From Panopea generosa (taxonomy: Eukaryota; Mollusca; Bivalvia; Adapedonta; Hiatellidae): 64,000 bases of DNA. Position 1 is the stretch's first letter. The number at the start of each line of letters is the position of its first letter. Location: positions 19,891,748 to 19,955,747 of the forward strand of contig CM055902.1 of NCBI GenBank assembly GCA_029582155.1. The letters are read 5' to 3'. Of the stretch, positions 1-64,000 are shown piece by piece. The notes beneath the pieces are model-generated. The model was not told where the DNA came from, did no database searches, and saw nothing but the letters and a program-made list of their open reading frames with translations. The position numbers and the translations under genes are program-made.

Positions 1-937
1 AGTGCTTGCTCAAGGACACCACACAAATCAAAGGAGGATCTACCACTTGACGGCGCGCTCCACTTTCATCTGAAGGGCATATGGCAGTTTTTAATTTTTT
101 TTACTTAAAACTTTACTTTTTGCTGGGAATGGTCAGTATTGTAAAGAATTCCATTGTTCAGTGAAAGAATTTTTATTTGAATTTTTGAGATGAATAGAAT
201 ATTGGGTTATTCAAAAAAACGAAATTTTACGTGAATATTTGAGTGTTCATAACATCTCAATTGGTTGTTTTTCCTTCTCCAAGTCCATGACACATGTGAC
301 ATATAACAATTATATTGTCCAACAACGACAAGAGTATTTTTTCCTTGTTAATGGGAAGAGGGCCAAGCTTTTGAGATTGGATAAAAAACAGCACAATCGT
401 GAATTTGGGAATTTTGTAGGTTTCATCAAGCTGGAAAATAAAATTTTCTCATTTTGGAAATTATTTTTTCCTCAATTTGGAATGAACATGATTTTCAAAA
501 GTATCCAAATATATGCCTCTATTTAATTATCTAAAGGTAAAAAAGCCCTGTGCCTGTATTACTTTTGTTGATTTTAATAATACCAGTATTGACAGCCACT
601 AAGCTGTGATATGTTTTATAACAAATAAGAATATTCTGATTTATTTATTTCAATAATATTTAAAATATATGTAGAACTCTACCATATTGTATTGGTAAAT
701 CTTTTGTTCTATAAATCAAAATGAATAGTACATCAGCTTAGGGGATATTCTGTATTATGTGTACTGAACTATGCATACTGTTCTACATGCAAACTGAACT
801 GCATATACTGCACTTTGTGAACTATACTGTATTGATGTACTGCATTACGTGTACAATATATTGTACTTAGTGTACTCGAGTCCTGTGTGTTATTTGTTGT
901 CCTTTGTGTACTAAGCAATTATATGTAAAGTGTCCAT
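1..937. other. Intronic/unresolved DNA, no gene seen
   Basis: This stretch lies downstream (minus direction) of the last ALDH3 exon in the window and should be intron. I found no further ALDH3 exon here; the expected next exon would begin with an Asn-Cys-Val-type beta strand. The first 80 bases are less AT-rich and open in several frames but match nothing I recognise. Short degenerate runs based on 'actg' and 'gtact' occur around 750-870. Confidence 0.5.
130..275 (+). repeat. Dispersed repeat, copy 1 (second copy near 7430-7580)
   Basis: The segment with 'attttacgtgaatat', followed by a 'gagtgttcataacatctcaa'-like run, recurs diverged at 7430-7580 ('tattttacgtgaatatgcga', then 'caaactctcaatcagttg'). 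The two copies flank the ALDH3 exons. No open frame, terminal inverted repeat or tRNA-like box is visible, so I cannot assign a class. Confidence 0.4.
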
Positions 938-939
938 AC

Positions 940-3900
940 CTGCTGCTATAGCGCCCATCATGGGTAACAACGTAGTCTGTATGGGGTAGTTCCATGGCGC
1001 TATCACCAGACTGACACCAAGAGGTTCACGGCGGATGTATACACTGTCCATTATATTCAATAACCCTTTTTTTACCTAGGTAAAATAATTATAAACAGTG
1101 ATAGCATATTGTCACCCAGTCTGCTATGGTTACAAGAAGAAAAACACCAATACATGGTAAACAATACACTGTACCCACATGGCAAAATGTATCCTTGAGT
1201 GTTCTATCAGGTAGACCAACAGCCCAAGGCTCAGAAGGTCCGATTAGCTCAGTCAGTCAGCGTCTGACTATCAATCCAGGGGTCGTGAGTTCGGAGCTCG
1301 TGATGATTGATATACGACATTGTGTCTCATTATCATTCCTCTATCACCACTGATTCAAGTGGGAAAGTTATCAGTTACTTGCGGAGATGGGGTGCGCTTG
1401 AGTACTGGTTAATCCCAGGAAACAGTGGTTAGGTTAACTGATCACCCTCGATGGCATGAAAATGACGCTAAATATTCAATCAATCAATCAATCAGAAGGT
1501 CATAGTCTGCCCCCCTCCCCCCGCCACTGTATGTACGGTATGATGTCCAGGAAAAATGATTTGTTGCAAAAGCTTGTTTCACGATCTATATAAAATAAGT
1601 TACAGTAGTCTTAAAATGTGATTGCCATACAATAACTGTTATTGTAACTGTGTTATTAATATTGTAATTGAACACTACTGTTACAACATAAAATAATACA
1701 AAATACAATTGTATTTCAATGGACTGTACAGTATGTAAAACTGTGGTTCATGGGGCGGGGATAAATGTGTACCTTGGTTTAACTGTACACAAGGCTTTTT
1801 TCCTGTAAATTTTGTTGAGCACCATTTTTCAGCACTAGTAACAAGTATGATACATGTATGTTTTGGTAAATGTATGAATCATCTTAAATAAGGCTACTAC
1901 AATATCATGTATTAATAATACATGCTATCAAGGAACTATAGAAGGATATACTATAGTTCCTTGATGAGATTGTAGTAGCCTTATTAATAATACATGATAC
2001 TATTGTAGTAGCCTTATTATTAATCAATTATAAAGTAACTTATTCAATAGTATTTGATAGTTCAAGTACCCTTATAAGATGAATATTATATTTACACAAT
2101 GCTTTAATATATGTTAAAAATTTGAACTGTTTTAAGTGGGGATTTTATTTGTTGAAATAAGATGCTGAGAAACCAGGAGTATCCAACTATCCATTAATGT
2201 GCATTTCAAATATATGTTTCTATCCTATATTAGAATAATATTGCCATAAAAATATAGTAAAGGAGTGTTAATAAATGGACAACATGTCATATTTAAAAGT
2301 TAATACAATTGAGAAGTTTGCATTTTCAATGTTTGATTCTGTAATTTTCATTAGGTGTCAGTGTATTTCCAAATAAATATACATTTTATAAAAGGAAACA
2401 TTAATAGTTAAGTCTTAAACATCAATAATACTTGGGACCGCTATAACCGATGCCCCAATTTTTTAGGATCCAACTTTTGAAGGCGCCGACTTTTATACCG
2501 GGTTTCTCAAATTTTTGTTAACATACGGTAGGCAACATCCGGGTGTTTTTTCGTATTTTTTCTTCAATTTATGTACAAAATAAACAATTTTAAGTGGGGA
2601 TTTCATTCTAGTTTTGTTGAAGTAAGATGCTGAGAAAACCTTTTACAATTCCATTGTTTTGCTTACTTGCATAAAGCCCATACTATACACTGCGATCTAT
2701 TGCTAGTTGTCTTGATCAGAGAAATGGTTGTGACATACTTTATTAAGTTTTCTGTTCCAATTGATTGCATACATACTACATAGATTTCACGTGATTGGGA
2801 GGTTTATGAATCAATTGAAAGGTAATGCCGACACCTTTTTAAATATTGTGAAAAACATTGTCAACACCTTCAGTTGCTTATCAAAACAATCGCACATGGT
2901 GCGTGCGTGACTGCGTGTGTGTTTACGCTGGCTTCCTAGTTTGTTATAATTCTACGTTCTATGAAAATAATATGATAATGCACTAAAAGCGGTATAAGAA
3001 GAGGGCAGGGCAGCATAGAAAAAGGGCAGGGTGGCCCGCGCCCATGCCGCTTTAGGGGAAACACTAGCCTAAGCCTTCTAGATTGGGAAACAAACACTGC
3101 AACTGAGGGGAAATTTGGAAACTGGAAAATAAAGTGTAACACTTACAACCATTAACAGATATTGCAATAATTCTCCATATCCATATGAATAATTTAAATA
3201 TGCTTTATTGTTTTATATATATGTTATTTGGTGTGCAGATCTCAGTTATTTTTCTCCAAAAAAGCTAAAACAAACCATGTACTGGCAAGTCTTTAATATA
3301 AAAATTAACATTTTAAGTATACACTACAGTATTATACTATTCAGGAATTGGTCATCTCCTCTTAATATGCCACTGTAAATTGTATATACAAGAACCAACA
3401 GTGCTCCTAGTAAGCTTTTCTTCAAATGAGTATTTTACCCTTAACCTTGAATATTACTTTTCCAGGTTTGACTGTGAATACGACTTTTCCATGTCGGGAC
3501 TTTAAATAACATCCCTTGTATACCTAATACCGCGCTATTACCGGGAATGCCTGTATAATTAACAATATCCCAGACATGCTCAAAGCTCCAACTTCCGTTA
3601 CCGTTGGCATTTGTTTACATTTTGTACCGGCAACTGTTTATTACTTAGCACACTTCAGTTACTTAATTACTTTTATTTTTGATACCATTATTAACATGGC
3701 TGAAATATTTTTAGCCTCGCGGTAATAGGTATGACCAGTATACTTTCCAAGGTTTGACCTTAAAGGGATTATATTGGCATAATACCGTCAATTCCCTGTC
3801 CTAAATACACACGCCCAGCATGAAGATACACTTATAACTTATAAAATCGGGTTTCTGAAGCCACGTTTTTGTTTACATTCACCATTTTCAACGAACCACT

Positions 3901-6900
3901 TTCGGGTTTCCGATTAATCATCGGACAACATCATGAAGACTTGTTCCCGATCTCGTTTTCGAGGCTTTGTTCGGGAAGTTTATGGAGTTAATGTAAACAT
4001 TGTGCATTACTTTATTACGGGACATATAAAAGTTTTGGCTAATATTCAATTAATGATAATTTGGTAACTTTCAAGTAAATAAAGGTTATATGTCAATACA
4101 TAAACATTATTTTGTGCATGCTGCGTACAGGAAAAGTCTGGATTAACAGCGTGTTTGTGTTACTTGTCAATATAATCTCTTTAAATATTTTACCTTTTCT
4201 GGTGAGGTCCATTCTGTCAAGTTGTTTAGAATGTTGATCAATTCGTTACGGGTTAAATCCAACTCCATCACCATAAACTCAAACTTCGACTACAAAATAA
4301 CATATATATGTATGTTTCATCATCACATAATATACAGCCTTGAGGTGAATAACATTATGTTAAATATTTCCAATATTTTCACTGGGGTGTATCATTGATA
4401 ACACTCATTATATAACTCTTCAATCATGGCATTGTCAGACCTCTTTCCCTATTTACTGTACTGATTATCTAAATGACATTTCAGAACAGAACATATATTT
4501 TATTAATATGCACATCATCATACAATATATATATAATAGAACATAAATATATATTACATTTCAATTATATGAAAAACATTTCAAAAACTGTTGTCACGTG
4601 AGTAAGGTAACATTTCCAAATATATACTCTTTTAAACAAATGACATATGTTAAGGATAAACAAAGTGTTATAGGAAAGTGAAACACAAAGTTTAAATGCG
4701 GCTTTTAGATATTTGGCAAGTTTTGTAATTGCATCAATATCAGTACTCTAAATAAAAGTTCTATGAATTTAAACATACTTGGGTTTTCATAATAATAACG
4801 TTCAATAAAATTATCTTTACAATGATATTATACAACGAATAACGGAAACTAAGAACATGTTCACAAATCATGGTGTACCGAGGACTCCGCCCACCAATAA
4901 AACGGATTGCGCCATGTAACCTGTTTTAAAAATTATAGTACCTTATTTAAGTCTTGCTTTATGACATCACAGAATTGTTCCTTATTTTCATCCAGCATGG
5001 TCAACATGTTCTGTAGCTGGGTCCTCCTCCACTCCAGTGACTTAGTCCGCCCACTTCTAAATACTGCTCGTAGGGCACTGACAGTCTGTAAATTTTTATA
5101 AAATTTCATACTTCTCTAAGGGCACTGAAAGTCTGTAAATCACTTAATTTGTTCAATAGTTCATGCATCATGTTGTTGTCATACTTTCTATGTATAATAC
5201 ATATAACCCAAATAAATATATCTGTCTATCTATACTGCTCTGATGTTGGTCACTGACAGACTGAAAATATTATTTGATATTGCCCTATGGTCACTGACAG
5301 ACTAAATATAATTTGAAACTGCTTGATGGTCACTGACAGACTGTAAATATAATTTGACACTGCTCTCTAGTCACTGACAGATTGTTAATATAATTTAATT
5401 CTAATCCATAGTCACTGACAGCCTCTATTCATAATTTGATAATGTTGCATGATCACTGATAGACTGTAACTATAATATGATATTGCTCTATGCTAACTGA
5501 CGGACTGTAAATATAGTTCGATATTGCCCTATGGTCACTGACAGACTGTTACTATAATTTGATATTTTGGTCACTGATAGACTGTAAATATAATTTGATA
5601 TTGCCCTATGGTCACTGACAGACTGTAAATATAATTTGATACTGCTTTATGGTCACTGACAGATTGTAAATATAATTTGATATTGCTCTATGTTCACTGA
5701 GAGACTGTAAATATAATTTGATATTGCCCTATGATCACTGATAGACTGTAAATATAATATGATATCACCTTATTGTCAATGAAAGACTGTAAATATAATT
5801 TGATACTTCTTTATGGTCACTGACAGACTGTTAATATAATTTGATACTTCTTTTTGGTCACTGACAGACTGTTAATATAATTTGATATTGCCCTATGGTC
5901 ACTGATAGACTGTAAATATAATATGATATTGCCTTATTGTCACTGACAGACCGTAAATATAATTTAATATTACCCTATGGTCATTGACAGACTGTAAATA
6001 TAATTTGATACTACTTTTTGGTCACTGACAGACTGTATTAAAATATAATTTGATATTTTGGTCACTGACAGACTGTAAATATAATTTAATATTGCCCAAT
6101 GGTCATTGACAGACTAAATATAATTTAATATTGCCCAATGGTCATTGACAGACTGTAAATATAATTTGATACTACATTTTGGTCACTGACAGACTGTTAA
6201 TATAATATGATATTGCCCAATGGTCACTGACAGACTGTAAATATAATTTAATATTGCCCAATGGTCATTGACAGACTGTAAATATAATTTGATACTACTT
6301 TTTGGTCACTGACAGACTGTAAATATAATATGATATTGCCCAATGGTCACTGACAGACTGTAAATATAATTTAATATTACCCTATGGTCATTGACAGACT
6401 GTAAATATAATTTGATACTACTTTTTGGTCACTGACAGACTGTATTAAAATATAATTTGATATTGCCCAATGGTCACTGACAGACTGTAAATATAATTTA
6501 ATATTGCCCAATGGTCATTGACAGACTGTAAATATAATTTGATACTACTTTTTGGTCACTGACAGACTGTAAATATAATATGATATTGCCCAATGGTCAC
6601 TGACAGACTGTAAATATAATTTAATATTACCCTATGGTCATTGACAGACTAAATATAATTCGATACTACTTTTTGGTCACTGACAGACTGTAAATATAAT
6701 TTGATATTGCCCAATGGTCACCGACAGACTGTAAATATAATTTGATATTACCCTATGGTCACTGACAAGACTGTAAATATAATTTGATACTGCCATATGG
6801 TCACTGACAGACTGTAACTATAATTTGATATTGCCCTATGGTCACTGACAGACTGTTACTATAATATACATCAGCTTGTCTGTGGAAAATGGCGACACTT

Positions 6901-7961
6901 GATGTCAATTGCTAAATGGATTATCAACTTGTTTCATTGACAGCCCATGTCTGGTCAATTAGAGGAATAGTGTGTACAATTTTCAAACAGTTTCTCATTT
7001 CCACCAAGGAAGACTTTGAGCTTGATTTGTCTAATTTGTTTCACAATCAAAGTAAAATACATAAGTTTAAATTAACAGTTTCAAAAACATCAAAGCTCTA
7101 TCATGTTAAGATTCTCCAAGAACAAGGACTTGTTTAGAATGATAGGAAACTTGCATCATCATATCCTGACTAAATGTTGATAAAACAGCACACAAAGGAT
7201 TCATTATTAAGCAAATTTATCATTCATATCTCACAGGCAACTAATTTCATAACATAAACTGTAAGCTGTATGTAATCTTAGATGTTTAAACATTTTTCGA
7301 TCATGGAAAATGATCTTGAATTAAAGGTATTGTCGTTTGAAGGAAAATTTCACGTAATTTGTCGTTATTTTAGCTGCAATATACAAATTTTGAAATCAGA
7401 TTCACTTCAACAATTTTAAACACAAACTGTTGAATGAAATTCTCAACTGCAAAAATTTTGATTTGTGTTCCTGAGGCGAATGGATAAGATAACTGAAAAC
7501 GAGATATTGCAATATTTTACGTGAATATGCGAGCGTTTACAAACTCTCAATCAGTTGCATTTCCTTTTCTATATAATTCCTTGCCAACAACAAGGAAGTT
7601 AATCCTAAAATCCAAAATATTTCGGGGGGGGGGGGGGGGGGGGGGTCGAGGGGGTGAACATTATTTTCATCGAGTCACTGTTGGATGTCCAACACTGGAA
7701 TAAGAAATAACTTCAAGTTTCTGATAAAATCTGAGAACGCTGAAAGCTAGAATATTGCCCCCTGACACCACTTGTATCATATGTCGCTGAATCATAGATC
7801 TCTAATGCGAGATTCTGACGTTGTCAGTCTGCGCAAAATCTCGCAGTATTTTCAAATATCATACATCATAACAAACGACGTAAGCAGTTTTATCAGTATC
7901 AAAGACATAATATGAAGTATATTGATATAACAAAATTGCTTACTTGTGAATAGTTTGCCAT
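940..7961 (-). CDS. ALDH3: ALDH3-type aldehyde dehydrogenase, N-terminal four coding exons (partial)
   Basis: This is probably an NAD(P)-dependent dehydrogenase oxidising medium- or long-chain aldehydes to acids; vertebrate ALDH3A2 is a membrane-bound member. Coding exons on the minus strand are 7961-7944 (ATG, 6 codons, MANYSQ), 5085-4942 (48 codons), 4289-4194 (32 codons) and 1075-940 (45 codons plus 1 base). All junctions are GT-AG and the phases agree (0, 0, 0, then 1), giving 131 residues. In order they show the family's N-terminal helices ([28 protein letters not shown]), then YIRREPLGV and APWNYP. Asn115 in WNYP matches the conserved catalytic Asn of the family. The catalytic Cys and the C-terminal anchor lie off the left edge. 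Intron 1 contains a satellite seeded by the exon 2 acceptor; intron 3 carries a SINE. The start is chosen because the ATG exon is in phase and ends with a good donor (CAA|GTAAGC). Identity to subfamily level is not certain. Confidence 0.93.
1231..1494 (+). mobile_element. tRNA-derived SINE (head type 1)
   Basis: A box-A-like 'tagctcagtcagtcagcg' is followed about 40 bases later by a decayed box B (gagttcggagctc), then a body containing 'gaaagttatcagttacttgc' and a tail of (aatc)n at about 1474-1494. A second copy lies inverted at 26600-26890 with the same 'tatcaatccaggggt' segment. It sits antisense in ALDH3 intron 3. Confidence 0.75.
1887..2019. repeat. Nested inverted repeat (hairpin-forming, MITE-like)
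   Basis: The left arm starts aataaggctactacaat at 1887 and contains 'tatcaaggaactatag'. The right arm reads 'ctatagttccttgat' then 'attgtagtagccttatt' to about 1984. A further copy of the outer arm, again in inverted orientation, ends near 2019. The loop is about 9 bases. No target duplication is clear. Confidence 0.6.
2040..4190. other. ALDH3 intron 3 remainder, no feature seen
   Basis: AT-rich sequence with no open frame with recognisable content, no repeats of note and no RNA gene. It lies between the exons ending at 4194 and starting at 1075 and is transcribed as intron. Confidence 0.55.
5115..6870. repeat. 41-bp satellite seeded by the ALDH3 exon 2 splice acceptor
   Basis: About 40 units of roughly 41-43 bp with a core 'ggtcactgacagactgtaaa' then 'tataatttgata' and a variable 'ttgccctatg' or 'ctactttttg'. 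Read on the minus strand each unit gives 'TTTACAGTCTGTCAGTGACC', nearly the real exon 2 acceptor and first exon bases 'TTTACAGACTGTCAGTGCCC'. The copy at 5119-5139 nearest the exon differs from the exon boundary by a single base over 21. All units sit in ALDH3 intron 1, upstream of the authentic acceptor in transcription order. Longer alternations of two or three unit variants suggest higher-order amplification at 5950-6700. Confidence 0.9.
7624..7645 (+). repeat. Poly(G) run of 22
   Basis: 22 consecutive G followed by 'tcgaggggg'; it lies in ALDH3 intron 1. It could form a G-quadruplex on the plus strand and is prone to length error in assembly. Confidence 0.9.
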
Positions 7962-8200
7962 GGCGGGTGTTATCAAGGAAACTAAATAATTGTTTCCAAC
8001 TTGGTAGTCTTGATCATCTGCAACGCTTGCTTTTCCATTCGGATGTGTCTTTGTTTTGACCTACGGATAATACTAAATTCCGGTCATGTTTCCGGCGACC
8101 CGGCTACATTTCGTTACCGAGTCATTTTGTAACTGGACAATTATGGTAATTTCGAAACATTAGAAATATTTATGAATACAGATATGTCCTTTGTTCTTGA
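7962..8200 (-). promoter_or_regulatory. Likely ALDH3 5' UTR and promoter region
   Basis: Directly upstream of the ALDH3 start. Two ETS-type CCGGAA cores on the minus strand occur at 8078-8083 and 8090-8095, and GC content rises locally. No TATA box is evident. If the transcript starts far enough upstream, two short upstream frames beginning ATGACCGGA and ATGGAAAAG would precede the main start. The call rests on position and motifs only. Confidence 0.4.
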
Positions 8201-8474
8201 TTAAAATATTGAGCATAAAAAGTGTTCACGCTTTATTGTGAAGCGATAACCCGCGGGATAATGGCCTAACGGAATTTAAACCCGTTCTACTAGAGGATAA
8301 TACCAAGGTGTATATATCGTCACGGTACCACGGAACCAGCTTGAACACTGTAAAATACAGCATGGAAATAGCTTCCAGCTAATTGCACAATCATTGATAC
8401 CTGTTTTTTACCGTCGGAATACCAGAAAGAACATTCAAATACCTCTTTACGATTAACCACTTCAAGAAGCCAAT

Positions 8475-8714
8475 GTGAAAGTAAGGAATTATAAAAAACA
8501 GGAAAGTCAACAAGATATAAAAAAAGCAAGCTTTAATATGACAATGACTGTACCGTATCTATCTCCAAGACGTTCAAATCCCAGGAACATTTTGACGCTA
8601 CCAGCCCAATCTGATCACCTCGGCCTTTATGCTACGGAGGATACGGAAATACCCGATGTTTCACGATTGGCTACCAGCCCTCTCGGACACTACGTTCGAG
8701 ACTTAACAAAGTAG
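8475..8714 (+). CDS. Unrecognised short open frame, possible first exon
   Basis: 79 codons in the plus direction from ATG 8475, with internal ATGs at 8538 and 8544. The peptide is polar, with a Ser/Pro/Arg stretch (YLSPRRSNPRNILTLPA) and an end reading SPLGHYVRDLTK. No domain, signal peptide or membrane segment is visible. It may belong to the broken coding region at 9683-11104, since both share orientation and less AT-rich composition, but no splice connection can be proved. A chance open frame is the alternative. Confidence 0.25.
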   Translation: MKVRNYKKQESQQDIKKASFNMTMTVPYLSPRRSNPRNILTLPAQSDHLGLYATEDTEIPDVSRLATSPLGHYVRDLTK

Positions 8715-8777
8715 TCCCAGCCAAGGAATTATACATACAAGTCCTTGTCCCAGCGTGGGACCTATGCATGTCCTGTA

Positions 8778-8800
8778 CCTCTCTCTCTCTCCCCCCCCCC

Positions 8801-8831
<31 letters not shown>
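8778..8831 (+). repeat. Compound microsatellite (CT)n-C27-(CA)n
   Basis: About six CT repeats, a run of 27 C (8791-8817), then about seven CA repeats. Confidence 0.9.
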
Positions 8832-8832
<1 letters not shown>

Positions 8833-8884
8833 TTAATGATTTGAACGAACCAATTTCAATATGCACACTATTTTCTGGAGAGTT

Positions 8885-8955
8885 CATTTTATTTGGTTGA
8901 ATGACGATCAGTTAAACCCCTCTTTTCTGGGATCCTGAAAGAGTTCTGATTCAGT
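8885..8955 (-). mobile_element. SINE fragment (head type 1 family, 3' part)
   Basis: Inverted, diverged resemblance to the 3' half of the SINE at 1231-1494: 'gacgatcagttaa' and 'gggatcctgaaagagt' also occur in the inverted copy at 26660-26710. The head is missing. Confidence 0.45.
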
Positions 8956-9682
8956 CAGTAATACACAATGAAGATGTTATTCCCTATCATTTTCTCTCCA
9001 TTATTCCGGTCGGTGTTACATTAACAAACACCCATCGTCGGATACCCATCGTCGGATAGGCCTACCCACGTGTAATCTATTCCGATACTCCCCATTTATC
9101 ACGTGATGTATGGCGCGTATCGGAATTGACACTCGTGGATATCCGACGGTGACAAATACCTAGTTCATGAGCGATCTGATAAACATTTTAATCAGGGTCT
9201 TTCAATTGCAATAGAAATAATTGTTGTTATTTCTGATTCTGTCAGTATACTAATTCTGCTACATTGGGCTATATAGCATAGTTTAGCTAAGTTTCCTATA
9301 GTGCGTGGACCCAGTGTTGCTATTATTTCTGATTCTTTGTCAGTATACAATTTTAGCTATTCAGCTTCAGTCAATATACTTTAAGGGTGTTTCTAAGTGT
9401 TGTTATTATTTGTGATTCATAGGGCTCAGTCAATACTAGTATCCCCAAACACATCCCTCACATTTAAAAAAAAACATAACATGCCTATTACCTTAAAATG
9501 ATGAAAAACATATAAACTTGTGGGGTGGGTGGGAGGAGCCTCATAGATTAATAAAATATGTATTGGATCCTTAACACCTAGCTGAAAATCCTAGATGAAC
9601 ATCTCAATAAATTATCACAACACTTTATTGTCCTGCGAGATTTTATCAAATTGATCAATAACATCTTAATATGTATTTTCAG

Positions 9683-11104
9683 GTTGATGGCGACAATGTC
9701 CATCCGACCATTAATCAAATCTGCTAGTGTATATGCACGACCTGACGAGCATTTTCGAGTTCGAATTTTTCAACGGAGGTTTGTCAACATAAAACCAATC
9801 GTAGGTGAATCAACAACTGTGTTTCCGTGCAAAATTACAGATAAGACATTAAAACAATCAGAAAAATTCTTCGAAAGTTCAACATTTCACAGTTCTTATG
9901 ATGATGACATCAGCAGAGAGCTGAAAACACTAGTTGACTTCACTAAAGCATCTGCACAAAGCTCAAGGAAGCGAGGAATTGAGGACGTTCTTGATTCTTC
10001 CGCTGATGAATACATACTTATCAAAGGTAAACCTCCCAGAAAGAAACCGAAACAAGCTCTTTCGGAATCCCTAAGTGAGGTATTTGACATCGTTTCATCA
10101 GACGACGAACTGGATGATTCTGAAGCAGAATCTGAAGAAGATATTTTCATTTCCTTTGAAGATCGATGGGAGTTTCACGTGGTTCATCAACAGCTCGACA
10201 ACAAGATATAGCGTGTGCAGAATCGATAGATGAGTCTTCGGCCAGATTAGACAGCATACCCGTTACACTGGATAAAATGACAGACGCACCACATACGTGC
10301 GATGATGACAGGAACGTCAACATGAAATGTTGGATCATTCGTCCATACAAGGCACACGATTCCTCTGTACTGAAGCAGACGGAAAAACCGGTTGAATGTC
10401 TGTCTGAAGTTGAACAACTTATGTCTAAAGCAGATGTTTACCACGTGAAGCCTATCAAGGAAGTTAATGGAGAACCGGGCGTTACTTCATAAATACACAA
10501 AAGAGATTGTAACATAATGTAGAACATTTCAAAGCCACATGTTCCTTGCGAAAACTTTCAATGTTGGAACTTGTCATATTACCATGTTCGTGTTTAGACA
10601 TAATAACCTGATCAACAAGATATCACGTAAAAAAGTGTCTCATCCGTAAATAGTAGGTCCAACGTTCCTTCACTCAGACAAGTCCATGGAGACATACAAG
10701 AAATTCTTTGACGATGTTCAGAAACAATCAAGCATTCCAACATGGACGTTGATAGCGACGATTTTCTCAAAACAATTTGGGGAACAGAAAGATCCCAAAT
10801 AAATGCTGCGAGACTAGCTTTTAGGTCAAATATGACAATGTGTGGTAACGAGCACAAGTTGGGAAGAATTAAGGTTCAAATGCTTTAAGCTTTTTGTTGT
10901 GGCAAGCTGACTGGCACCATCACGGAACTAGTCAAGTACATACAAACACAACTGTTCGATGTTCAGAGTCGATTTATGAGGTCAGCGTTCATTGGTGATA
11001 AAAACTCGGATTATAAGTTGACCAATCAGGCACGTGCTACGGTGTCGAAATGGCATGGGCAAGCAGACGCTTACCAACGGTTTTTAGAACTCAGTACACA
11101 GTGA
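9683..11104 (+). pseudogene. Unrecognised, broken coding region with acidic, NLS-bearing N-terminus
   Basis: An acceptor-like 'gtattttcag' precedes ATG 9687. The first frame runs to 10211 and encodes a Ser/Asp/Glu-rich protein with basic nuclear-localisation-like motifs (SRKRGIED, PPRKKPKQ) followed by an acidic tract (SSDDELDDSEAESEED). From about 10166 the likely continuation lies in another frame and runs to 10492. After about 200 poorly coding bases, coding-like sequence resumes at about 10680 and in particular from 10742 (MDVDSDDFLKTIWGTERS) to a stop at 11104, with one internal TAA inside 'caaatgctttaagct'. Two or more frame changes and an internal stop indicate decay, though unseen introns could explain some of them. 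I do not recognise the family. No terminal repeats surround it. Confidence 0.5.
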
Positions 11105-11225
11105 AAAGTCACAATTTCACCAGGCTGTTAGTCTTGTTTATTGTATAATGCATACGGTAAGAAAGACATACAGTTAGAAGTGATAAGATTTTCAAAATGT
11201 ACGTCGGGGATTTCAAGTTATCAAA

Positions 11226-12640
11226 CATGGCACTTCTTCATGAATATTGATGCTGTTTCGTGAACATTGACACTGTTTCGTGAATATTGGCATTGTTTTG
11301 TGAATATTGACACTGTTTCGTGAACCGCGACACTGTTTCGTGAACATTGACACTGTTTCCTATATGTACACTGCTTCGTGAATATTGCCACTTTTTTGCG
11401 AATATGTACACTGTTTCGTGAACATTGGCACTGTTTCGTATATATTGGCAATGTTTCGTAAATATTGGTACTGTTCCGTGAACACTGACACTGTTGCGTG
11501 AAATTTACACTGTTTCGTGAATATGGACACTGTTTTGTGAACATTAACACTGTTACGTGAACATTAACACTGTTACGTGAACATTAACGCTGTTACGTGA
11601 ACATTAACACTCTTTCGTGAACATTGACACTGTTTTGTGGAACATGACACTGTTTCGTGAATATTGGCATTATTGTGTGATTATTGACACTGTTTCGTAA
11701 TCATTGACACTGTTTCGTGAATATGTACACTGTTTCGTTAACATTGACACTGTTTCGTGAATACTGGCACTGTTTCGTGAATATTGGACTGTTTTGTGAT
11801 TATTGACACTGTTTCGTAAACATTGACACCATTTCGTTAATATTAAAACTGTTTCGTGAACATTGACATTGGTTCGTGAATATTGACACTGTATCGTCAA
11901 TATCTAAACTGTTTCGTGAATAGTGAATATTTAAACTGATTCGTGAACACTGTTTTGTGAACATTGACAACGTTTCGGGAATATTTAAACTGTTTCGTGA
12001 ACATTGACACTGTTTCGTGTTAATTTAAACTATTTCGTGAACACTGACACTGTTTTGTGAATATTTAAATTGTTTCGTGAACTTTGACACTGTTTCATGA
12101 ATATTAAAACTGTTCGTGAACATTGACACCGTTTTGTGAATATTTGAACTGTTTCGTGAACATTGACATTGGTTCGTGAATATTGACACTGTATCGTCAA
12201 TATCTAAACTGTTTCGTGAATAGTGAATATTTAAACTGATTCGTGAACACTGTTTTGTGAACATTGACAACGTTTCGGGAATATTTAAACTGTTTCGTGA
12301 ACATTGACACTGTTTCGTGTTAATTTAAACTATTTCGTGAACACTGACACTGTTTTGTGAATATTTAAATTGTTTCGTGAACTTTGACACTGTTTCATGA
12401 ATATTAAAACTGTTCGTGAACATTGACACCGTTTTATGAATATTTGAACTGTTTCGTGAACATTGACACTGTTTCGTGAACATTTACACGGTATCGTAAA
12501 TATTTAAACTGTTTCGTGCACATTGCCACTGTTTCGTGAATATTTAAACTGTGTCGTGAATATTGACACTGTTTCGTAAACTTTGACACTGTTTCGTAAC
12601 AACTGCATTGTTTCGTGAATATCAGGCCTGTCTCTTATGA
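11226..12640. repeat. 20-bp satellite, left array
   Basis: Degenerate 18-20 bp units around 'cactgtttcgtgaacattga'. A 300-bp higher-order unit is visible: 11821-12120 and 12121-12420 are nearly the same. The array passes directly into the single-copy part of the duplicated block at about 12630. Open frames through it on the minus strand are by-products of the repeat. Confidence 0.92.
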
Positions 12641-13524
12641 AGATAACCAAAACAATCCTGGAGTCTTACATCTAGAGACATTTTCTCCGAAGTTTCACCC
12701 ATCATCCTACGAATGTAACTATATGGCATGTGCTACTTTACTATGTCGCAGGGGACAGCAAAACTTAGTCGGAACAATTATTTTACTAAACTTGACAGTT
12801 TGAAAGAGTTATCAATGTCAATCATATATATTCTTCTATTGGTGTTTATATTTAATTTCATTTTGTACGATGGTTATCTTTCTGCTTTTTTATTTCTAGA
12901 TATTGAGCCTAGAATATTTCTTTGTTTTTAATAACTATTATTGGTACACAATTAAACCGCAGTTACATACCCTTACGCTCATTTAACCTCAAAATGTCAT
13001 TTTCTTAGTTTTCACTACTCGCAAAGTCAAAGATTTTTTGCAAGAAAAAAATGTCAAACCTACATATGTTTCATTCACACAGGTGCATTTTTTATTTTGT
13101 CCCAGTTTATTATTTACAAAGCTCTTTTGATGATGTTAGAGAAACACTTAATGTGTTCTGTGCCCATTTATCGTAACTTTAAATTTAACACCAAGAAGTT
13201 AGTGAAACGAACCCTGTATCTTACATTATAAGAAGTTGGTGAAACGAACACTACACCTTGTGCTTTAAGCAGTTGGTGAAACAAAACCTATATCTTACGC
13301 TTTAAGAAGTTGGAGAAACGAACCCTATATCTTACGTTATATGAAGTTGGTAAAACGAACCCTATATCTTACGTTATAAGAAGTTGGTGAAACGAACCCT
13401 ATTTCTTATGTTATAAGAAGTTGGTGAAACGAAACCTATATCTTACGTTATAAGAAGTTCTATCAATATTTAAAAATATGTGATTTCCAACTGCATTCGC
13501 TCATTTAGTCAATGGAATGTGCTA
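12082..13524. repeat. Left copy of 1443-bp direct repeat flanking the LINE
   Basis: Identical by eye to 19573-21015 with a constant offset of 7491. It holds the end of the 20-bp satellite, about 550 bases of single-copy sequence and a 37-bp repeat. Its right end (gcta at 13521-13524) abuts the 3' end of the LINE. See the finding on target duplication. Confidence 0.9.
13193..13457. repeat. 37-bp tandem repeat, about 7 units
   Basis: Units begin 'gaagttggtgaaacgaaccc' and continue 'tatatcttacgttataa'. The same array recurs at 20684-20948 inside the other copy of the 1443-bp block. Confidence 0.9.
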
Positions 13525-13886
13525 TTATTATCAACTTTTATTCCCCCATTTCTGGAGATTTTACAAACATTTGGATTTTATACATATAATATTACAATAT
13601 AAATACTATGATCACATTGTGAATTACAAAATAATAGTTAATATTTACAAAGTCTATGGTTTTATCATCGATGTAGATATAAATAACTGTCTTTATTCGT
13701 GAATTAAAGTAAATTATTTAAATCTGTTGTCTTGTTGTAGGACTCTAGTTTGAATGATTTATATGCACATTTAGGTTATTTCACCGAAACGAAACATGAA
13801 AATGTTTAAAGTGTGTATATCTTGTTTCAGGTCTTAATTCATTTTAATATCAGTCTCTACATGTAAATCATATAGACGTGCATTTG

Positions 13887-16800
13887 TTAACAAGCGTATA
13901 TTGATCTCAGGAAAGCAGCATTAAAGTTCATAAATTCTGAGATTTGCTTTACTGTTAACAGTGAAGATAAAAGTATATCTACATATCCAATCAAGAATAG
14001 TAATTGAATGTCTTTGGTACTGTTCCGTAGAAATGAGCATAGATCACTTGGAAACTGAATATTGAGAGAGTTCCAGTACGCCATCCTCGTGGATTGATGT
14101 TTATTACTGCTACAATCAAAAACTTTATGAAACAGTTCATCTGTATATTGTGCCTTGCATGTTAAACAGTTCTTTATTTGGTTTGGTTTTGGTGCACAGC
14201 ATAATTTGGCTAAGAATGTCATGGACTCGATGGAAGACGGATTCTCTAATGCAGTTAGCCAGACTGTTCCAGGAGATAGTTTATTGTGGACCCTTCGAAA
14301 CCGGAAGCAATCATCGTTTGCGTTAATTCGTAATAACCAATGCTGTTCTTCGAAGTTTATTATTGTTTTTTTACAAACACTTTTCCATGGTTCTTTTGCA
14401 GGAAATGTTGTTGATAACATGAATTGCTCGATATATTGTTCCAGTTTGTATTTTCTGAGTATTTGTAGGATATCGTTTATAAAGCCATTGTTTCGTTTTG
14501 TACACATGTTTTTGCATTGGTAAAGTCTATTGAGAAATAGCTGGAGCGTAATGTCTGTTGCTTTAAGTCTACAAATCGTACCAAGGAACGATAACTTTTG
14601 TAAGTCTATGTATGCTTCTAATGACGTGAACCCAAGTAAACCGGTGACCATGTCTGAGCGGGTAAGATGGGGTAGGTTCTGGATGCGTTTTAGACAGAAA
14701 TGGTGAGTAGCTTCTAAGTGAGACATGTCAGTTTTTGTTATATCATTCCATAGTTCACAACCAAATAGAGCTCGTGGTAGGACAATGGACGTGTAAAGTT
14801 TTGCTGCCGTTATAGGGTTGACGCCATTACTATGGATTCCGCAGTTTATTAACGAGAACAGCGATCCCCGCGTAGTTTGACGCACGATATCTACATTTGC
14901 AGGGGAGTTCCGTCTGTTATTCTGGATTATTCCAAGATGTTTGTATTCTTTGACGACTGGAAGTGGTTGATTTGCATAACACAGAGTATTGTCTTCCGGC
15001 CGATGACGTTGTTTCTGATTATGTATAAGTACAGCACATTTTGAGGCATTATACGAATAACGCCATTTGTTTGCGTAAGTGCTGCAAATTTTTATTAGTT
15101 CATTAAGTCCGTTTTTCGACAAAGACATCAGAACAATATCATCTGCTTGTGTAGGCGCGCAGAGAGACACGGAGTTTATTTTCAGTCCGTGGTTTGAAGC
15201 CTCGAGAGTATGTAGAAGTTCGTCAATGAGAACGGTATATAAGAACGGGGACCAAATGCTTCCTTGTCTGGTTCCCTGGTGGATTTGGAATCGAGATGAC
15301 AAATGCCCACAGGCATACACACGACTTGACCCTCCACGTAACATGTCGTTAAATATGCGCAATGCTTTACCACATATTCCAAGGTGATACAGTTTGTACA
15401 GAACCCCGGAGATCCATGTACGGTCGAACGCTTTCATAGCGTCCATAAAGCATGAATACATAACTTGATTACGTTCGTAAGTGTAATTGATTGCCTCTTG
15501 GTAGAGAAAAGAGACCATTTTACTGCTTTTTCCCTTTTGAAATCCATGTTGTAGTGGGTGTAATTTGGTTTGTAGATTCGTGTTACCTTCGATTCTTGTC
15601 AAAATTATTTTTTCAAAGATTTTTGAGATCACTGGAATTAAGGATATAGCCCTATAATTGTTTGGGTCTGTTTTTGATTTTCCACTACCTTTATGTAAAG
15701 TTATGGTTATACCGTTTTTAAATGATAATGGTACTTTTTCATGCCTTAAAATGCTGTTAAATAAACTTGTTATGTAGTTCACCAGTATTTCACCTCCGTG
15801 TTTTATGTGTTCATATGTAATGTTATCGCTGGAGGCACTTTTCCCATTTGGTAAGTTTTGTACTATTTTTAACAACTCTTTCGGGTTTAATGGTTTTATT
15901 AAGCAACTTGATAGATAGTTGTTTTCGTTTAAGTCGATTTTAGACTCGAGTTCCTTTTCCACTTTTGTTTTAAAAGTTTCATCAAAATGTGTATCGCAAG
16001 AAAATGCATAAAGATCGTTAAAATAATCTCGCCAGCCGTCTAGTATTCTTTCTGGATTTTTTTCAAGTTTATCTTTAAATATTATTTCACTGCCATTTTT
16101 TGCATTTCCTTTGTTTTTTCGTTTCGCTTTGATCACTTTCCAGAAACCTTTATGATCTAGTTCTGCCAACTTATCAATTCTTTCGTATTCTTCTCGATCA
16201 AACAGCCTTCCTGCAAGTCTCAGTTCATGTCTGAATATACGTTTTTGATTTTTATATTTTTTGTAAATTTCTCCAATTCTCGGCCGGTCATTTTTTAACC
16301 ATTCGATACGTGACGTAACCATGGATTTATGTAAGTTTTCTACCACTGGTGACCAGTATGGTTTAAGATATTTTTTAAATTTTCTCTTTTTGATACTGAT
16401 TTCTGCGCTATTTTGTAAACAAGCGATAATTTTCTCATACGAATCATTAACATTTTCAAAGTTAAAGGATGTGTTTTCCAAGCTTTTTTTAACCTGTGAT
16501 CTGTACATTTCCCTTTGCACATTCGATGACCAGTTGAAACAGTGTTTTGTAAATTGTTCAGATGTAACAAAAGCATTGTCAGTATCTAAATCAACCTGTA
16601 TTTGCATAAATATAGGCAGGTGACGAGAAACATTTAGTGGAGCTTCTTCTTCAATATAACACTCACGTACACAAGAGATCAGAGATTCATCAACCAGTAC
16701 ATGATCGATCAGACTTGGTGACATATTTACCCCTGGGATAAATGAGTAATTTGGGCCATTGCACATATCAGTTCCTGTTAACACTATTAGGTTATTCATT

Positions 16801-17336
16801 TCGGAGAGTGATCGAATATATTTATCTCGTGTTTTCGATATTATGGACGTTTTATTTCCAAGAAATTTAGCATTAAAGTCACCCATTAGAATAGTTTTAT
16901 CGCCATTGTCTATCACAGATAGTATGTCGTTCACTCTATCTACTTCCGATTTAAAAATGTCTATCTTTTCACTAGAACATGGTAAGTATACTTGAATGAC
17001 GTACAGATTGCAAGTTTTAAATGAAATCTTTATAGCAGCTATGCGTTCACTGAATGTTTCTATAGTTTGAACATAATCATTTAGTGATTTGTGCCAAAGA
17101 ATTGCCACACCGCCCTTTCCAAACAATCTACCATTAATTGATTTTGGATTGGATGTTGATATAACATGTGCTTCATAGTCATTGCTTAAACTGTCTAGTA
17201 TGTACGCGTTCTGCTGCAGGAGCCAGTGTTCTGATATGCCACAAACAGTAATATTCTTATTTTTTAGTTCCTTAAGCAGATAAGGAATGCCGGTCATAAG
17301 TCCAGTGCAGTTCCATGACATAATGTTATGATTCAT
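13887..17336 (-). CDS. LINE ORF2: APE endonuclease plus reverse transcriptase
   Basis: 1149 residues. It nicks target DNA and copies the element RNA onto it. The endonuclease domain spans about residues 1-245: SWNC at 7-10, the SEHW glutamate near 36, GDFN at 152-155 and SRHLP at 237-241 (in place of the commoner SDHLP). The reverse transcriptase lies about 500-780, with GFQKGKSS, the palm motif FMDAMKAFDR, a GTRQGSIWSP segment, QADD at 730-733 and KHLGI. The usual aromatic residue before ADD is Gln here. A C-terminal C-x2-C-x9-H-x4-C motif is at 1057-1075. The start ATG lies 11 bases after the ORF1 stop, so reinitiation is possible. No stop or frameshift is seen. Confidence 0.95.
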   Translation of the reverse strand: MNHNIMSWNCTGLMTGIPYLLKELKNKNITVCGISEHWLLQQNAYILDSLSNDYEAHVISTSNPKSINGRLFGKGGVAILWHKSLNDYVQTIETFSERIAAIKISFKTCNLYVIQVYLPCSSEKIDIFKSEVDRVNDILSVIDNGDKTILMGDFNAKFLGNKTSIISKTRDKYIRSLSEMNNLIVLTGTDMCNGPNYSFIPGVNMSPSLIDHVLVDESLISCVRECYIEEEAPLNVSRHLPIFMQIQVDLDTDNAFVTSEQFTKHCFNWSSNVQREMYRSQVKKSLENTSFNFENVNDSYEKIIACLQNSAEISIKKRKFKKYLKPYWSPVVENLHKSMVTSRIEWLKNDRPRIGEIYKKYKNQKRIFRHELRLAGRLFDREEYERIDKLAELDHKGFWKVIKAKRKNKGNAKNGSEIIFKDKLEKNPERILDGWRDYFNDLYAFSCDTHFDETFKTKVEKELESKIDLNENNYLSSCLIKPLNPKELLKIVQNLPNGKSASSDNITYEHIKHGGEILVNYITSLFNSILRHEKVPLSFKNGITITLHKGSGKSKTDPNNYRAISLIPVISKIFEKIILTRIEGNTNLQTKLHPLQHGFQKGKSSKMVSFLYQEAINYTYERNQVMYSCFMDAMKAFDRTWISGVLYKLYHLGICGKALRIFNDMLRGGSSRVYACGHLSSRFQIHQGTRQGSIWSPFLYTVLIDELLHTLEASNHGLKINSVSLCAPTQADDIVLMSLSKNGLNELIKICSTYANKWRYSYNASKCAVLIHNQKQRHRPEDNTLCYANQPLPVVKEYKHLGIIQNNRRNSPANVDIVRQTTRGSLFSLINCGIHSNGVNPITAAKLYTSIVLPRALFGCELWNDITKTDMSHLEATHHFCLKRIQNLPHLTRSDMVTGLLGFTSLEAYIDLQKLSFLGTICRLKATDITLQLFLNRLYQCKNMCTKRNNGFINDILQILRKYKLEQYIEQFMLSTTFPAKEPWKSVCKKTIINFEEQHWLLRINANDDCFRFRRVHNKLSPGTVWLTALENPSSIESMTFLAKLCCAPKPNQIKNCLTCKAQYTDELFHKVFDCSSNKHQSTRMAYWNSLNIQFPSDLCSFLRNSTKDIQLLFLIGYVDILLSSLLTVKQISEFMNFNAAFLRSIYAC

Positions 17337-17347
17337 GGTTTATTAAA

Positions 17348-19225
17348 TTAATTTTGATCGATATTTAAATACCTAGTACGGTACTCAGAACGTTGTAACC
17401 AGGGGCGACAACTGATCCCCGGTGGCCAAATGTCGGGATTTTCTACTAATACGGATTGATCTTCACTGATGACTATTTGTGCAGATTGACTATCGGACCT
17501 GCGTGTATATAGAAATTTTGCCGATTTATACACTACACCTAAATCAGTGAGAAATTCTTCAAGTCCATCCTGATCGCTTTCCAAGTCAATGCCTGTAATT
17601 ATGTAAGATTTCGATCTTTTTCTTATAACACCTTTAAAAGCATGACTACTGCGAAATGGCACGTTTATTTGAATTTCCATAGGATCGTCGTTTCTTCTAG
17701 CAGACGTTACCGGCGTCGTCGGGTGTGTGAGGTCTATTAACGGCGCTTCCGGTTGTTTGGATGCGTGATTGTCGGCTACTTCCGGTAACTTACTCATATG
17801 TATAAGCGGTGAAGCCCGTTGTCCTATTTTATTTTCGAGTTCCTCGCATTGAAGCGATTGTCCATTTGTGTTCACCAGTTTTTCTACCGACGACTGCAGA
17901 TTATGACTAAGTGCGTCAAATTTTGAGGCGATATCTTCGGAAAATAAAGAAAATGCCTTTTTAAAACACGACAACGGGTCATTCTGGGATATTTTCTTTT
18001 CCATTGTTTTAACTTTAGAGTCTAATGTTTTGATATGCTGATTTTCAATTGACACGATATTTTCACTTACAGTTTTTACATGTGTTTCTAGTTTGTCGTC
18101 TACATTTTTTAAATGCATTTTAAGACTCGTTTTCTCTTGTGTCTCAGAATCAAGGAGGTTTTCAATATTTATTGAATTGTCACTGTTTTTTTTACTTAAT
18201 TCCTCTAGTTCATTATAAACATGAGAACGACTATTGTCAAGTTTATTTACAAGTTTTGCTAAAGCGTCCAAGCCGTTTGACAGTTTTGTAGACTCGTCTG
18301 GTTTGACACTTTTGATATGCTTGGTCAGTATATTACTACATGAGATTAATTCTCCTTTCAGTTCTTCTAAGTCAGATTTTAAATCAATTGTGAATGTATT
18401 TAATTTATTTTTCGTTTCAGCAGCATCGACTTTTAACACATGAACCTCAGACTGAAGATGCGCGACATTATTTTTGAGAATGTTCATATCGTGCAGTAGA
18501 TCTGTGTTAAACTTTGGAGTTTGTGATACCGAGTTTCTTTGGGAAAATGATTGGTTTTGTTGCAAAGGGGGCTTTTTGAATAGTTCCTCTATATCGGTAA
18601 CGTTACCCTCCAGAAATTGAGATAAAAGATAACAATCTTGTGCGTATTTATCAGCAATTGAAAACTTTGAAGATTTACGTCTGTCCTTTAAAATTCCGAC
18701 CGGCGGATTATTACAGTGACGGGCCCGTAAGGCCAGCTCATTCCGATAAAGGGCTAAAGTTTCCTCGCACTTGCTTGTAATGTCTAAGATCGAGCTTATG
18801 TAAAGATCTTTTGATAAATGGACTAGACCATTATCCAAACGATCATGTATAACAGCTTCGATTTTGTACGCAGTCAGCATTTCATCTGTTTGTTTTTGAC
18901 CACACTGCAAATTGCCTTCTGCGTCTAAAACGGACGAATCCAGGTAACTCAGATTGGCATATTCAGTATGACTAGTTGGATTGTTCCCCATATTTACTGA
19001 CGGTATAAGAGGCACAAACGGGGTTAATTCAGCGGATTTCAGAAATGTTTGTTCATTATCGAAGTCCGGGTTTTCAATAGTCTTGACAGAGGTTGAGTGA
19101 TAGCTTTCATATTCGTTGAAACTGTGATTAAATACCTCAGAAGTATTTCCCGGATGTTTACTATCTTTGTCCGCCATAATTCGATAGCTATCATCCAGGC
19201 AAAGCGTATTATGCGTCCGTTGCAC
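17348..19225 (-). CDS. LINE ORF1: coiled-coil RNA-binding-type protein
   Basis: 625 residues. ORF1 proteins of this kind bind element RNA and form the ribonucleoprotein; this role is inferred. A long heptad-rich coiled coil runs from about 243 to 415 (for example VAHLQSEVHVLK, TMEKKISQ). The C-terminal domain, about 530-625, starts near KGVIRKRSKSYIITGID and ends with a DIWPPGISCRPW segment, resembling the C-terminal fold that follows the coiled coil in many invertebrate LINE ORF1 proteins. No CCHC zinc knuckle or esterase domain is evident. The ATG at 19225 is the first in frame; the exact start is uncertain. Confidence 0.85.
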   Translation of the reverse strand: MQRTHNTLCLDDSYRIMADKDSKHPGNTSEVFNHSFNEYESYHSTSVKTIENPDFDNEQTFLKSAELTPFVPLIPSVNMGNNPTSHTEYANLSYLDSSVLDAEGNLQCGQKQTDEMLTAYKIEAVIHDRLDNGLVHLSKDLYISSILDITSKCEETLALYRNELALRARHCNNPPVGILKDRRKSSKFSIADKYAQDCYLLSQFLEGNVTDIEELFKKPPLQQNQSFSQRNSVSQTPKFNTDLLHDMNILKNNVAHLQSEVHVLKVDAAETKNKLNTFTIDLKSDLEELKGELISCSNILTKHIKSVKPDESTKLSNGLDALAKLVNKLDNSRSHVYNELEELSKKNSDNSINIENLLDSETQEKTSLKMHLKNVDDKLETHVKTVSENIVSIENQHIKTLDSKVKTMEKKISQNDPLSCFKKAFSLFSEDIASKFDALSHNLQSSVEKLVNTNGQSLQCEELENKIGQRASPLIHMSKLPEVADNHASKQPEAPLIDLTHPTTPVTSARRNDDPMEIQINVPFRSSHAFKGVIRKRSKSYIITGIDLESDQDGLEEFLTDLGVVYKSAKFLYTRRSDSQSAQIVISEDQSVLVENPDIWPPGISCRPWLQRSEYRTRYLNIDQN

Positions 19226-19521
19226 TGGTGATGATAGCCCGGGGCAGTCTTTTTCCAGTTTTAATAAATCCGTAAAAACCGCTCACACTTTCCTAACACC
19301 TGTTAATCCGATCTCCATTATAGTTTCTTTGTCTTTTACGTTTTGCCCTGTATCTTAATTAATAAGATATGGGAGACACTACTGTTTTTGTAATCCAATT
19401 CCTGATTTATTAACACACAATTTGCTATATTTCATAAAGTTCTATGTTAAATATAACTATAGAAAATGTCCGATTTTTTGAGAGCTCAAAATAACCTGAC
19501 CGTCATTTCGCGGTCACACCT

Positions 19522-19522
<1 letters not shown>

Positions 19523-19572
<50 letters not shown>
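19523..19572 (+). repeat. Poly(A) run of 50 at the LINE 5' junction
   Basis: 50 A on the plus strand directly before the second copy of the 1443-bp block. It reads as poly(T) in the LINE direction. The preceding bases contain an inverted 'tgaccg...cggtca' motif. Confidence 0.9.
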
Positions 19573-19574
<2 letters not shown>

Positions 19575-21015
19575 TTGACACTGTTTCATGAATATTAAAA
19601 CTGTTCGTGAACATTGACACCGTTTTGTGAATATTTGAACTGTTTCGTGAACATTGACATTGGTTCGTGAATATTGACACTGTATCGTCAATATCTAAAC
19701 TGTTTCGTGAATAGTGAATATTTAAACTGATTCGTGAACACTGTTTTGTGAACATTGACAACGTTTCGGGAATATTTAAACTGTTTCGTGAACATTGACA
19801 CTGTTTCGTGTTAATTTAAACTATTTCGTGAACACTGACACTGTTTTGTGAATATTTAAATTGTTTCGTGAACTTTGACACTGTTTCATGAATATTAAAA
19901 CTGTTCGTGAACATTGACACCGTTTTATGAATATTTGAACTGTTTCGTGAACATTGACACTGTTTCGTGAACATTTACACGGTATCGTAAATATTTAAAC
20001 TGTTTCGTGCACATTGCCACTGTTTCGTGAATATTTAAACTGTGTCGTGAATATTGACACTGTTTCGTAAACTTTGACACTGTTTCGTAACAACTGCATT
20101 GTTTCGTGAATATCAGGCCTGTCTCTTATGAAGATAACCAAAACAATCCTGGAGTCTTACATCTAGAGACATTTTCTCCGAAGTTTCACCCATCATCCTA
20201 CGAATGTAACTATATGGCATGTGCTACTTTACTATGTCGCAGGGGACAGCAAAACTTAGTCGGAACAATTATTTTACTAAACTTGACAGTTTGAAAGAGT
20301 TATCAATGTCAATCATATATATTCTTCTATTGGTGTTTATATTTAATTTCATTTTGTACGATGGTTATCTTTCTGCTTTTTTATTTCTAGATATTGAGCC
20401 TAGAATATTTCTTTGTTTTTAATAACTATTATTGGTACACAATTAAACCGCAGTTACATACCCTTACGCTCATTTAACCTCAAAATGTCATTTTCTTAGT
20501 TTTCACTACTCGCAAAGTCAAAGATTTTTTGCAAGAAAAAAATGTCAAACCTACATATGTTTCATTCACACAGGTGCATTTTTTATTTTGTCCCAGTTTA
20601 TTATTTACAAAGCTCTTTTGATGATGTTAGAGAAACACTTAATGTGTTCTGTGCCCATTTATCGTAACTTTAAATTTAACACCAAGAAGTTAGTGAAACG
20701 AACCCTGTATCTTACATTATAAGAAGTTGGTGAAACGAACACTACACCTTGTGCTTTAAGCAGTTGGTGAAACAAAACCTATATCTTACGCTTTAAGAAG
20801 TTGGAGAAACGAACCCTATATCTTACGTTATATGAAGTTGGTAAAACGAACCCTATATCTTACGTTATAAGAAGTTGGTGAAACGAACCCTATTTCTTAT
20901 GTTATAAGAAGTTGGTGAAACGAAACCTATATCTTACGTTATAAGAAGTTCTATCAATATTTAAAAATATGTGATTTCCAACTGCATTCGCTCATTTAGT
21001 CAATGGAATGTGCTA
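19573..21015. repeat. Right copy of 1443-bp direct repeat flanking the LINE
   Basis: Repeats 12082-13524 without visible difference, including 20-bp satellite (19573-20120), single-copy segment and 37-bp repeat (20684-20948). After 21015 the sequence diverges completely from the left side. Confidence 0.9.
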
Positions 21016-21104
21016 CTATTTCCTTAGTTTGTGTACAAACTATATCTGATAGTATTAGAGGATTAATAAAACACCCACAAGCATGTAGCGTTGACGTAGC
21101 GTTG

Positions 21105-21130
21105 ACAAGTATATATATATATATATATTG
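21105..21130. repeat. (AT)n microsatellite
   Basis: About ten TA repeats; a similar run is at 26142-26161. Confidence 0.85.
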
Positions 21131-21559
21131 TTGTTTGTTTTTTTCATTTACTAGTGGATGTTTGGTTGATGGGATGTTAGAATAGTAAAATAATAATAAA
21201 AAAAATTGACAAACAAATTTGAGATCTATGGTATTCCAACAATATAACACCAACAAACAAGAACTCCAATTTCATTATTGATTTGCAAAGACAGTACATA
21301 CATGTATACAAAACGAAGTTTAATTATTTATGTAATTTAATGTAATTTAAAAATATATTTATGTAAATACGTACCATGCCCCAACAAAGTATAAAGTAAG
21401 TTATCGATACAAGATTAAACTGGTACTGTACGACACAAAAAATAAAAAAGGAAACAAATACCTATTACATGTATCATATTCGTGTTATATTGCTGATAAA
21501 GAAATGTATTAACGCCACTTTCAAAACAAAGCAAGATATATTTGGCCTATTTAGTTATT

Positions 21560-21740
21560 TTTATGGAAGACAACCTCAGAATGAATCTGAGTAGAGCCAC
21601 CGTGCTTTCGCATGTAGCTGGCAAACTTCCTCATATAAAGGTTTTAGACCCCGAGCGGGACTCGAACGGTGAGAGTGGAATGGTCGCTAGACAACAGCAA
21701 CCAAGAGGTCGTGGAGGTGTAAACCAGATGTGTATACATG
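21560..21740 (-). mobile_element. SINE copy, inverted, damaged head
   Basis: The reverse complement contains 'cggtggctctactcagattc', then 'attctgagg' and 'cttcc', the core shared with the copies at 34130-34300, 60385-60500 and 60721-60955. It also carries a box-B-like 'gttcgagtcccgctcg'. The head upstream of box B is disrupted. Confidence 0.65.
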
Positions 21741-22023
21741 AATAAGGGACCGTCCTCAACTGTCTGGAACTAAATTCATCAATAATACGAGTCTGAGATT
21801 TAGACTCGGACTCAAAATGTCAAATATTTAAGGTTCAAGTAATATCTGTTAAATAAGCAAATCACTATATTTATTTGCAAATTCAATCAGTTTTAATGAT
21901 TATCTAACAGAAAATGTTACAGGATCACATTTATTTCCGATAAATATATATTTACAGGGTTTTACAAAAAATGTAAGATTTAAGTTCGAGTCCGATTATC
22001 AGACTCAAATTGTTGATGAATTG

Positions 22024-22233
22024 AGGCCAGGCCCCGGTTTCACGAAACTACTTAAGTAAAATCTCAAGCTCAAACTCAAATATCTTACTCAAAATCTGAC
22101 TTAAGTTGAGTACGATTTCTGAGCGGTGTTCACGAAAAAATATGCGACTCAAAATGATGCTCAACTTTGAGCTTGAGTAGGATAATTTGAGACTGCTCAA
22201 GAGCTGTCTCAAATTTGCATTTGCTACTCAAAT
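22024..22233 (+). mobile_element. Harbinger-type terminal sequence / 5' region of the HARBI1-like gene
   Basis: 'ggccccggtttcacgaaact' at about 22030 resembles PIF/Harbinger terminal inverted repeats and the ends of the short element at 42822-43056. Direct and inverted variants of 'ctcaaactcaaat' follow, with a second 'gttcacgaaa' near 22128. It abuts the transposase start. No matching 3' end was found after exon 4. Confidence 0.45.
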
Positions 22234-25200
22234 ATGGCGGACTTCTTAAGACGTTTGCGTAGAATCCGTCGGATTGAACGGATTCCCCGGGTTATTCCAG
22301 ATCGATCAAACCCGTTAGAGGTACTGTCGGTGTCGGAAGTATATGAGCGCTATCGTTTTCGACCTCATTCCGTTGAGCAGATAGTGCTTCTCATTTACCC
22401 AAGACTAAATGCACCAACGAGACGTTCGTCACCCCTCCCACCTTTGTTGTCACTGTTGGTAGCGTTACAGTTTTTCGCATCGGGTACACATCAGCTCTTG
22501 ATCGCAGATATGCATCAAGTGTCCCGCTCGTCGGTTTGCAGAGCCATTCACCGGGTGACGGCTGCATTACGTGAACTACTGAAACAATTTGTTGTATTCC
22601 CAAGAGGAGAACGAGCCAGACAAATACAGCGAGAATTTTACAACATCGCGGGTAGGTTAAACAGCAAAACGCTGCTTTCTATTGGCGGTATGACTAAACA
22701 CCGGAAAGGGCCCTTTCCGCGGAAAGGGCTTTTCTAAACGGAAAGGGCCTACAAAACACACATTTTTAGTACAATTCTCATAAAATTGACTTTTAATCGT
22801 TTATAAACATGTTTTACGATATATCTGGGAGTTTCATAAATTTAAGTTGTGTTTTAAAGATTTTATAACAATAAAACCAATAATAAGGACTCAAAACGGC
22901 TCTGCGGAAAGGGCTTTTCTACACGGAAAGGGCCTACAAAACACACATTTTTGGTACAATTCTCATAAAATCGTCTTTTATTCATTTATAAACATGTTTT
23001 ACGATATATCTGGGAGTTTCATAAATTTAAGTTGTGTTTTAAAGATTTTATAACAATAAAACGAATAATAATGACTCAAAACGGCTCTGCGGAAAGGGCT
23101 TTTCTACACGGAAAGGGCCTACAAAACACACATTTTTGGTGCAAATCATATAAAATCGTCTTTTATTCATTTATAAACATGTTTTACGATATATCTGGGA
23201 GTTCCATAAATTTAAGTTGTATTTTAAAGATTTTGTAACAATAAAACGAATTATGACCCAAAAACGGCTCTGCGGAAAGGGCTTTTCTACACGGAAAGGG
23301 CCTACAAAACACACATTTTTGGTGCAAATCATATAAAATCGACTTTTAATCGTTTATAAGCATGTTTTACGATATATCTGGCAGTTTTATAAATAAAGTT
23401 GTATTCTAAAGATTTTATAACAATAAAACGAATTATGACCAAAAAACGGCTCTGCGGAAAGGGCTTTTCTACACGGAAAGGGCCTACAAAACACACATTT
23501 TTGGTGCAAATCATAAAAAATCGACTTTGAATCTTTTATAAACATGTTTTACGATATATCTGGGAGTTTCATAAATTTAAGTTGTATTTTAAAGATTTTA
23601 TAACAATAAAACGAATAATAATGACTCAAAACGGCTCTGCGGAAAGGGCTTTTCTACACGGAAAGGGCCTACAAAACACACATTTTTGGTGCAAATCATA
23701 TAAAATCGTCTTTTATTCATTTATAAACATGTTTTACGATATATCTGGGAGTTTCATAAATTTAAGTTGTGTTTTAAAGATTTTATAACAATAAAACGAA
23801 TAATAATGACTCAAAACGGCTCTGCGGAAAGGGCTTTTCTACACGGAAAGGGCCTACAAAACACACATTTTTGGTGCAAATCATATAAAATCGTCTTTTA
23901 TTCATTTATAAACATGTTTTACGATATATCTGGGAGTTCCATAAATTTAAGTTGTATTTTAAAGATTTTGTAACAATAAAACGAATTATGACCCAAAAAC
24001 GGCTCTGCGGAAAGGGCTTTTCTACACGGAAAGGGCCTACAAAACACACATTTTTGGTGCAAATCATATAAAATCGACTTTTAATCGTTTATAAGCATGT
24101 TTTACGATATATCTGGCAGTTTTATAAATAAAGTTGTATTCTAAAGATTTTATAACAATAAAACGAATTATGACCAAAAAACGGCTCTGCGGAAAGGGCT
24201 TTTCTACACGGAAAGGGCCTACAAAACACACATTTTTGGTGCAAATCATAAAAAATCGACTTTGAATCTTTTATAAACATGTTTTACGATATATCTGGGA
24301 GTTTCATAAATTTAAGTTGTATTTTAAAGATTTTATAACAATAAAACCAATAATAAGGACTCAAAACGGCTCTGCGGAAAGGGCTTTTCTACACGGAAAG
24401 GGCCTACAAAACACACATTTTTGGTGCAAATCATATAAAATCGTCTTTTATTCATTTATAAACATGTTTTACGATATATCTGGGAGTTTCATAAATTTAA
24501 GTTGTGTTTTAAAGATTTTATAACAATAAAACGAATAATAATGACTCAAAACGGCTCTGCGGAAAGGGCTTTTCTACACGGAAAGGGCCTACAAAACACA
24601 CATTTTTGGTGCAAATCATATAAAATCGTCTTTTATTCATTTATAAACATGTTTTACGATATATCTGGGAGTTCCATAAATTTAAGTTGTATTTTAAAGA
24701 TTTTGTAACAATAAAACGAATTATGACCCAAAAACGGCTCTGCGGAAAGGGCTTTTCTACACGGAAAGGGCCTACAAAACACACATTTTTGGTGCAAATC
24801 ATATAAAATCGACTTTTAATCGTTTATAAGCATGTTTTACGATATATCTGGCAGTTTTATAAATAAAGTTGTATTCTAAAGATTTTATAACAATAAAACG
24901 AATTATGACCAAAAAACGGATCTGCGGAAAGGGCTTTTCTACACGGAAAGGGCCTACAAAACACACATTTTTGGTGCAAATCATAAAAAAATCGACTTTG
25001 AATCTTTTATAAACATGTTTTACGATATATAAGTTGTATTCTAAATATTTTATAACAATAAAACGAATTATGACCAAAAAACGGCTCTGCGGAAAGGGCT
25101 TTTCTACACGGAAAGGGCCTACAAAACACACATTTTTGGTGCAAATCATATAAATTCGACTTTTAATCGTTTATAAACATGTTTTACGATATATCTGGGA

Positions 25201-27821
25201 GTTTTATAAATTTTAGTTGTATTTTAAAGATTTTATAACAATAAAACGAATAATAAGGACTCAAAACGGCTCTGCGGAAAGGGCTTTTCTACACGGAAAG
25301 GGCCTACAAAACACACATTTTTGGTGCAAATCATATAAAATCGTCTTTTATTCATTTATAAACATGTTTTACGATATATCTGGCAGTTTTATAAATTTTA
25401 GTTATATTCTAAAGATTTTATAACAATAAAACGAAGTATGACCCAAAAAACGGCTCTGCGGAAAGGGCTTTTCTACACGGAAAGGGCCAACAAAACACAC
25501 ATTTTTGGTGCAAATCATATAAAATCGACTTTTAATCGTGTATAAACATGTTTTACGATATATCTGGGAGTTTTATTAATTTAAGTTGTATTTTAAAGAT
25601 TTTATAACTATAAAACGAATTATGACCCAAAAACGGATCTGCGGAAAGAGCTTTTCTACACGAAAAGGGCCTACAAAACACACATTTTTGGTACAATTCT
25701 CATAAAATCGTCTTTTATTCATTTATAAACATGTTTTACGATATATCTGGGAGTTTTATAAATATAAGTTGTATTTTAAAGATTTTATAACAATAAAATG
25801 AATAATAGTGACTCAAAACGGCTCTGCGGAATGGGCCTACAAAACACACATTTTTGGTATTTTGTTCTTTAACTGTATACGCGGATAACGTGTCGGGGAC
25901 ATGAGTTATTAATTAACAAACCAGTGCTAATTATTTATTACAATATTTGAACACACTGAGAACGTGTCAGACACATGAGTTATTAATGAACAAGCCAGTG
26001 CTAATTATTAATTACAATAAATGAATACACGGAGTGCGTGTTAATGTCATGAACAAGCGAGTGCTAATTAATGCTTACAATTAATACAATTAATTATTGA
26101 AATTAGAATTTGAGTGATTAATGTTTTAAAGTCGATGCCATGTATATATATATATATATATGATTGACAAAAAGACTGTACGACATTCGATTGTCACAGA
26201 AGGCCAAACGAGAATGTTTTTGTTTTGACTAGATCTATACGGTTTATTAATATATAAGCCTATTCAATCAAGTAAAGAAAAGGTTTACACACTGCACAAC
26301 CGATGTTTTGCCAAACCAAAAATTTACTCAATTATCTAAGGCTTGTGCACTTCAAAGCACGTATTCGAATGAATTATATATTTTTTTAGTTGATCGCAAG
26401 GCCATAATAAATTAATTGCTAGAATTTCATCCCAACCAGCCCCATAATTTTCATGCCATTTAAAAAAGTTTTTTTTTTTCATAAAATAAAAAAGAAAAAC
26501 TATGATGATAATGTAGCAATTAATTTATAATGGCTTAATATATTTTTCAGTATAAGTATGGTCTGTTCATTTATATCTGGCCTCTCTTTCTCTCCATCTT
26601 TGATGACTTGTTGACGATTGACAGATTGAATATTAAGCACCATTTTATGCCATTGAGGGATAATAGACGATCAGTTGACCTAACTGTTAACTGGGATCCT
26701 GAAAGGTTAACCAGTACTTGAGTACACCCCATCACAGCAATACACTGATAACTTTCCAACTTGAATCAGTGGTGAACGATGAATAATAATGAGACGCAAT
26801 GTTGTACATCAACCATCACTGTAACTGTGGCTGCGCAGGGATTCAAACTCATAACCCCTGGATTGATAATCAGACGTGCCAACGGCTAAAACATTTTTTG
26901 CTCTTTGATGAATTGTAGAAATTTCTTTGTTAATTATTAATTAATCCAATATGTCCAACAATGAATCATTTGATCCTCCCTACTCCATCAATGAAAAAGG
27001 GGTGTTGTTACATATTGAAATGTATTCACATACTGGCCAAAATGTCATTCTAATGAGTGTATTGATGTAGCCTATATCTTGATAAAAAAAATATGCACAC
27101 TTCTTTAACAGTACATCTTATTAAATATACTCCAGCTAAATATATTTAATATACACTATAAATATTACATTGTCAGTACAAAAGCTTTATTTGTAGCTTA
27201 TATTTACTGTTTATACATCATGGTGATGTTAAAAAAAATTATTTGATTTGGTATTTATTTAACCTTAAGGATTTCCAAGGGTACTAGGTTGTGTTGATGG
27301 AACGCATATCAAGATACAGGCGCCACACGACAATGAAGTAGATTTTATCAACAGGAAAGGTTTCCATTCAATAAACGTACAGGTAAAACTTTAAACCACC
27401 TTTACCTATATTTGCTTTTGAGACAATAAACATATTTGAAACATTATTCTCAACTTCATATATTTATATTAAATGCTCTTGATACAATTAGCAGAGTTAA
27501 GTTAATTTTGTTTTATTTATATTTAAGCTTTGTCTTGACATTACATGACAGAAGATACAAGAAACTGTATTTTATGTTGGATGTACACATATAAAACACT
27601 AGCTGTAAAGCTATTAGATGATCATGTTAACTTTTATTTGTTATATGTATATATATATATACATTTACATGTATATTGCATAAGCATAATCACAAACAGT
27701 CATACAAGTATATCCATATAAACATTGCCTCCACCACCCCCACACACACAGTACTCATGCATAAACAAAAATTAACACAGACAGATGGACGGACCGACTG
27801 ACACCGACCGACAGACACAGA

Positions 27822-27878
<57 letters not shown>

Positions 27879-29487
27879 TTGAAATTAATATAATAATTCT
27901 ATGTACACGATTTCTATTATTGTACACACGAAACTCATTCAAGAGGTGACAATCATTACATTATACAGATGTGAAGTTTAAAAAAGGCCAATTATGGTTT
28001 GTTAAAATACTAGTTAAAAATGAAAAATAGAAGCAAAAGTTGACAATTTAGAAAACACTAAAAAACTTGATATCTGATGTCATATATGTGAGTAAACTGA
28101 TTGACACGCCTTGAATGATATTTGATGACAGTGGTATAGACAAACACCTGCTCCCCCAGAAATCCACTCATCGAAATACAACATCTCATGTGTATATCAG
28201 ACCAAAGCCCAAATGCACACACATATATATATATACACCACTGTAGTTACTACACTATATACATCATATAGACAGCAGTCACATTCGATTCTGTGTATGA
28301 TCTGAGATAATATCTTAAAATTATCATATGAGGCATATGAGAAAAAATGTTAATATTAAAGCAATACAAAGCAATAATAGAGGCAGAGGACAAGTTAACA
28401 TCTAACTGAAGCATGGTAAAATTAAAAGTACATAAAGTGCAGATAAAGCAGAATGGTACAAATACAGATGATATTTCGTGATTATTTACAATAACAAAAG
28501 CATACTAAAGCAAAGAGAATAAAGCACATGCACTATTCAATATGTAACATTAATTAAAGTATATGGTAAGAGTAGGAGGAACAGCTATGTACTCATATAG
28601 CATCTACAGGCTGGACCAGCACAGGTACGGATCAGTTCCAAAACTCCTTGAAGTTTTCTGTGTTCCTGATGTAATTTGGGAAGCTGTTCCATATAATGCC
28701 GTTAGATAAGAGAAACAGTTAACTTGTGCATTTAAAAATGAAGCAACTGGAAAGTTGTATTCAAATACAAAACTATTATCAATCAGATGGTGTGTGATGC
28801 ACAGTTTCGAGTGACAAATGTGGTAGCGAAGTGGCCTGGCAGTGTCCATGACAGCCGGATGTTTAGGGAAAGTGACCTGTGCCAACAGTTTGAGGATGGT
28901 AGATATGATTTTCTTTTTCTTTTATGCATTTTTGTACTTTTGTAATTTTTTCGTATAATTATTATTATCATATTAGATAAATATATGATGATAAGTATTT
29001 ATTTCATTTTTTGTATGATGTTATTAAAATATAACCTATTATCCATTCACCATTCACCAGCTAAGGATGACACCAGGGTGTTGATTCTATAAACGGAGCA
29101 AAAAAAACTGATCTATCTTCCCCATATCATATGCACACCATTTGAATTAATATTGCTTGGCTTTATTGTAAATATTTAGTTTACTTACAGATTACTTATT
29201 TTGTTAATTGTGCATGTGTCAAAATCCCTGAAACACGTAAGGTATTCACCTAAAACACTTAGCACATTTTATTTTATAACAATCTGTAGAAGATACAATT
29301 TTAGTCTGTTTAATGGAGAAATTTGCCATAGACTTGCAGAAGATAGCTGGTTGCGCACGCACAGATTACTGTAAGCATTAACATTTACAGGAGACATAGA
29401 TGGAATTGTGTTAGGAGATTCTGGCTATCCTTGCAAGCCTTATTTGATGACACCATATGGAAACCCACAGGGTCCGTCACAAGAGAG
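22234..29487 (+). CDS. HARBI1-like: HARBI1-like nuclease (PIF/Harbinger transposase family), four exons, 3' end not found
   Basis: Exons are 22234-22651 (139 codons plus 1 base), 27270-27382, 28787-28898 and 29391-29487. All junctions are GT-AG and phases fit (1, 0, 1, 2), giving about 245 residues. Exon 1 carries an N-terminal helix-turn-helix-like region ending FYNIAG. Exon 2 has [13 protein letters not shown] with the first catalytic Asp and [11 protein letters not shown]. Exon 3 has [13 protein letters not shown]. Exon 4 has [15 protein letters not shown] with the second catalytic Asp and ends GPSQE. The third acidic residue, expected in an E-x-x-FG segment of a later exon, was not found before 31100, so the gene looks truncated or its end is displaced. 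The ATG context (aaatATGGCG) is good. It is either a domesticated HARBI1 relative or an old autonomous element; the introns favour a host-like gene but Harbinger elements can also have introns. Confidence 0.85.
22700..25858. repeat. 184-bp satellite in HARBI1-like intron 1
   Basis: About 17 monomers of roughly 184 bp, each holding 'gcggaaagggcttttctaca', 'cggaaagggcctacaaaaca' and 'ttttacgatatatctggga'. A four-monomer higher-order unit of 735 bp is clear between about 23100 and 25200: matching landmarks occur at 23329, 24064 and 24799. The left boundary carries a perfect 16-bp palindrome at 22703-22718. Open frames of about 68 codons in the monomers have no coding features. Confidence 0.95.
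25883..26090. repeat. About 76-bp tandem repeat, nearly 3 units
   Basis: Units contain 'acgtgtcagacacatgagtt' and 'cagtgctaattatt'; landmarks at about 25887, 25963 and 26034. It directly follows the 184-bp satellite. Confidence 0.7.
26600..26890 (-). mobile_element. tRNA-derived SINE, head type 1, inverted
   Basis: The reverse complement matches the SINE at 1231-1494: 'ttatcaatccaggggttatg', then 'gagtttgaatccctg' (box B), 'gaaagttatcagtg', 'gtactcaagtactggttaac' and 'ggttaactgatc'. It lies in HARBI1-like intron 1. Confidence 0.75.
27821..27878. repeat. (CA)n microsatellite
   Basis: About 28 CA repeats, preceded by degenerate GACA/GACC runs at 27776-27815. In HARBI1-like intron 2. Confidence 0.95.
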
Positions 29488-29749
29488 GTATCAATATTTA
29501 TCTAACAACCTAAATATATTCTAATGGGAATATTTTTTAACAAGAAGAAAAAAAAAATATATTTTAACTTTATCAGACAATATTTAAGAATGCAATTTAA
29601 AATTTTTGGTCTTCATTGTGGAATGAAAAAAAAAATTCTAATTGAAATAAGTGAACTCCGATGTCATTCTTAATTTCAATTATTTGAAAAAAGTGAAATA
29701 ATTGCAGTGAAAAATGAAAAATCCTTTTTTTTATTAAATATTTTGTGTC

Positions 29750-30310
29750 AGACTGGTACTTGCAAATAACGATAAATGTAGGTTTATCATGTCAATGCAA
29801 GTTTATCAGGCACATGATGTCATTATGTATAATTAAAATGTTTCACCTGGGCGAAACTACTTTTAACCGTACATAAAATGAATAAATAATGAACTAGAAA
29901 TATTGACATGATGAATAGAATATCATGTAAGTGACTTATGTTAACAACATTATCAGATTCGGCACAAAAAAAAAAGGACTTGGCTTTTTCTTCCATAGCC
30001 TCACCTGATAAAGTTGATAATATCAGACACTATTATGGTATTATTTATTTATTTAACATGTCTATGCATACATTTCTGTTGATAAATCACCTGCCTGATA
30101 AACATAAGTATTTCACATCAAAGCAAGTTTATTAGGCACATGAAGTCATTATCATCCTACTTTTTCTAAGTCTCACCTGATAAAACTTGTTATCATGTCA
30201 ATGCATTCATTTCTGTTGATACACTGCCTGTCTGATAAACATGGGTTTATCCCATCGATGCAAGCTTATCAGGCATACATGACGTAATTGCACAGAATGT
30301 TTTACTTTCT
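29750..30310. repeat. Degenerate repeat, about 3-4 units
   Basis: Loosely repeated segments carrying 'gcaagtttatcaggcacatg', 'cacctgataaa' and 'cctgataaacat' recur at about 29790, 30110 and 30260 with spacing that varies from 130 to 200 bases. The class is unknown. It lies where the missing HARBI1-like exons would be expected. Confidence 0.5.
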
Positions 30311-30925
30311 AAACAAAATTATTAATCAATTAAGGATTAAATTCACTTTTTTTTAGCATTCATTTGGGAAAGAAAACTATGGAAGAAAAACATTATGGTT
30401 AGGAAGTTCATATTCAGAATGTAACAACTTTAGGAATTGATTTATCGTTGATGAATAAAAACCATTTGATAAAGTCTGAACAGAACTATAAAAGTAAAAC
30501 ATTTTTATTGACCATTGAAATAGACTATTCTCATTTAACAGATAAAATGATATTGACAACTAACACTAAGGTAACGTGACTTGGACTAACCGACCATGTC
30601 GGATTCTATTTTTGATAATAAACTAATGATCTGGCCCCAATTGCACTAAACATCTTAACGTGACATTTTCCTCAAATTAAATTCTCAATGTCTCTAACTT
30701 ATAACTTGAAATAATAACACAGTAACTGAAACCGAAACAAACCTTACTTATAGGAAAAACATAAAAGGCAAAATAATCAATGTAAAGTAAAAGCATTTCC
30801 AAAGAGTTACGGAACATCTCAAAATTGAAATGTTTAGTAAAACTTTGTGCTGGTATTTATTGTTAGTCTAAAAAGACGGATGGTTAAGAAAGTATCATTT
30901 TCATTTCAGAACAAAATAAAGTTGT

Positions 30926-30928
30926 GTA

Positions 30929-30964
<36 letters not shown>
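30926..30964. repeat. (CA)n microsatellite
   Basis: About 19 CA repeats between the HARBI1-like exons and the first GIMAP-like gene. Confidence 0.95.
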
Positions 30965-30967
<3 letters not shown>

Positions 30968-31121
30968 AAAATTCAGTGGATGTACACTCAGATATGATGT
31001 AAAAAGAAATATATGGTTAATATACATATAGTTACATGAACTATTAATAGTGACGCATAGTAAGACTGTACACATTGTATAATATTACTGATAGAATAAC
31101 GCATATGGTCAGGTCATTATC

Positions 31122-32844
31122 TTAAAATGGTGACCAGTTTCCTATTTTTAGGAATCCTTTCCTCTTCGTCTTCTGTTTCCTCTGTAAGTTACATATGTTC
31201 TGGCTTGGTAACGTTATTGTTTCCTGTAATTGCTTCATAGCTACGTCATTCGCCTCGATTTGCTGTTTTATTTTTTGTATCTCACGTTCTTTTTCTTTCT
31301 TTTCCTCATTAGATATATTAACCTCTCTTTCTAAAGCCATCACTTTTCCGTTAAAGTCAGTCTCAGCTTCAGCTCTGTTTTTCGCCAACTCCTCTTCCTT
31401 TTCTTTTATTTGCTGTTGTCGCTGTTCTTCCAATTTCGTCTCAAGAAGCTTTTGTTGAGTTTTGAACATCTGTTCAGTGTAACTTTCATTTCGATTATTT
31501 TTCATCATATCGTCAATGATTTTAAAAAAGTCGATAATTTTAGACTCCATCTCTTCTTTCTGATTTTCTTCGGGTAGAAATACATATCGAGACCCGCATT
31601 TTTCAACAAATGACATCAAATCCGATTGAAGGTCGTGCATATACTCCCGTTCCGTCATGTTCGCCGCTAGTTTAGTGAATGCTATCATGCTAAACGGAAG
31701 AATTCCCTCTCCGAACATATCTAAGTATGCCTTTACGCCTTCAACATCTTGTGGCGTATGACGCCCAGCATGGATGACGTAAATTATGGCGTGAGGACCA
31801 GGACTGGTCTCCCCTAAAAATGGAATAATTCGTTCCTGCAGATCCGAGAATGTCATGTCAGTATCAAAGAACCCTGGCGTATCGACCACTTTGACCGAGT
31901 GTCCATTTCTGATCGTTGTTGCTGATTGAACTGTTTTTGTTTCAGACCTGGATGTTCCCGAGACTCGGAATGCTTTGCTATTGGTTAATATATTTGCCAG
32001 TGAACTTTTCCCTGCCCCTGTCATGCCAAAAAGTGCAATCCTGTGCTCATCTGGTGATAAGAAATGGAAAGAAACTATTGAAACGTTATCCTTTATTATT
32101 TTATTTTAAATTTAATTATACGTGATTGAGACAGACAGACAGACAGACAGACAGACGGACGGACGGACGTTCTGGTGGAAGTGATGTTGTGGGGTGCGGT
32201 TTTTATATGTTATAAAACATCATTTTTTTCATAAAACAAAACAAAACCTATTTTCTTTCTAACCCTAATGTCACATACCTTGAGATCCAACCCTAATGAC
32301 ACGAAAAAAGAATGAAAAAAGGTGAAAAAAAAGTAAAAGAAAAATGAGAAAAAAAAATAGAATTAACCCTGCAATGCCATTTGGACGCATTTTCGCACTT
32401 GTGGGGTGAACATTGCACCCCACAAGTACCAAAAAAAAACAACACCACAGTGCCATTCTGTACTGGCAACGCAACCCACAACTGCCGCTCCAGACGTACG
32501 GACGGACGGACGTTCTTGTGGAAGTGATGTTGTGGGGTGAGGTTTTGATATGTTATAAAACATCTTTTTTTTCATAAAACAACAAAAAAAACTATTTTCT
32601 TTCTAACCCTTATATCACAAACCTTGAGATCCAACCCTAATGACACTAAAAAAGAATGAAAAAAGGTGAAAAAAAGTAAAAGAAAAATGTGAAGAAAATT
32701 AAATTAACCCCACAATGCCATTTGCACGGGTATTCGCACTTGTGGGGTGAACATTTCACCCCACAAGTACCAAAAAAAACCCACAAGTCCATTCTTTACT
32801 GGCAACTCAACCCACAAGTGCTGCTCCAGACGTACGGACGGACG

Positions 32845-32896
<52 letters not shown>

Positions 32897-32969
32897 GTTA
32901 CTGTAATCATTTACCTGTTTTGCTGAATGCCATTGTTTACCACTCCGTTTTATCCAATAAGTCGTCTGC
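31122..32969 (-). CDS. AIG1/GIMAP-family GTPase, copy 1 (two coding exons, complete)
   Basis: A GTP-binding protein of the immune-associated nucleotide-binding family, linked in animals to lymphocyte survival and in molluscs to infection response; this gene's own role is unknown. Exon 1 is 32969-32915: an acceptor (CTTTTCAG) leads into about 36 bases of 5' UTR, then ATG 32933 and MAFSKT. Exon 2 is 32050-31122. The intron is phase 1. The protein has 315 residues: P-loop GMTGAGKSS at 15-23, G3 DTPG at about 63, an AGRHTPQDVEG helix, FTKLA at about 131 in the G4 place, CGSRYVFL at about 158, then a Glu/Gln/Lys-rich coiled coil from about 195 to 300 and the tail FLKIGNWSPF. No membrane segment. 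A plausible noncoding exon donor (CAC|GTAAGT) lies at 33303. Part of exon 2 is almost identical to copy 2, suggesting gene conversion. Confidence 0.95.
32125..32897. repeat. Intronic tandem duplication with GACA/GACG microsatellites and hairpins
   Basis: Two copies of a unit of about 347 bp fill the intron of GIMAP copy 1: about 32155-32500 and 32503-32850, each starting near 'ggacggacgttctggtgg'. Each holds an inverted repeat around 'cttgtggggtgaa' / 'ttcaccccacaag' (32398-32426 and 32741-32769). (GACA)n and (GACG)n runs lie at 32131-32168 and 32834-32897. Confidence 0.88.
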
Positions 32970-33750
32970 CTGAAAAGTATAAATAACTTGTATATGACGG
33001 CATGTCAAACGTTGCAATATTCAATATTTTTATATTATTATTCAATCTTCAGACATTTCTATCATGTTACATTTATATTCTATATTTGCTCATTTGTATT
33101 ACATGTTTACCTATTATACTATTTCACTTCCAATGTGTATTTAATAAGACTTAACAATTTGCAACGTTTAATTTGTAATGTTGCTAACGTTGATTCCCGA
33201 ATACAATGGTTTCACATTAAATCTAAATTACAAAGCAGAACCCAACTAGAGTCATGTTGTTTTTTTTTTAAAAAGTAAATTAATTACAACTGAATAACTT
33301 ACGTGCAATCAACAGTAGAACGCCACTTGGTCATATGCGACGCTTGTATTTTAGAAAAAAAACAAGCGTCGCATATGATCAAGACTAATACGCTATGCTA
33401 AATATATCGTTGGGGAATTCCACATATAACTTTGGGATACCAACGGCATTGGAAAACCGATTTCTCTACATGTAACTTTTAAAGGGAATTCGTAAAGATT
33501 TCCCCATAATTTAAAACTGGCTATCCATATATCATGCCAAATATATACTCACTGACCGGACAACATATTTTGTGACGTTTAAATGGGTCACGTGATTTCA
33601 TTTCAGTTTGAAGTATAAGCAGATAAATATATATTGAAATATATTGCCACCAGTCACTTTTCTGCGACTGAAGGCATAACATACACGCATTGAAACGGAA
33701 GCTCAGATTGATTTTGTTCAATATAATAACTACATACTTTGGTACATTGG

Positions 33751-33775
33751 GGGTGGGGGTGGGGGGGGGGGGGGT
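33751..33775 (+). repeat. G-rich tract
   Basis: Interrupted runs of G ending in about 14 consecutive G; a candidate G-quadruplex upstream of GIMAP copy 1. Confidence 0.85.
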
Positions 33776-34129
33776 GATTGGGGTTGTACAGTGGCTAAAT
33801 CACCAAGCAGACCTTTAAATTTCTCATTAACAAGGAGCATGCTATTTTTTTTAAAAAAAACGCAATCAATATTTTAAGTAGTTCATGCGCAGCCAGTATG
33901 TCAAAGTATACTCCAGTTATAAATTAATCCTTGGGAAATTCCAAATATTTCTTTGGAATACCAACGGTTCGTTCAGCCGACATTGGAAATCGACTTTCTC
34001 CTTATGTAACATTGCAAGCTCCGTTGTAAGCTGTCAAATATATAGGCCAAATTTTAAATTATTTCTTTTTTAATGGGGTTTAATGACATTGTCAACACAT
34101 TTAAGGTTGTATATGGCATATCCAGTTTT

Positions 34130-34300
34130 ACTGGAGGAGGAAGACCTCAGACTTGGTAGAACCACCGTCATTCCGCAAGTAAATGACACACTTTCTCACA
34201 TAAAATTTATGAAGCGAGCGGGACTCGAACCTACAACCTTAGCGGTGAGAAGTAAATGATTTTGAGACGGCGCCTTAGACCACTCGGTTAATGTTAGTTT
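34130..34300 (-). mobile_element. tRNA-derived SINE (head type 2), inverted
   Basis: The reverse complement starts with a Leu/Ser-tRNA-like head (box A 'accgagtggtctaaggcg', box B 'gtaggttcgagtcccgctcg'), then the shared core 'tcatttacttgcggaatgac', 'ggtggttctacc' and 'gaggtcttcctcctcc'. It is inserted in one of two homologous blocks upstream of GIMAP copy 1. Confidence 0.8.
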
Positions 34301-35249
34301 GTCCCAGAACGAGTTTAAATGAAAGCTGTCAAGCAGCATTTGTGGTGTTTATTTTTAGGATCGGAATTCCGTCTTCTATTTCAGCACTCTGATCAAAATA
34401 TCGTGTATTTATTTTTAGTCACGTTTTGGCGGACTTAAAATTCCAAATTAGTTATAAAATGATAACTGTTTGCTTTAAATCATTTTGTTTTGAATTTGTT
34501 TTATGTTTTATATATGTATATCGACTTTTTCTGATACATTGCCTGATTGAAATAATTGCTAGATGCGACATTACTAAATATCACACGGTACAACATATCC
34601 GCATATTGCCTGTATCTTGTTCATTATAATAACTACATACTTTGGTACAGTGCACATCTAGGCTAATAATCAAACATAACTGGCATATATTGATGTACAA
34701 TGACGCTTTTAAAAGTCCCATTAACTTTTATACAAATTTGGGGTGTTTGCAGGTGTGATAATTATTATAGCAGCCGCATTTCTACACTTGCTGGTAAAAA
34801 ACAAGTTGGCTAAAACATTAAATAAAACTAATTTTCGCATGCTGAATGAATGTGTATATACACAGCGATACCCGGGTATGTGTTTACAATTCTTTAAAAT
34901 CGCTTATCCTCTTAGAAGTTTTGGCAGCTTGTGTTTAAATTTTAATCCAATTTAATACACCAAATATGTTTTGAAAAATATGTTTTACCACTTATAAACC
35001 ATAGTCTAGTGGACTACTCAATTAAAAAGATCAGTGGTTACTATGAGATGTATTAGCATGTATATTATTTGCATGACAACTCTGTTAAGGGACCGCCATG
35101 TAATTTTACTAAGTATTGTAGTTTGTAATACACTTGTATGTATCAGTTTGGTTTCTAGTAATTTATTAAGATCGAAGCTTACATGAATGTGAAAATCTTC
35201 GACAAAAAAAAGGAAGTAAACATGTTTATCTTATTTCCATACATTATTT

Positions 35250-35425
35250 AAAATACCAGTAATGAAGAGGTAAATCAATCAAATACTAGTAATGAAGGGT
35301 AACTCAATCAAATATAAGTAATGAAGGGCAACTCAATCAAATACTAGTAAAGAAGGGCAACTCAATCAAAAAATACTAGTAATGAAGGGCAACTCAATCA
35401 AATACTAGTAATGAAGGGCAACTAA
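35250..35425. repeat. 29-bp tandem repeat, about 6 units
   Basis: Units of 'actagtaatgaagggcaact' plus 'caatcaaat', directly left of the 34-bp satellite. Confidence 0.9.
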
Positions 35426-35429
35426 TGTA

Positions 35430-38400
35430 CATTTATAGTCAACACTCAGTTATAATATCATACACCGCCCAGTCACTATTCAGTCATATTATCAAAAACC
35501 ACCAAGTCTCCACTCAGTCACATTATCATAAACCAACCAGTCACCAATTAGCCATATTATAATTCACCATCTAGTCACCACTCAGTCATATTATCATAAA
35601 CCAACCAGTCACCAATTAGCCATATTATAATTCCCCATCTAGTCACCACTCAGTCATATTATCATAAACAACCCTGTTACCACTCATTCATATTATCATA
35701 CACCACCCAATCACCACTGAGTGATATTATCATCCACAACCCAGTAACCACCAAGTTACCAATCAGTCATAGTATCAGACACCACCATTCACCACTCAGT
35801 CATATTATCAAACACTATCCAGTCACCACCAGACATACTATCATACACGACCAAGTCACCACTCAGTCATAATATCATACACCACCCAGTCACCACTCAG
35901 TCATAGTATCATACACCACCCAGTCACCTCTCAGTCATATTTTCATACACCAACCAGTCATAACTTAGTCATATTATCATACAGCATCCAGTCACCACTC
36001 AGACATACTTTCATACACGACCAAGTCACCACTCAGTCATATTATCATACATCAACCAGTCACCACTAAGCCCTATTATAAACCATCCAGTGACCACCCA
36101 GTCACACTATAATACACCACTCAGTTAACACTCAGTCATGTTATCATTCACCACCCAGTTACCACTCAGTCATATTATCATTCATCGTCCAGTTTTCACC
36201 GTGTCATATTATCATACGCCACTCAGTCAACACTAAGTCATATCATCATATATCACAAGTCACCACTCAGTCATATTATCATAGACCACCCAAACATATT
36301 AACATACACAACGCAGTCGCCACTCGGTAATATTATCATAAACGACCAAGTCACCACTCAGTCATATTATCATTCATTATCCAGTCACCACTCAGTCATA
36401 TTATCATACACCACCAGCCAACACTCAGTCATATCATCATACACCGCCAAGTCACCACTGAGTCATATAATCATCCAGAACCCAGTCATCACCCAGTCAC
36501 CTCTCAGTCATATTATCATACACCATCTTGTTACCACTCAGTCATACTATAATACACACCTAGTTAACACTCAGTATTAGTATCATACATTAACCAGTCA
36601 CCATCAAGTCATTTTATCATTCACAACCCAGTCACCACTCAGTCATATTATCATTCATAGTCCAGTTACAACCCAGTCATATTATCATACATTGCCCAGT
36701 CACCACTCAGTCATGTTATAATTCATCATCCAAGAACAACCAAGTCAAAGTATCATAGACCGCCCAGTAATCACCCAGTCATGTTATCATTCATCTTCCA
36801 GTTACCACCCAGTCATTGTATCATACACCACCCAGTCACCACTCATTCATAATATCATACTCCACACTGTCACCGTTCATAATTATTATAATACATAAAC
36901 CAGTCACCGTTTAGTCATATTATCATACACCACTCAGTCACCATTCAGTCATATTATCATACACCACTCAGTCACCATTCAGTTATTTTATCATACACCA
37001 TTAAGTTACCATTCAGTCATTTTATCATACACCATTAAGTTACCATTCAGTCATTTTATAATACACCATTAAGTTACCACTTATTCATATTATTATACAT
37101 GACCCAGTCATCACTCAATCATATTATCATACACCACCTAGTCACCACTCAGTCACATTATCATACATCACCCTGTCACCAATCAGTCATAATATCATAT
37201 CCCTCACAGTTACCACTCAGTCATATTAACTTACACCACCCAGCCACCACATATTCATAGTATTATACACCAACCAGTTACCACTTAGTCATATTATCAT
37301 ACATCACATAGTCACCACATATTCATATTATCATACACCAACCAATTACCACTCAGTCATATTATCGTACATCACCTAGTCACCACACAGTGATATGATC
37401 ATACATCACCCAGTAACCACTCAGTCATATTATCAAATACCATTCAGTACCACGTCAGTTATAATTATTATCATAAACCAACCAGTCACCACTCAGTCAT
37501 ATTATCATACACCACCCAGTACCAACTTAGTCATATTAGCATACATCACCCAGTCACCAATCAGTCATAATATTATACACCACCAAGTTACCACTCAGTC
37601 ATATTATCATCCACAACCTAATCACCATTCAGTCATACTATCATACACAACCAAGTACCAACTCATTCATATTGTTATACACCACCCAGTCACCACTCAG
37701 TCATATTATCATACATCACCCAGTCACCACTCAGTCATACCATCATACATCGCCCAGTCATCACTCAGTCATATTATCATACATCACACATTCACCACTG
37801 TCATAATATCATACACTACCCAGTCACCACTCAGTCATACCATCATACATCGCCCAGTCATCACTCAGTCATATTATCATACATCACACATTCACCACTG
37901 TCATATTATCATCCACAACCCAGCACCGTTCAGTAAGATATTCATATATCATCCAGTCACAACTCAGTCATATTATCATACATCACCCAGTCACCACTCA
38001 GTCATATTATCATCCACAACCCAGCACCGTTCAGTAAGATATTCATTTATCATCCAGTCACCACTCAGTCATATTATCATACACCACCCAGTCACCACTC
38101 AGTCATATTATCATCCACAACCCAGCACCGTTCAGTAAGATTGTCATACATCATCCAATCACCACTCAGTCATATTATCATAGACCACCCAGTCACCACT
38201 CAATCATATTATCATACACCATCCAGACACCTCTCATCATATTATCATCCACAACCCGGTCACCACTCAGTCATATAATCACACAACACCCAGTCACCAT
38301 TCAGACATACTTTTATACACCACCCAGTCACCACCCAGTCATATTATCATACACCACCCAGTCACCACCCGGTCATATTATCATACACAACCCAGTCACC

Positions 38401-41400
38401 ACCCGGTAATATTATCATACACCACCCAGTCACCACCCGGTCATATTATCATACACCGACCGGTCATATTATCATACACCACCCAGTCACCACCCGGTCA
38501 TATTATCATACACCACCCAGTCACCATCTGGTAATAATATCATATCCCTCACAGTTACCACTCAGTCATATTAACTTACACCACCCAGCCACCACATATT
38601 CATAGTATTATACACCAACCAGTTACCACTTAGTCATATTATCATACATCACATAGTCACCATATATTCATATTATCATACACCAACCAATTACCACTCA
38701 GTCATATTATCGTACATCACCTAGTCACCACACAGTGATATGATCATACATCACCCAGTAACCACTCAGTCATATTATCAAATACCATTCAGTACCACGT
38801 CAGTTATAATTATTATCATAAACCAACCAGTCACCACTCAGTCATATTATCATACACCACCCAGTACCAACTTAGTCATATTAGCATACATCACCCAGTC
38901 ACCAATCAGTCATAATATTATACACCACCAAGTTACCACTCAGTCATATTATCATCCACAACCTAATCACCATTCAGTCATACTATCATACACAACCAAG
39001 TACCAACTCATTCATATTGTTATACACCACCCAGTCACCACTCAGTCATATTATCATACATCACCCAGTCACCACTCAGTCATACCATCATACATCGCCC
39101 AGTCATCACTCAGTCATATTATCATACATCACACATTCACCACTGTCATAATATCATACACTACCCAGTCACCACTCAGTCATACCATCATACATCGCCC
39201 AGTCATCACTCAGTCATATTATCATACATCACACATTCACCACTGTCATATTATCATCCACAACCCAGCACCGTTCAGTAAGATATTCATATATCATCCA
39301 GTCACAACTCAGTCATATTATCATACATCACCCAGTCACCACTCAGTCATATTATCATCCACAACCCAGCACCGTTCAGTAAGATATTCATTTATCATCC
39401 AGTCACCACTCAGTCATATTATCATACACCACCCAGTCACCACTCAGTCATATTATCATCCACAACCCAGCACCGTTCAGTAAGATTGTCATACATCATC
39501 CAATCACCACTCAGTCATATTATCATAGACCACCCAGTCACCACTCAATCATATTATCATACACCATCCAGACACCTCTCATCATATTATCATCCACAAC
39601 CCGGTCACCACTCAGTCATATAATCACACAACACCCAGTCACCATTCAGACATACTTTTATACACCACCCAGTCACCACCCAGTCATATTATCATACACC
39701 ACCCAGTCACCACCCGGTCATATTATCATACACAACCCAGTCACCACCCGGTAATATTATCATACACCACCCAGTCACCACCCGGTCATATTATCATACA
39801 CCGACCGGTCATATTATCATACACCACCCAGTCACCACCCGGTCATATTATCATACACCACCCAGTCACCATCTGGTAATAATATCATATACCACCCAGT
39901 CACCACCCGGTAATATTATCATCCACCATCCAGTCACCACCCGGTCATATTATCATCCACAACCTCGTCACCATTCAGTCATATAATCATACAACACCCA
40001 GTCACCATTCAGTCAGATTATCATACACCACCAAGTCACCACTCGGACAGATTATCATACACCACCCAGTCACCACTCAGTCATATTATTATTTCCAACC
40101 ATTCACCGCTCAGTCATACTACCATACACCACTCAGTCACCGGTCAGTCATATGATCATACACCAGTCACCATTCAGTCATATTACCATTTACCACCCAG
40201 TCACCGCTCAGTCTTATAATCATACACCAGTCACAATTCAGTCCTATGATCATACATCACCCGCCAATATCCGGTTTTATTATCATACATTACTCAGTCA
40301 CCGCTCAGTCATATTATAATACACTACCCAGTCACCGCTCTGTCATATTATCATACACTACCCAGTCACCGCTCAGTGATATTATCATACACTACCCAGT
40401 CACCGCTCAGTGATATTATCATACACTACCCAGTCACCGCTCAGTCATATTATCATACACTACACAGTCACCGCTCAGTCGTATTATTATACACTACCCA
40501 GTCACCGCTCAGTCGTATTATTATACACTACCCAGTCACCGCTCAGTCGTATTATTATACACTACCCAGTCACCGCTCAGTCGTATTATCATACACCACC
40601 CAGTCACCGCTCAGTCGTATTATCATACACCACCCAGTCACCGCTCAGTCGTATTATCATACACCACCCAGTCACCGCTCAGTCGTATTATCATACACCA
40701 CCCAGTCACCGCTCAGTCATATTATCATACACCACCCAGTCACCGCTCAGTCGTATCATCATACACAACCCAGTCACCGCTCAGTTGTATTATCATACAC
40801 CACCCAGTCACCGCTCAGTCATATTATCACCCAGTCACCGCTCAGTCATATTATCATACACCAACCAGTCACCGCTCAGTCATATTATCATATACTACCC
40901 AGTAACGCTCAGTCATATTATAATACACCACCCAGTCACTGCTCAGTTATATTATCATACACTACCCAGTCACCGCTCAGTCATATTATTATACACTACC
41001 CAGTCACCGCTCATTCATATTATCATACACTACCCAGTTACCGCTCAGTCATATTATTATACACTACCCAGTCACCGCTCGGTCATATTATCATACACCA
41101 CCCAGTCACCGCTCAGTCATATTATCATATACTACCCAGTAACGCTCAGTCATATTATAATACACCACCCAGTCACTGCTCAGTTATATTATCATACACT
41201 ACCCAGTCACCGCTCAGTCATATTATTATACACTACCCAGTCACCGCTCATTCATATTATCATACACTACCCAGTTACCGCTAAGTCATATTATTATACA
41301 CTACCCAGTCACCGCTCGGTCATATTATCATACACAACCCAGTCACCGCTCAGTCGTATTATTATACACTACCCAGTCACGGCTCAGTCATATTATAATA

Positions 41401-41645
41401 CACTACCCAGTCACCGCTCATTCATATTATCATACATTACCCAGTCACCGCTCAGTCATATTATTATACACTACCCATTCACCGCTCAGTCATATTATTA
41501 TACACTACCCAGTCACCGCTCAGTATATTATTATACTCTACCCAGTCATAGCTCAGTCATATTATTATATACTACCCAGTCACCTCTCAGTCATATCAGC
41601 ATACACTACCCAGTCACCGCTAAGTCATATTATTATACAACACCC
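35430..41645. repeat. 34-bp satellite, about 6.2 kb
   Basis: Roughly 180 units around 'cagtcaccactcagtcatat' plus 'tatcatacaccacc'. The left part is diverged; the right part (40340-41640, with 'cagtcaccgctcagtc') is homogeneous. Because 34 is not a multiple of three and the unit has no stop in any plus frame, open frames of up to 415 codons occur in overlapping frames. These are not genes. A 1345-bp higher-order duplication is described separately. Confidence 0.95.
37191..39880. repeat. 1345-bp tandem duplication within the 34-bp satellite
   Basis: 37191-38535 and 38536-39880 are adjacent direct copies; landmarks such as 'catatccctcacagttacca' recur with constant offset 1345. I saw only one difference ('gtcaccacatattc' versus 'gtcaccatatattc'). 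Confidence 0.9.
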
Positions 41646-42690
41646 AAAAGATTTTGACTGTATTATTTTATTTACGTTTTATTCAATTTAATTCACTTGG
41701 CCTCATGGAATGTATTGAAATGAGCTGTATCGTAGATGACTGAGTAATACCAACATTTGGAGTTATGGCTATTAACTCATCAATGAATACCCAATCTAGC
41801 CGCCATGTTTGCCCAAGGTCATAGGCAGCGGATCAATATGGCTGTCCGAGAACATATACATGGGCATATATGAAATCACTTAATTAATAACAATTTTATT
41901 AATTAACCGCTTCTTATTGCCAATTATTTTATTTGTGTAAATCAATGATATACAGAAGACTAGATAAATGTTTTTGTATTGTATTTTTATTTTATACGAG
42001 ATATATTAAACTAGGTTTTGATGTGCAAACAGTATACATGTACTAAGCTACAGGTTCATTGTACTTTTACATTTAAAACATGTATCGATACAGCCAACAT
42101 CGCCATCTTCGACATAACACTGACTCCATTGACTCGAGTCTGTAGAACGGACCCAGTTCTCCCGATTAGGTCCGTTAAATGGCAATGTTGGGAAACCACA
42201 TTTGGAGCACGTTGATTGGTCATTAGCTTCTTGGAAAGTTTAAATGACGCTATTGTTCAATAAGCGTTGCTATGAATAGCCCAGTAACGTTCGTATTGGC
42301 CGAATCGGCGGCATGTGACGTCAGAATTTTCCTCGATAACAATAAAAAAATGAACTATTAAAAATGTTTACAACTATTGTATCTTAACTTAGATGGATAA
42401 GAATTGCAAAAACCAAATCGAATAATGAATGACGTATAAATCGCCAAAATTGCATTATTTGACTTTCTGTTCCCTGTAGCCGCTTGCTCTATCTTACTAA
42501 AGCTTTTGGATAGCTATATATAGTAAATAATTCAAAAGCTATACAACAAGATAGGGCCTTTGCCTGTATCATTCGCAGTTGTTATAGGGCCCGCATCAAA
42601 TTATGTACGGCATATTTATAAGGCAAAATTGCAATTGTTGATACATATTAAAGCCTTCTAATTTGTTTCGCTCTATTGAAAAGAAAATTT
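41646..42690. other. Unique spacer, no gene seen
   Basis: No coding signature. A perfect CRE-type palindrome TGACGTCA lies at 42316-42323, with 'gattggtc' (inverted CCAAT) at about 42213. The segment 42100-42340 is less AT-rich than its surroundings and could be a promoter, but no exon follows it in either direction that I can recognise. Confidence 0.4.
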
Positions 42691-42694
42691 AGAC

Positions 42695-42820
42695 TTTATT
42701 TGAACTGCTCTCAAGTCCGCTTCCTTGGTAGAACCAGTACTGAGTGTTGTTTAAAGACATTGGGTCGAGCAGGGATCGAATCCACAGCCTCTGACGTGCG
42801 TGGCCAACACCTACATGCTC
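42695..42820 (-). mobile_element. SINE fragment, inverted
   Basis: The reverse complement has a box-B-like 'gtggattcgatccctgctcg' and ends 'gtactggttctaccaaggaa', which resembles the shared SINE core. The 3' part is truncated. Confidence 0.5.
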
Positions 42821-42821
42821 T

Positions 42822-43056
42822 GGCTCCGGCTTCACGAAACATCTGAACTTGAGATTTTTTTTCTCAACTCAAAATTTAGAATGTTTATAACTTTAGTTAT
42901 ATTGATATTTTTGCATTGCATAATATCCTTTGACAATAAGTAATGACCGATATTGACTTTAATTCAATATACAATTAGCTAAATGTATCATTTAGAGAAA
43001 TTGAGATTTTTTTAGTTGAGGAAAATCTCATTTCGAGATGTTAATAAAACCGGTCC
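42822..43056. mobile_element. MITE with Harbinger-like terminal inverted repeats
   Basis: 235 bp with imperfect inverted ends of about 45 bases: 'ggctccggcttcacgaaaca' on the left, and on the right in reverse complement 'ggaccggttttattaacatc'; both continue into 'tgagatttt' and 'ctcaact'. No coding content. A partial relative starts at about 30632 ('ggccccaattgcactaaaca'). The target duplication is not clear. Confidence 0.65.
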
Positions 43057-43337
43057 AGTATACATAGTATTAAAATACATGTAAATGACAATGTTGAAAT
43101 ATTTACGAACTGTTAATTGAATTATAATTTATAAAAGGAAAATGGTATGAAAATACACACATAAATGTCATGGGTGAATAAGCAAGAATTATTAGTTAAG
43201 CAAATACTAAGTACTACGTGACAAACTCAAAAAAAACAACGTCTGTATAGTTAAGTTATACTATACGATTTTTCTTAGTATTCATGATAAAGTATTTTTG
43301 TGTTCGGCATGATAATATACATGTACACACTATTATC

Positions 43338-45413
43338 TTAAAAAGGTGAGAAATTTCCAATTCTTAGGAATCCTCTACCGCTTTTTTTCAATTTCCTCTG
43401 TAAACAGCTTATTTTTTGGTTTTGCAGAGTAATTGTTTCTTGCAACTTTTTCATAGCCTCGGCATTTTCCGTCATTTGTTGCTGCAATGCATGTAGTTCA
43501 AGTTCCACTCTTTGCTTTTCTTGGCTGCTAATATTGACCTGATTTTCCAAATCCTTAATCTTGCTGTCAAATTCCGACTCGACCTCAGCTCTGACTTGAG
43601 CCAGTTCTTCTTCCTTTTCTCTTATCTGTTGCTGTCGCTGTTCTTCAAGTTTCTCTTCAAGAATCTTTTGCTGAGCTTTGAACATTCGGTCAGTGTAACA
43701 TTTATTTCCGTTTTTCTGCATCATATCACCAATTGTGTTGAATAAAATGTCGATTTTAGATTTCATCTGTTCCGTTCGCTTTTCTTCTGGCAAAAATACA
43801 TATCGAGATCCACATTTTTCAACAATTGCCTTAAGGTCAGGATGAAGGTCTTGCATATACTCCCGTTCCGTCATGTTCGCCGCTAGTTTAGTGAATGCTA
43901 TCATGCTAAACGGAAGAATTCCCTCTCCGAACATATCTAAGTATGCCTTTACGCCTTCAACATCTTGTGGCGTATGACGCCCAGCATGGATGACGTAAAT
44001 TACGGCGTGAGGACCAGGACTGGTCTCCCCTAAAAATGGAATAATTCGTTCCTGCAGATCTGAGAATGTCATGTCTGTATCAAAGAACCCTGGCGTATCG
44101 ACCACTTTGACCGAGTGTCCATTTCTGGTCGTTGTTGCTGATTGAACTGTTTTTGTTTCAGACCTGGATGTTCCCGAGACTCGGAATGCTTTGCTGTTGG
44201 TTAATATATTTGCCAGCGAACTTTTTCCCGCCCCTGTTATTCCGAGAAGTGCAATTCTACTCTCATCTGAAGAGAAAAAAAAAAGAAAACTTGACAGTTA
44301 TTTTCTTTCGTTAATAAAAGTCTTCATTAATATTATTATATTATTAATATTATTAATAATAATACTATTATTACCTATTAACGTAGATGTTATTTTTACG
44401 GGAAGTTGAAATTTGGGTATAACCAAATATTTGGAGTGAACCAGCTGTCAGACGGACGGACGGAATAGCAAATACTTTATTTCATCTCAGCGATAAGACG
44501 AGACGAGTTAAGACGAGGCAATTCGAGACAAGTCTAAACAGGCACGACAATCTTGGTGACAAGGCAAGACAAGACAAGTCGAGATGCGACGAGACGCGAC
44601 AAGACAATCTCATCTCGGTGATTTAACAAGACGAGACATTGATAAAACAAGGCAAGTCGAGGCGAGACAAGAAAAGTCGAGGAGAGACGAGACGAGACGT
44701 GACGTGATGAGACGAGACGAGACGAGACGGGACGAGACGAGACAAGTCGAGACGAGATGAGATATCATCTCGGTGATATAACAAGACAAGGCGAGACGAT
44801 ACATGACGAGACAAGACAAGACAAGTCGATGCGAGATGAGACGAGATGAGACAATCTCATCTCAGTGATATAACAAGACGAGATGAGACAAGACGTGATC
44901 TGACAATACAAGTCGAGACGAGACAATATGAGATGCGAAGAGACAATCTTATCTTGGTGATATAACAAGACAAGTCGTGATGAGACAAGACAAGTAGAGG
45001 CGAGGCGAGGCGAGATGAGAAGAGATGCGACGAGACGAGACAAGACAAGTCGAGGCGAGACGAAACAATCTCATCTCGATGATATAACAAGACGAGACGT
45101 GACGTGACGTAACGTGACGAGACAAGACAAGTCAAGGCGAGACAAAACGTGACGAAACAAGACAAGTCGAGGTGAGAAGAGACAATCTCATCACGGTGAT
45201 ATAACAAGACGAGACACACGTAACGAGACAAGATAAGTCAAGGCGAGACAAAACGTGACGAGACAAGACAAGTCGAGGCAAGACGAGACGAGACAATCTC
45301 ATCTCGGTGATATAACAAGATGAGACGAGACAAGACAAGACAGCTTTTGTATTTACCTGTTCTGTTGAATGCCATTTTACTTTTTTTATTTTCTTCCCTG
45401 ATGAGCCCGGTTT
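43338..45413 (-). CDS. AIG1/GIMAP-family GTPase, copy 2 (two coding exons, complete)
   Basis: Same structure as copy 1. Exon 1 is 45413-45357 (acceptor GCTCTTCAG, about 38 bases of 5' UTR, ATG 45375, MAFNRT). Exon 2 is 44266-43338, phase 1, giving 315 residues. Motifs: GITGAGKSS P-loop at 15-23, DTPGFF, AGRHTPQDVEG, FTKLAANMTEREYM, CGSRYVFLPEEKR, then a Gln/Glu-rich coiled coil (EEQRQQQIREKEEE) and the tail FLRIGNFSPF. About 360 bases encoding the GTPase core are almost identical to copy 1 while the C-terminal half is clearly diverged. The intron (45356-44267) is filled by a GACGA-type array. A possible noncoding exon with donor GAATG|GTGAGT ends near 47832, but nothing ties it to this gene. 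Confidence 0.95.
44327..44373. repeat. ATT-type microsatellite
   Basis: Interrupted ATT/AAT runs in the intron of GIMAP copy 2. Confidence 0.8.
44440..45345. repeat. GACGA/GACAA array in GIMAP copy 2 intron
   Basis: Pentamer-like 'gacgagacaagtcgaggcga' runs are grouped into units of about 100-120 bases separated by 'caatctcatctcggtgatat' then 'aacaagacgag'. It starts with (GACG)n at 44451-44464, the same kind of tetranucleotide found in the intron of copy 1. Open frames on the minus strand (Ser/Arg/Leu/Val-rich) are by-products. Confidence 0.92.
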
Positions 45414-45746
45414 CTGAAGAGCAAAACGTGTAAATCTAGATATATATTATTCTAAATCTTGATTATTCCACACTACGTATATTAGTGAAATAACAACGTT
45501 CAATAATAATTATAGATAAATTACCTAAATGCTTGTCAACGTTGTGTTTAACATTCTTTCAAATATACCAAGATGGTGCATTTTTTGAAATCCCAACTGG
45601 ACACTTTTTTCTTCTCAGTGTTGCTTTAAACAGTCTTGTCGTCATATCATGAATGTGTGATAAGTAATAAACAGGATGGCGATGTGTTATTTAAGTAACT
45701 GCATGTACGTATAATGACGGTGTAATGTAAAATAAGAAGGGCTATC

Positions 45747-46105
45747 ATGCCGCAAAACAAGGCATATCGTGTTGCATACACAATGTCTGTCGTGTCGCAA
45801 ACACAAGGTATATCGTGCTGCAAACACAAGGCATATCGTGTCGCAAACAAAATGCTATCATGCTGCAAACACAATGCTATCATGCCGCAAACACAAGGCA
45901 TATCGTGCCGCAAACACAAGGCATATCATGCCGCAAACACAATGCTATCATGCCGCAAACACAAGGCCTATCGTGCCGCAAACACAATGCTATCATGCCG
46001 CAAACACAATGCTATCATGCCGTAAACACAAGGCATATCATGCCGCAAACACAATGCTATCATGCCGCAAACACAAGGCCTATCGTGCCGCAAACACATG
46101 GCAGG
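45747..46105. repeat. 22/23-bp tandem repeat, about 15 units
   Basis: Two monomer types intermix: 'gccgcaaacacaatgctatc' plus 'at' (22) and 'gccgcaaacacaaggcatat' plus 'cgt' (23). Located upstream of GIMAP copy 2. Confidence 0.93.
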
Positions 46106-46269
46106 ACGCTTTACATGGTTAAATGTTACCGACATCATGTCGGCTAGTCCTAGAACTAGCTACCGATCGCCACGATAAAAGTAAGCGTCGTGTTTGATCA
46201 TTTATTTCAAAAGTTAAATACCACGCCACCGATACCCATTTGACACGCTCCATATAACGTAAGTACTTG

Positions 46270-46990
46270 TCTGTCGGCTAGTTTATTCAGATCGCGCAAT
46301 GTTACGTAAGTGTTTGTAGACTATTCTACCTATTAAAATAGAACTTGTCTGTTGACTAGTTTACGTATTAAAATAGTTCTTGTCTGTCGATTAGTTTACC
46401 TATTCAAATAATTCTTGTCTGACGACTAAATTACCTATTCAAATAGTTCTTGTCAGACGACTAGTCTGCCTACTGAAATTGTTTTTGTCTGCCTTTTCGT
46501 TTACCTATTCAAATCACGCAATGCAAATTGAAATATTTCAATGTAGCTTTCAGGTCTGTCGACGACTATTCTGCGTGTTGAAATATTCAATGCCGCGTTC
46601 TAGTGTGTCGGCGACTAGTCTACCTGTTGAAACTATTCAATGTAGCGTTCTGGTCTGTCGACGAGTAGTTTACCTATTGAAATAATTCAATGCAGCGTTC
46701 TAGTGTGTCGGCGACTAGTCTACTTGTGAAAAAATTTAATACAGCGTTCTAGTCTTTCGACGACTAGTCTACCTATTGAACTATTCCAGCGTTCTAGTCT
46801 TTCGACGACTAGTCTACCTATTGAACTATTCCAATGCTGCGTTTTAGTCTTTCGACGACTAGTCTACCTATTGAAATATTCCAATGCAGCGTTCTAGTTT
46901 GTCGGCGACTGGTCTACCTATTGAACTATTTCTATGTAGCGTTCTTGTCCGTTGACGACTAATCTACTTATTGAAATAACCCACTGTAGC
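46270..46990. repeat. About 50-bp tandem repeat, degenerate
   Basis: Units around 'agcgttctagtctttcgacg' then 'actagtctacctattgaa' with spacing near 51-60. The left part is shorter and more diverged ('ttcttgtctgtcgactagtt'). Confidence 0.85.
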
Positions 46991-48420
46991 ATACTAGTCT
47001 GTGAACACACCTGCCTAATGTTAAAGCTATCTTTTTCGGCTTATTTCCTATCTCAAAATGAATCTTCTTGGAATAATCATATCACTCTGTATAACTTCAG
47101 ACATATAAAGAGAGATTAGTGACTGCAGGTTGTTGTCTAGTAAATTTTGAGACACACACCCGAATCTTGGAAACACAACTTATCCAGAACCAACCAACAT
47201 CTGTTTATGTGATTATGGTATCAAAAGAAAAGGCTTGATTGTAAATTTGGGTGGTAAACTTCTTTTTTAAATTAAATTTTTTTTTTACGCTTTCAGTTAT
47301 TTTATTTATTTATTTATTTATTTATTTATTTTTTTTTTTAATAATTTTCTTATTTATTTTTAACCATTTTTTATGTCGGAAATAGGAAAGCATTTTTTAT
47401 ATATAGATATATATGAAATTTTTGCCACCCATCGATAACTTATTTTTTCATTTTTATACATTAAATTTATATTATTATGATGTGATGTTAAAATCATTTC
47501 ATATAAAATGAGTTCACTACTTTTTATTAAACAAAATCGTTTTCAACCCGTAAAAAACAAATAATTGATGACTGGAAATAATGAACATTTGCCAAAACTA
47601 TCAAATTCGGATAAAGGTATCAACATAATCAAATTCAGACAACGGTTCAAATAGTTAACTTAATAAAGAACAACTAAAGGTGCCAACCGAAATATCAGTC
47701 GTGCATTAGCCTGCCAATCTCTGTAATTATAACGTCTGATGACGTCACTATATTCAAAGTTTCGATTAGATAAGACATATCAATTTTAAAATTATTTAAA
47801 TAATAATAATATAAAAACTCACCATTCAGTTAGCAACCCAAACGTTGAATGGGTCTAGCGTCTGCGCGGCAAGCATTTTAATGCAGCAAACGAGGTTTCC
47901 CAAGAAAACAAGGTGGAAAAATCTATCAATGTATAAATAGACATGACACTGAATTAAGCCAAACATGGAAATTCCATTAATTTGATTTCAAAGTAAAAAT
48001 AAGAATGAAATAAGATCACGTGAGTGTATGAAATAATGACAAAACTTCCAACAAAAATCCTTAATCGACTTGTAAATGTGCCCTAGATGTAAATATTGGG
48101 AAACCACTACAAAATAATCCTGTGCGGTATCCTTAGTTTATTTGAACTGTAGTTGACCCGAAACTCTTTCCGCTCCATGCAACAACTGGTGTAACGATTT
48201 TAAATATTATTTGACTAACACGAACTTTATCACAAACTCAATATAGACATAAATATCAAACTTTGAAGTTAAAAGCAATCCAAAATTTAATATCGATATT
48301 CGATCTATTTTGACTATTTTTAAATGTTCGTCACTGAATTCCCGGTCGGTTATTAAAATATCCTTTCAAAGATAAAACTGCTGAGACGGTACGTAATAAC
48401 AAAACAAAAGAGTAGTTTTA
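46991..48420. other. AT-rich spacer, no gene seen
   Basis: Contains an (ATTT)n microsatellite at about 47302-47330 and a TGACGTCA palindrome at 47740-47747. A donor-like GAATG|GTGAGT on the minus strand near 47832 follows a GC-richer segment (47833-47900) that could be a noncoding exon; unproved. Confidence 0.4.
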
Positions 48421-48429
48421 ATTGTCGAG

Positions 48430-48715
48430 TAAAACAATCGAATGTCGAGTTAAATAACCGATTGTCGAACAGAGTGCCCAGTAAAAAAGTCGATTGTCGA
48501 GTAAACAGGTCGAGTATCGAGTAAGAAAGTCGAGTGTCTAGGAAGAATGTCGATTACCGAGTAAGAAAGTCGAGTGTGTAGGAAAAAAGTCGAGTACCGA
48601 GTAAGAAAGTCGAGTGTCGATTAAGAAACGGGTGTGTCAAGAAAGGGAGTTAAGTGTCTAGTAAAAATTCGAGTGTAGAGTAAGAAATTCGAGTGTCGAG
48701 TAAAAACACCATTAT
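48430..48715. repeat. About 30-bp repeat, degenerate
   Basis: Units built on 'gtcgagtgtcgagtaagaaa' and variants, about 9-10 copies. Confidence 0.85.
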
Positions 48716-49065
48716 AATTTTAACGATGATAAACTCCGAAACCCAGTATAACTGAAATACGTGTCTTCTTCTTGGTGTCCTTTAATACAATATATAGATT
48801 TGTGATTGCTTTTTTATTATTATTTGAAGAAAAAATAAACACTTTTCTTTTACTATTTGTGCCAATGGGATTTAAGCACTGAATTGAAGCTATGTTAGGG
48901 ATTCTGGTATTGAATTATGAAATGTGTTTAAAACTTTTTAGAACAATATATTTTATACTTTTAGGTAATCGATATAGAGCTTTTTTATGGCTAACTAGGT
49001 TATGACGAAAATGTATTATACATTGTATGTCGTATCTGTATAATGTATTGTAGTTTTGTTGTACG

Positions 49066-49240
49066 TGCTGTGCTGTGCTGTGCTGTGCTGTGCTGTGCTG
49101 TGCTGTGCTGTGCTGTGCTGTTTTGGGCTGGGTAGGGCTTGGCTGGGCTGGGCTTGGCTTGGCTTGGCTGGGCTGGGCTGGGCTGGGCTGGGCTGGGCAG
49201 GGCAGGGCTAGGCTGGGCTGGGTTGGACTGTGTTGTACTG
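49066..49240. repeat. Pentamer runs (GTGCT)n then (GGGCT)n
   Basis: About ten GTGCT units (49068-49120) grade into about 14 GGGCT/GGCTT units (49135-49220). This leads into the 104-bp array, which is made of the same motif and probably grew from it. Confidence 0.92.
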
Positions 49241-52200
49241 TTTTATGCTGAGCTACACCTTACAGTGTTGTGCTCTGTTTTGTTGTGCTGTGTTGTGCTG
49301 TGCTGTGTTGTGCTTTTCTGTGCTGATTTGTTCTGTGCTGGGCTGTTCTATGCTGTGCTGTGCTGTACAGTGCTGTGACATGACGTGATGTACTGTGCTG
49401 TATTGTGTTGGGCTGTATTCTTCTGAATTGCTCCATACTGTGCTGTGCTGTATTGGGTTGGGCTGTATTATGTTGAGCTACACCTTACAGTGCTGTGCTG
49501 TGTTGTGTTGTGTGTGTGTTGTACTGTATTCTTCTGAATTGCTCCATACTGTGCTTAGCTGTATTGTGTTGTGCTGTGTTATGCTGATCTACACCTTACA
49601 GTGCTGTGCTGTGTTGTGCTGTGCTGTACTGTATTCGTCTGAATTGCCCCATACTGTGCTGTGCTGTATTGTGTTGGGCTGTATTATGTTGAGCTACACC
49701 TTACAGTGCTGTGCTGTGTTGTGTTGTGTTGTACTGTATTCTTCTGAATTGCTCCATACTGTGCTGTGCTGTATTGTGTTGTGCTGTATTATGTTGAGCT
49801 ACACCTTACAGTGCTGTGCTGTGTTGTGCTGTGTTGGGCTGTATTCTTCTGAATTGCTCCATACTGTGCTGTGTTGTATTGTGTTGGGCTGTATTATGTT
49901 GAGCTACACCTTACAGTGCTGTGCTGTGTTGTGCTGTGTTGTACTGTATTCTTCTGAATTGCACCATACTGTGCTGTACTGTATTGTGATGTGCTGTGTT
50001 ATGCTGAGCTACACCTTACAGTGCTGTGCTGTGTTGTGCTGTGTTGGGCTGTATTCTTCTGAATTGCACCATACTGTGCTGTACTGTATTGTGATGTGCT
50101 GTACTGTATTCTTCTGAATTGCTCCATACTGTGCTGTGCTGTATTGTGATGTGCTGTGTTATGTTGAGCTACACCTTACAGTGCTGATCTGTGTTGTGTT
50201 GTGTTGTACTGTATTCTTCTAAAATGCACCTTACTGTGCTTAGCTGTATTGTGTTGGGCTGTATTATGCTGAGCTACACCTTACAGTGCTGTGCTGTGTT
50301 GTACTGTATTCTTCTGAATTACACCATACTGTGCAGTGCTGTGCTGTGCTGTGCTGTGCTGTGCTGTGTTGTACTGTATTCTTCTGAATTGCACCATACT
50401 GTGCTGTGCTGTATTGTGATGTGCTGTGTTATGCTGAGCTACACCTTACAGTGCTGAGCTGTGCTGTGCTGTGTTGTACTGTATTCTTCTAAATTGCACC
50501 ATACTGTGCTGTATTGTGATGTGCTGTGTTATGCTGAGCTACACCTTACAGTGCTGTGCTGTGTTGTGCTGTGTTGTGCTGTGTTGTACTGTATTCTTCT
50601 GAATTGCTCCATACTGTGCTTAGCTGTATTGTGTTGTGCTGTGTTATGTTGAGCTACACCTTACAGTGCTGTGCTGTATTGTGCTGTGTTGTACTTTATT
50701 CTTCTGAATTGCACCATACTATGCTGTGCTGTATTGTGATGTGCTGTGTTATGCTGAGTTACACCTTACAGTGCTGTGCTGTGTTATGTTGTGTTGTACT
50801 GTATTCTTCTGAATTGCTCCATACTGTGCTGTGCTGTATTGTGTTGTGCTGTGTTATGCTGAGCTACACCTTACAGTGCTGTGCTGTGTTGTGTGTGTTG
50901 TATTGTATTCTTCTGAATTGCTCCATACTGTGCTGTGCTGTATTGTGTTGTGCTGTGTTATGCTGAGCTACACCTTACAGTGCTGTGCTGTGTTGTGTGT
51001 GTTGTATTGTATTCTTCTGAATTGCTCCATACTGTGCTTAGCTGTATTGTGTTGTGCTGTGTTATGCTGAGCTACACCTTACAGTGCTGTGCTGTGTTGT
51101 GTGTGTTGTATTGTATTCTTCTGAATTGCTCCATACTGTGCTGTGCTGTATTGTGTTGTGCTGTGTTATGCTGAGCTACACCTTTAAGTGCTGTGCTGTG
51201 TTGTGCTGTGTTGTACTGTATTCTTCTGAATTGCCCATACTTTGCTGTGCTGTATTGCGTTGGGCTGTATTATGTTGAGCTACACCTTACAGTGCTGTGC
51301 TGTATTGTGTTGTGGTGTACTGTATTCTTCTGAATTGCACCTTACTGTGTTGTGCTGTATTGTGTTGGGCTATATTATGCTGAGCTACACCTTACAGTGC
51401 TGTGCTGTGTTGTGTTGTGTTGTACTGTATTCTTCTGAATTGCTCCATACTGTGCTTAGCTGTATTGTTTTGGGCTATATTATGCTGACCTACACCTTAC
51501 AGTGCTGTGCTGTGTTGTGCTGTGTTGTACTGTATTCTTCTGAATTGCTCCATACTGTGTAGTGCTGTATTGTGTTAGGCTGTATTATGTTGAGCTACAC
51601 CTTACAGTGCTGTACTGTGTTGTGCTTAGCTGTATTGTGTTGGGCTATATTATGCTGAGCTACACCTTACAGTGCTGTGCTGTGTTGTGTTGTGTTGTGT
51701 TGTGTTGTGTTGTGTTGTACTGTATTCTTCTGAATTGCACCTTACTGTGCTTAGCTGTATTGTGTTGTGCTGTGTTATGCTTAGCTACACCTTACAGTGC
51801 TGTGCTGTGTTGTGCTGTGCTGTACTGTATTCGTCTGAATTGCCCCATACTGTGCTGTGCTGTATTGTGTTGGACTGTATTATGTTGAGCTACACTTTAG
51901 AGTGCTGTGCTGTGTTGTGTTGTGTTGTACTGTATTCTTCTGAATTGCACCATACTGTGAAGTGCTGTATTGTGTTGGGCTATATTATGCTGAGATACAC
52001 CTTACAGTGCTGTGCTGTGTTGTGTGTGTTGTACTGTATTCTTCTGAATTGCTCAATACTGTGCTTAGCTGTATTGTGTTGTGCTGTGTTATGCTGATCT
52101 ACACCTTACAGTGCTGTGCTGTGTTGTGTTGTGCTGTACTGTATTCGTCTGAATTGCCCCATACTGTGCTGTGCTGTATTGTGTTGGGCTGTATTATGTT

Positions 52201-52745
52201 GAGCTACACCTTACAGTGCTGTGCTGTGTTGTGTTGTGCTGTACTGTATTCGTCTGAATTGCTCCATACTGTGCTGTGCTGTATTGTGTTGGGCTGTATT
52301 ATGTTGAGCTACACCTTACAGTGCTGTGCTGTGTTGTGTTGTGTTGTACTGTATTCTTCTGAATTGCTCCATACTGTGCTGTGCTGTATTGTGATGTGCT
52401 GTGTTTTGTTGAGCTACACCTTACAGTGCTGTGCTGTGTTGTGTTGTGTTGTACTGTATTCTTCTGGCTTACACCATACTGTTTTGTGCTGTGCTGTATT
52501 GTGTTGTGGTGTGTTATACTGTATTATGCTGAGCTATACCTTACAGTGTTGTTTTGTGTTGTGTTGTGCTGTGTTGTGATGTACTTTGCCGTTTTGTGCT
52601 GGATTTTGCTACGCTTAACCATACTGTGCTATGTTGTGTTGTATTGTATTATGTTGTGATGTACTGTGCCGTGTTGTGCTTTATTTTGCTGAGATACACC
52701 ATACTGTACTGTGTTGTGCTGTGTTGTGCTGCACCGTATTATGCT
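49241..52745. repeat. 104-bp satellite, about 33 units, strongly G/T-skewed
   Basis: Each unit carries 'tgagctacaccttacagtgc', 'tgtgctgtgttgtg', 'tactgtattcttctgaattg' and 'catactgtgctgtgctgtat'. Variants alternate. Cysteine/Leu/Val-rich open frames of up to 240 codons arise because the plus strand is poor in A and stop codons; several frames are open at once, so these are not genes. Units decay from 52500 to 52745. Confidence 0.95.
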
Positions 52746-53285
52746 GTGCATTAATATTGTTTCGTAGCAGTGTGTTATTTTTGGCTGTACCGCACCGTAC
52801 CGTATCATGGGTATTAATGTAATCTGGCTAGAAATTAACCTTAGACCACTGGTTATGACATTTCAATATTTTTAAAGATTAACTCTTTTGTATTAAGTTG
52901 GTAATTTTCCATTGATACGTAACGCTAGATGACATTGGGTTTCCAGCGCCGGTTGGTATTCCATTATTATATTGGAAAACTATTTTCCAACGCTCGGTAA
53001 CCCGGTCAAGCTGCGAGGCCTGAATCAATATATCACTGTTCAAATATTGGTTGAGTGACATATTTCTTAATTTATAACACCTGTTGTAATGGGACATAAG
53101 GCAGATATGATCATTTTACTTAACTCTATTTCTATAACTGTATAGCTGCATAATGCAGAAATGATCATGTGTGTAGATTTAAAATTTTGTTTCTATTCCG
53201 TAGAGGGGGACAATTCTTGTAAACAAGAGAAAGGCATATATTTGTTTTTGTGTATTAACGTTCGTTAATGACACATATAGTTTAC
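52746..53285. other. Unique spacer with one exon-like minus-strand frame
   Basis: A 72-codon minus frame at 53097-52879 encodes a non-repetitive peptide (for example SQLDRVTERWKIVFQYNNG) with ordinary composition. No clear splice sites frame it and I do not recognise it. It may be an exon remnant or chance. Confidence 0.25.
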
Positions 53286-55679
53286 CTGTACGCATCACAC
53301 CATTACCCAGTGTTCATGTTATCTGTTTCAGTCACACCACTGTCCATAGCTTATACGTAATCTGTACCTTTATCTCCACTGCCCAGAGATTAAACATCAC
53401 CTGTACGATTCAAACCACTTCCGAGATTTTATAGGTTATCTGTACGTTTAACACCACAGCCCAGAGATTATAGGTTTTCTGTACGTTAAACACCACAGCC
53501 ATGAGATTTAAGTTACCTATACGTTTAACACCTTGCTCAGAAGTTAAAGGTTACCTGTATGTTTAACACCACTGCCTAGACATTATAGGTTACTTGTCTG
53601 TTTAACACCAGGACCCAAAGATTATAGGTAGCCTGTTCGTTTGACACCACTGCCTAAAGAATAAAGGTTACCTGTACGGTTAACAGCACTACCTAGATAT
53701 TATAGGTTATCTGTATGTTAAACACCACTTCCCAGACATTAAAGGTTACCTGTCAGAATAGCACCACTGTCCAGACATTAAAGGTTACATGTACGTTAAA
53801 CAACACTGTCTAGAGATTATACATACGATTCAAACCGCCTCCGGGAGATTATAGGTTATCTGTACGTTAAACACCACTGCCCAGAGATTATAGGTCACCT
53901 GTACGTTTAACACCACTGACCAGAGATTATAGATTACCTGTACGATTCACACCACTGCCCAGAGATTATAGAATACCTGTACGATTCACACAACTGTCCA
54001 GAGATTATAAATTACCTGTACGATTCACACCACTGCCTAGATATTATAGGTTACCTGTACGTTAAACACCACTGCCCAGATATGTCAGATTATCTGTACG
54101 ATTCACACCACTGCCCGGATATTATAGATTACCTGTACGATTCACACCACTGTCCAGAGATTATAGATTACCTGTACGATTCACACCACTGCCTAGATAT
54201 TATAGGTTACCTGTACGTTTAACACCACTGCCCAGAGATTATAGGTTACCTGTACGTTTAACACCACCGCCTAGAGATTTTAGGCTACCTGTACGTTTAA
54301 CGCCACTGCCCAGAGATTTAAGTTACCTGTACATACCAGGGCCCAGAGATTATAGGTAACCTGTTCGTTTGATACCACTGCATAGAGATTAAAGGTTACC
54401 TGTACGTTTAATACCACTGCCCAGACATTACCTGTCAGTTTAACACCACTGCCCAGACATTAAAGGTTACATGTATGTTTAACAGCACTGCCCAGAGATT
54501 ATAGGTTACCTGAACGTTTGACACCAATGCCCAGAGATTATAGGTTACCTGTACGTTTGACACCACTGCCCAAATATTATAGGTTACCTGTCAGTTTAAC
54601 ACCACTGTCCAGAGATTATAGGTTATCTGTACGTTTAACACCACTGCCCAGAGATTATAGGTTACCTGTACGTTTAACACCACTGACCAGAGATTACCTG
54701 TCAGTTTAACACCACTGCCCAGACATTAAAGGTTACATGTATGTTTAACAGCACTGCCCAGAGATTATAGGTTACCTGAACGTTTGACACCACTGTCCAG
54801 AGATTATAGGTTACCTGAACGTTTGACACCACTGCCCAGAGATAATATGTTACCTGTACGTTTGACACCACTGCCCAAATATTATAGGTTACCTGTCAGT
54901 TTAACACCACTGCCCAGAGATTATAGGTTATCTGTACGTTTAACACCACTGCCCAGAGATTATAGGTTACCTGTACGTTTAACACCACTGACCAGAGATT
55001 ATAGATTACATGTACGATTCACACCACTGCCCAGAGATTATAGAATACCTGTATGATTCACACAACTGTCCAGAGAGTATAGATTACCTGTACGATTCAC
55101 ACCACTGCCTAGATATTATAGGTTACCTGTACGTTTAACATCACTGCCCGGAGATTATAGATTACCTGTATGTTAAACACCACCGCCTAGAGATTATGGG
55201 TTTCCTGTACGTTTAACACCACCGCCATGAGATTATAGGTTACCTGTACGTTCGACACCACTACCCAGAGATTTAAGTTACCTGTACGTACCAGGGCACA
55301 GAGATTTTAGGTAAACTGTTCGTTTGACACCACTACCTAGAGACTATAGGTTATCTGTACGTTAAACACCTCTACCCAGACATTAAAGGTTACATGTACG
55401 TTTAGCAACACTGCCTATAGATTATAGGTTATCTGTACGTTTTACACCACTGCCCAGAGATTATAGGTTATCTGTAAGTTAAACACCACTGTCAAAATAT
55501 TATAGGTTACCTGTACGTTTAATACCACTGCCCAGAGATTATAGGTTAACTGTACGTTTGACACCACTGCCCAGAGATTATAGGTTACCTGTAAGTTAAA
55601 CACCACTGCCCAGAGATTATAGGTTACCTGAACGTTTGACACCACTGCCAAACGATTAAAGGTTACATGTACGTTAAAC
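53286..55679. repeat. 39-bp satellite, left part, about 60 units
   Basis: Units of 'gtttaacaccactgcccaga' plus 'gattataggttacctgtac'. Since 39 is a multiple of three, 13-residue peptide repeats are open on both strands. Every unit carries 'ggttacctgtacg', which on the minus strand reads CGTACAG|GTAACC, a 5' splice-site-like sequence. Confidence 0.95.
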
Positions 55680-56903
55680 ATGACTGTAAAGTTAGTAGGT
55701 AGTTCGCAGTTGGTAGTTGGGGATTCGAATAACCAACTACCGACCAGCTGCCAGTTGGGGATTCGGAATCGTTATTATAATAACTATTTCATTTACATAT
55801 TTTACTCGTGTTAATATGTTTAAAAATATAATCAATAATAAATGTATGTAAATTAATATAAAATCTGAATCCCCAACTGGCAGCTGGTTGTAAGTTGGCG
55901 ATTCGCGGCGAATCCCCAACTGGACATTTTGAATCGCAGTCTGGTGAGTATACACATTTTATTGAAGAAGCAACCCGGCAAAAGTGTGTTATTCCAGTGT
56001 GTTCCCCAACTGGAAATTTTGAATCGCTTCCTGGTGAATATACTCATGGTATTGAAGGAACAGTGCGGGAACGGTGTTTATTTATTGTTATGAACTGTTT
56101 TTCAATAGAATTGATTTGTTTTCGAAAACAAATATCGATTTGAAAAAAATCCGATTCCATAATTGGCCATTTTGAATCACCGTATTGTGAGTATATTCGT
56201 TTTATTCAAGAACCAAACCACCATTGGTGTTATTATTATCCTAAATCTGTTTTCTTTATTAAATTGATATGTTAAAATAATAACAGCGATTTTAAAAAAA
56301 AATCCGAATCTCCAACTGGCAGCTGGTTGGTAGTTGGCGATTCGCGGCGAATCCCCAACTGGACATTTTGAATCACCGTCTGGTGAGTATACTCATTATA
56401 TTGAAGAACCAAACCGGCAAAAGTGTGTTATTTATTATTATAAACTTATTCTTAATTGAATTGATTCATTAAAAAAATAAAACAACGATTTAAAAAAAAT
56501 CCGAATCCCCAACTGGCAACTGGAAATTTTGAATCGCCTCCTGGTGAATATACTCATGGTATTGAAGGAACAGCGCGGGAACGGTGTTTATTTATTGTTA
56601 TGAACTTTTTTTCTATGAAACTGATTTGTTTTAAAAAAACAAATATCGATTTGAAAAAAAAACGAATTCCAAATTTGCCATTTTGAATCACCGTATTGAG
56701 AGTATATTCGTTTTATTGAAGAACCAAACCACCATTGGTGTTATTATTATCCTAAATCTGTTTTCTTTATTGAATTGATATGTTAAAATAATAAAACAGC
56801 AATTTAAAAAAAAAATCCGAATCCCCAACTGGCAGCTGGTCGGTAGTTGGTTATTCGAATCCCCAACTACCAACTGCGAACTACCTACTAACTTTACAGT
56901 CAT
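55680..56903. mobile_element. Terminal-inverted-repeat DNA element with 88-bp perfect ends, inserted in the 39-bp satellite
   Basis: 1224 bp. Left end 55680-55767 and right end 56816-56903 are perfect reverse complements (starting 'atgactgtaaagttagtagg'). A 9-bp direct repeat acgttaaac flanks it (55671-55679 and 56904-56912); 11 bp is possible if the element starts two bases further in. Internally there are three or four related segments with 'ccccaactggcagctgg', 'gaatcgc' and 'tggtgagtatac'. No transposase. Long ends and a 9-11 bp target duplication resemble Mutator-like or foldback elements; the class is inferred. Confidence 0.88.
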
Positions 56904-58240
56904 ACGTTAAACACCACACCACTGCCCAGAGATTATAGGTTACCTGAACGTTTGGGACCACTGCCAAACGATTATAGGTTACATGTACGTTAAACACCAC
57001 TGCCCAGACATTAAAGGTTACCTGTACTAGTAACACCACTGCCCAGAGATTATAGGTTACTTGTACGTTTAACAACACTGCCTAAAGATAAAAGGTTACC
57101 TGTACGTTTAACACTACTGCCCAGAGATTATAGGTTACCTGAACGTTTAACAACACTGCCCAGAGATTACAGGTTACATGTACGTTTAACACAATTGTCC
57201 AGAGATAATAGGTTACCTGTACGTTTTAAGACACTGCCTAGAGGTTATAGGTTACCTGTACGTTTAACACCACTGCCTAGAGATTATATGCTACCTGTAC
57301 TTTTAACATCACTGTCCAGAGATTATTTGTTATTTGTACGTTTCACACCGCTGTCAAGAAATTAAAGGTTACCAGTGCGCTTAACAACACTGCCCAGACA
57401 TTAAAGTTTACCAGTATGTTTAACAATACTGCCTAGAGATTTTAGGTTACCTGAACGTTTAACACATTACAGAGAGATTATAGGTTACCTGTACGTTTAA
57501 CACCACTGCCCAGAGATTAAATGTTACCAGTACGTTTAACACCACTGCCCAGAGGTTATAGGTTACCAGTACGTTTGTCACCACTGCCCAGAGATCATAG
57601 GTTACCTGTACGTTTGTCACCACTGCTACCTGTACGTTTGTCACCACTGCCGAGAGATTGAAGATTACCTGCACATTAAACACCACTGCCCAGGCTCATA
57701 GATTACCTGAACGTTTTATACCATTGCCCAGAGATTAAAGATTACCTGTACGTTTAACACCACTGCCCAGGGATTACAGGTTACCTGTACGTTTAACACC
57801 ACTGTCCGGAGATTATAGGTTATCTGAACGTTTAACACTATTGTTCAAAGATTGTAGATTACCTATACTTTTAACACCACTGCCCGGAAATCATAGGTTA
57901 TCTGTACGTTTTACACCACTGCCCAGAGATTACGAGTTACCTGTACGTTTTTCACCACTTCCAAGAGATTAAAGATCACCTGTACGATTCACACCACTGC
58001 CCAGAGATTAAAGGTTACCTGCACGTTAACACCACTCTCCAGATTTTATAGGTTACCTGTACGTTTAACACCATTATCCAGAGATTGTAGATTATCTGTA
58101 CGTTTAACACCACTGCCTAGAGATAATAGGTTACCTGTACATTTAACACCACTGTCCAGAGATTATAGGTTACCTGTACGTTTAACACCACTGTCCAGAG
58201 ATTATAGGTTACCTGTACGTTTAACACCACTGTCTAGAGA
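56904..58240. repeat. 39-bp satellite, right part, about 34 units
   Basis: Continuation of the same array after the inserted element, with the same unit and more frequent 'gtccagag' variants. The last unit runs directly into the 27-bp array. Confidence 0.95.
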
Positions 58241-60320
58241 TCTTTTATTAGGGAATCAGATGTATATTATTTGATATGGAAATCATATATATTTCCTTTG
58301 ATATAGGAATCCTTTATGTATCCTTTGATATGGGTATCTTATACATATCCTATGATATGGGAATCATATATAGATATTCTTTGATATGTTACCTGTACGT
58401 TTAACACCACTGTCCAGAGATTATAGGTTACCTGTACGTTTAACACCACTGTCTAGAGATCTTTTATTAGGGAATCAGATGTATATTATTTGATATGGAA
58501 ATCATATATATTTCCTTTGATATAGGAATCCTTTATGTATCCTTTGATATGGGTATCTTATACATATCCTATGATATGGGAATCATATATAGATATTCTT
58601 TGATATGAGAATCTTTTATGTATCGTTTGATATAGGAATCGTATGTATATCTTTTAATATGGAAATCATATATATATCCTGTAATACGGGACTCATTTGT
58701 ATATCCTTTAATATGGGAATCATATATATATATTATATATCCGTTAATATGGGAATCATATGTATATCCTTTAATATGGGATTTATATATATACATACGT
58801 GAAGTGATAGCTTTATATGAGCAGGATCCAGTTAAGGATTCATGATTACTCACATGCTATATAAAGGGAAGATTTATAAACCCGTATGTAAATTTGACCA
58901 CCCTGTCCAGATGTGTTACATGTAATTTCATAGTATATATGTCACGGTCGACACCAAATTTATTAGTTTGGCAGAGGCTTGATATTGTATCTAGGGTTTG
59001 CATTCTAGCTAGGCGCACCCGCCGTAGTCTGGTCTGTATATATATGTCTTGGTTATTCACAAATATATATAAATATATATCCTTCAATATGGGAATCATA
59101 TGTATTTCCTGTAATATGGGAATAATATGTATTTCCTTTAATATGGGATTCATAAATATATATATATCCTTTAATATGGGAATCATATGTATATCGTTTA
59201 ATATGGGAATCATGTGTTTATTCTTTAATATGGGAATCATATGTATATCCTTTAATATGAGATTCATATGTATATCCTTTGATATGGGAATTATATGTAT
59301 ACCCTTAATATGGGAACCATATGTATATCCTTTAATATGGGATTCATATGTATACCCTTAATATGGAAATCATATGTATATCCTTTGATATGAGATTCAT
59401 ATGTATATCCTTTGATATGGGAATCATATGTATACCCTTAAAATGGGAATCATATGTATATCCTTTAATATGGGATTCATATGTACATCCTTGATATGGG
59501 AATCATATGTATACCCTTAATATGGGACTAATATGTATATCCTTTTATATGAGATTAATATGTATATCCTTTGATATGGGAATCATATGTATACCCTTAC
59601 TATGGGAATCATATGTATATCCTTTAATATTAGATTAATATGTATATCTTTGATATGGAAATCATGTGTATACCCTTAATATGGGAACCATATGTATATC
59701 CTTTTATATGGGATTCATATGTATATCCTTTGACATAGGAATCATATGTATACCCTTAATATGGATATAATATGTATATCCTTTTATATGAGATTCATAT
59801 GTATATCCTTTGATATGGGAATCATATGTATACCCTTAAAATGGGAATAGTATGTATACCCTTTAATATGATATTCATATGTATATCCTTTGATATGGGA
59901 ATCATATTTTCCCCCTTATATGGGAATCATATGTATATCCGTTAATATGAGATTTATATGTATATCCTTTGATATGGGAATCATATGTATATCCATTAAT
60001 ATAAGATTCATATGTATATCCTTTGATATGGGAATCATATGTATATCCATTAATATGAGATTCATATGTATATCCTTTGATATGGGAATCATATGTATGT
60101 CCATTAATATGAGATTCATATGTATATCCTTTGATATGGGAATCATATGTATATCCATTAATATCAGATTCATATGTATATCCTTTGATATGGGAATCAT
60201 ATGTATATCCATTAATATGAGATTCATATGTATATCCTTTGATATGGGACTCATATGTATATCCTTTGATATGGGAATCATATGTATATCCTTTGATATG
60301 GGAATCATATGTATATCTAA
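58241..60320. repeat. 27-bp satellite with an interruption at 58800-59060
   Basis: Units of 'gatatgggaatcatatgtat' plus 'atccttt'. The right end (59930-60320) alternates two unit variants (gggaatc / gagattc) as a 54-bp dimer. The transition from the 39-bp array is itself duplicated as a 219-bp unit: 'tctagagatcttttattagg' occurs near 58233 and again 219 bases on. Multiple-of-three length gives open frames on both strands. Confidence 0.93.
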
Positions 60321-60384
60321 GGCGCTGTATGAAGGCTAATAATTCAGAACCTGAACCACAATCTCGTTCCAGTCCAAACATATT

Positions 60385-60505
60385 ATTTGAGAAGGTTACC
60401 CATTACTTGTGGAAAGACGGTGTTTCTACTCAGATTCATTCTGAGCTCTGCCTACATCGGTATATTCGGACCATCCATACATAACCGGTAATGGGGTGAA
60501 ATCAA
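60385..60505 (+). mobile_element. SINE, 5'-truncated core and tail
   Basis: 'cccattacttgtggaaagac' then 'ggtgtttctactcagattca' and 'ttctgagctctgcctac' match the shared SINE core; the tRNA-like head is absent. Confidence 0.7.
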
Positions 60506-60720
60506 ACCCCATGACATCACACCCAATCTTTATATTTTGTATATTTTGTATATATTGTTGGATCTCAAATTGAATATTTATTTCTAGATGAGAACTTTTA
60601 TTACTTATTTCAGTTTGTGTGTTTGTTTTTAAAATACAAGCTAAACATAAATTAGGAAATACAAACCAATTATAACAGTAATTATAATTAGGACTGAAGA
60701 CACAAAGTTATAAAGAGTTT

Positions 60721-60955
60721 TATGAGGTCTTACGTGGCCGAATATTCTAATGCGCCGTCTCAAGATCACTTATATCTCGCAGCTAAGGTCATAGGTTCGA
60801 TTCCCACTGGCTCCAAAAACTATATAAGAGAAAGTTGTCCAGTTACTTGCGGAAGGATGGTGTTTCTACTCAGAATTATTCTGAGATCTTCCTCCACCAA
60901 CATAAATTGGGTATGCCATATATATCCTGAAATGTGTTAAAAATAGCGTTAAACT
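60721..60955 (+). mobile_element. tRNA-derived SINE (head type 2)
   Basis: Box-A-like 'cgtggccgaatattctaatg', a perfect box B 'ggttcgattcc' near 60794, then 'gtccagttacttgcggaagg', 'tttctactcag' and 'gagatcttcctccacc'. The end is 'gcgttaaac'. No terminal poly(A) is seen. Confidence 0.85.
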
Positions 60956-61920
60956 GTATTAAAATTGAGGGTTTAAAACATTAACGGAATAAGGAATTTC
61001 ACAAATTACAAAAACATAGACTTATATGATAGCAAGCTAGTAAGCATGTCATCTTTATTTAAAATACATGTATTCACTATAGAAAGACCAAACGGTTCTT
61101 TAGAAACAAAAGAGATCAACTACAAGCAGCTAAATGTCTAATATTTTTTCATTGACATATTCAATTGACCTGTCAGTCAAACAGGTTGATAATCCAATCA
61201 GCGATCGATATTGTGTCCAGGTCCGCCATTTTCCTTAGACAAGCGATTGATCATTTAGTAAATACTATATTGTATAACATTGTATCTACGGTAGGTCAGT
61301 TAAGGCAATATTATATTCGAAGCGATGCAAACTATTGTAAGAACTAGTTCTTATTATGTTTTGTTGGATGAGGCCTACATTGTTAGGCGTATATTTATGA
61401 TAATTAGAGATTAAAACTTTGACACGTTTTTCAAATACTTCAAACATTTTAATTTTATCTTACAGGTAAATTAATGTAGACTATAATAGTATACTCATCC
61501 GTGAAAAAACACCTTCCGTTGCTTTTAAAATTAGTTATCTTAGCATTAACGATTACAACACTATAGTTGAATAGGAGACATACCGAAAGGAACAGTTAAC
61601 CTGCCACCTGACATTTTATGTTTTTTTCTGAAAAAGTATCAAAGCAATTTTCTTGGTATTTGGATTTGAATAAGAAGGAAAATTTAGGTTATATAAATTC
61701 AATACATGATTGTCTGTTAATGTTGTATTAACAATTAATAGCGCTGCTCAGTATATTGACGAATATATTGGAAATAAAAAAAGTGGCGGGTTAGCCGTTC
61801 CGTCCAGTATATATAAGTGTAATATATATGCGGTTATAAGACTAGTACTTTGATGTCTTGTTACATTCTGGCTAACAACAAAATTATTAAAAAGAGAATA
61901 ATTACTCAAAAACCAATATG
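60956..61920. other. AT-rich spacer, no gene seen
   Basis: No recognisable coding region or repeat. It includes the 3' flank of GIMAP copy 3. Confidence 0.5.
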
Positions 61921-62843
61921 CTAAAATAACTTTAGGCCACCGATTCTGATCAAAGGCTTATGTTTGTGTCTTCTTCTTCTCTCCAGGTCTGCTTCTTGCT
62001 CCCTTTTCTTTTGCGCCTCCTCTTCCATCTGTTTTATTTTCTTCCGTTGAGCCTCAGCCTCGCTAGCAGCTTCTCTTTGCTTGCGTTCTCTGTCTCTTTG
62101 CTCCTGCTGGGCAATTCTTGCTTGCTCCGCCAGTTCCCTCCGTCTTGCCTCCATTTTTGCATTTTCCGCAGCTCTGACCCTGTCCTGTTCTCTCCTCTTC
62201 TCTTCTTCTCTTTGACGCCGTTGGTTTTCTAGGGCATTTCTGACAGTGCATTGCTGTGCATGATACATACTATTAGTATAGTAGCGATTGTTGTTCTTGG
62301 CAACCATATCTCCACTTATGCGAAATAACTGGTTGATTTTATCTTCCATTTCTATCGTTTTGTCTACTGGAGGCAGGAAAACATAACGGGAGTTGCATTT
62401 TTGTACGATACTCTTCAGGTCTGGATGCAGATCTTTCATAAACTGCTCTTCTGTGCAACGTGCTTGCGTAAAAACCAACACGGTAAACGGCAGTATGGCT
62501 TCCCCAAACATTTTCAGATAAATGCTGAAGCCTTCGACATCTTGTTTTGTATAGCGGCCTGCCTGTAAAACATAAACCATTACGTGTGCACCCGGTGACG
62601 TTTTGTCTAAAAAATCAATGAGCCTTCCTTCAAGAATTGGGAAATCCACACAGGTATCAAAATATCCCGGGGTGTCTACAACTCCTACGGCATACCCATT
62701 CCTGATCGTTGTGCCCAATTGGCATACTTTGGTTTTAGACATGGACCCTCCGGAGACAGGAAAGATTTGAGAGTTTGTGATGCCATTCGCCAGTGTACTT
62801 TTTCCGCCGCCAGTCACACCCATCAAAGTCATTCGCAAATCGC
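61921..62843 (-). CDS. AIG1/GIMAP-family GTPase, copy 3 (main exon; first exon not found)
   Basis: The exon starts at 62843 after acceptor TTTTTATAG and enters with two bases of a split codon, the same phase-1 arrangement as copies 1 and 2. It codes for 306 further residues to the stop. The reading-through frame continues into the intron to an ATG at 62904, but the acceptor and family structure argue against that start. Motifs: GVTGGGKST P-loop, DTPGYFDT, AGRYTKQDVEG, a FTQAR stretch in the G4 place, CNSRYVFLPP, then an Arg/Glu-rich coiled coil (RREQDRVRAAENAKMEARRR) and the tail LIRIGGLKLF. It is more distant from copies 1 and 2 than they are from each other, and its coiled coil is more Arg-rich. 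Its first exon may lie right of the window. Confidence 0.92.
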
Positions 62844-63218
62844 CTATAAAAACAGACAAGAAATAAAACACAATGGTTTGGAATAGAAATAAATATATTT
62901 TCATTATTGTAACAAGTTTGACACTTGTTCATTCCTACATATGACCCAATATTGAGTCATTTGCAAATCGCCTATAAAAACAGACAAGAAATAAAACACA
63001 ATGGTTTGAAATAGAAATAAATATATTTTCATTATTGTAACATGTTTCACACTTGTTCATTCCTACATATGACCCAATATTGAGTCATTTGCAAATCGCC
63101 GATAAAAACAGACAAGAAATAAAACACAGTGGTTTGTAATAGAAATAAATAAATTTTAATTATTGTAACAAGTTTCACACTTGTTAATTCCTGCATATGA
63201 CCCAATATTGGTAATTAT
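62829..63218. repeat. 128-bp repeat, 3 units, including the GIMAP copy 3 splice acceptor
   Basis: 'gcaaatcgcctataaaaaca' recurs at 62835, 62963 and 63091. The first unit contains the real acceptor and about the first 15 coding bases of the exon; the second keeps TATAG and the exon-like bases; the third has TATCG, losing the acceptor AG. Units end with 'gacccaatattgagtcat'. Confidence 0.93.
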
Positions 63219-63650
63219 GCACGACTTGCACGGAGGGAATGGGGTTTAACACAGTTTTCTACACATGACATAATATATATTGCTCTATACTGCACCTTTA
63301 ACCGAGGGAAGGAGGAAATGGGGTTAAATGCAGTTTTCTACGTATGGCATAACGTTGTATGGTCCTACACGATTTACACAAAGGGGCGGAAAAAATGAGA
63401 TTGAACGCAATTTTCTACATATGGCATAACATTGCGTAATCCTACACGATTTACACCAAGGGGTGGAGAAAATGGGGTTGAACACACGTTTCTACATATG
63501 GCATAATATTACGTAATCCAGCGCGATTTACACCAAGGGGCGGAGAAAAAGGGGTTGAGCATAAGTTTTTACACATGGCATAACATTGCGTAATCCTGCA
63601 CGATTTATTTCGAGTGGGGGAGGGAAGTGGGATTTAACATTATTTTCAAC
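63219..63650. repeat. 77-bp tandem repeat, 5-6 units
   Basis: Units hold 'ctacatatggcataacattg', 'cgtaatcc', 'cacgatttacaccaaggggc' and 'ggagaaaatggggttgaac'; 'atggcata' recurs at 63344, 63421, 63498 and 63575. It directly abuts the 128-bp repeat. Confidence 0.9.
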
Positions 63651-64000
63651 ATATTACGCATGTCAGTCAGTCTATTAAGTAGACAGAAAACCTAAGAATA
63701 ATTCTAAATAGAACCACTGTCTGTATTCAATTTGTCTTTGGATCAAAACAACGACCTGATTCCTATTTCACCAACATATTTAAGCGAGTATAACTAAATA
63801 CTTAAAAATCGTTAAACCAAAGAAAAGCACCCAAGTGACTGGCTCCTGCAGAAGGGCATTTGGTTACATTGGCATTGATTAAAGAATATCAAGGTAACCT
63901 GTCGAAATAAGGTTACGTTTTTAAATTAGGTTAAGTTAAACTTCGAACAAAAAACAATCAATTTACATGATAAATCAATTAAAGATATAAACCTAAATTA
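63651..64000. other. Spacer at right edge, no gene seen
   Basis: I looked for a short GIMAP-type first exon (ATG, about 19 coding bases, GT donor) in the minus direction and found none convincing. A donor-like CGACAG|GTTACC near 63900 has no in-frame ATG before it. Confidence 0.4.

Follow-up and report, generated by a model that had tools for sequence, protein, structure and literature searches.

A LINE between identical 1443-bp blocks in Panopea generosa, interpreted as a long target-site duplication

A LINE in the genome of the bivalve Panopea generosa lies between two identical 1443-bp direct repeats, and these are best explained as a true target-site duplication made by a LINE family whose second-strand break falls at no fixed distance from the first. 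The probability of this interpretation is put at roughly 0.8. It is drawn throughout from assembly sequence, that of the window (the whole 64,000-nucleotide stretch analysed) and that of sibling insertions elsewhere in the genome.

The LINE and the blocks that flank it

Pairwise comparison of the two blocks reveals no differences, and both copies directly abut the LINE, as an earlier sequence-only reading of this DNA had claimed (Table 1). On the left side of the block two further A's match, which are indistinguishable from the A-run, and beyond these the outer flanks diverge immediately. When the 1.474-Gb, 39-contig genome was searched with the block, all 18 candidates were scored and gave 21 matches. 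The full 1443 bp was found at two places only, both at the LINE; the other 19 matches are in the neighbouring array (77% and 89%) or are partial matches elsewhere (65–86%). The left block edge falls within a 20-bp minisatellite, and a 406-bp internal repeat of this array (96.6%) continues unbroken over 12081/12082. Therefore, the left flank and the block together represent the natural empty site. Terminal repeats shared among element copies, the hallmark of LTR retrotransposons, are absent; the full block is confined to this locus and siblings carry other flanks, which rules out an LTR retrotransposon.

Table 1. Features of the window locus, and target alterations at sibling insertions
Feature	Position or size	Strand	Basis or remark
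Minisatellite of 20-bp units, holds second-break position	11237..12619	none	repeat analysis
Putative second-strand break, 1443 bp from first	12081..12082	-	outer duplication edge
Target block copy adjoining LINE 3′ end	12082..13524	+	1443/1443 match to 19573-21015
Putative first-strand nick, empty site + strand ...GTGCTA/CTATTT	13524..13525	+	inferred
Full-length LINE body, family 5′ start GTGTGAC to 3′ end GATAATAA	13525..19519	-	family ends
AATAAA, 12 nt before LINE 3′ end	13537..13542	-	sequence reading
ORF2, 1149 codons, apurinic-type endonuclease and reverse transcriptase	13887..17336	-	Pfam, PDB
Endonuclease motif Ser-Arg-His (human L1, Ser-Asp-His)	16620..16628	-	alignment
ORF1, 609 codons counted from first ATG	17348..19177	-	ORF reading
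Extra GAG at 5′ junction	19520..19522	-	sibling 5′ ends
A50 (T50 in LINE sense) at 5′ junction, last two A's ambiguous with target	19523..19572	+	
Target block copy adjoining LINE 5′ end	19573..21015	+	1443/1443 match to 12082-13524
L010 target duplication	455 bp		1 mismatch
L013 target duplication	2950 bp		1 mismatch in first 456
L019 target duplication	30 bp		1 mismatch
L023 target duplication	~182 bp		2 mismatches in 181
L030 target duplication	2265 bp		1 mismatch in first 455
L080 target duplication	243 bp		1 mismatch
L017 target deletion	1386-1392 bp		vs intact repeat copies
L090 target deletion	84-88 bp		vs intact repeat copies
L092 target deletion	51-57 bp		vs intact repeat copies
L086 target deletion	51-58 bp		vs intact repeat copies

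The two open reading frames place the LINE on the minus strand. ORF2 matches the Pfam families RVT_1 (3.2e-25) and Exo_endo_phos (4.3e-6), and its best PDB match is human L1 ORF2p (6.2e-30), which outscores R2; ORF1 has no Pfam match above the cut-off. As in APE-type LINEs, endonuclease and reverse transcriptase domains are found in a single ORF, and the many copies share one 3′ end but are truncated to varying extents at the 5′ side. All 40 scored matches stop within three bases of the LINE 3′ end, and 14 of 18 other 5′ ends sit exactly at the equivalent of 19519. The element is a recent full-length LINE insertion, and both of its ends are natural family ends. No ribozyme was found in Rfam at E values up to 1 (13000–20200), and one scan of viral contigs confirmed no relatives.

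The sequence-only reading also described a poly(A) at the junction. A run of 50 A's is indeed present, but it is located at the 5′ end of the LINE because the LINE runs on the minus strand. That it is the 3′ tail of the LINE is rejected, the ORFs being on the opposite strand and the true 3′ end at 13525. Also disfavoured is the retrocopying of an antisense transcript tailed by A50, as both ends are family ends; the 200 bases preceding the A-run on the + strand contain neither AATAAA nor ATTAAA. T50 is not family sequence either, since none of the 18 other 5′ ends read has a T-run. The adjoining GAG is regarded as extra sequence because most sibling 5′ ends begin at the 19519 equivalent. Six other 5′ junctions that were measured also carry extra nucleotides (10, 8–9, 9, 47, 2 and 11 nt), and the 11 nt at L017 recur 96 bp into that insertion's own 3′ flank.

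Duplications and deletions at sibling insertions

The 1.47-Gb genome has at least 39 siblings of the LINE with the common 3′ end. The 3′ flank was read in 36 insertions; L011, a near-duplicate of L010, was omitted from these, and L026 is outside the 36 because a 3′ end is missing where one was expected. Offsets were measured for 11 of the 36: seven duplications (the window and six siblings) and four deletions. The sequence-only reading had proposed a target-site duplication with a distant second break and had suggested that other genomic copies be inspected for long flanking repeats; these were looked for and found, and the six independent sibling insertions, with duplications of their own of 30–2950 bp, support the proposal. 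A length of 1.4 kb, which had been thought extreme, lies inside this range and is no outlier for the family. In six of the seven duplications, window included in the seven, one or two private differences separate the copies. The deletion sizes are ranges that reflect shared bases, and the stand-in for the empty site is one or two intact copies of the repeat that was hit.

None of the 11 offsets lies inside the usual 5–20 bp, the smallest (30 bp, at L019) being near the normal range, and they do not form the narrow short-duplication peak of element-specified second-strand cleavage. The other 25 of the 36 insertions carry no measured offset, and some could hide duplications of 3–5 bp. Eight of them are full-length and have no second flank copy (L012, L014, L015, L016, L018, L021, L025 and L027); 3–5-bp duplications may be present here, and L014 shows a possible 5 bp. 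Seven apparently truncated insertions also have no second copy in searches for longer flank duplications (L078, L079, L081, L082, L084, L085 and L091). Absence of a second flank copy in these 15 is probable rather than proved because each search scored only 40 of 497–1520 candidates. The remaining ten have no offset class (L020, L024, L028, L077, L083, L087, L088, L089, L093 and L094). In one batch of 18 flanks, 11 were searched genome-wide (5 + 6) and seven were left out, i.e. six repetitive or simple-looking flanks plus L094. L086, L090 and L092 have no nearby second flank copy either and are tallied as deletions. A match starting 101 bp upstream at L018 (77%) was too weak to count, an AT-rich 8-mer 109 nt upstream at L025 was taken as chance, and the empty sites of L020 and L028 were uninformative.

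Proposed mechanism and alternative explanations

For the target-site duplication, the following series of steps is proposed. The + strand would be nicked at 13524/13525, and the 3′-OH of the nick (...CTA) would prime cDNA synthesis at the TAA-rich 3′ end of the LINE. The opposite strand would be broken 1443 bp leftward, not by a fixed-stagger endonuclease cut; this break may stem from a random nick, from a nuclease of the host or from the enzyme itself, cutting at a distance. As the gaps at the separated ends were filled, the block would be copied, and in siblings with the second break on the other side the intervening stretch would be lost. T50GAG would be an addition made during joining of the LINE 5′ end, plausibly because the 3′ end left by the second break (...CAAAGTT) found a poly(A) tail to prime on; alternatively, it may stem from an RNA that started upstream within a T-run.

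Duplication by template switching is unlikely but deserves consideration. The cDNA end, with its A-tail, might have jumped to a sister or homologous duplex at a point 1.4 kb upstream, guided by AA microhomology, and no pair of staggered nicks would be involved. The AA common to both sides of the junction, the extra nucleotides at the six other 5′ junctions and the recurrence of those of L017 in its own flank are all consistent with such a switch, but a microhomology of two bases is weak. In addition, the deletions require a break on the other side, and two loose breaks cover both outcomes with one mechanism.

Perhaps the animal, and not the LINE, is at fault: if host second-strand processing is impaired, every LINE should be affected. 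There is a precedent in human cells deficient in NER, where the excerpts of PMC5223499 drawn on here report L1 duplications of >100 bp in 47 of 58 inserts over three lines (4/7, 21/23 and 22/28), 18 duplications being longer than 1 kb; the authors speculate that the second nick is distant and more random. The same L1 also makes different target alterations depending on the cell line (PMC4245944). The Panopea duplications are like these in length, but that system consists of engineered L1 in mutant cultured cells, whereas here a natural germline family is concerned, and deletions are found too. Furthermore, a different LINE family of the same genome has duplications of 16 bp and 13–15 bp in two of the four copies read, and the 1.5–1.9 kb of 5′ flank read from three copies showed no recognisable long duplication, which makes a host defect improbable, although the sample is four copies of one family and the other two, with 7–8-bp candidates only, have no clear duplication. 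Matches of the 3′ flank in the 5′ flank of one of these control copies, C13 (27 bp exact, and 59 bp at 86%), were not counted because they begin away from the 3′ junction and resemble a local repeat. A related 73% family on C20 was dropped as a control, its copies having upstream sequence in common, as was L126, initially taken as a truncated copy, which looks internally deleted.

The sequence-only reading had offered two further alternatives. One, recombination between alleles with and without the LINE, is countered by the argument that homologous exchange alone could create neither inner junction. The other, an assembly duplication, might have arisen if a LINE-bearing and a LINE-free haplotype had been fused at the A50 homopolymer. 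The homopolymer is exactly at one junction and the structure of the locus is known from the assembly alone, but the assembly is chromosome-scale (39 contigs), and an artefact is very improbable since six other, unlinked loci have the same structure, without a junction homopolymer and with private mismatches between copies. Identical direct repeats around a LINE are not necessarily an assembly error.

It is scarcely credible that a normal insertion was followed by tandem duplication of block plus LINE, with a breakpoint in the A-run, and then by a crossover with an empty allele; the block does adjoin minisatellite DNA, but this takes two rare events, one with a break exactly at the LINE end, and six unlinked loci would each have had to go through them as well. 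A tandem duplication of the block that was already present, with the LINE landing at its junction and duplicating nothing, is compatible with the window locus taken alone, but is extremely improbable, as the hit at one exact base would be a coincidence repeated at six other loci.

Second-strand cleavage and the endonuclease motif

Second-strand cutting has long been an unsettled part of LINE insertion. According to one published line of evidence, termed the specific-cleavage model, each LINE sets its own second-cut distance, with duplication peaks at 13–15 bp for L1, 3–5 bp for L2/CR1 and 10–12 bp for RTE (PMC4245944, consulted in part). The Panopea family resembles these clades in its priming at the 3′ end and in the extra nucleotides at 5′ junctions, but its 11 offsets have no sharp peak and are closer to the older 'random-cleavage model'.

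Long alterations by other LINEs are described in the excerpts used of three further papers. Zebrafish ZfL2-2 in chicken DT40 cells produced one wild-type insert with a 1228-bp duplication, and in Ku70-/- cells long deletions (343–50187 bp) in 5 of 25 inserts; however, 24 of 25 wild-type inserts were altered by ≤20 bp, compared with 0 of 11 in the Panopea family (PMC2666801). R9, an rDNA-specific element of rotifers with a 126-bp target duplication (PMC6895275, PMC2861651), resembles the present family in being a natural LINE whose target duplication is unusually long, but it is described with one long stagger at the rDNA, whereas the offsets here span about -1390 to +2950 bp and the sites are scattered. 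A literature search found published cases in cultured cells, but no natural LINE family that routinely makes kilobase duplications. A natural family without a fixed distance, beside a family with short duplications in one genome, offers an endonuclease comparison that can test the second-strand step. As a side effect of ordinary insertion, a LINE can produce kilobase-sized tandem duplications and deletions.

A more tentative proposal, held at somewhat less than even odds, is that this natural and recently active family no longer controls second-strand cleavage, perhaps owing to a fixed Asp-to-Arg change in the SDH motif, and that insertion is finished with any opposite-strand break within a few kb. 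Insertions would then often yield a large duplication or deletion, because any available break over that distance would serve. If true, the random-cleavage mode, which had been set aside for LINEs, would have a natural representative in this family. All 14 copies of the family read have SRH, and another LINE family of the same genome has SDH in six of six frames read. The Arg is a candidate cause of the loose second cut, by correlation. A search with the SDH pattern gave one match, as did the reversed control, an uninformative outcome.

Insertion into ready-made breaks, independent of the endonuclease, would be expected to leave no endonuclease site preference. At the first-strand site the anatomy of the insertions agrees with ordinary first-strand priming: the 3′ end is defined by the element and TA is found at the priming site, with 28 of 36 3′ flanks starting with TA against a background of 0.10. 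The TA preference could mean cutting, or pairing with the TAA-rich tail.

The window insertion and the ends of its family

The two blocks flanking the LINE of the window are identical at 1443 of 1443 positions, as the sequence-only reading had it. Two additional A's match on the left side of the duplication and are indistinguishable from the A-run. The LINE is read from the minus strand, and therefore its 3′ end is at 13525 and its 5′ end at 19519-19522. The 3′ terminus reads ...AATAAAAGTTGATAATAA, with AATAAA located 12 nt from it. ORF2 has apurinic-type endonuclease and reverse transcriptase domains (Pfam), and its closest solved structure is human L1 ORF2p (E 6.2e-30).

The left block edge lies within a minisatellite, whose 406-bp internal repeat (96.6%) crosses 12081/12082 unbroken, and the right block edge passes into different DNA. 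This suggests a natural empty site made up of the left flank, a single block and the right flank. None of 21 matches in the 1.474-Gb, 39-contig genome represents the full block elsewhere.

Features of the window
Feature	Position	Strand	Remarks
20-bp minisatellite	11237-12619		contains left edge of block
Left block	12082-13524
LINE ORF1 and ORF2	between blocks	minus	both frames open
A50 run	19523-19572		T50 upstream of LINE in LINE sense
Right block	19573-21015
Reading frame	22186-25836		span of frame and 185-bp tandem array; frame continues directly into array
AIG1/GIMAP-type GTPase frame	31122-32105	minus	Pfam AIG1, E 8e-35 to 1e-39 over the three frames
34-bp-unit array	35437-41646		6.2 kb
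Twin 252-codon frames	37380-38138 and 38725-39483		identical, 1345 bp apart, in 34-bp-unit array
AIG1/GIMAP-type GTPase frame	43338-44297	minus	Pfam AIG1, as above
AIG1/GIMAP-type GTPase frame	61921-62928	minus	Pfam AIG1, as above

With the 5′ 800 bases of the LINE as query, 24 of the best 40 of 95 candidates show 94-100% identity, the window copy and some partial matches included. With the 3′ 800 bases, the best 40 of 201 candidates (again with the window copy) are all at 94-100%, and all 40 stop at most 3 bases from the query end. Among 18 other 5′ ends that start at most 5 nt from the query start, 14 begin exactly with GTGTGAC, a start that lies 3 nt inside the GAG of the window copy. The common 3′ end and GTGTGAC start indicate that both ends of the window LINE are the family's own. 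None of the 18 has a T-run at the 5′ end, and T50GAG was seen in the window copy only.

Three siblings (L013, L016 and L021) have a common leader, TTAGCCAT, ahead of GTGTGAC, and in L013 the leader is outside the target sequence. LINE transcripts may begin ~8-10 nt upstream and bring the parent's flank along.

Target duplications and deletions among siblings

The sequence beyond the 3′ end of siblings was compared with that ahead of the 5′ end, to 1.5-4 kb, and second copies of 3′ flanks were sought genome-wide, with the best 40 of 497-1520 candidates scored per search. On the 3′ side, the two longest duplications (L013, L030) were read at their near and far ends only. Deletions were measured against intact copies of the repeats into which four siblings inserted, as stand-ins for empty sites; the ranges for L086, L090 and L092 arise from 4-7 bases common to LINE and target.

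Target changes and 5′ junctions of the window LINE and its siblings
Copy	Target change	Mismatches or reference	Extra 5′-junction nucleotides
L013	duplication 2950 bp	1 mismatch in first 456	8-9
L030	duplication 2265 bp	1 mismatch in first 455	2
Window	duplication 1443 bp	0 mismatches	53 (T50GAG), two T's ambiguous
L010	duplication 455 bp	1 mismatch	10
L080 (truncated)	duplication 243 bp	1 mismatch	none
L023	duplication ~182 bp	2 mismatches in 181	47
L019	duplication 30 bp	1 mismatch	9
L086	deletion 51-58 bp	one reference copy
L092 (truncated)	deletion 51-57 bp	one reference copy	none
L090 (truncated)	deletion 84-88 bp	one reference copy	none
L017	deletion 1386-1392 bp	two reference copies	11; same 11 recur 96 bp into 3′ flank

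The sequence-only reading had proposed a look at other copies of the LINE for long flanking repeats, and six siblings indeed carry duplications, of 30-2950 bp. Long target duplications thus appear to be a trait of the LINE family. Private mismatches between the two copies of each sibling duplication suggest that these diverged independently since insertion, a pattern that assembly error would not produce.

The offset between first- and second-strand breaks, measured in 11 of 36 insertions, lies between roughly -1390 and +2950 bp. All 11 values fall outside 5-20 bp, and the nearest to that range is 30 bp. For eight full-length siblings no second 3′-flank copy was found among the best 40 of 497-1520 candidates per search, nor a junction-near repeat of at least 6 bp, apart from an AT-rich 8-mer in L025, 109 nt off; a 5-bp duplication is possible in full-length L014. 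Seven apparently truncated siblings likewise gave no second copy in a search blind to very short duplications. L011 was left out of the counts because it largely repeats the L010 locus: contig C22 carries this insertion twice, with nearly identical flanks and ~2.6 Mb apart, a segmental duplication or retained haplotype.

The two breaks and the endonuclease

TA is the first dinucleotide in 28 of the 36 3′ flanks, whereas the flanks themselves predict a frequency of 0.10; two of the 36 (L089 and L093) begin alike and are possibly not independent. Seven of the 36 have 1-5 extra TAA units past the common 3′ end. The first insertion step therefore looks regular, with a TA site that would prime on the TAA-rich LINE 3′ end. 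The TA preference may reflect cutting or pairing, and in some copies the TA may belong to the tail.

At their 5′ junctions, L090 and L092 are joined at 4-6 bp common to both sides. L028 carries at its 5′ junction an inverted stretch of ~15 nt from the LINE 3′ end, which suggests that priming took place a second time, at the other break. The T50 of the window may have a similar origin, as a cDNA copy of a poly(A) tail whose synthesis was primed by the 3′ end ...CAAAGTT at the second break. An inverted copy of the L028 3′ flank (truncated sibling; upstream L071; L108), 98% identical, lies at a distance of 33 kb.

As a control, four copies were read of a different LINE family of the genome, one whose frame is 1279 codons long. 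It shows duplications of 16 bp in one copy and 13-15 bp in another, and only 7-8-bp candidates in two full-length copies. In three copies, 1.5-1.9 kb of 5′ flank showed no recognisable long duplication, although local repeats occur there in the C13 copy. The loose second break thus appears, from small numbers, to be more a property of the LINE family than of the host.

Alignment with human L1 ORF2p places SRH (Ser-Arg-His) of the window family at the L1 SDH motif. SRH is kept in 14 of 14 copies read (window, L080 and 12 others), and SDH in all six control frames read. Excerpts on human L1 describe H230 as critical for activity and S228A as without significant effect (PMC4837594). The residue between these is Asp, and Arg in the window family; as a conjecture, this change is a candidate cause of the loosened second cut.

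Long duplications have precedents in excerpts of earlier reports: over 1 kb for L1 in repair-deficient human cells (PMC5223499), 1228 bp for a single ZfL2-2 insertion in normal DT40 cells (PMC2666801), "extremely long" in HeLa cells for L1 insertions truncated at the 5′ end (PMC2912911) and 126 bp for the R9 element (PMC6895275). Short duplication peaks specific to clade are described for L1, L2, CR1 and RTE (PMC4245944). The open-licence literature searched gave no LINE family in nature whose offsets are routinely of kilobase size.

Other repeats and frames

A Pfam RVT_1 search of the genome gave further LINE-like frames, many of them long and open (best 150 of 17971 candidates). Among the same 150, several other frame groups are open for ~1166-1319 codons with near-identical scores inside each group. 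The genome probably holds several young LINE lineages. Its size, number of chromosomes and genes would be in keeping with a bivalve mollusc.

In the window, minisatellites are interspersed among the three AIG1/GIMAP-type frames. The frame that runs into the 185-bp array has a weak HTH_23 match, under the cut-off, and presumably resembles a HARBI1-type transposase gene. The identity of the twin 252-codon frames indicates a recent local duplication.
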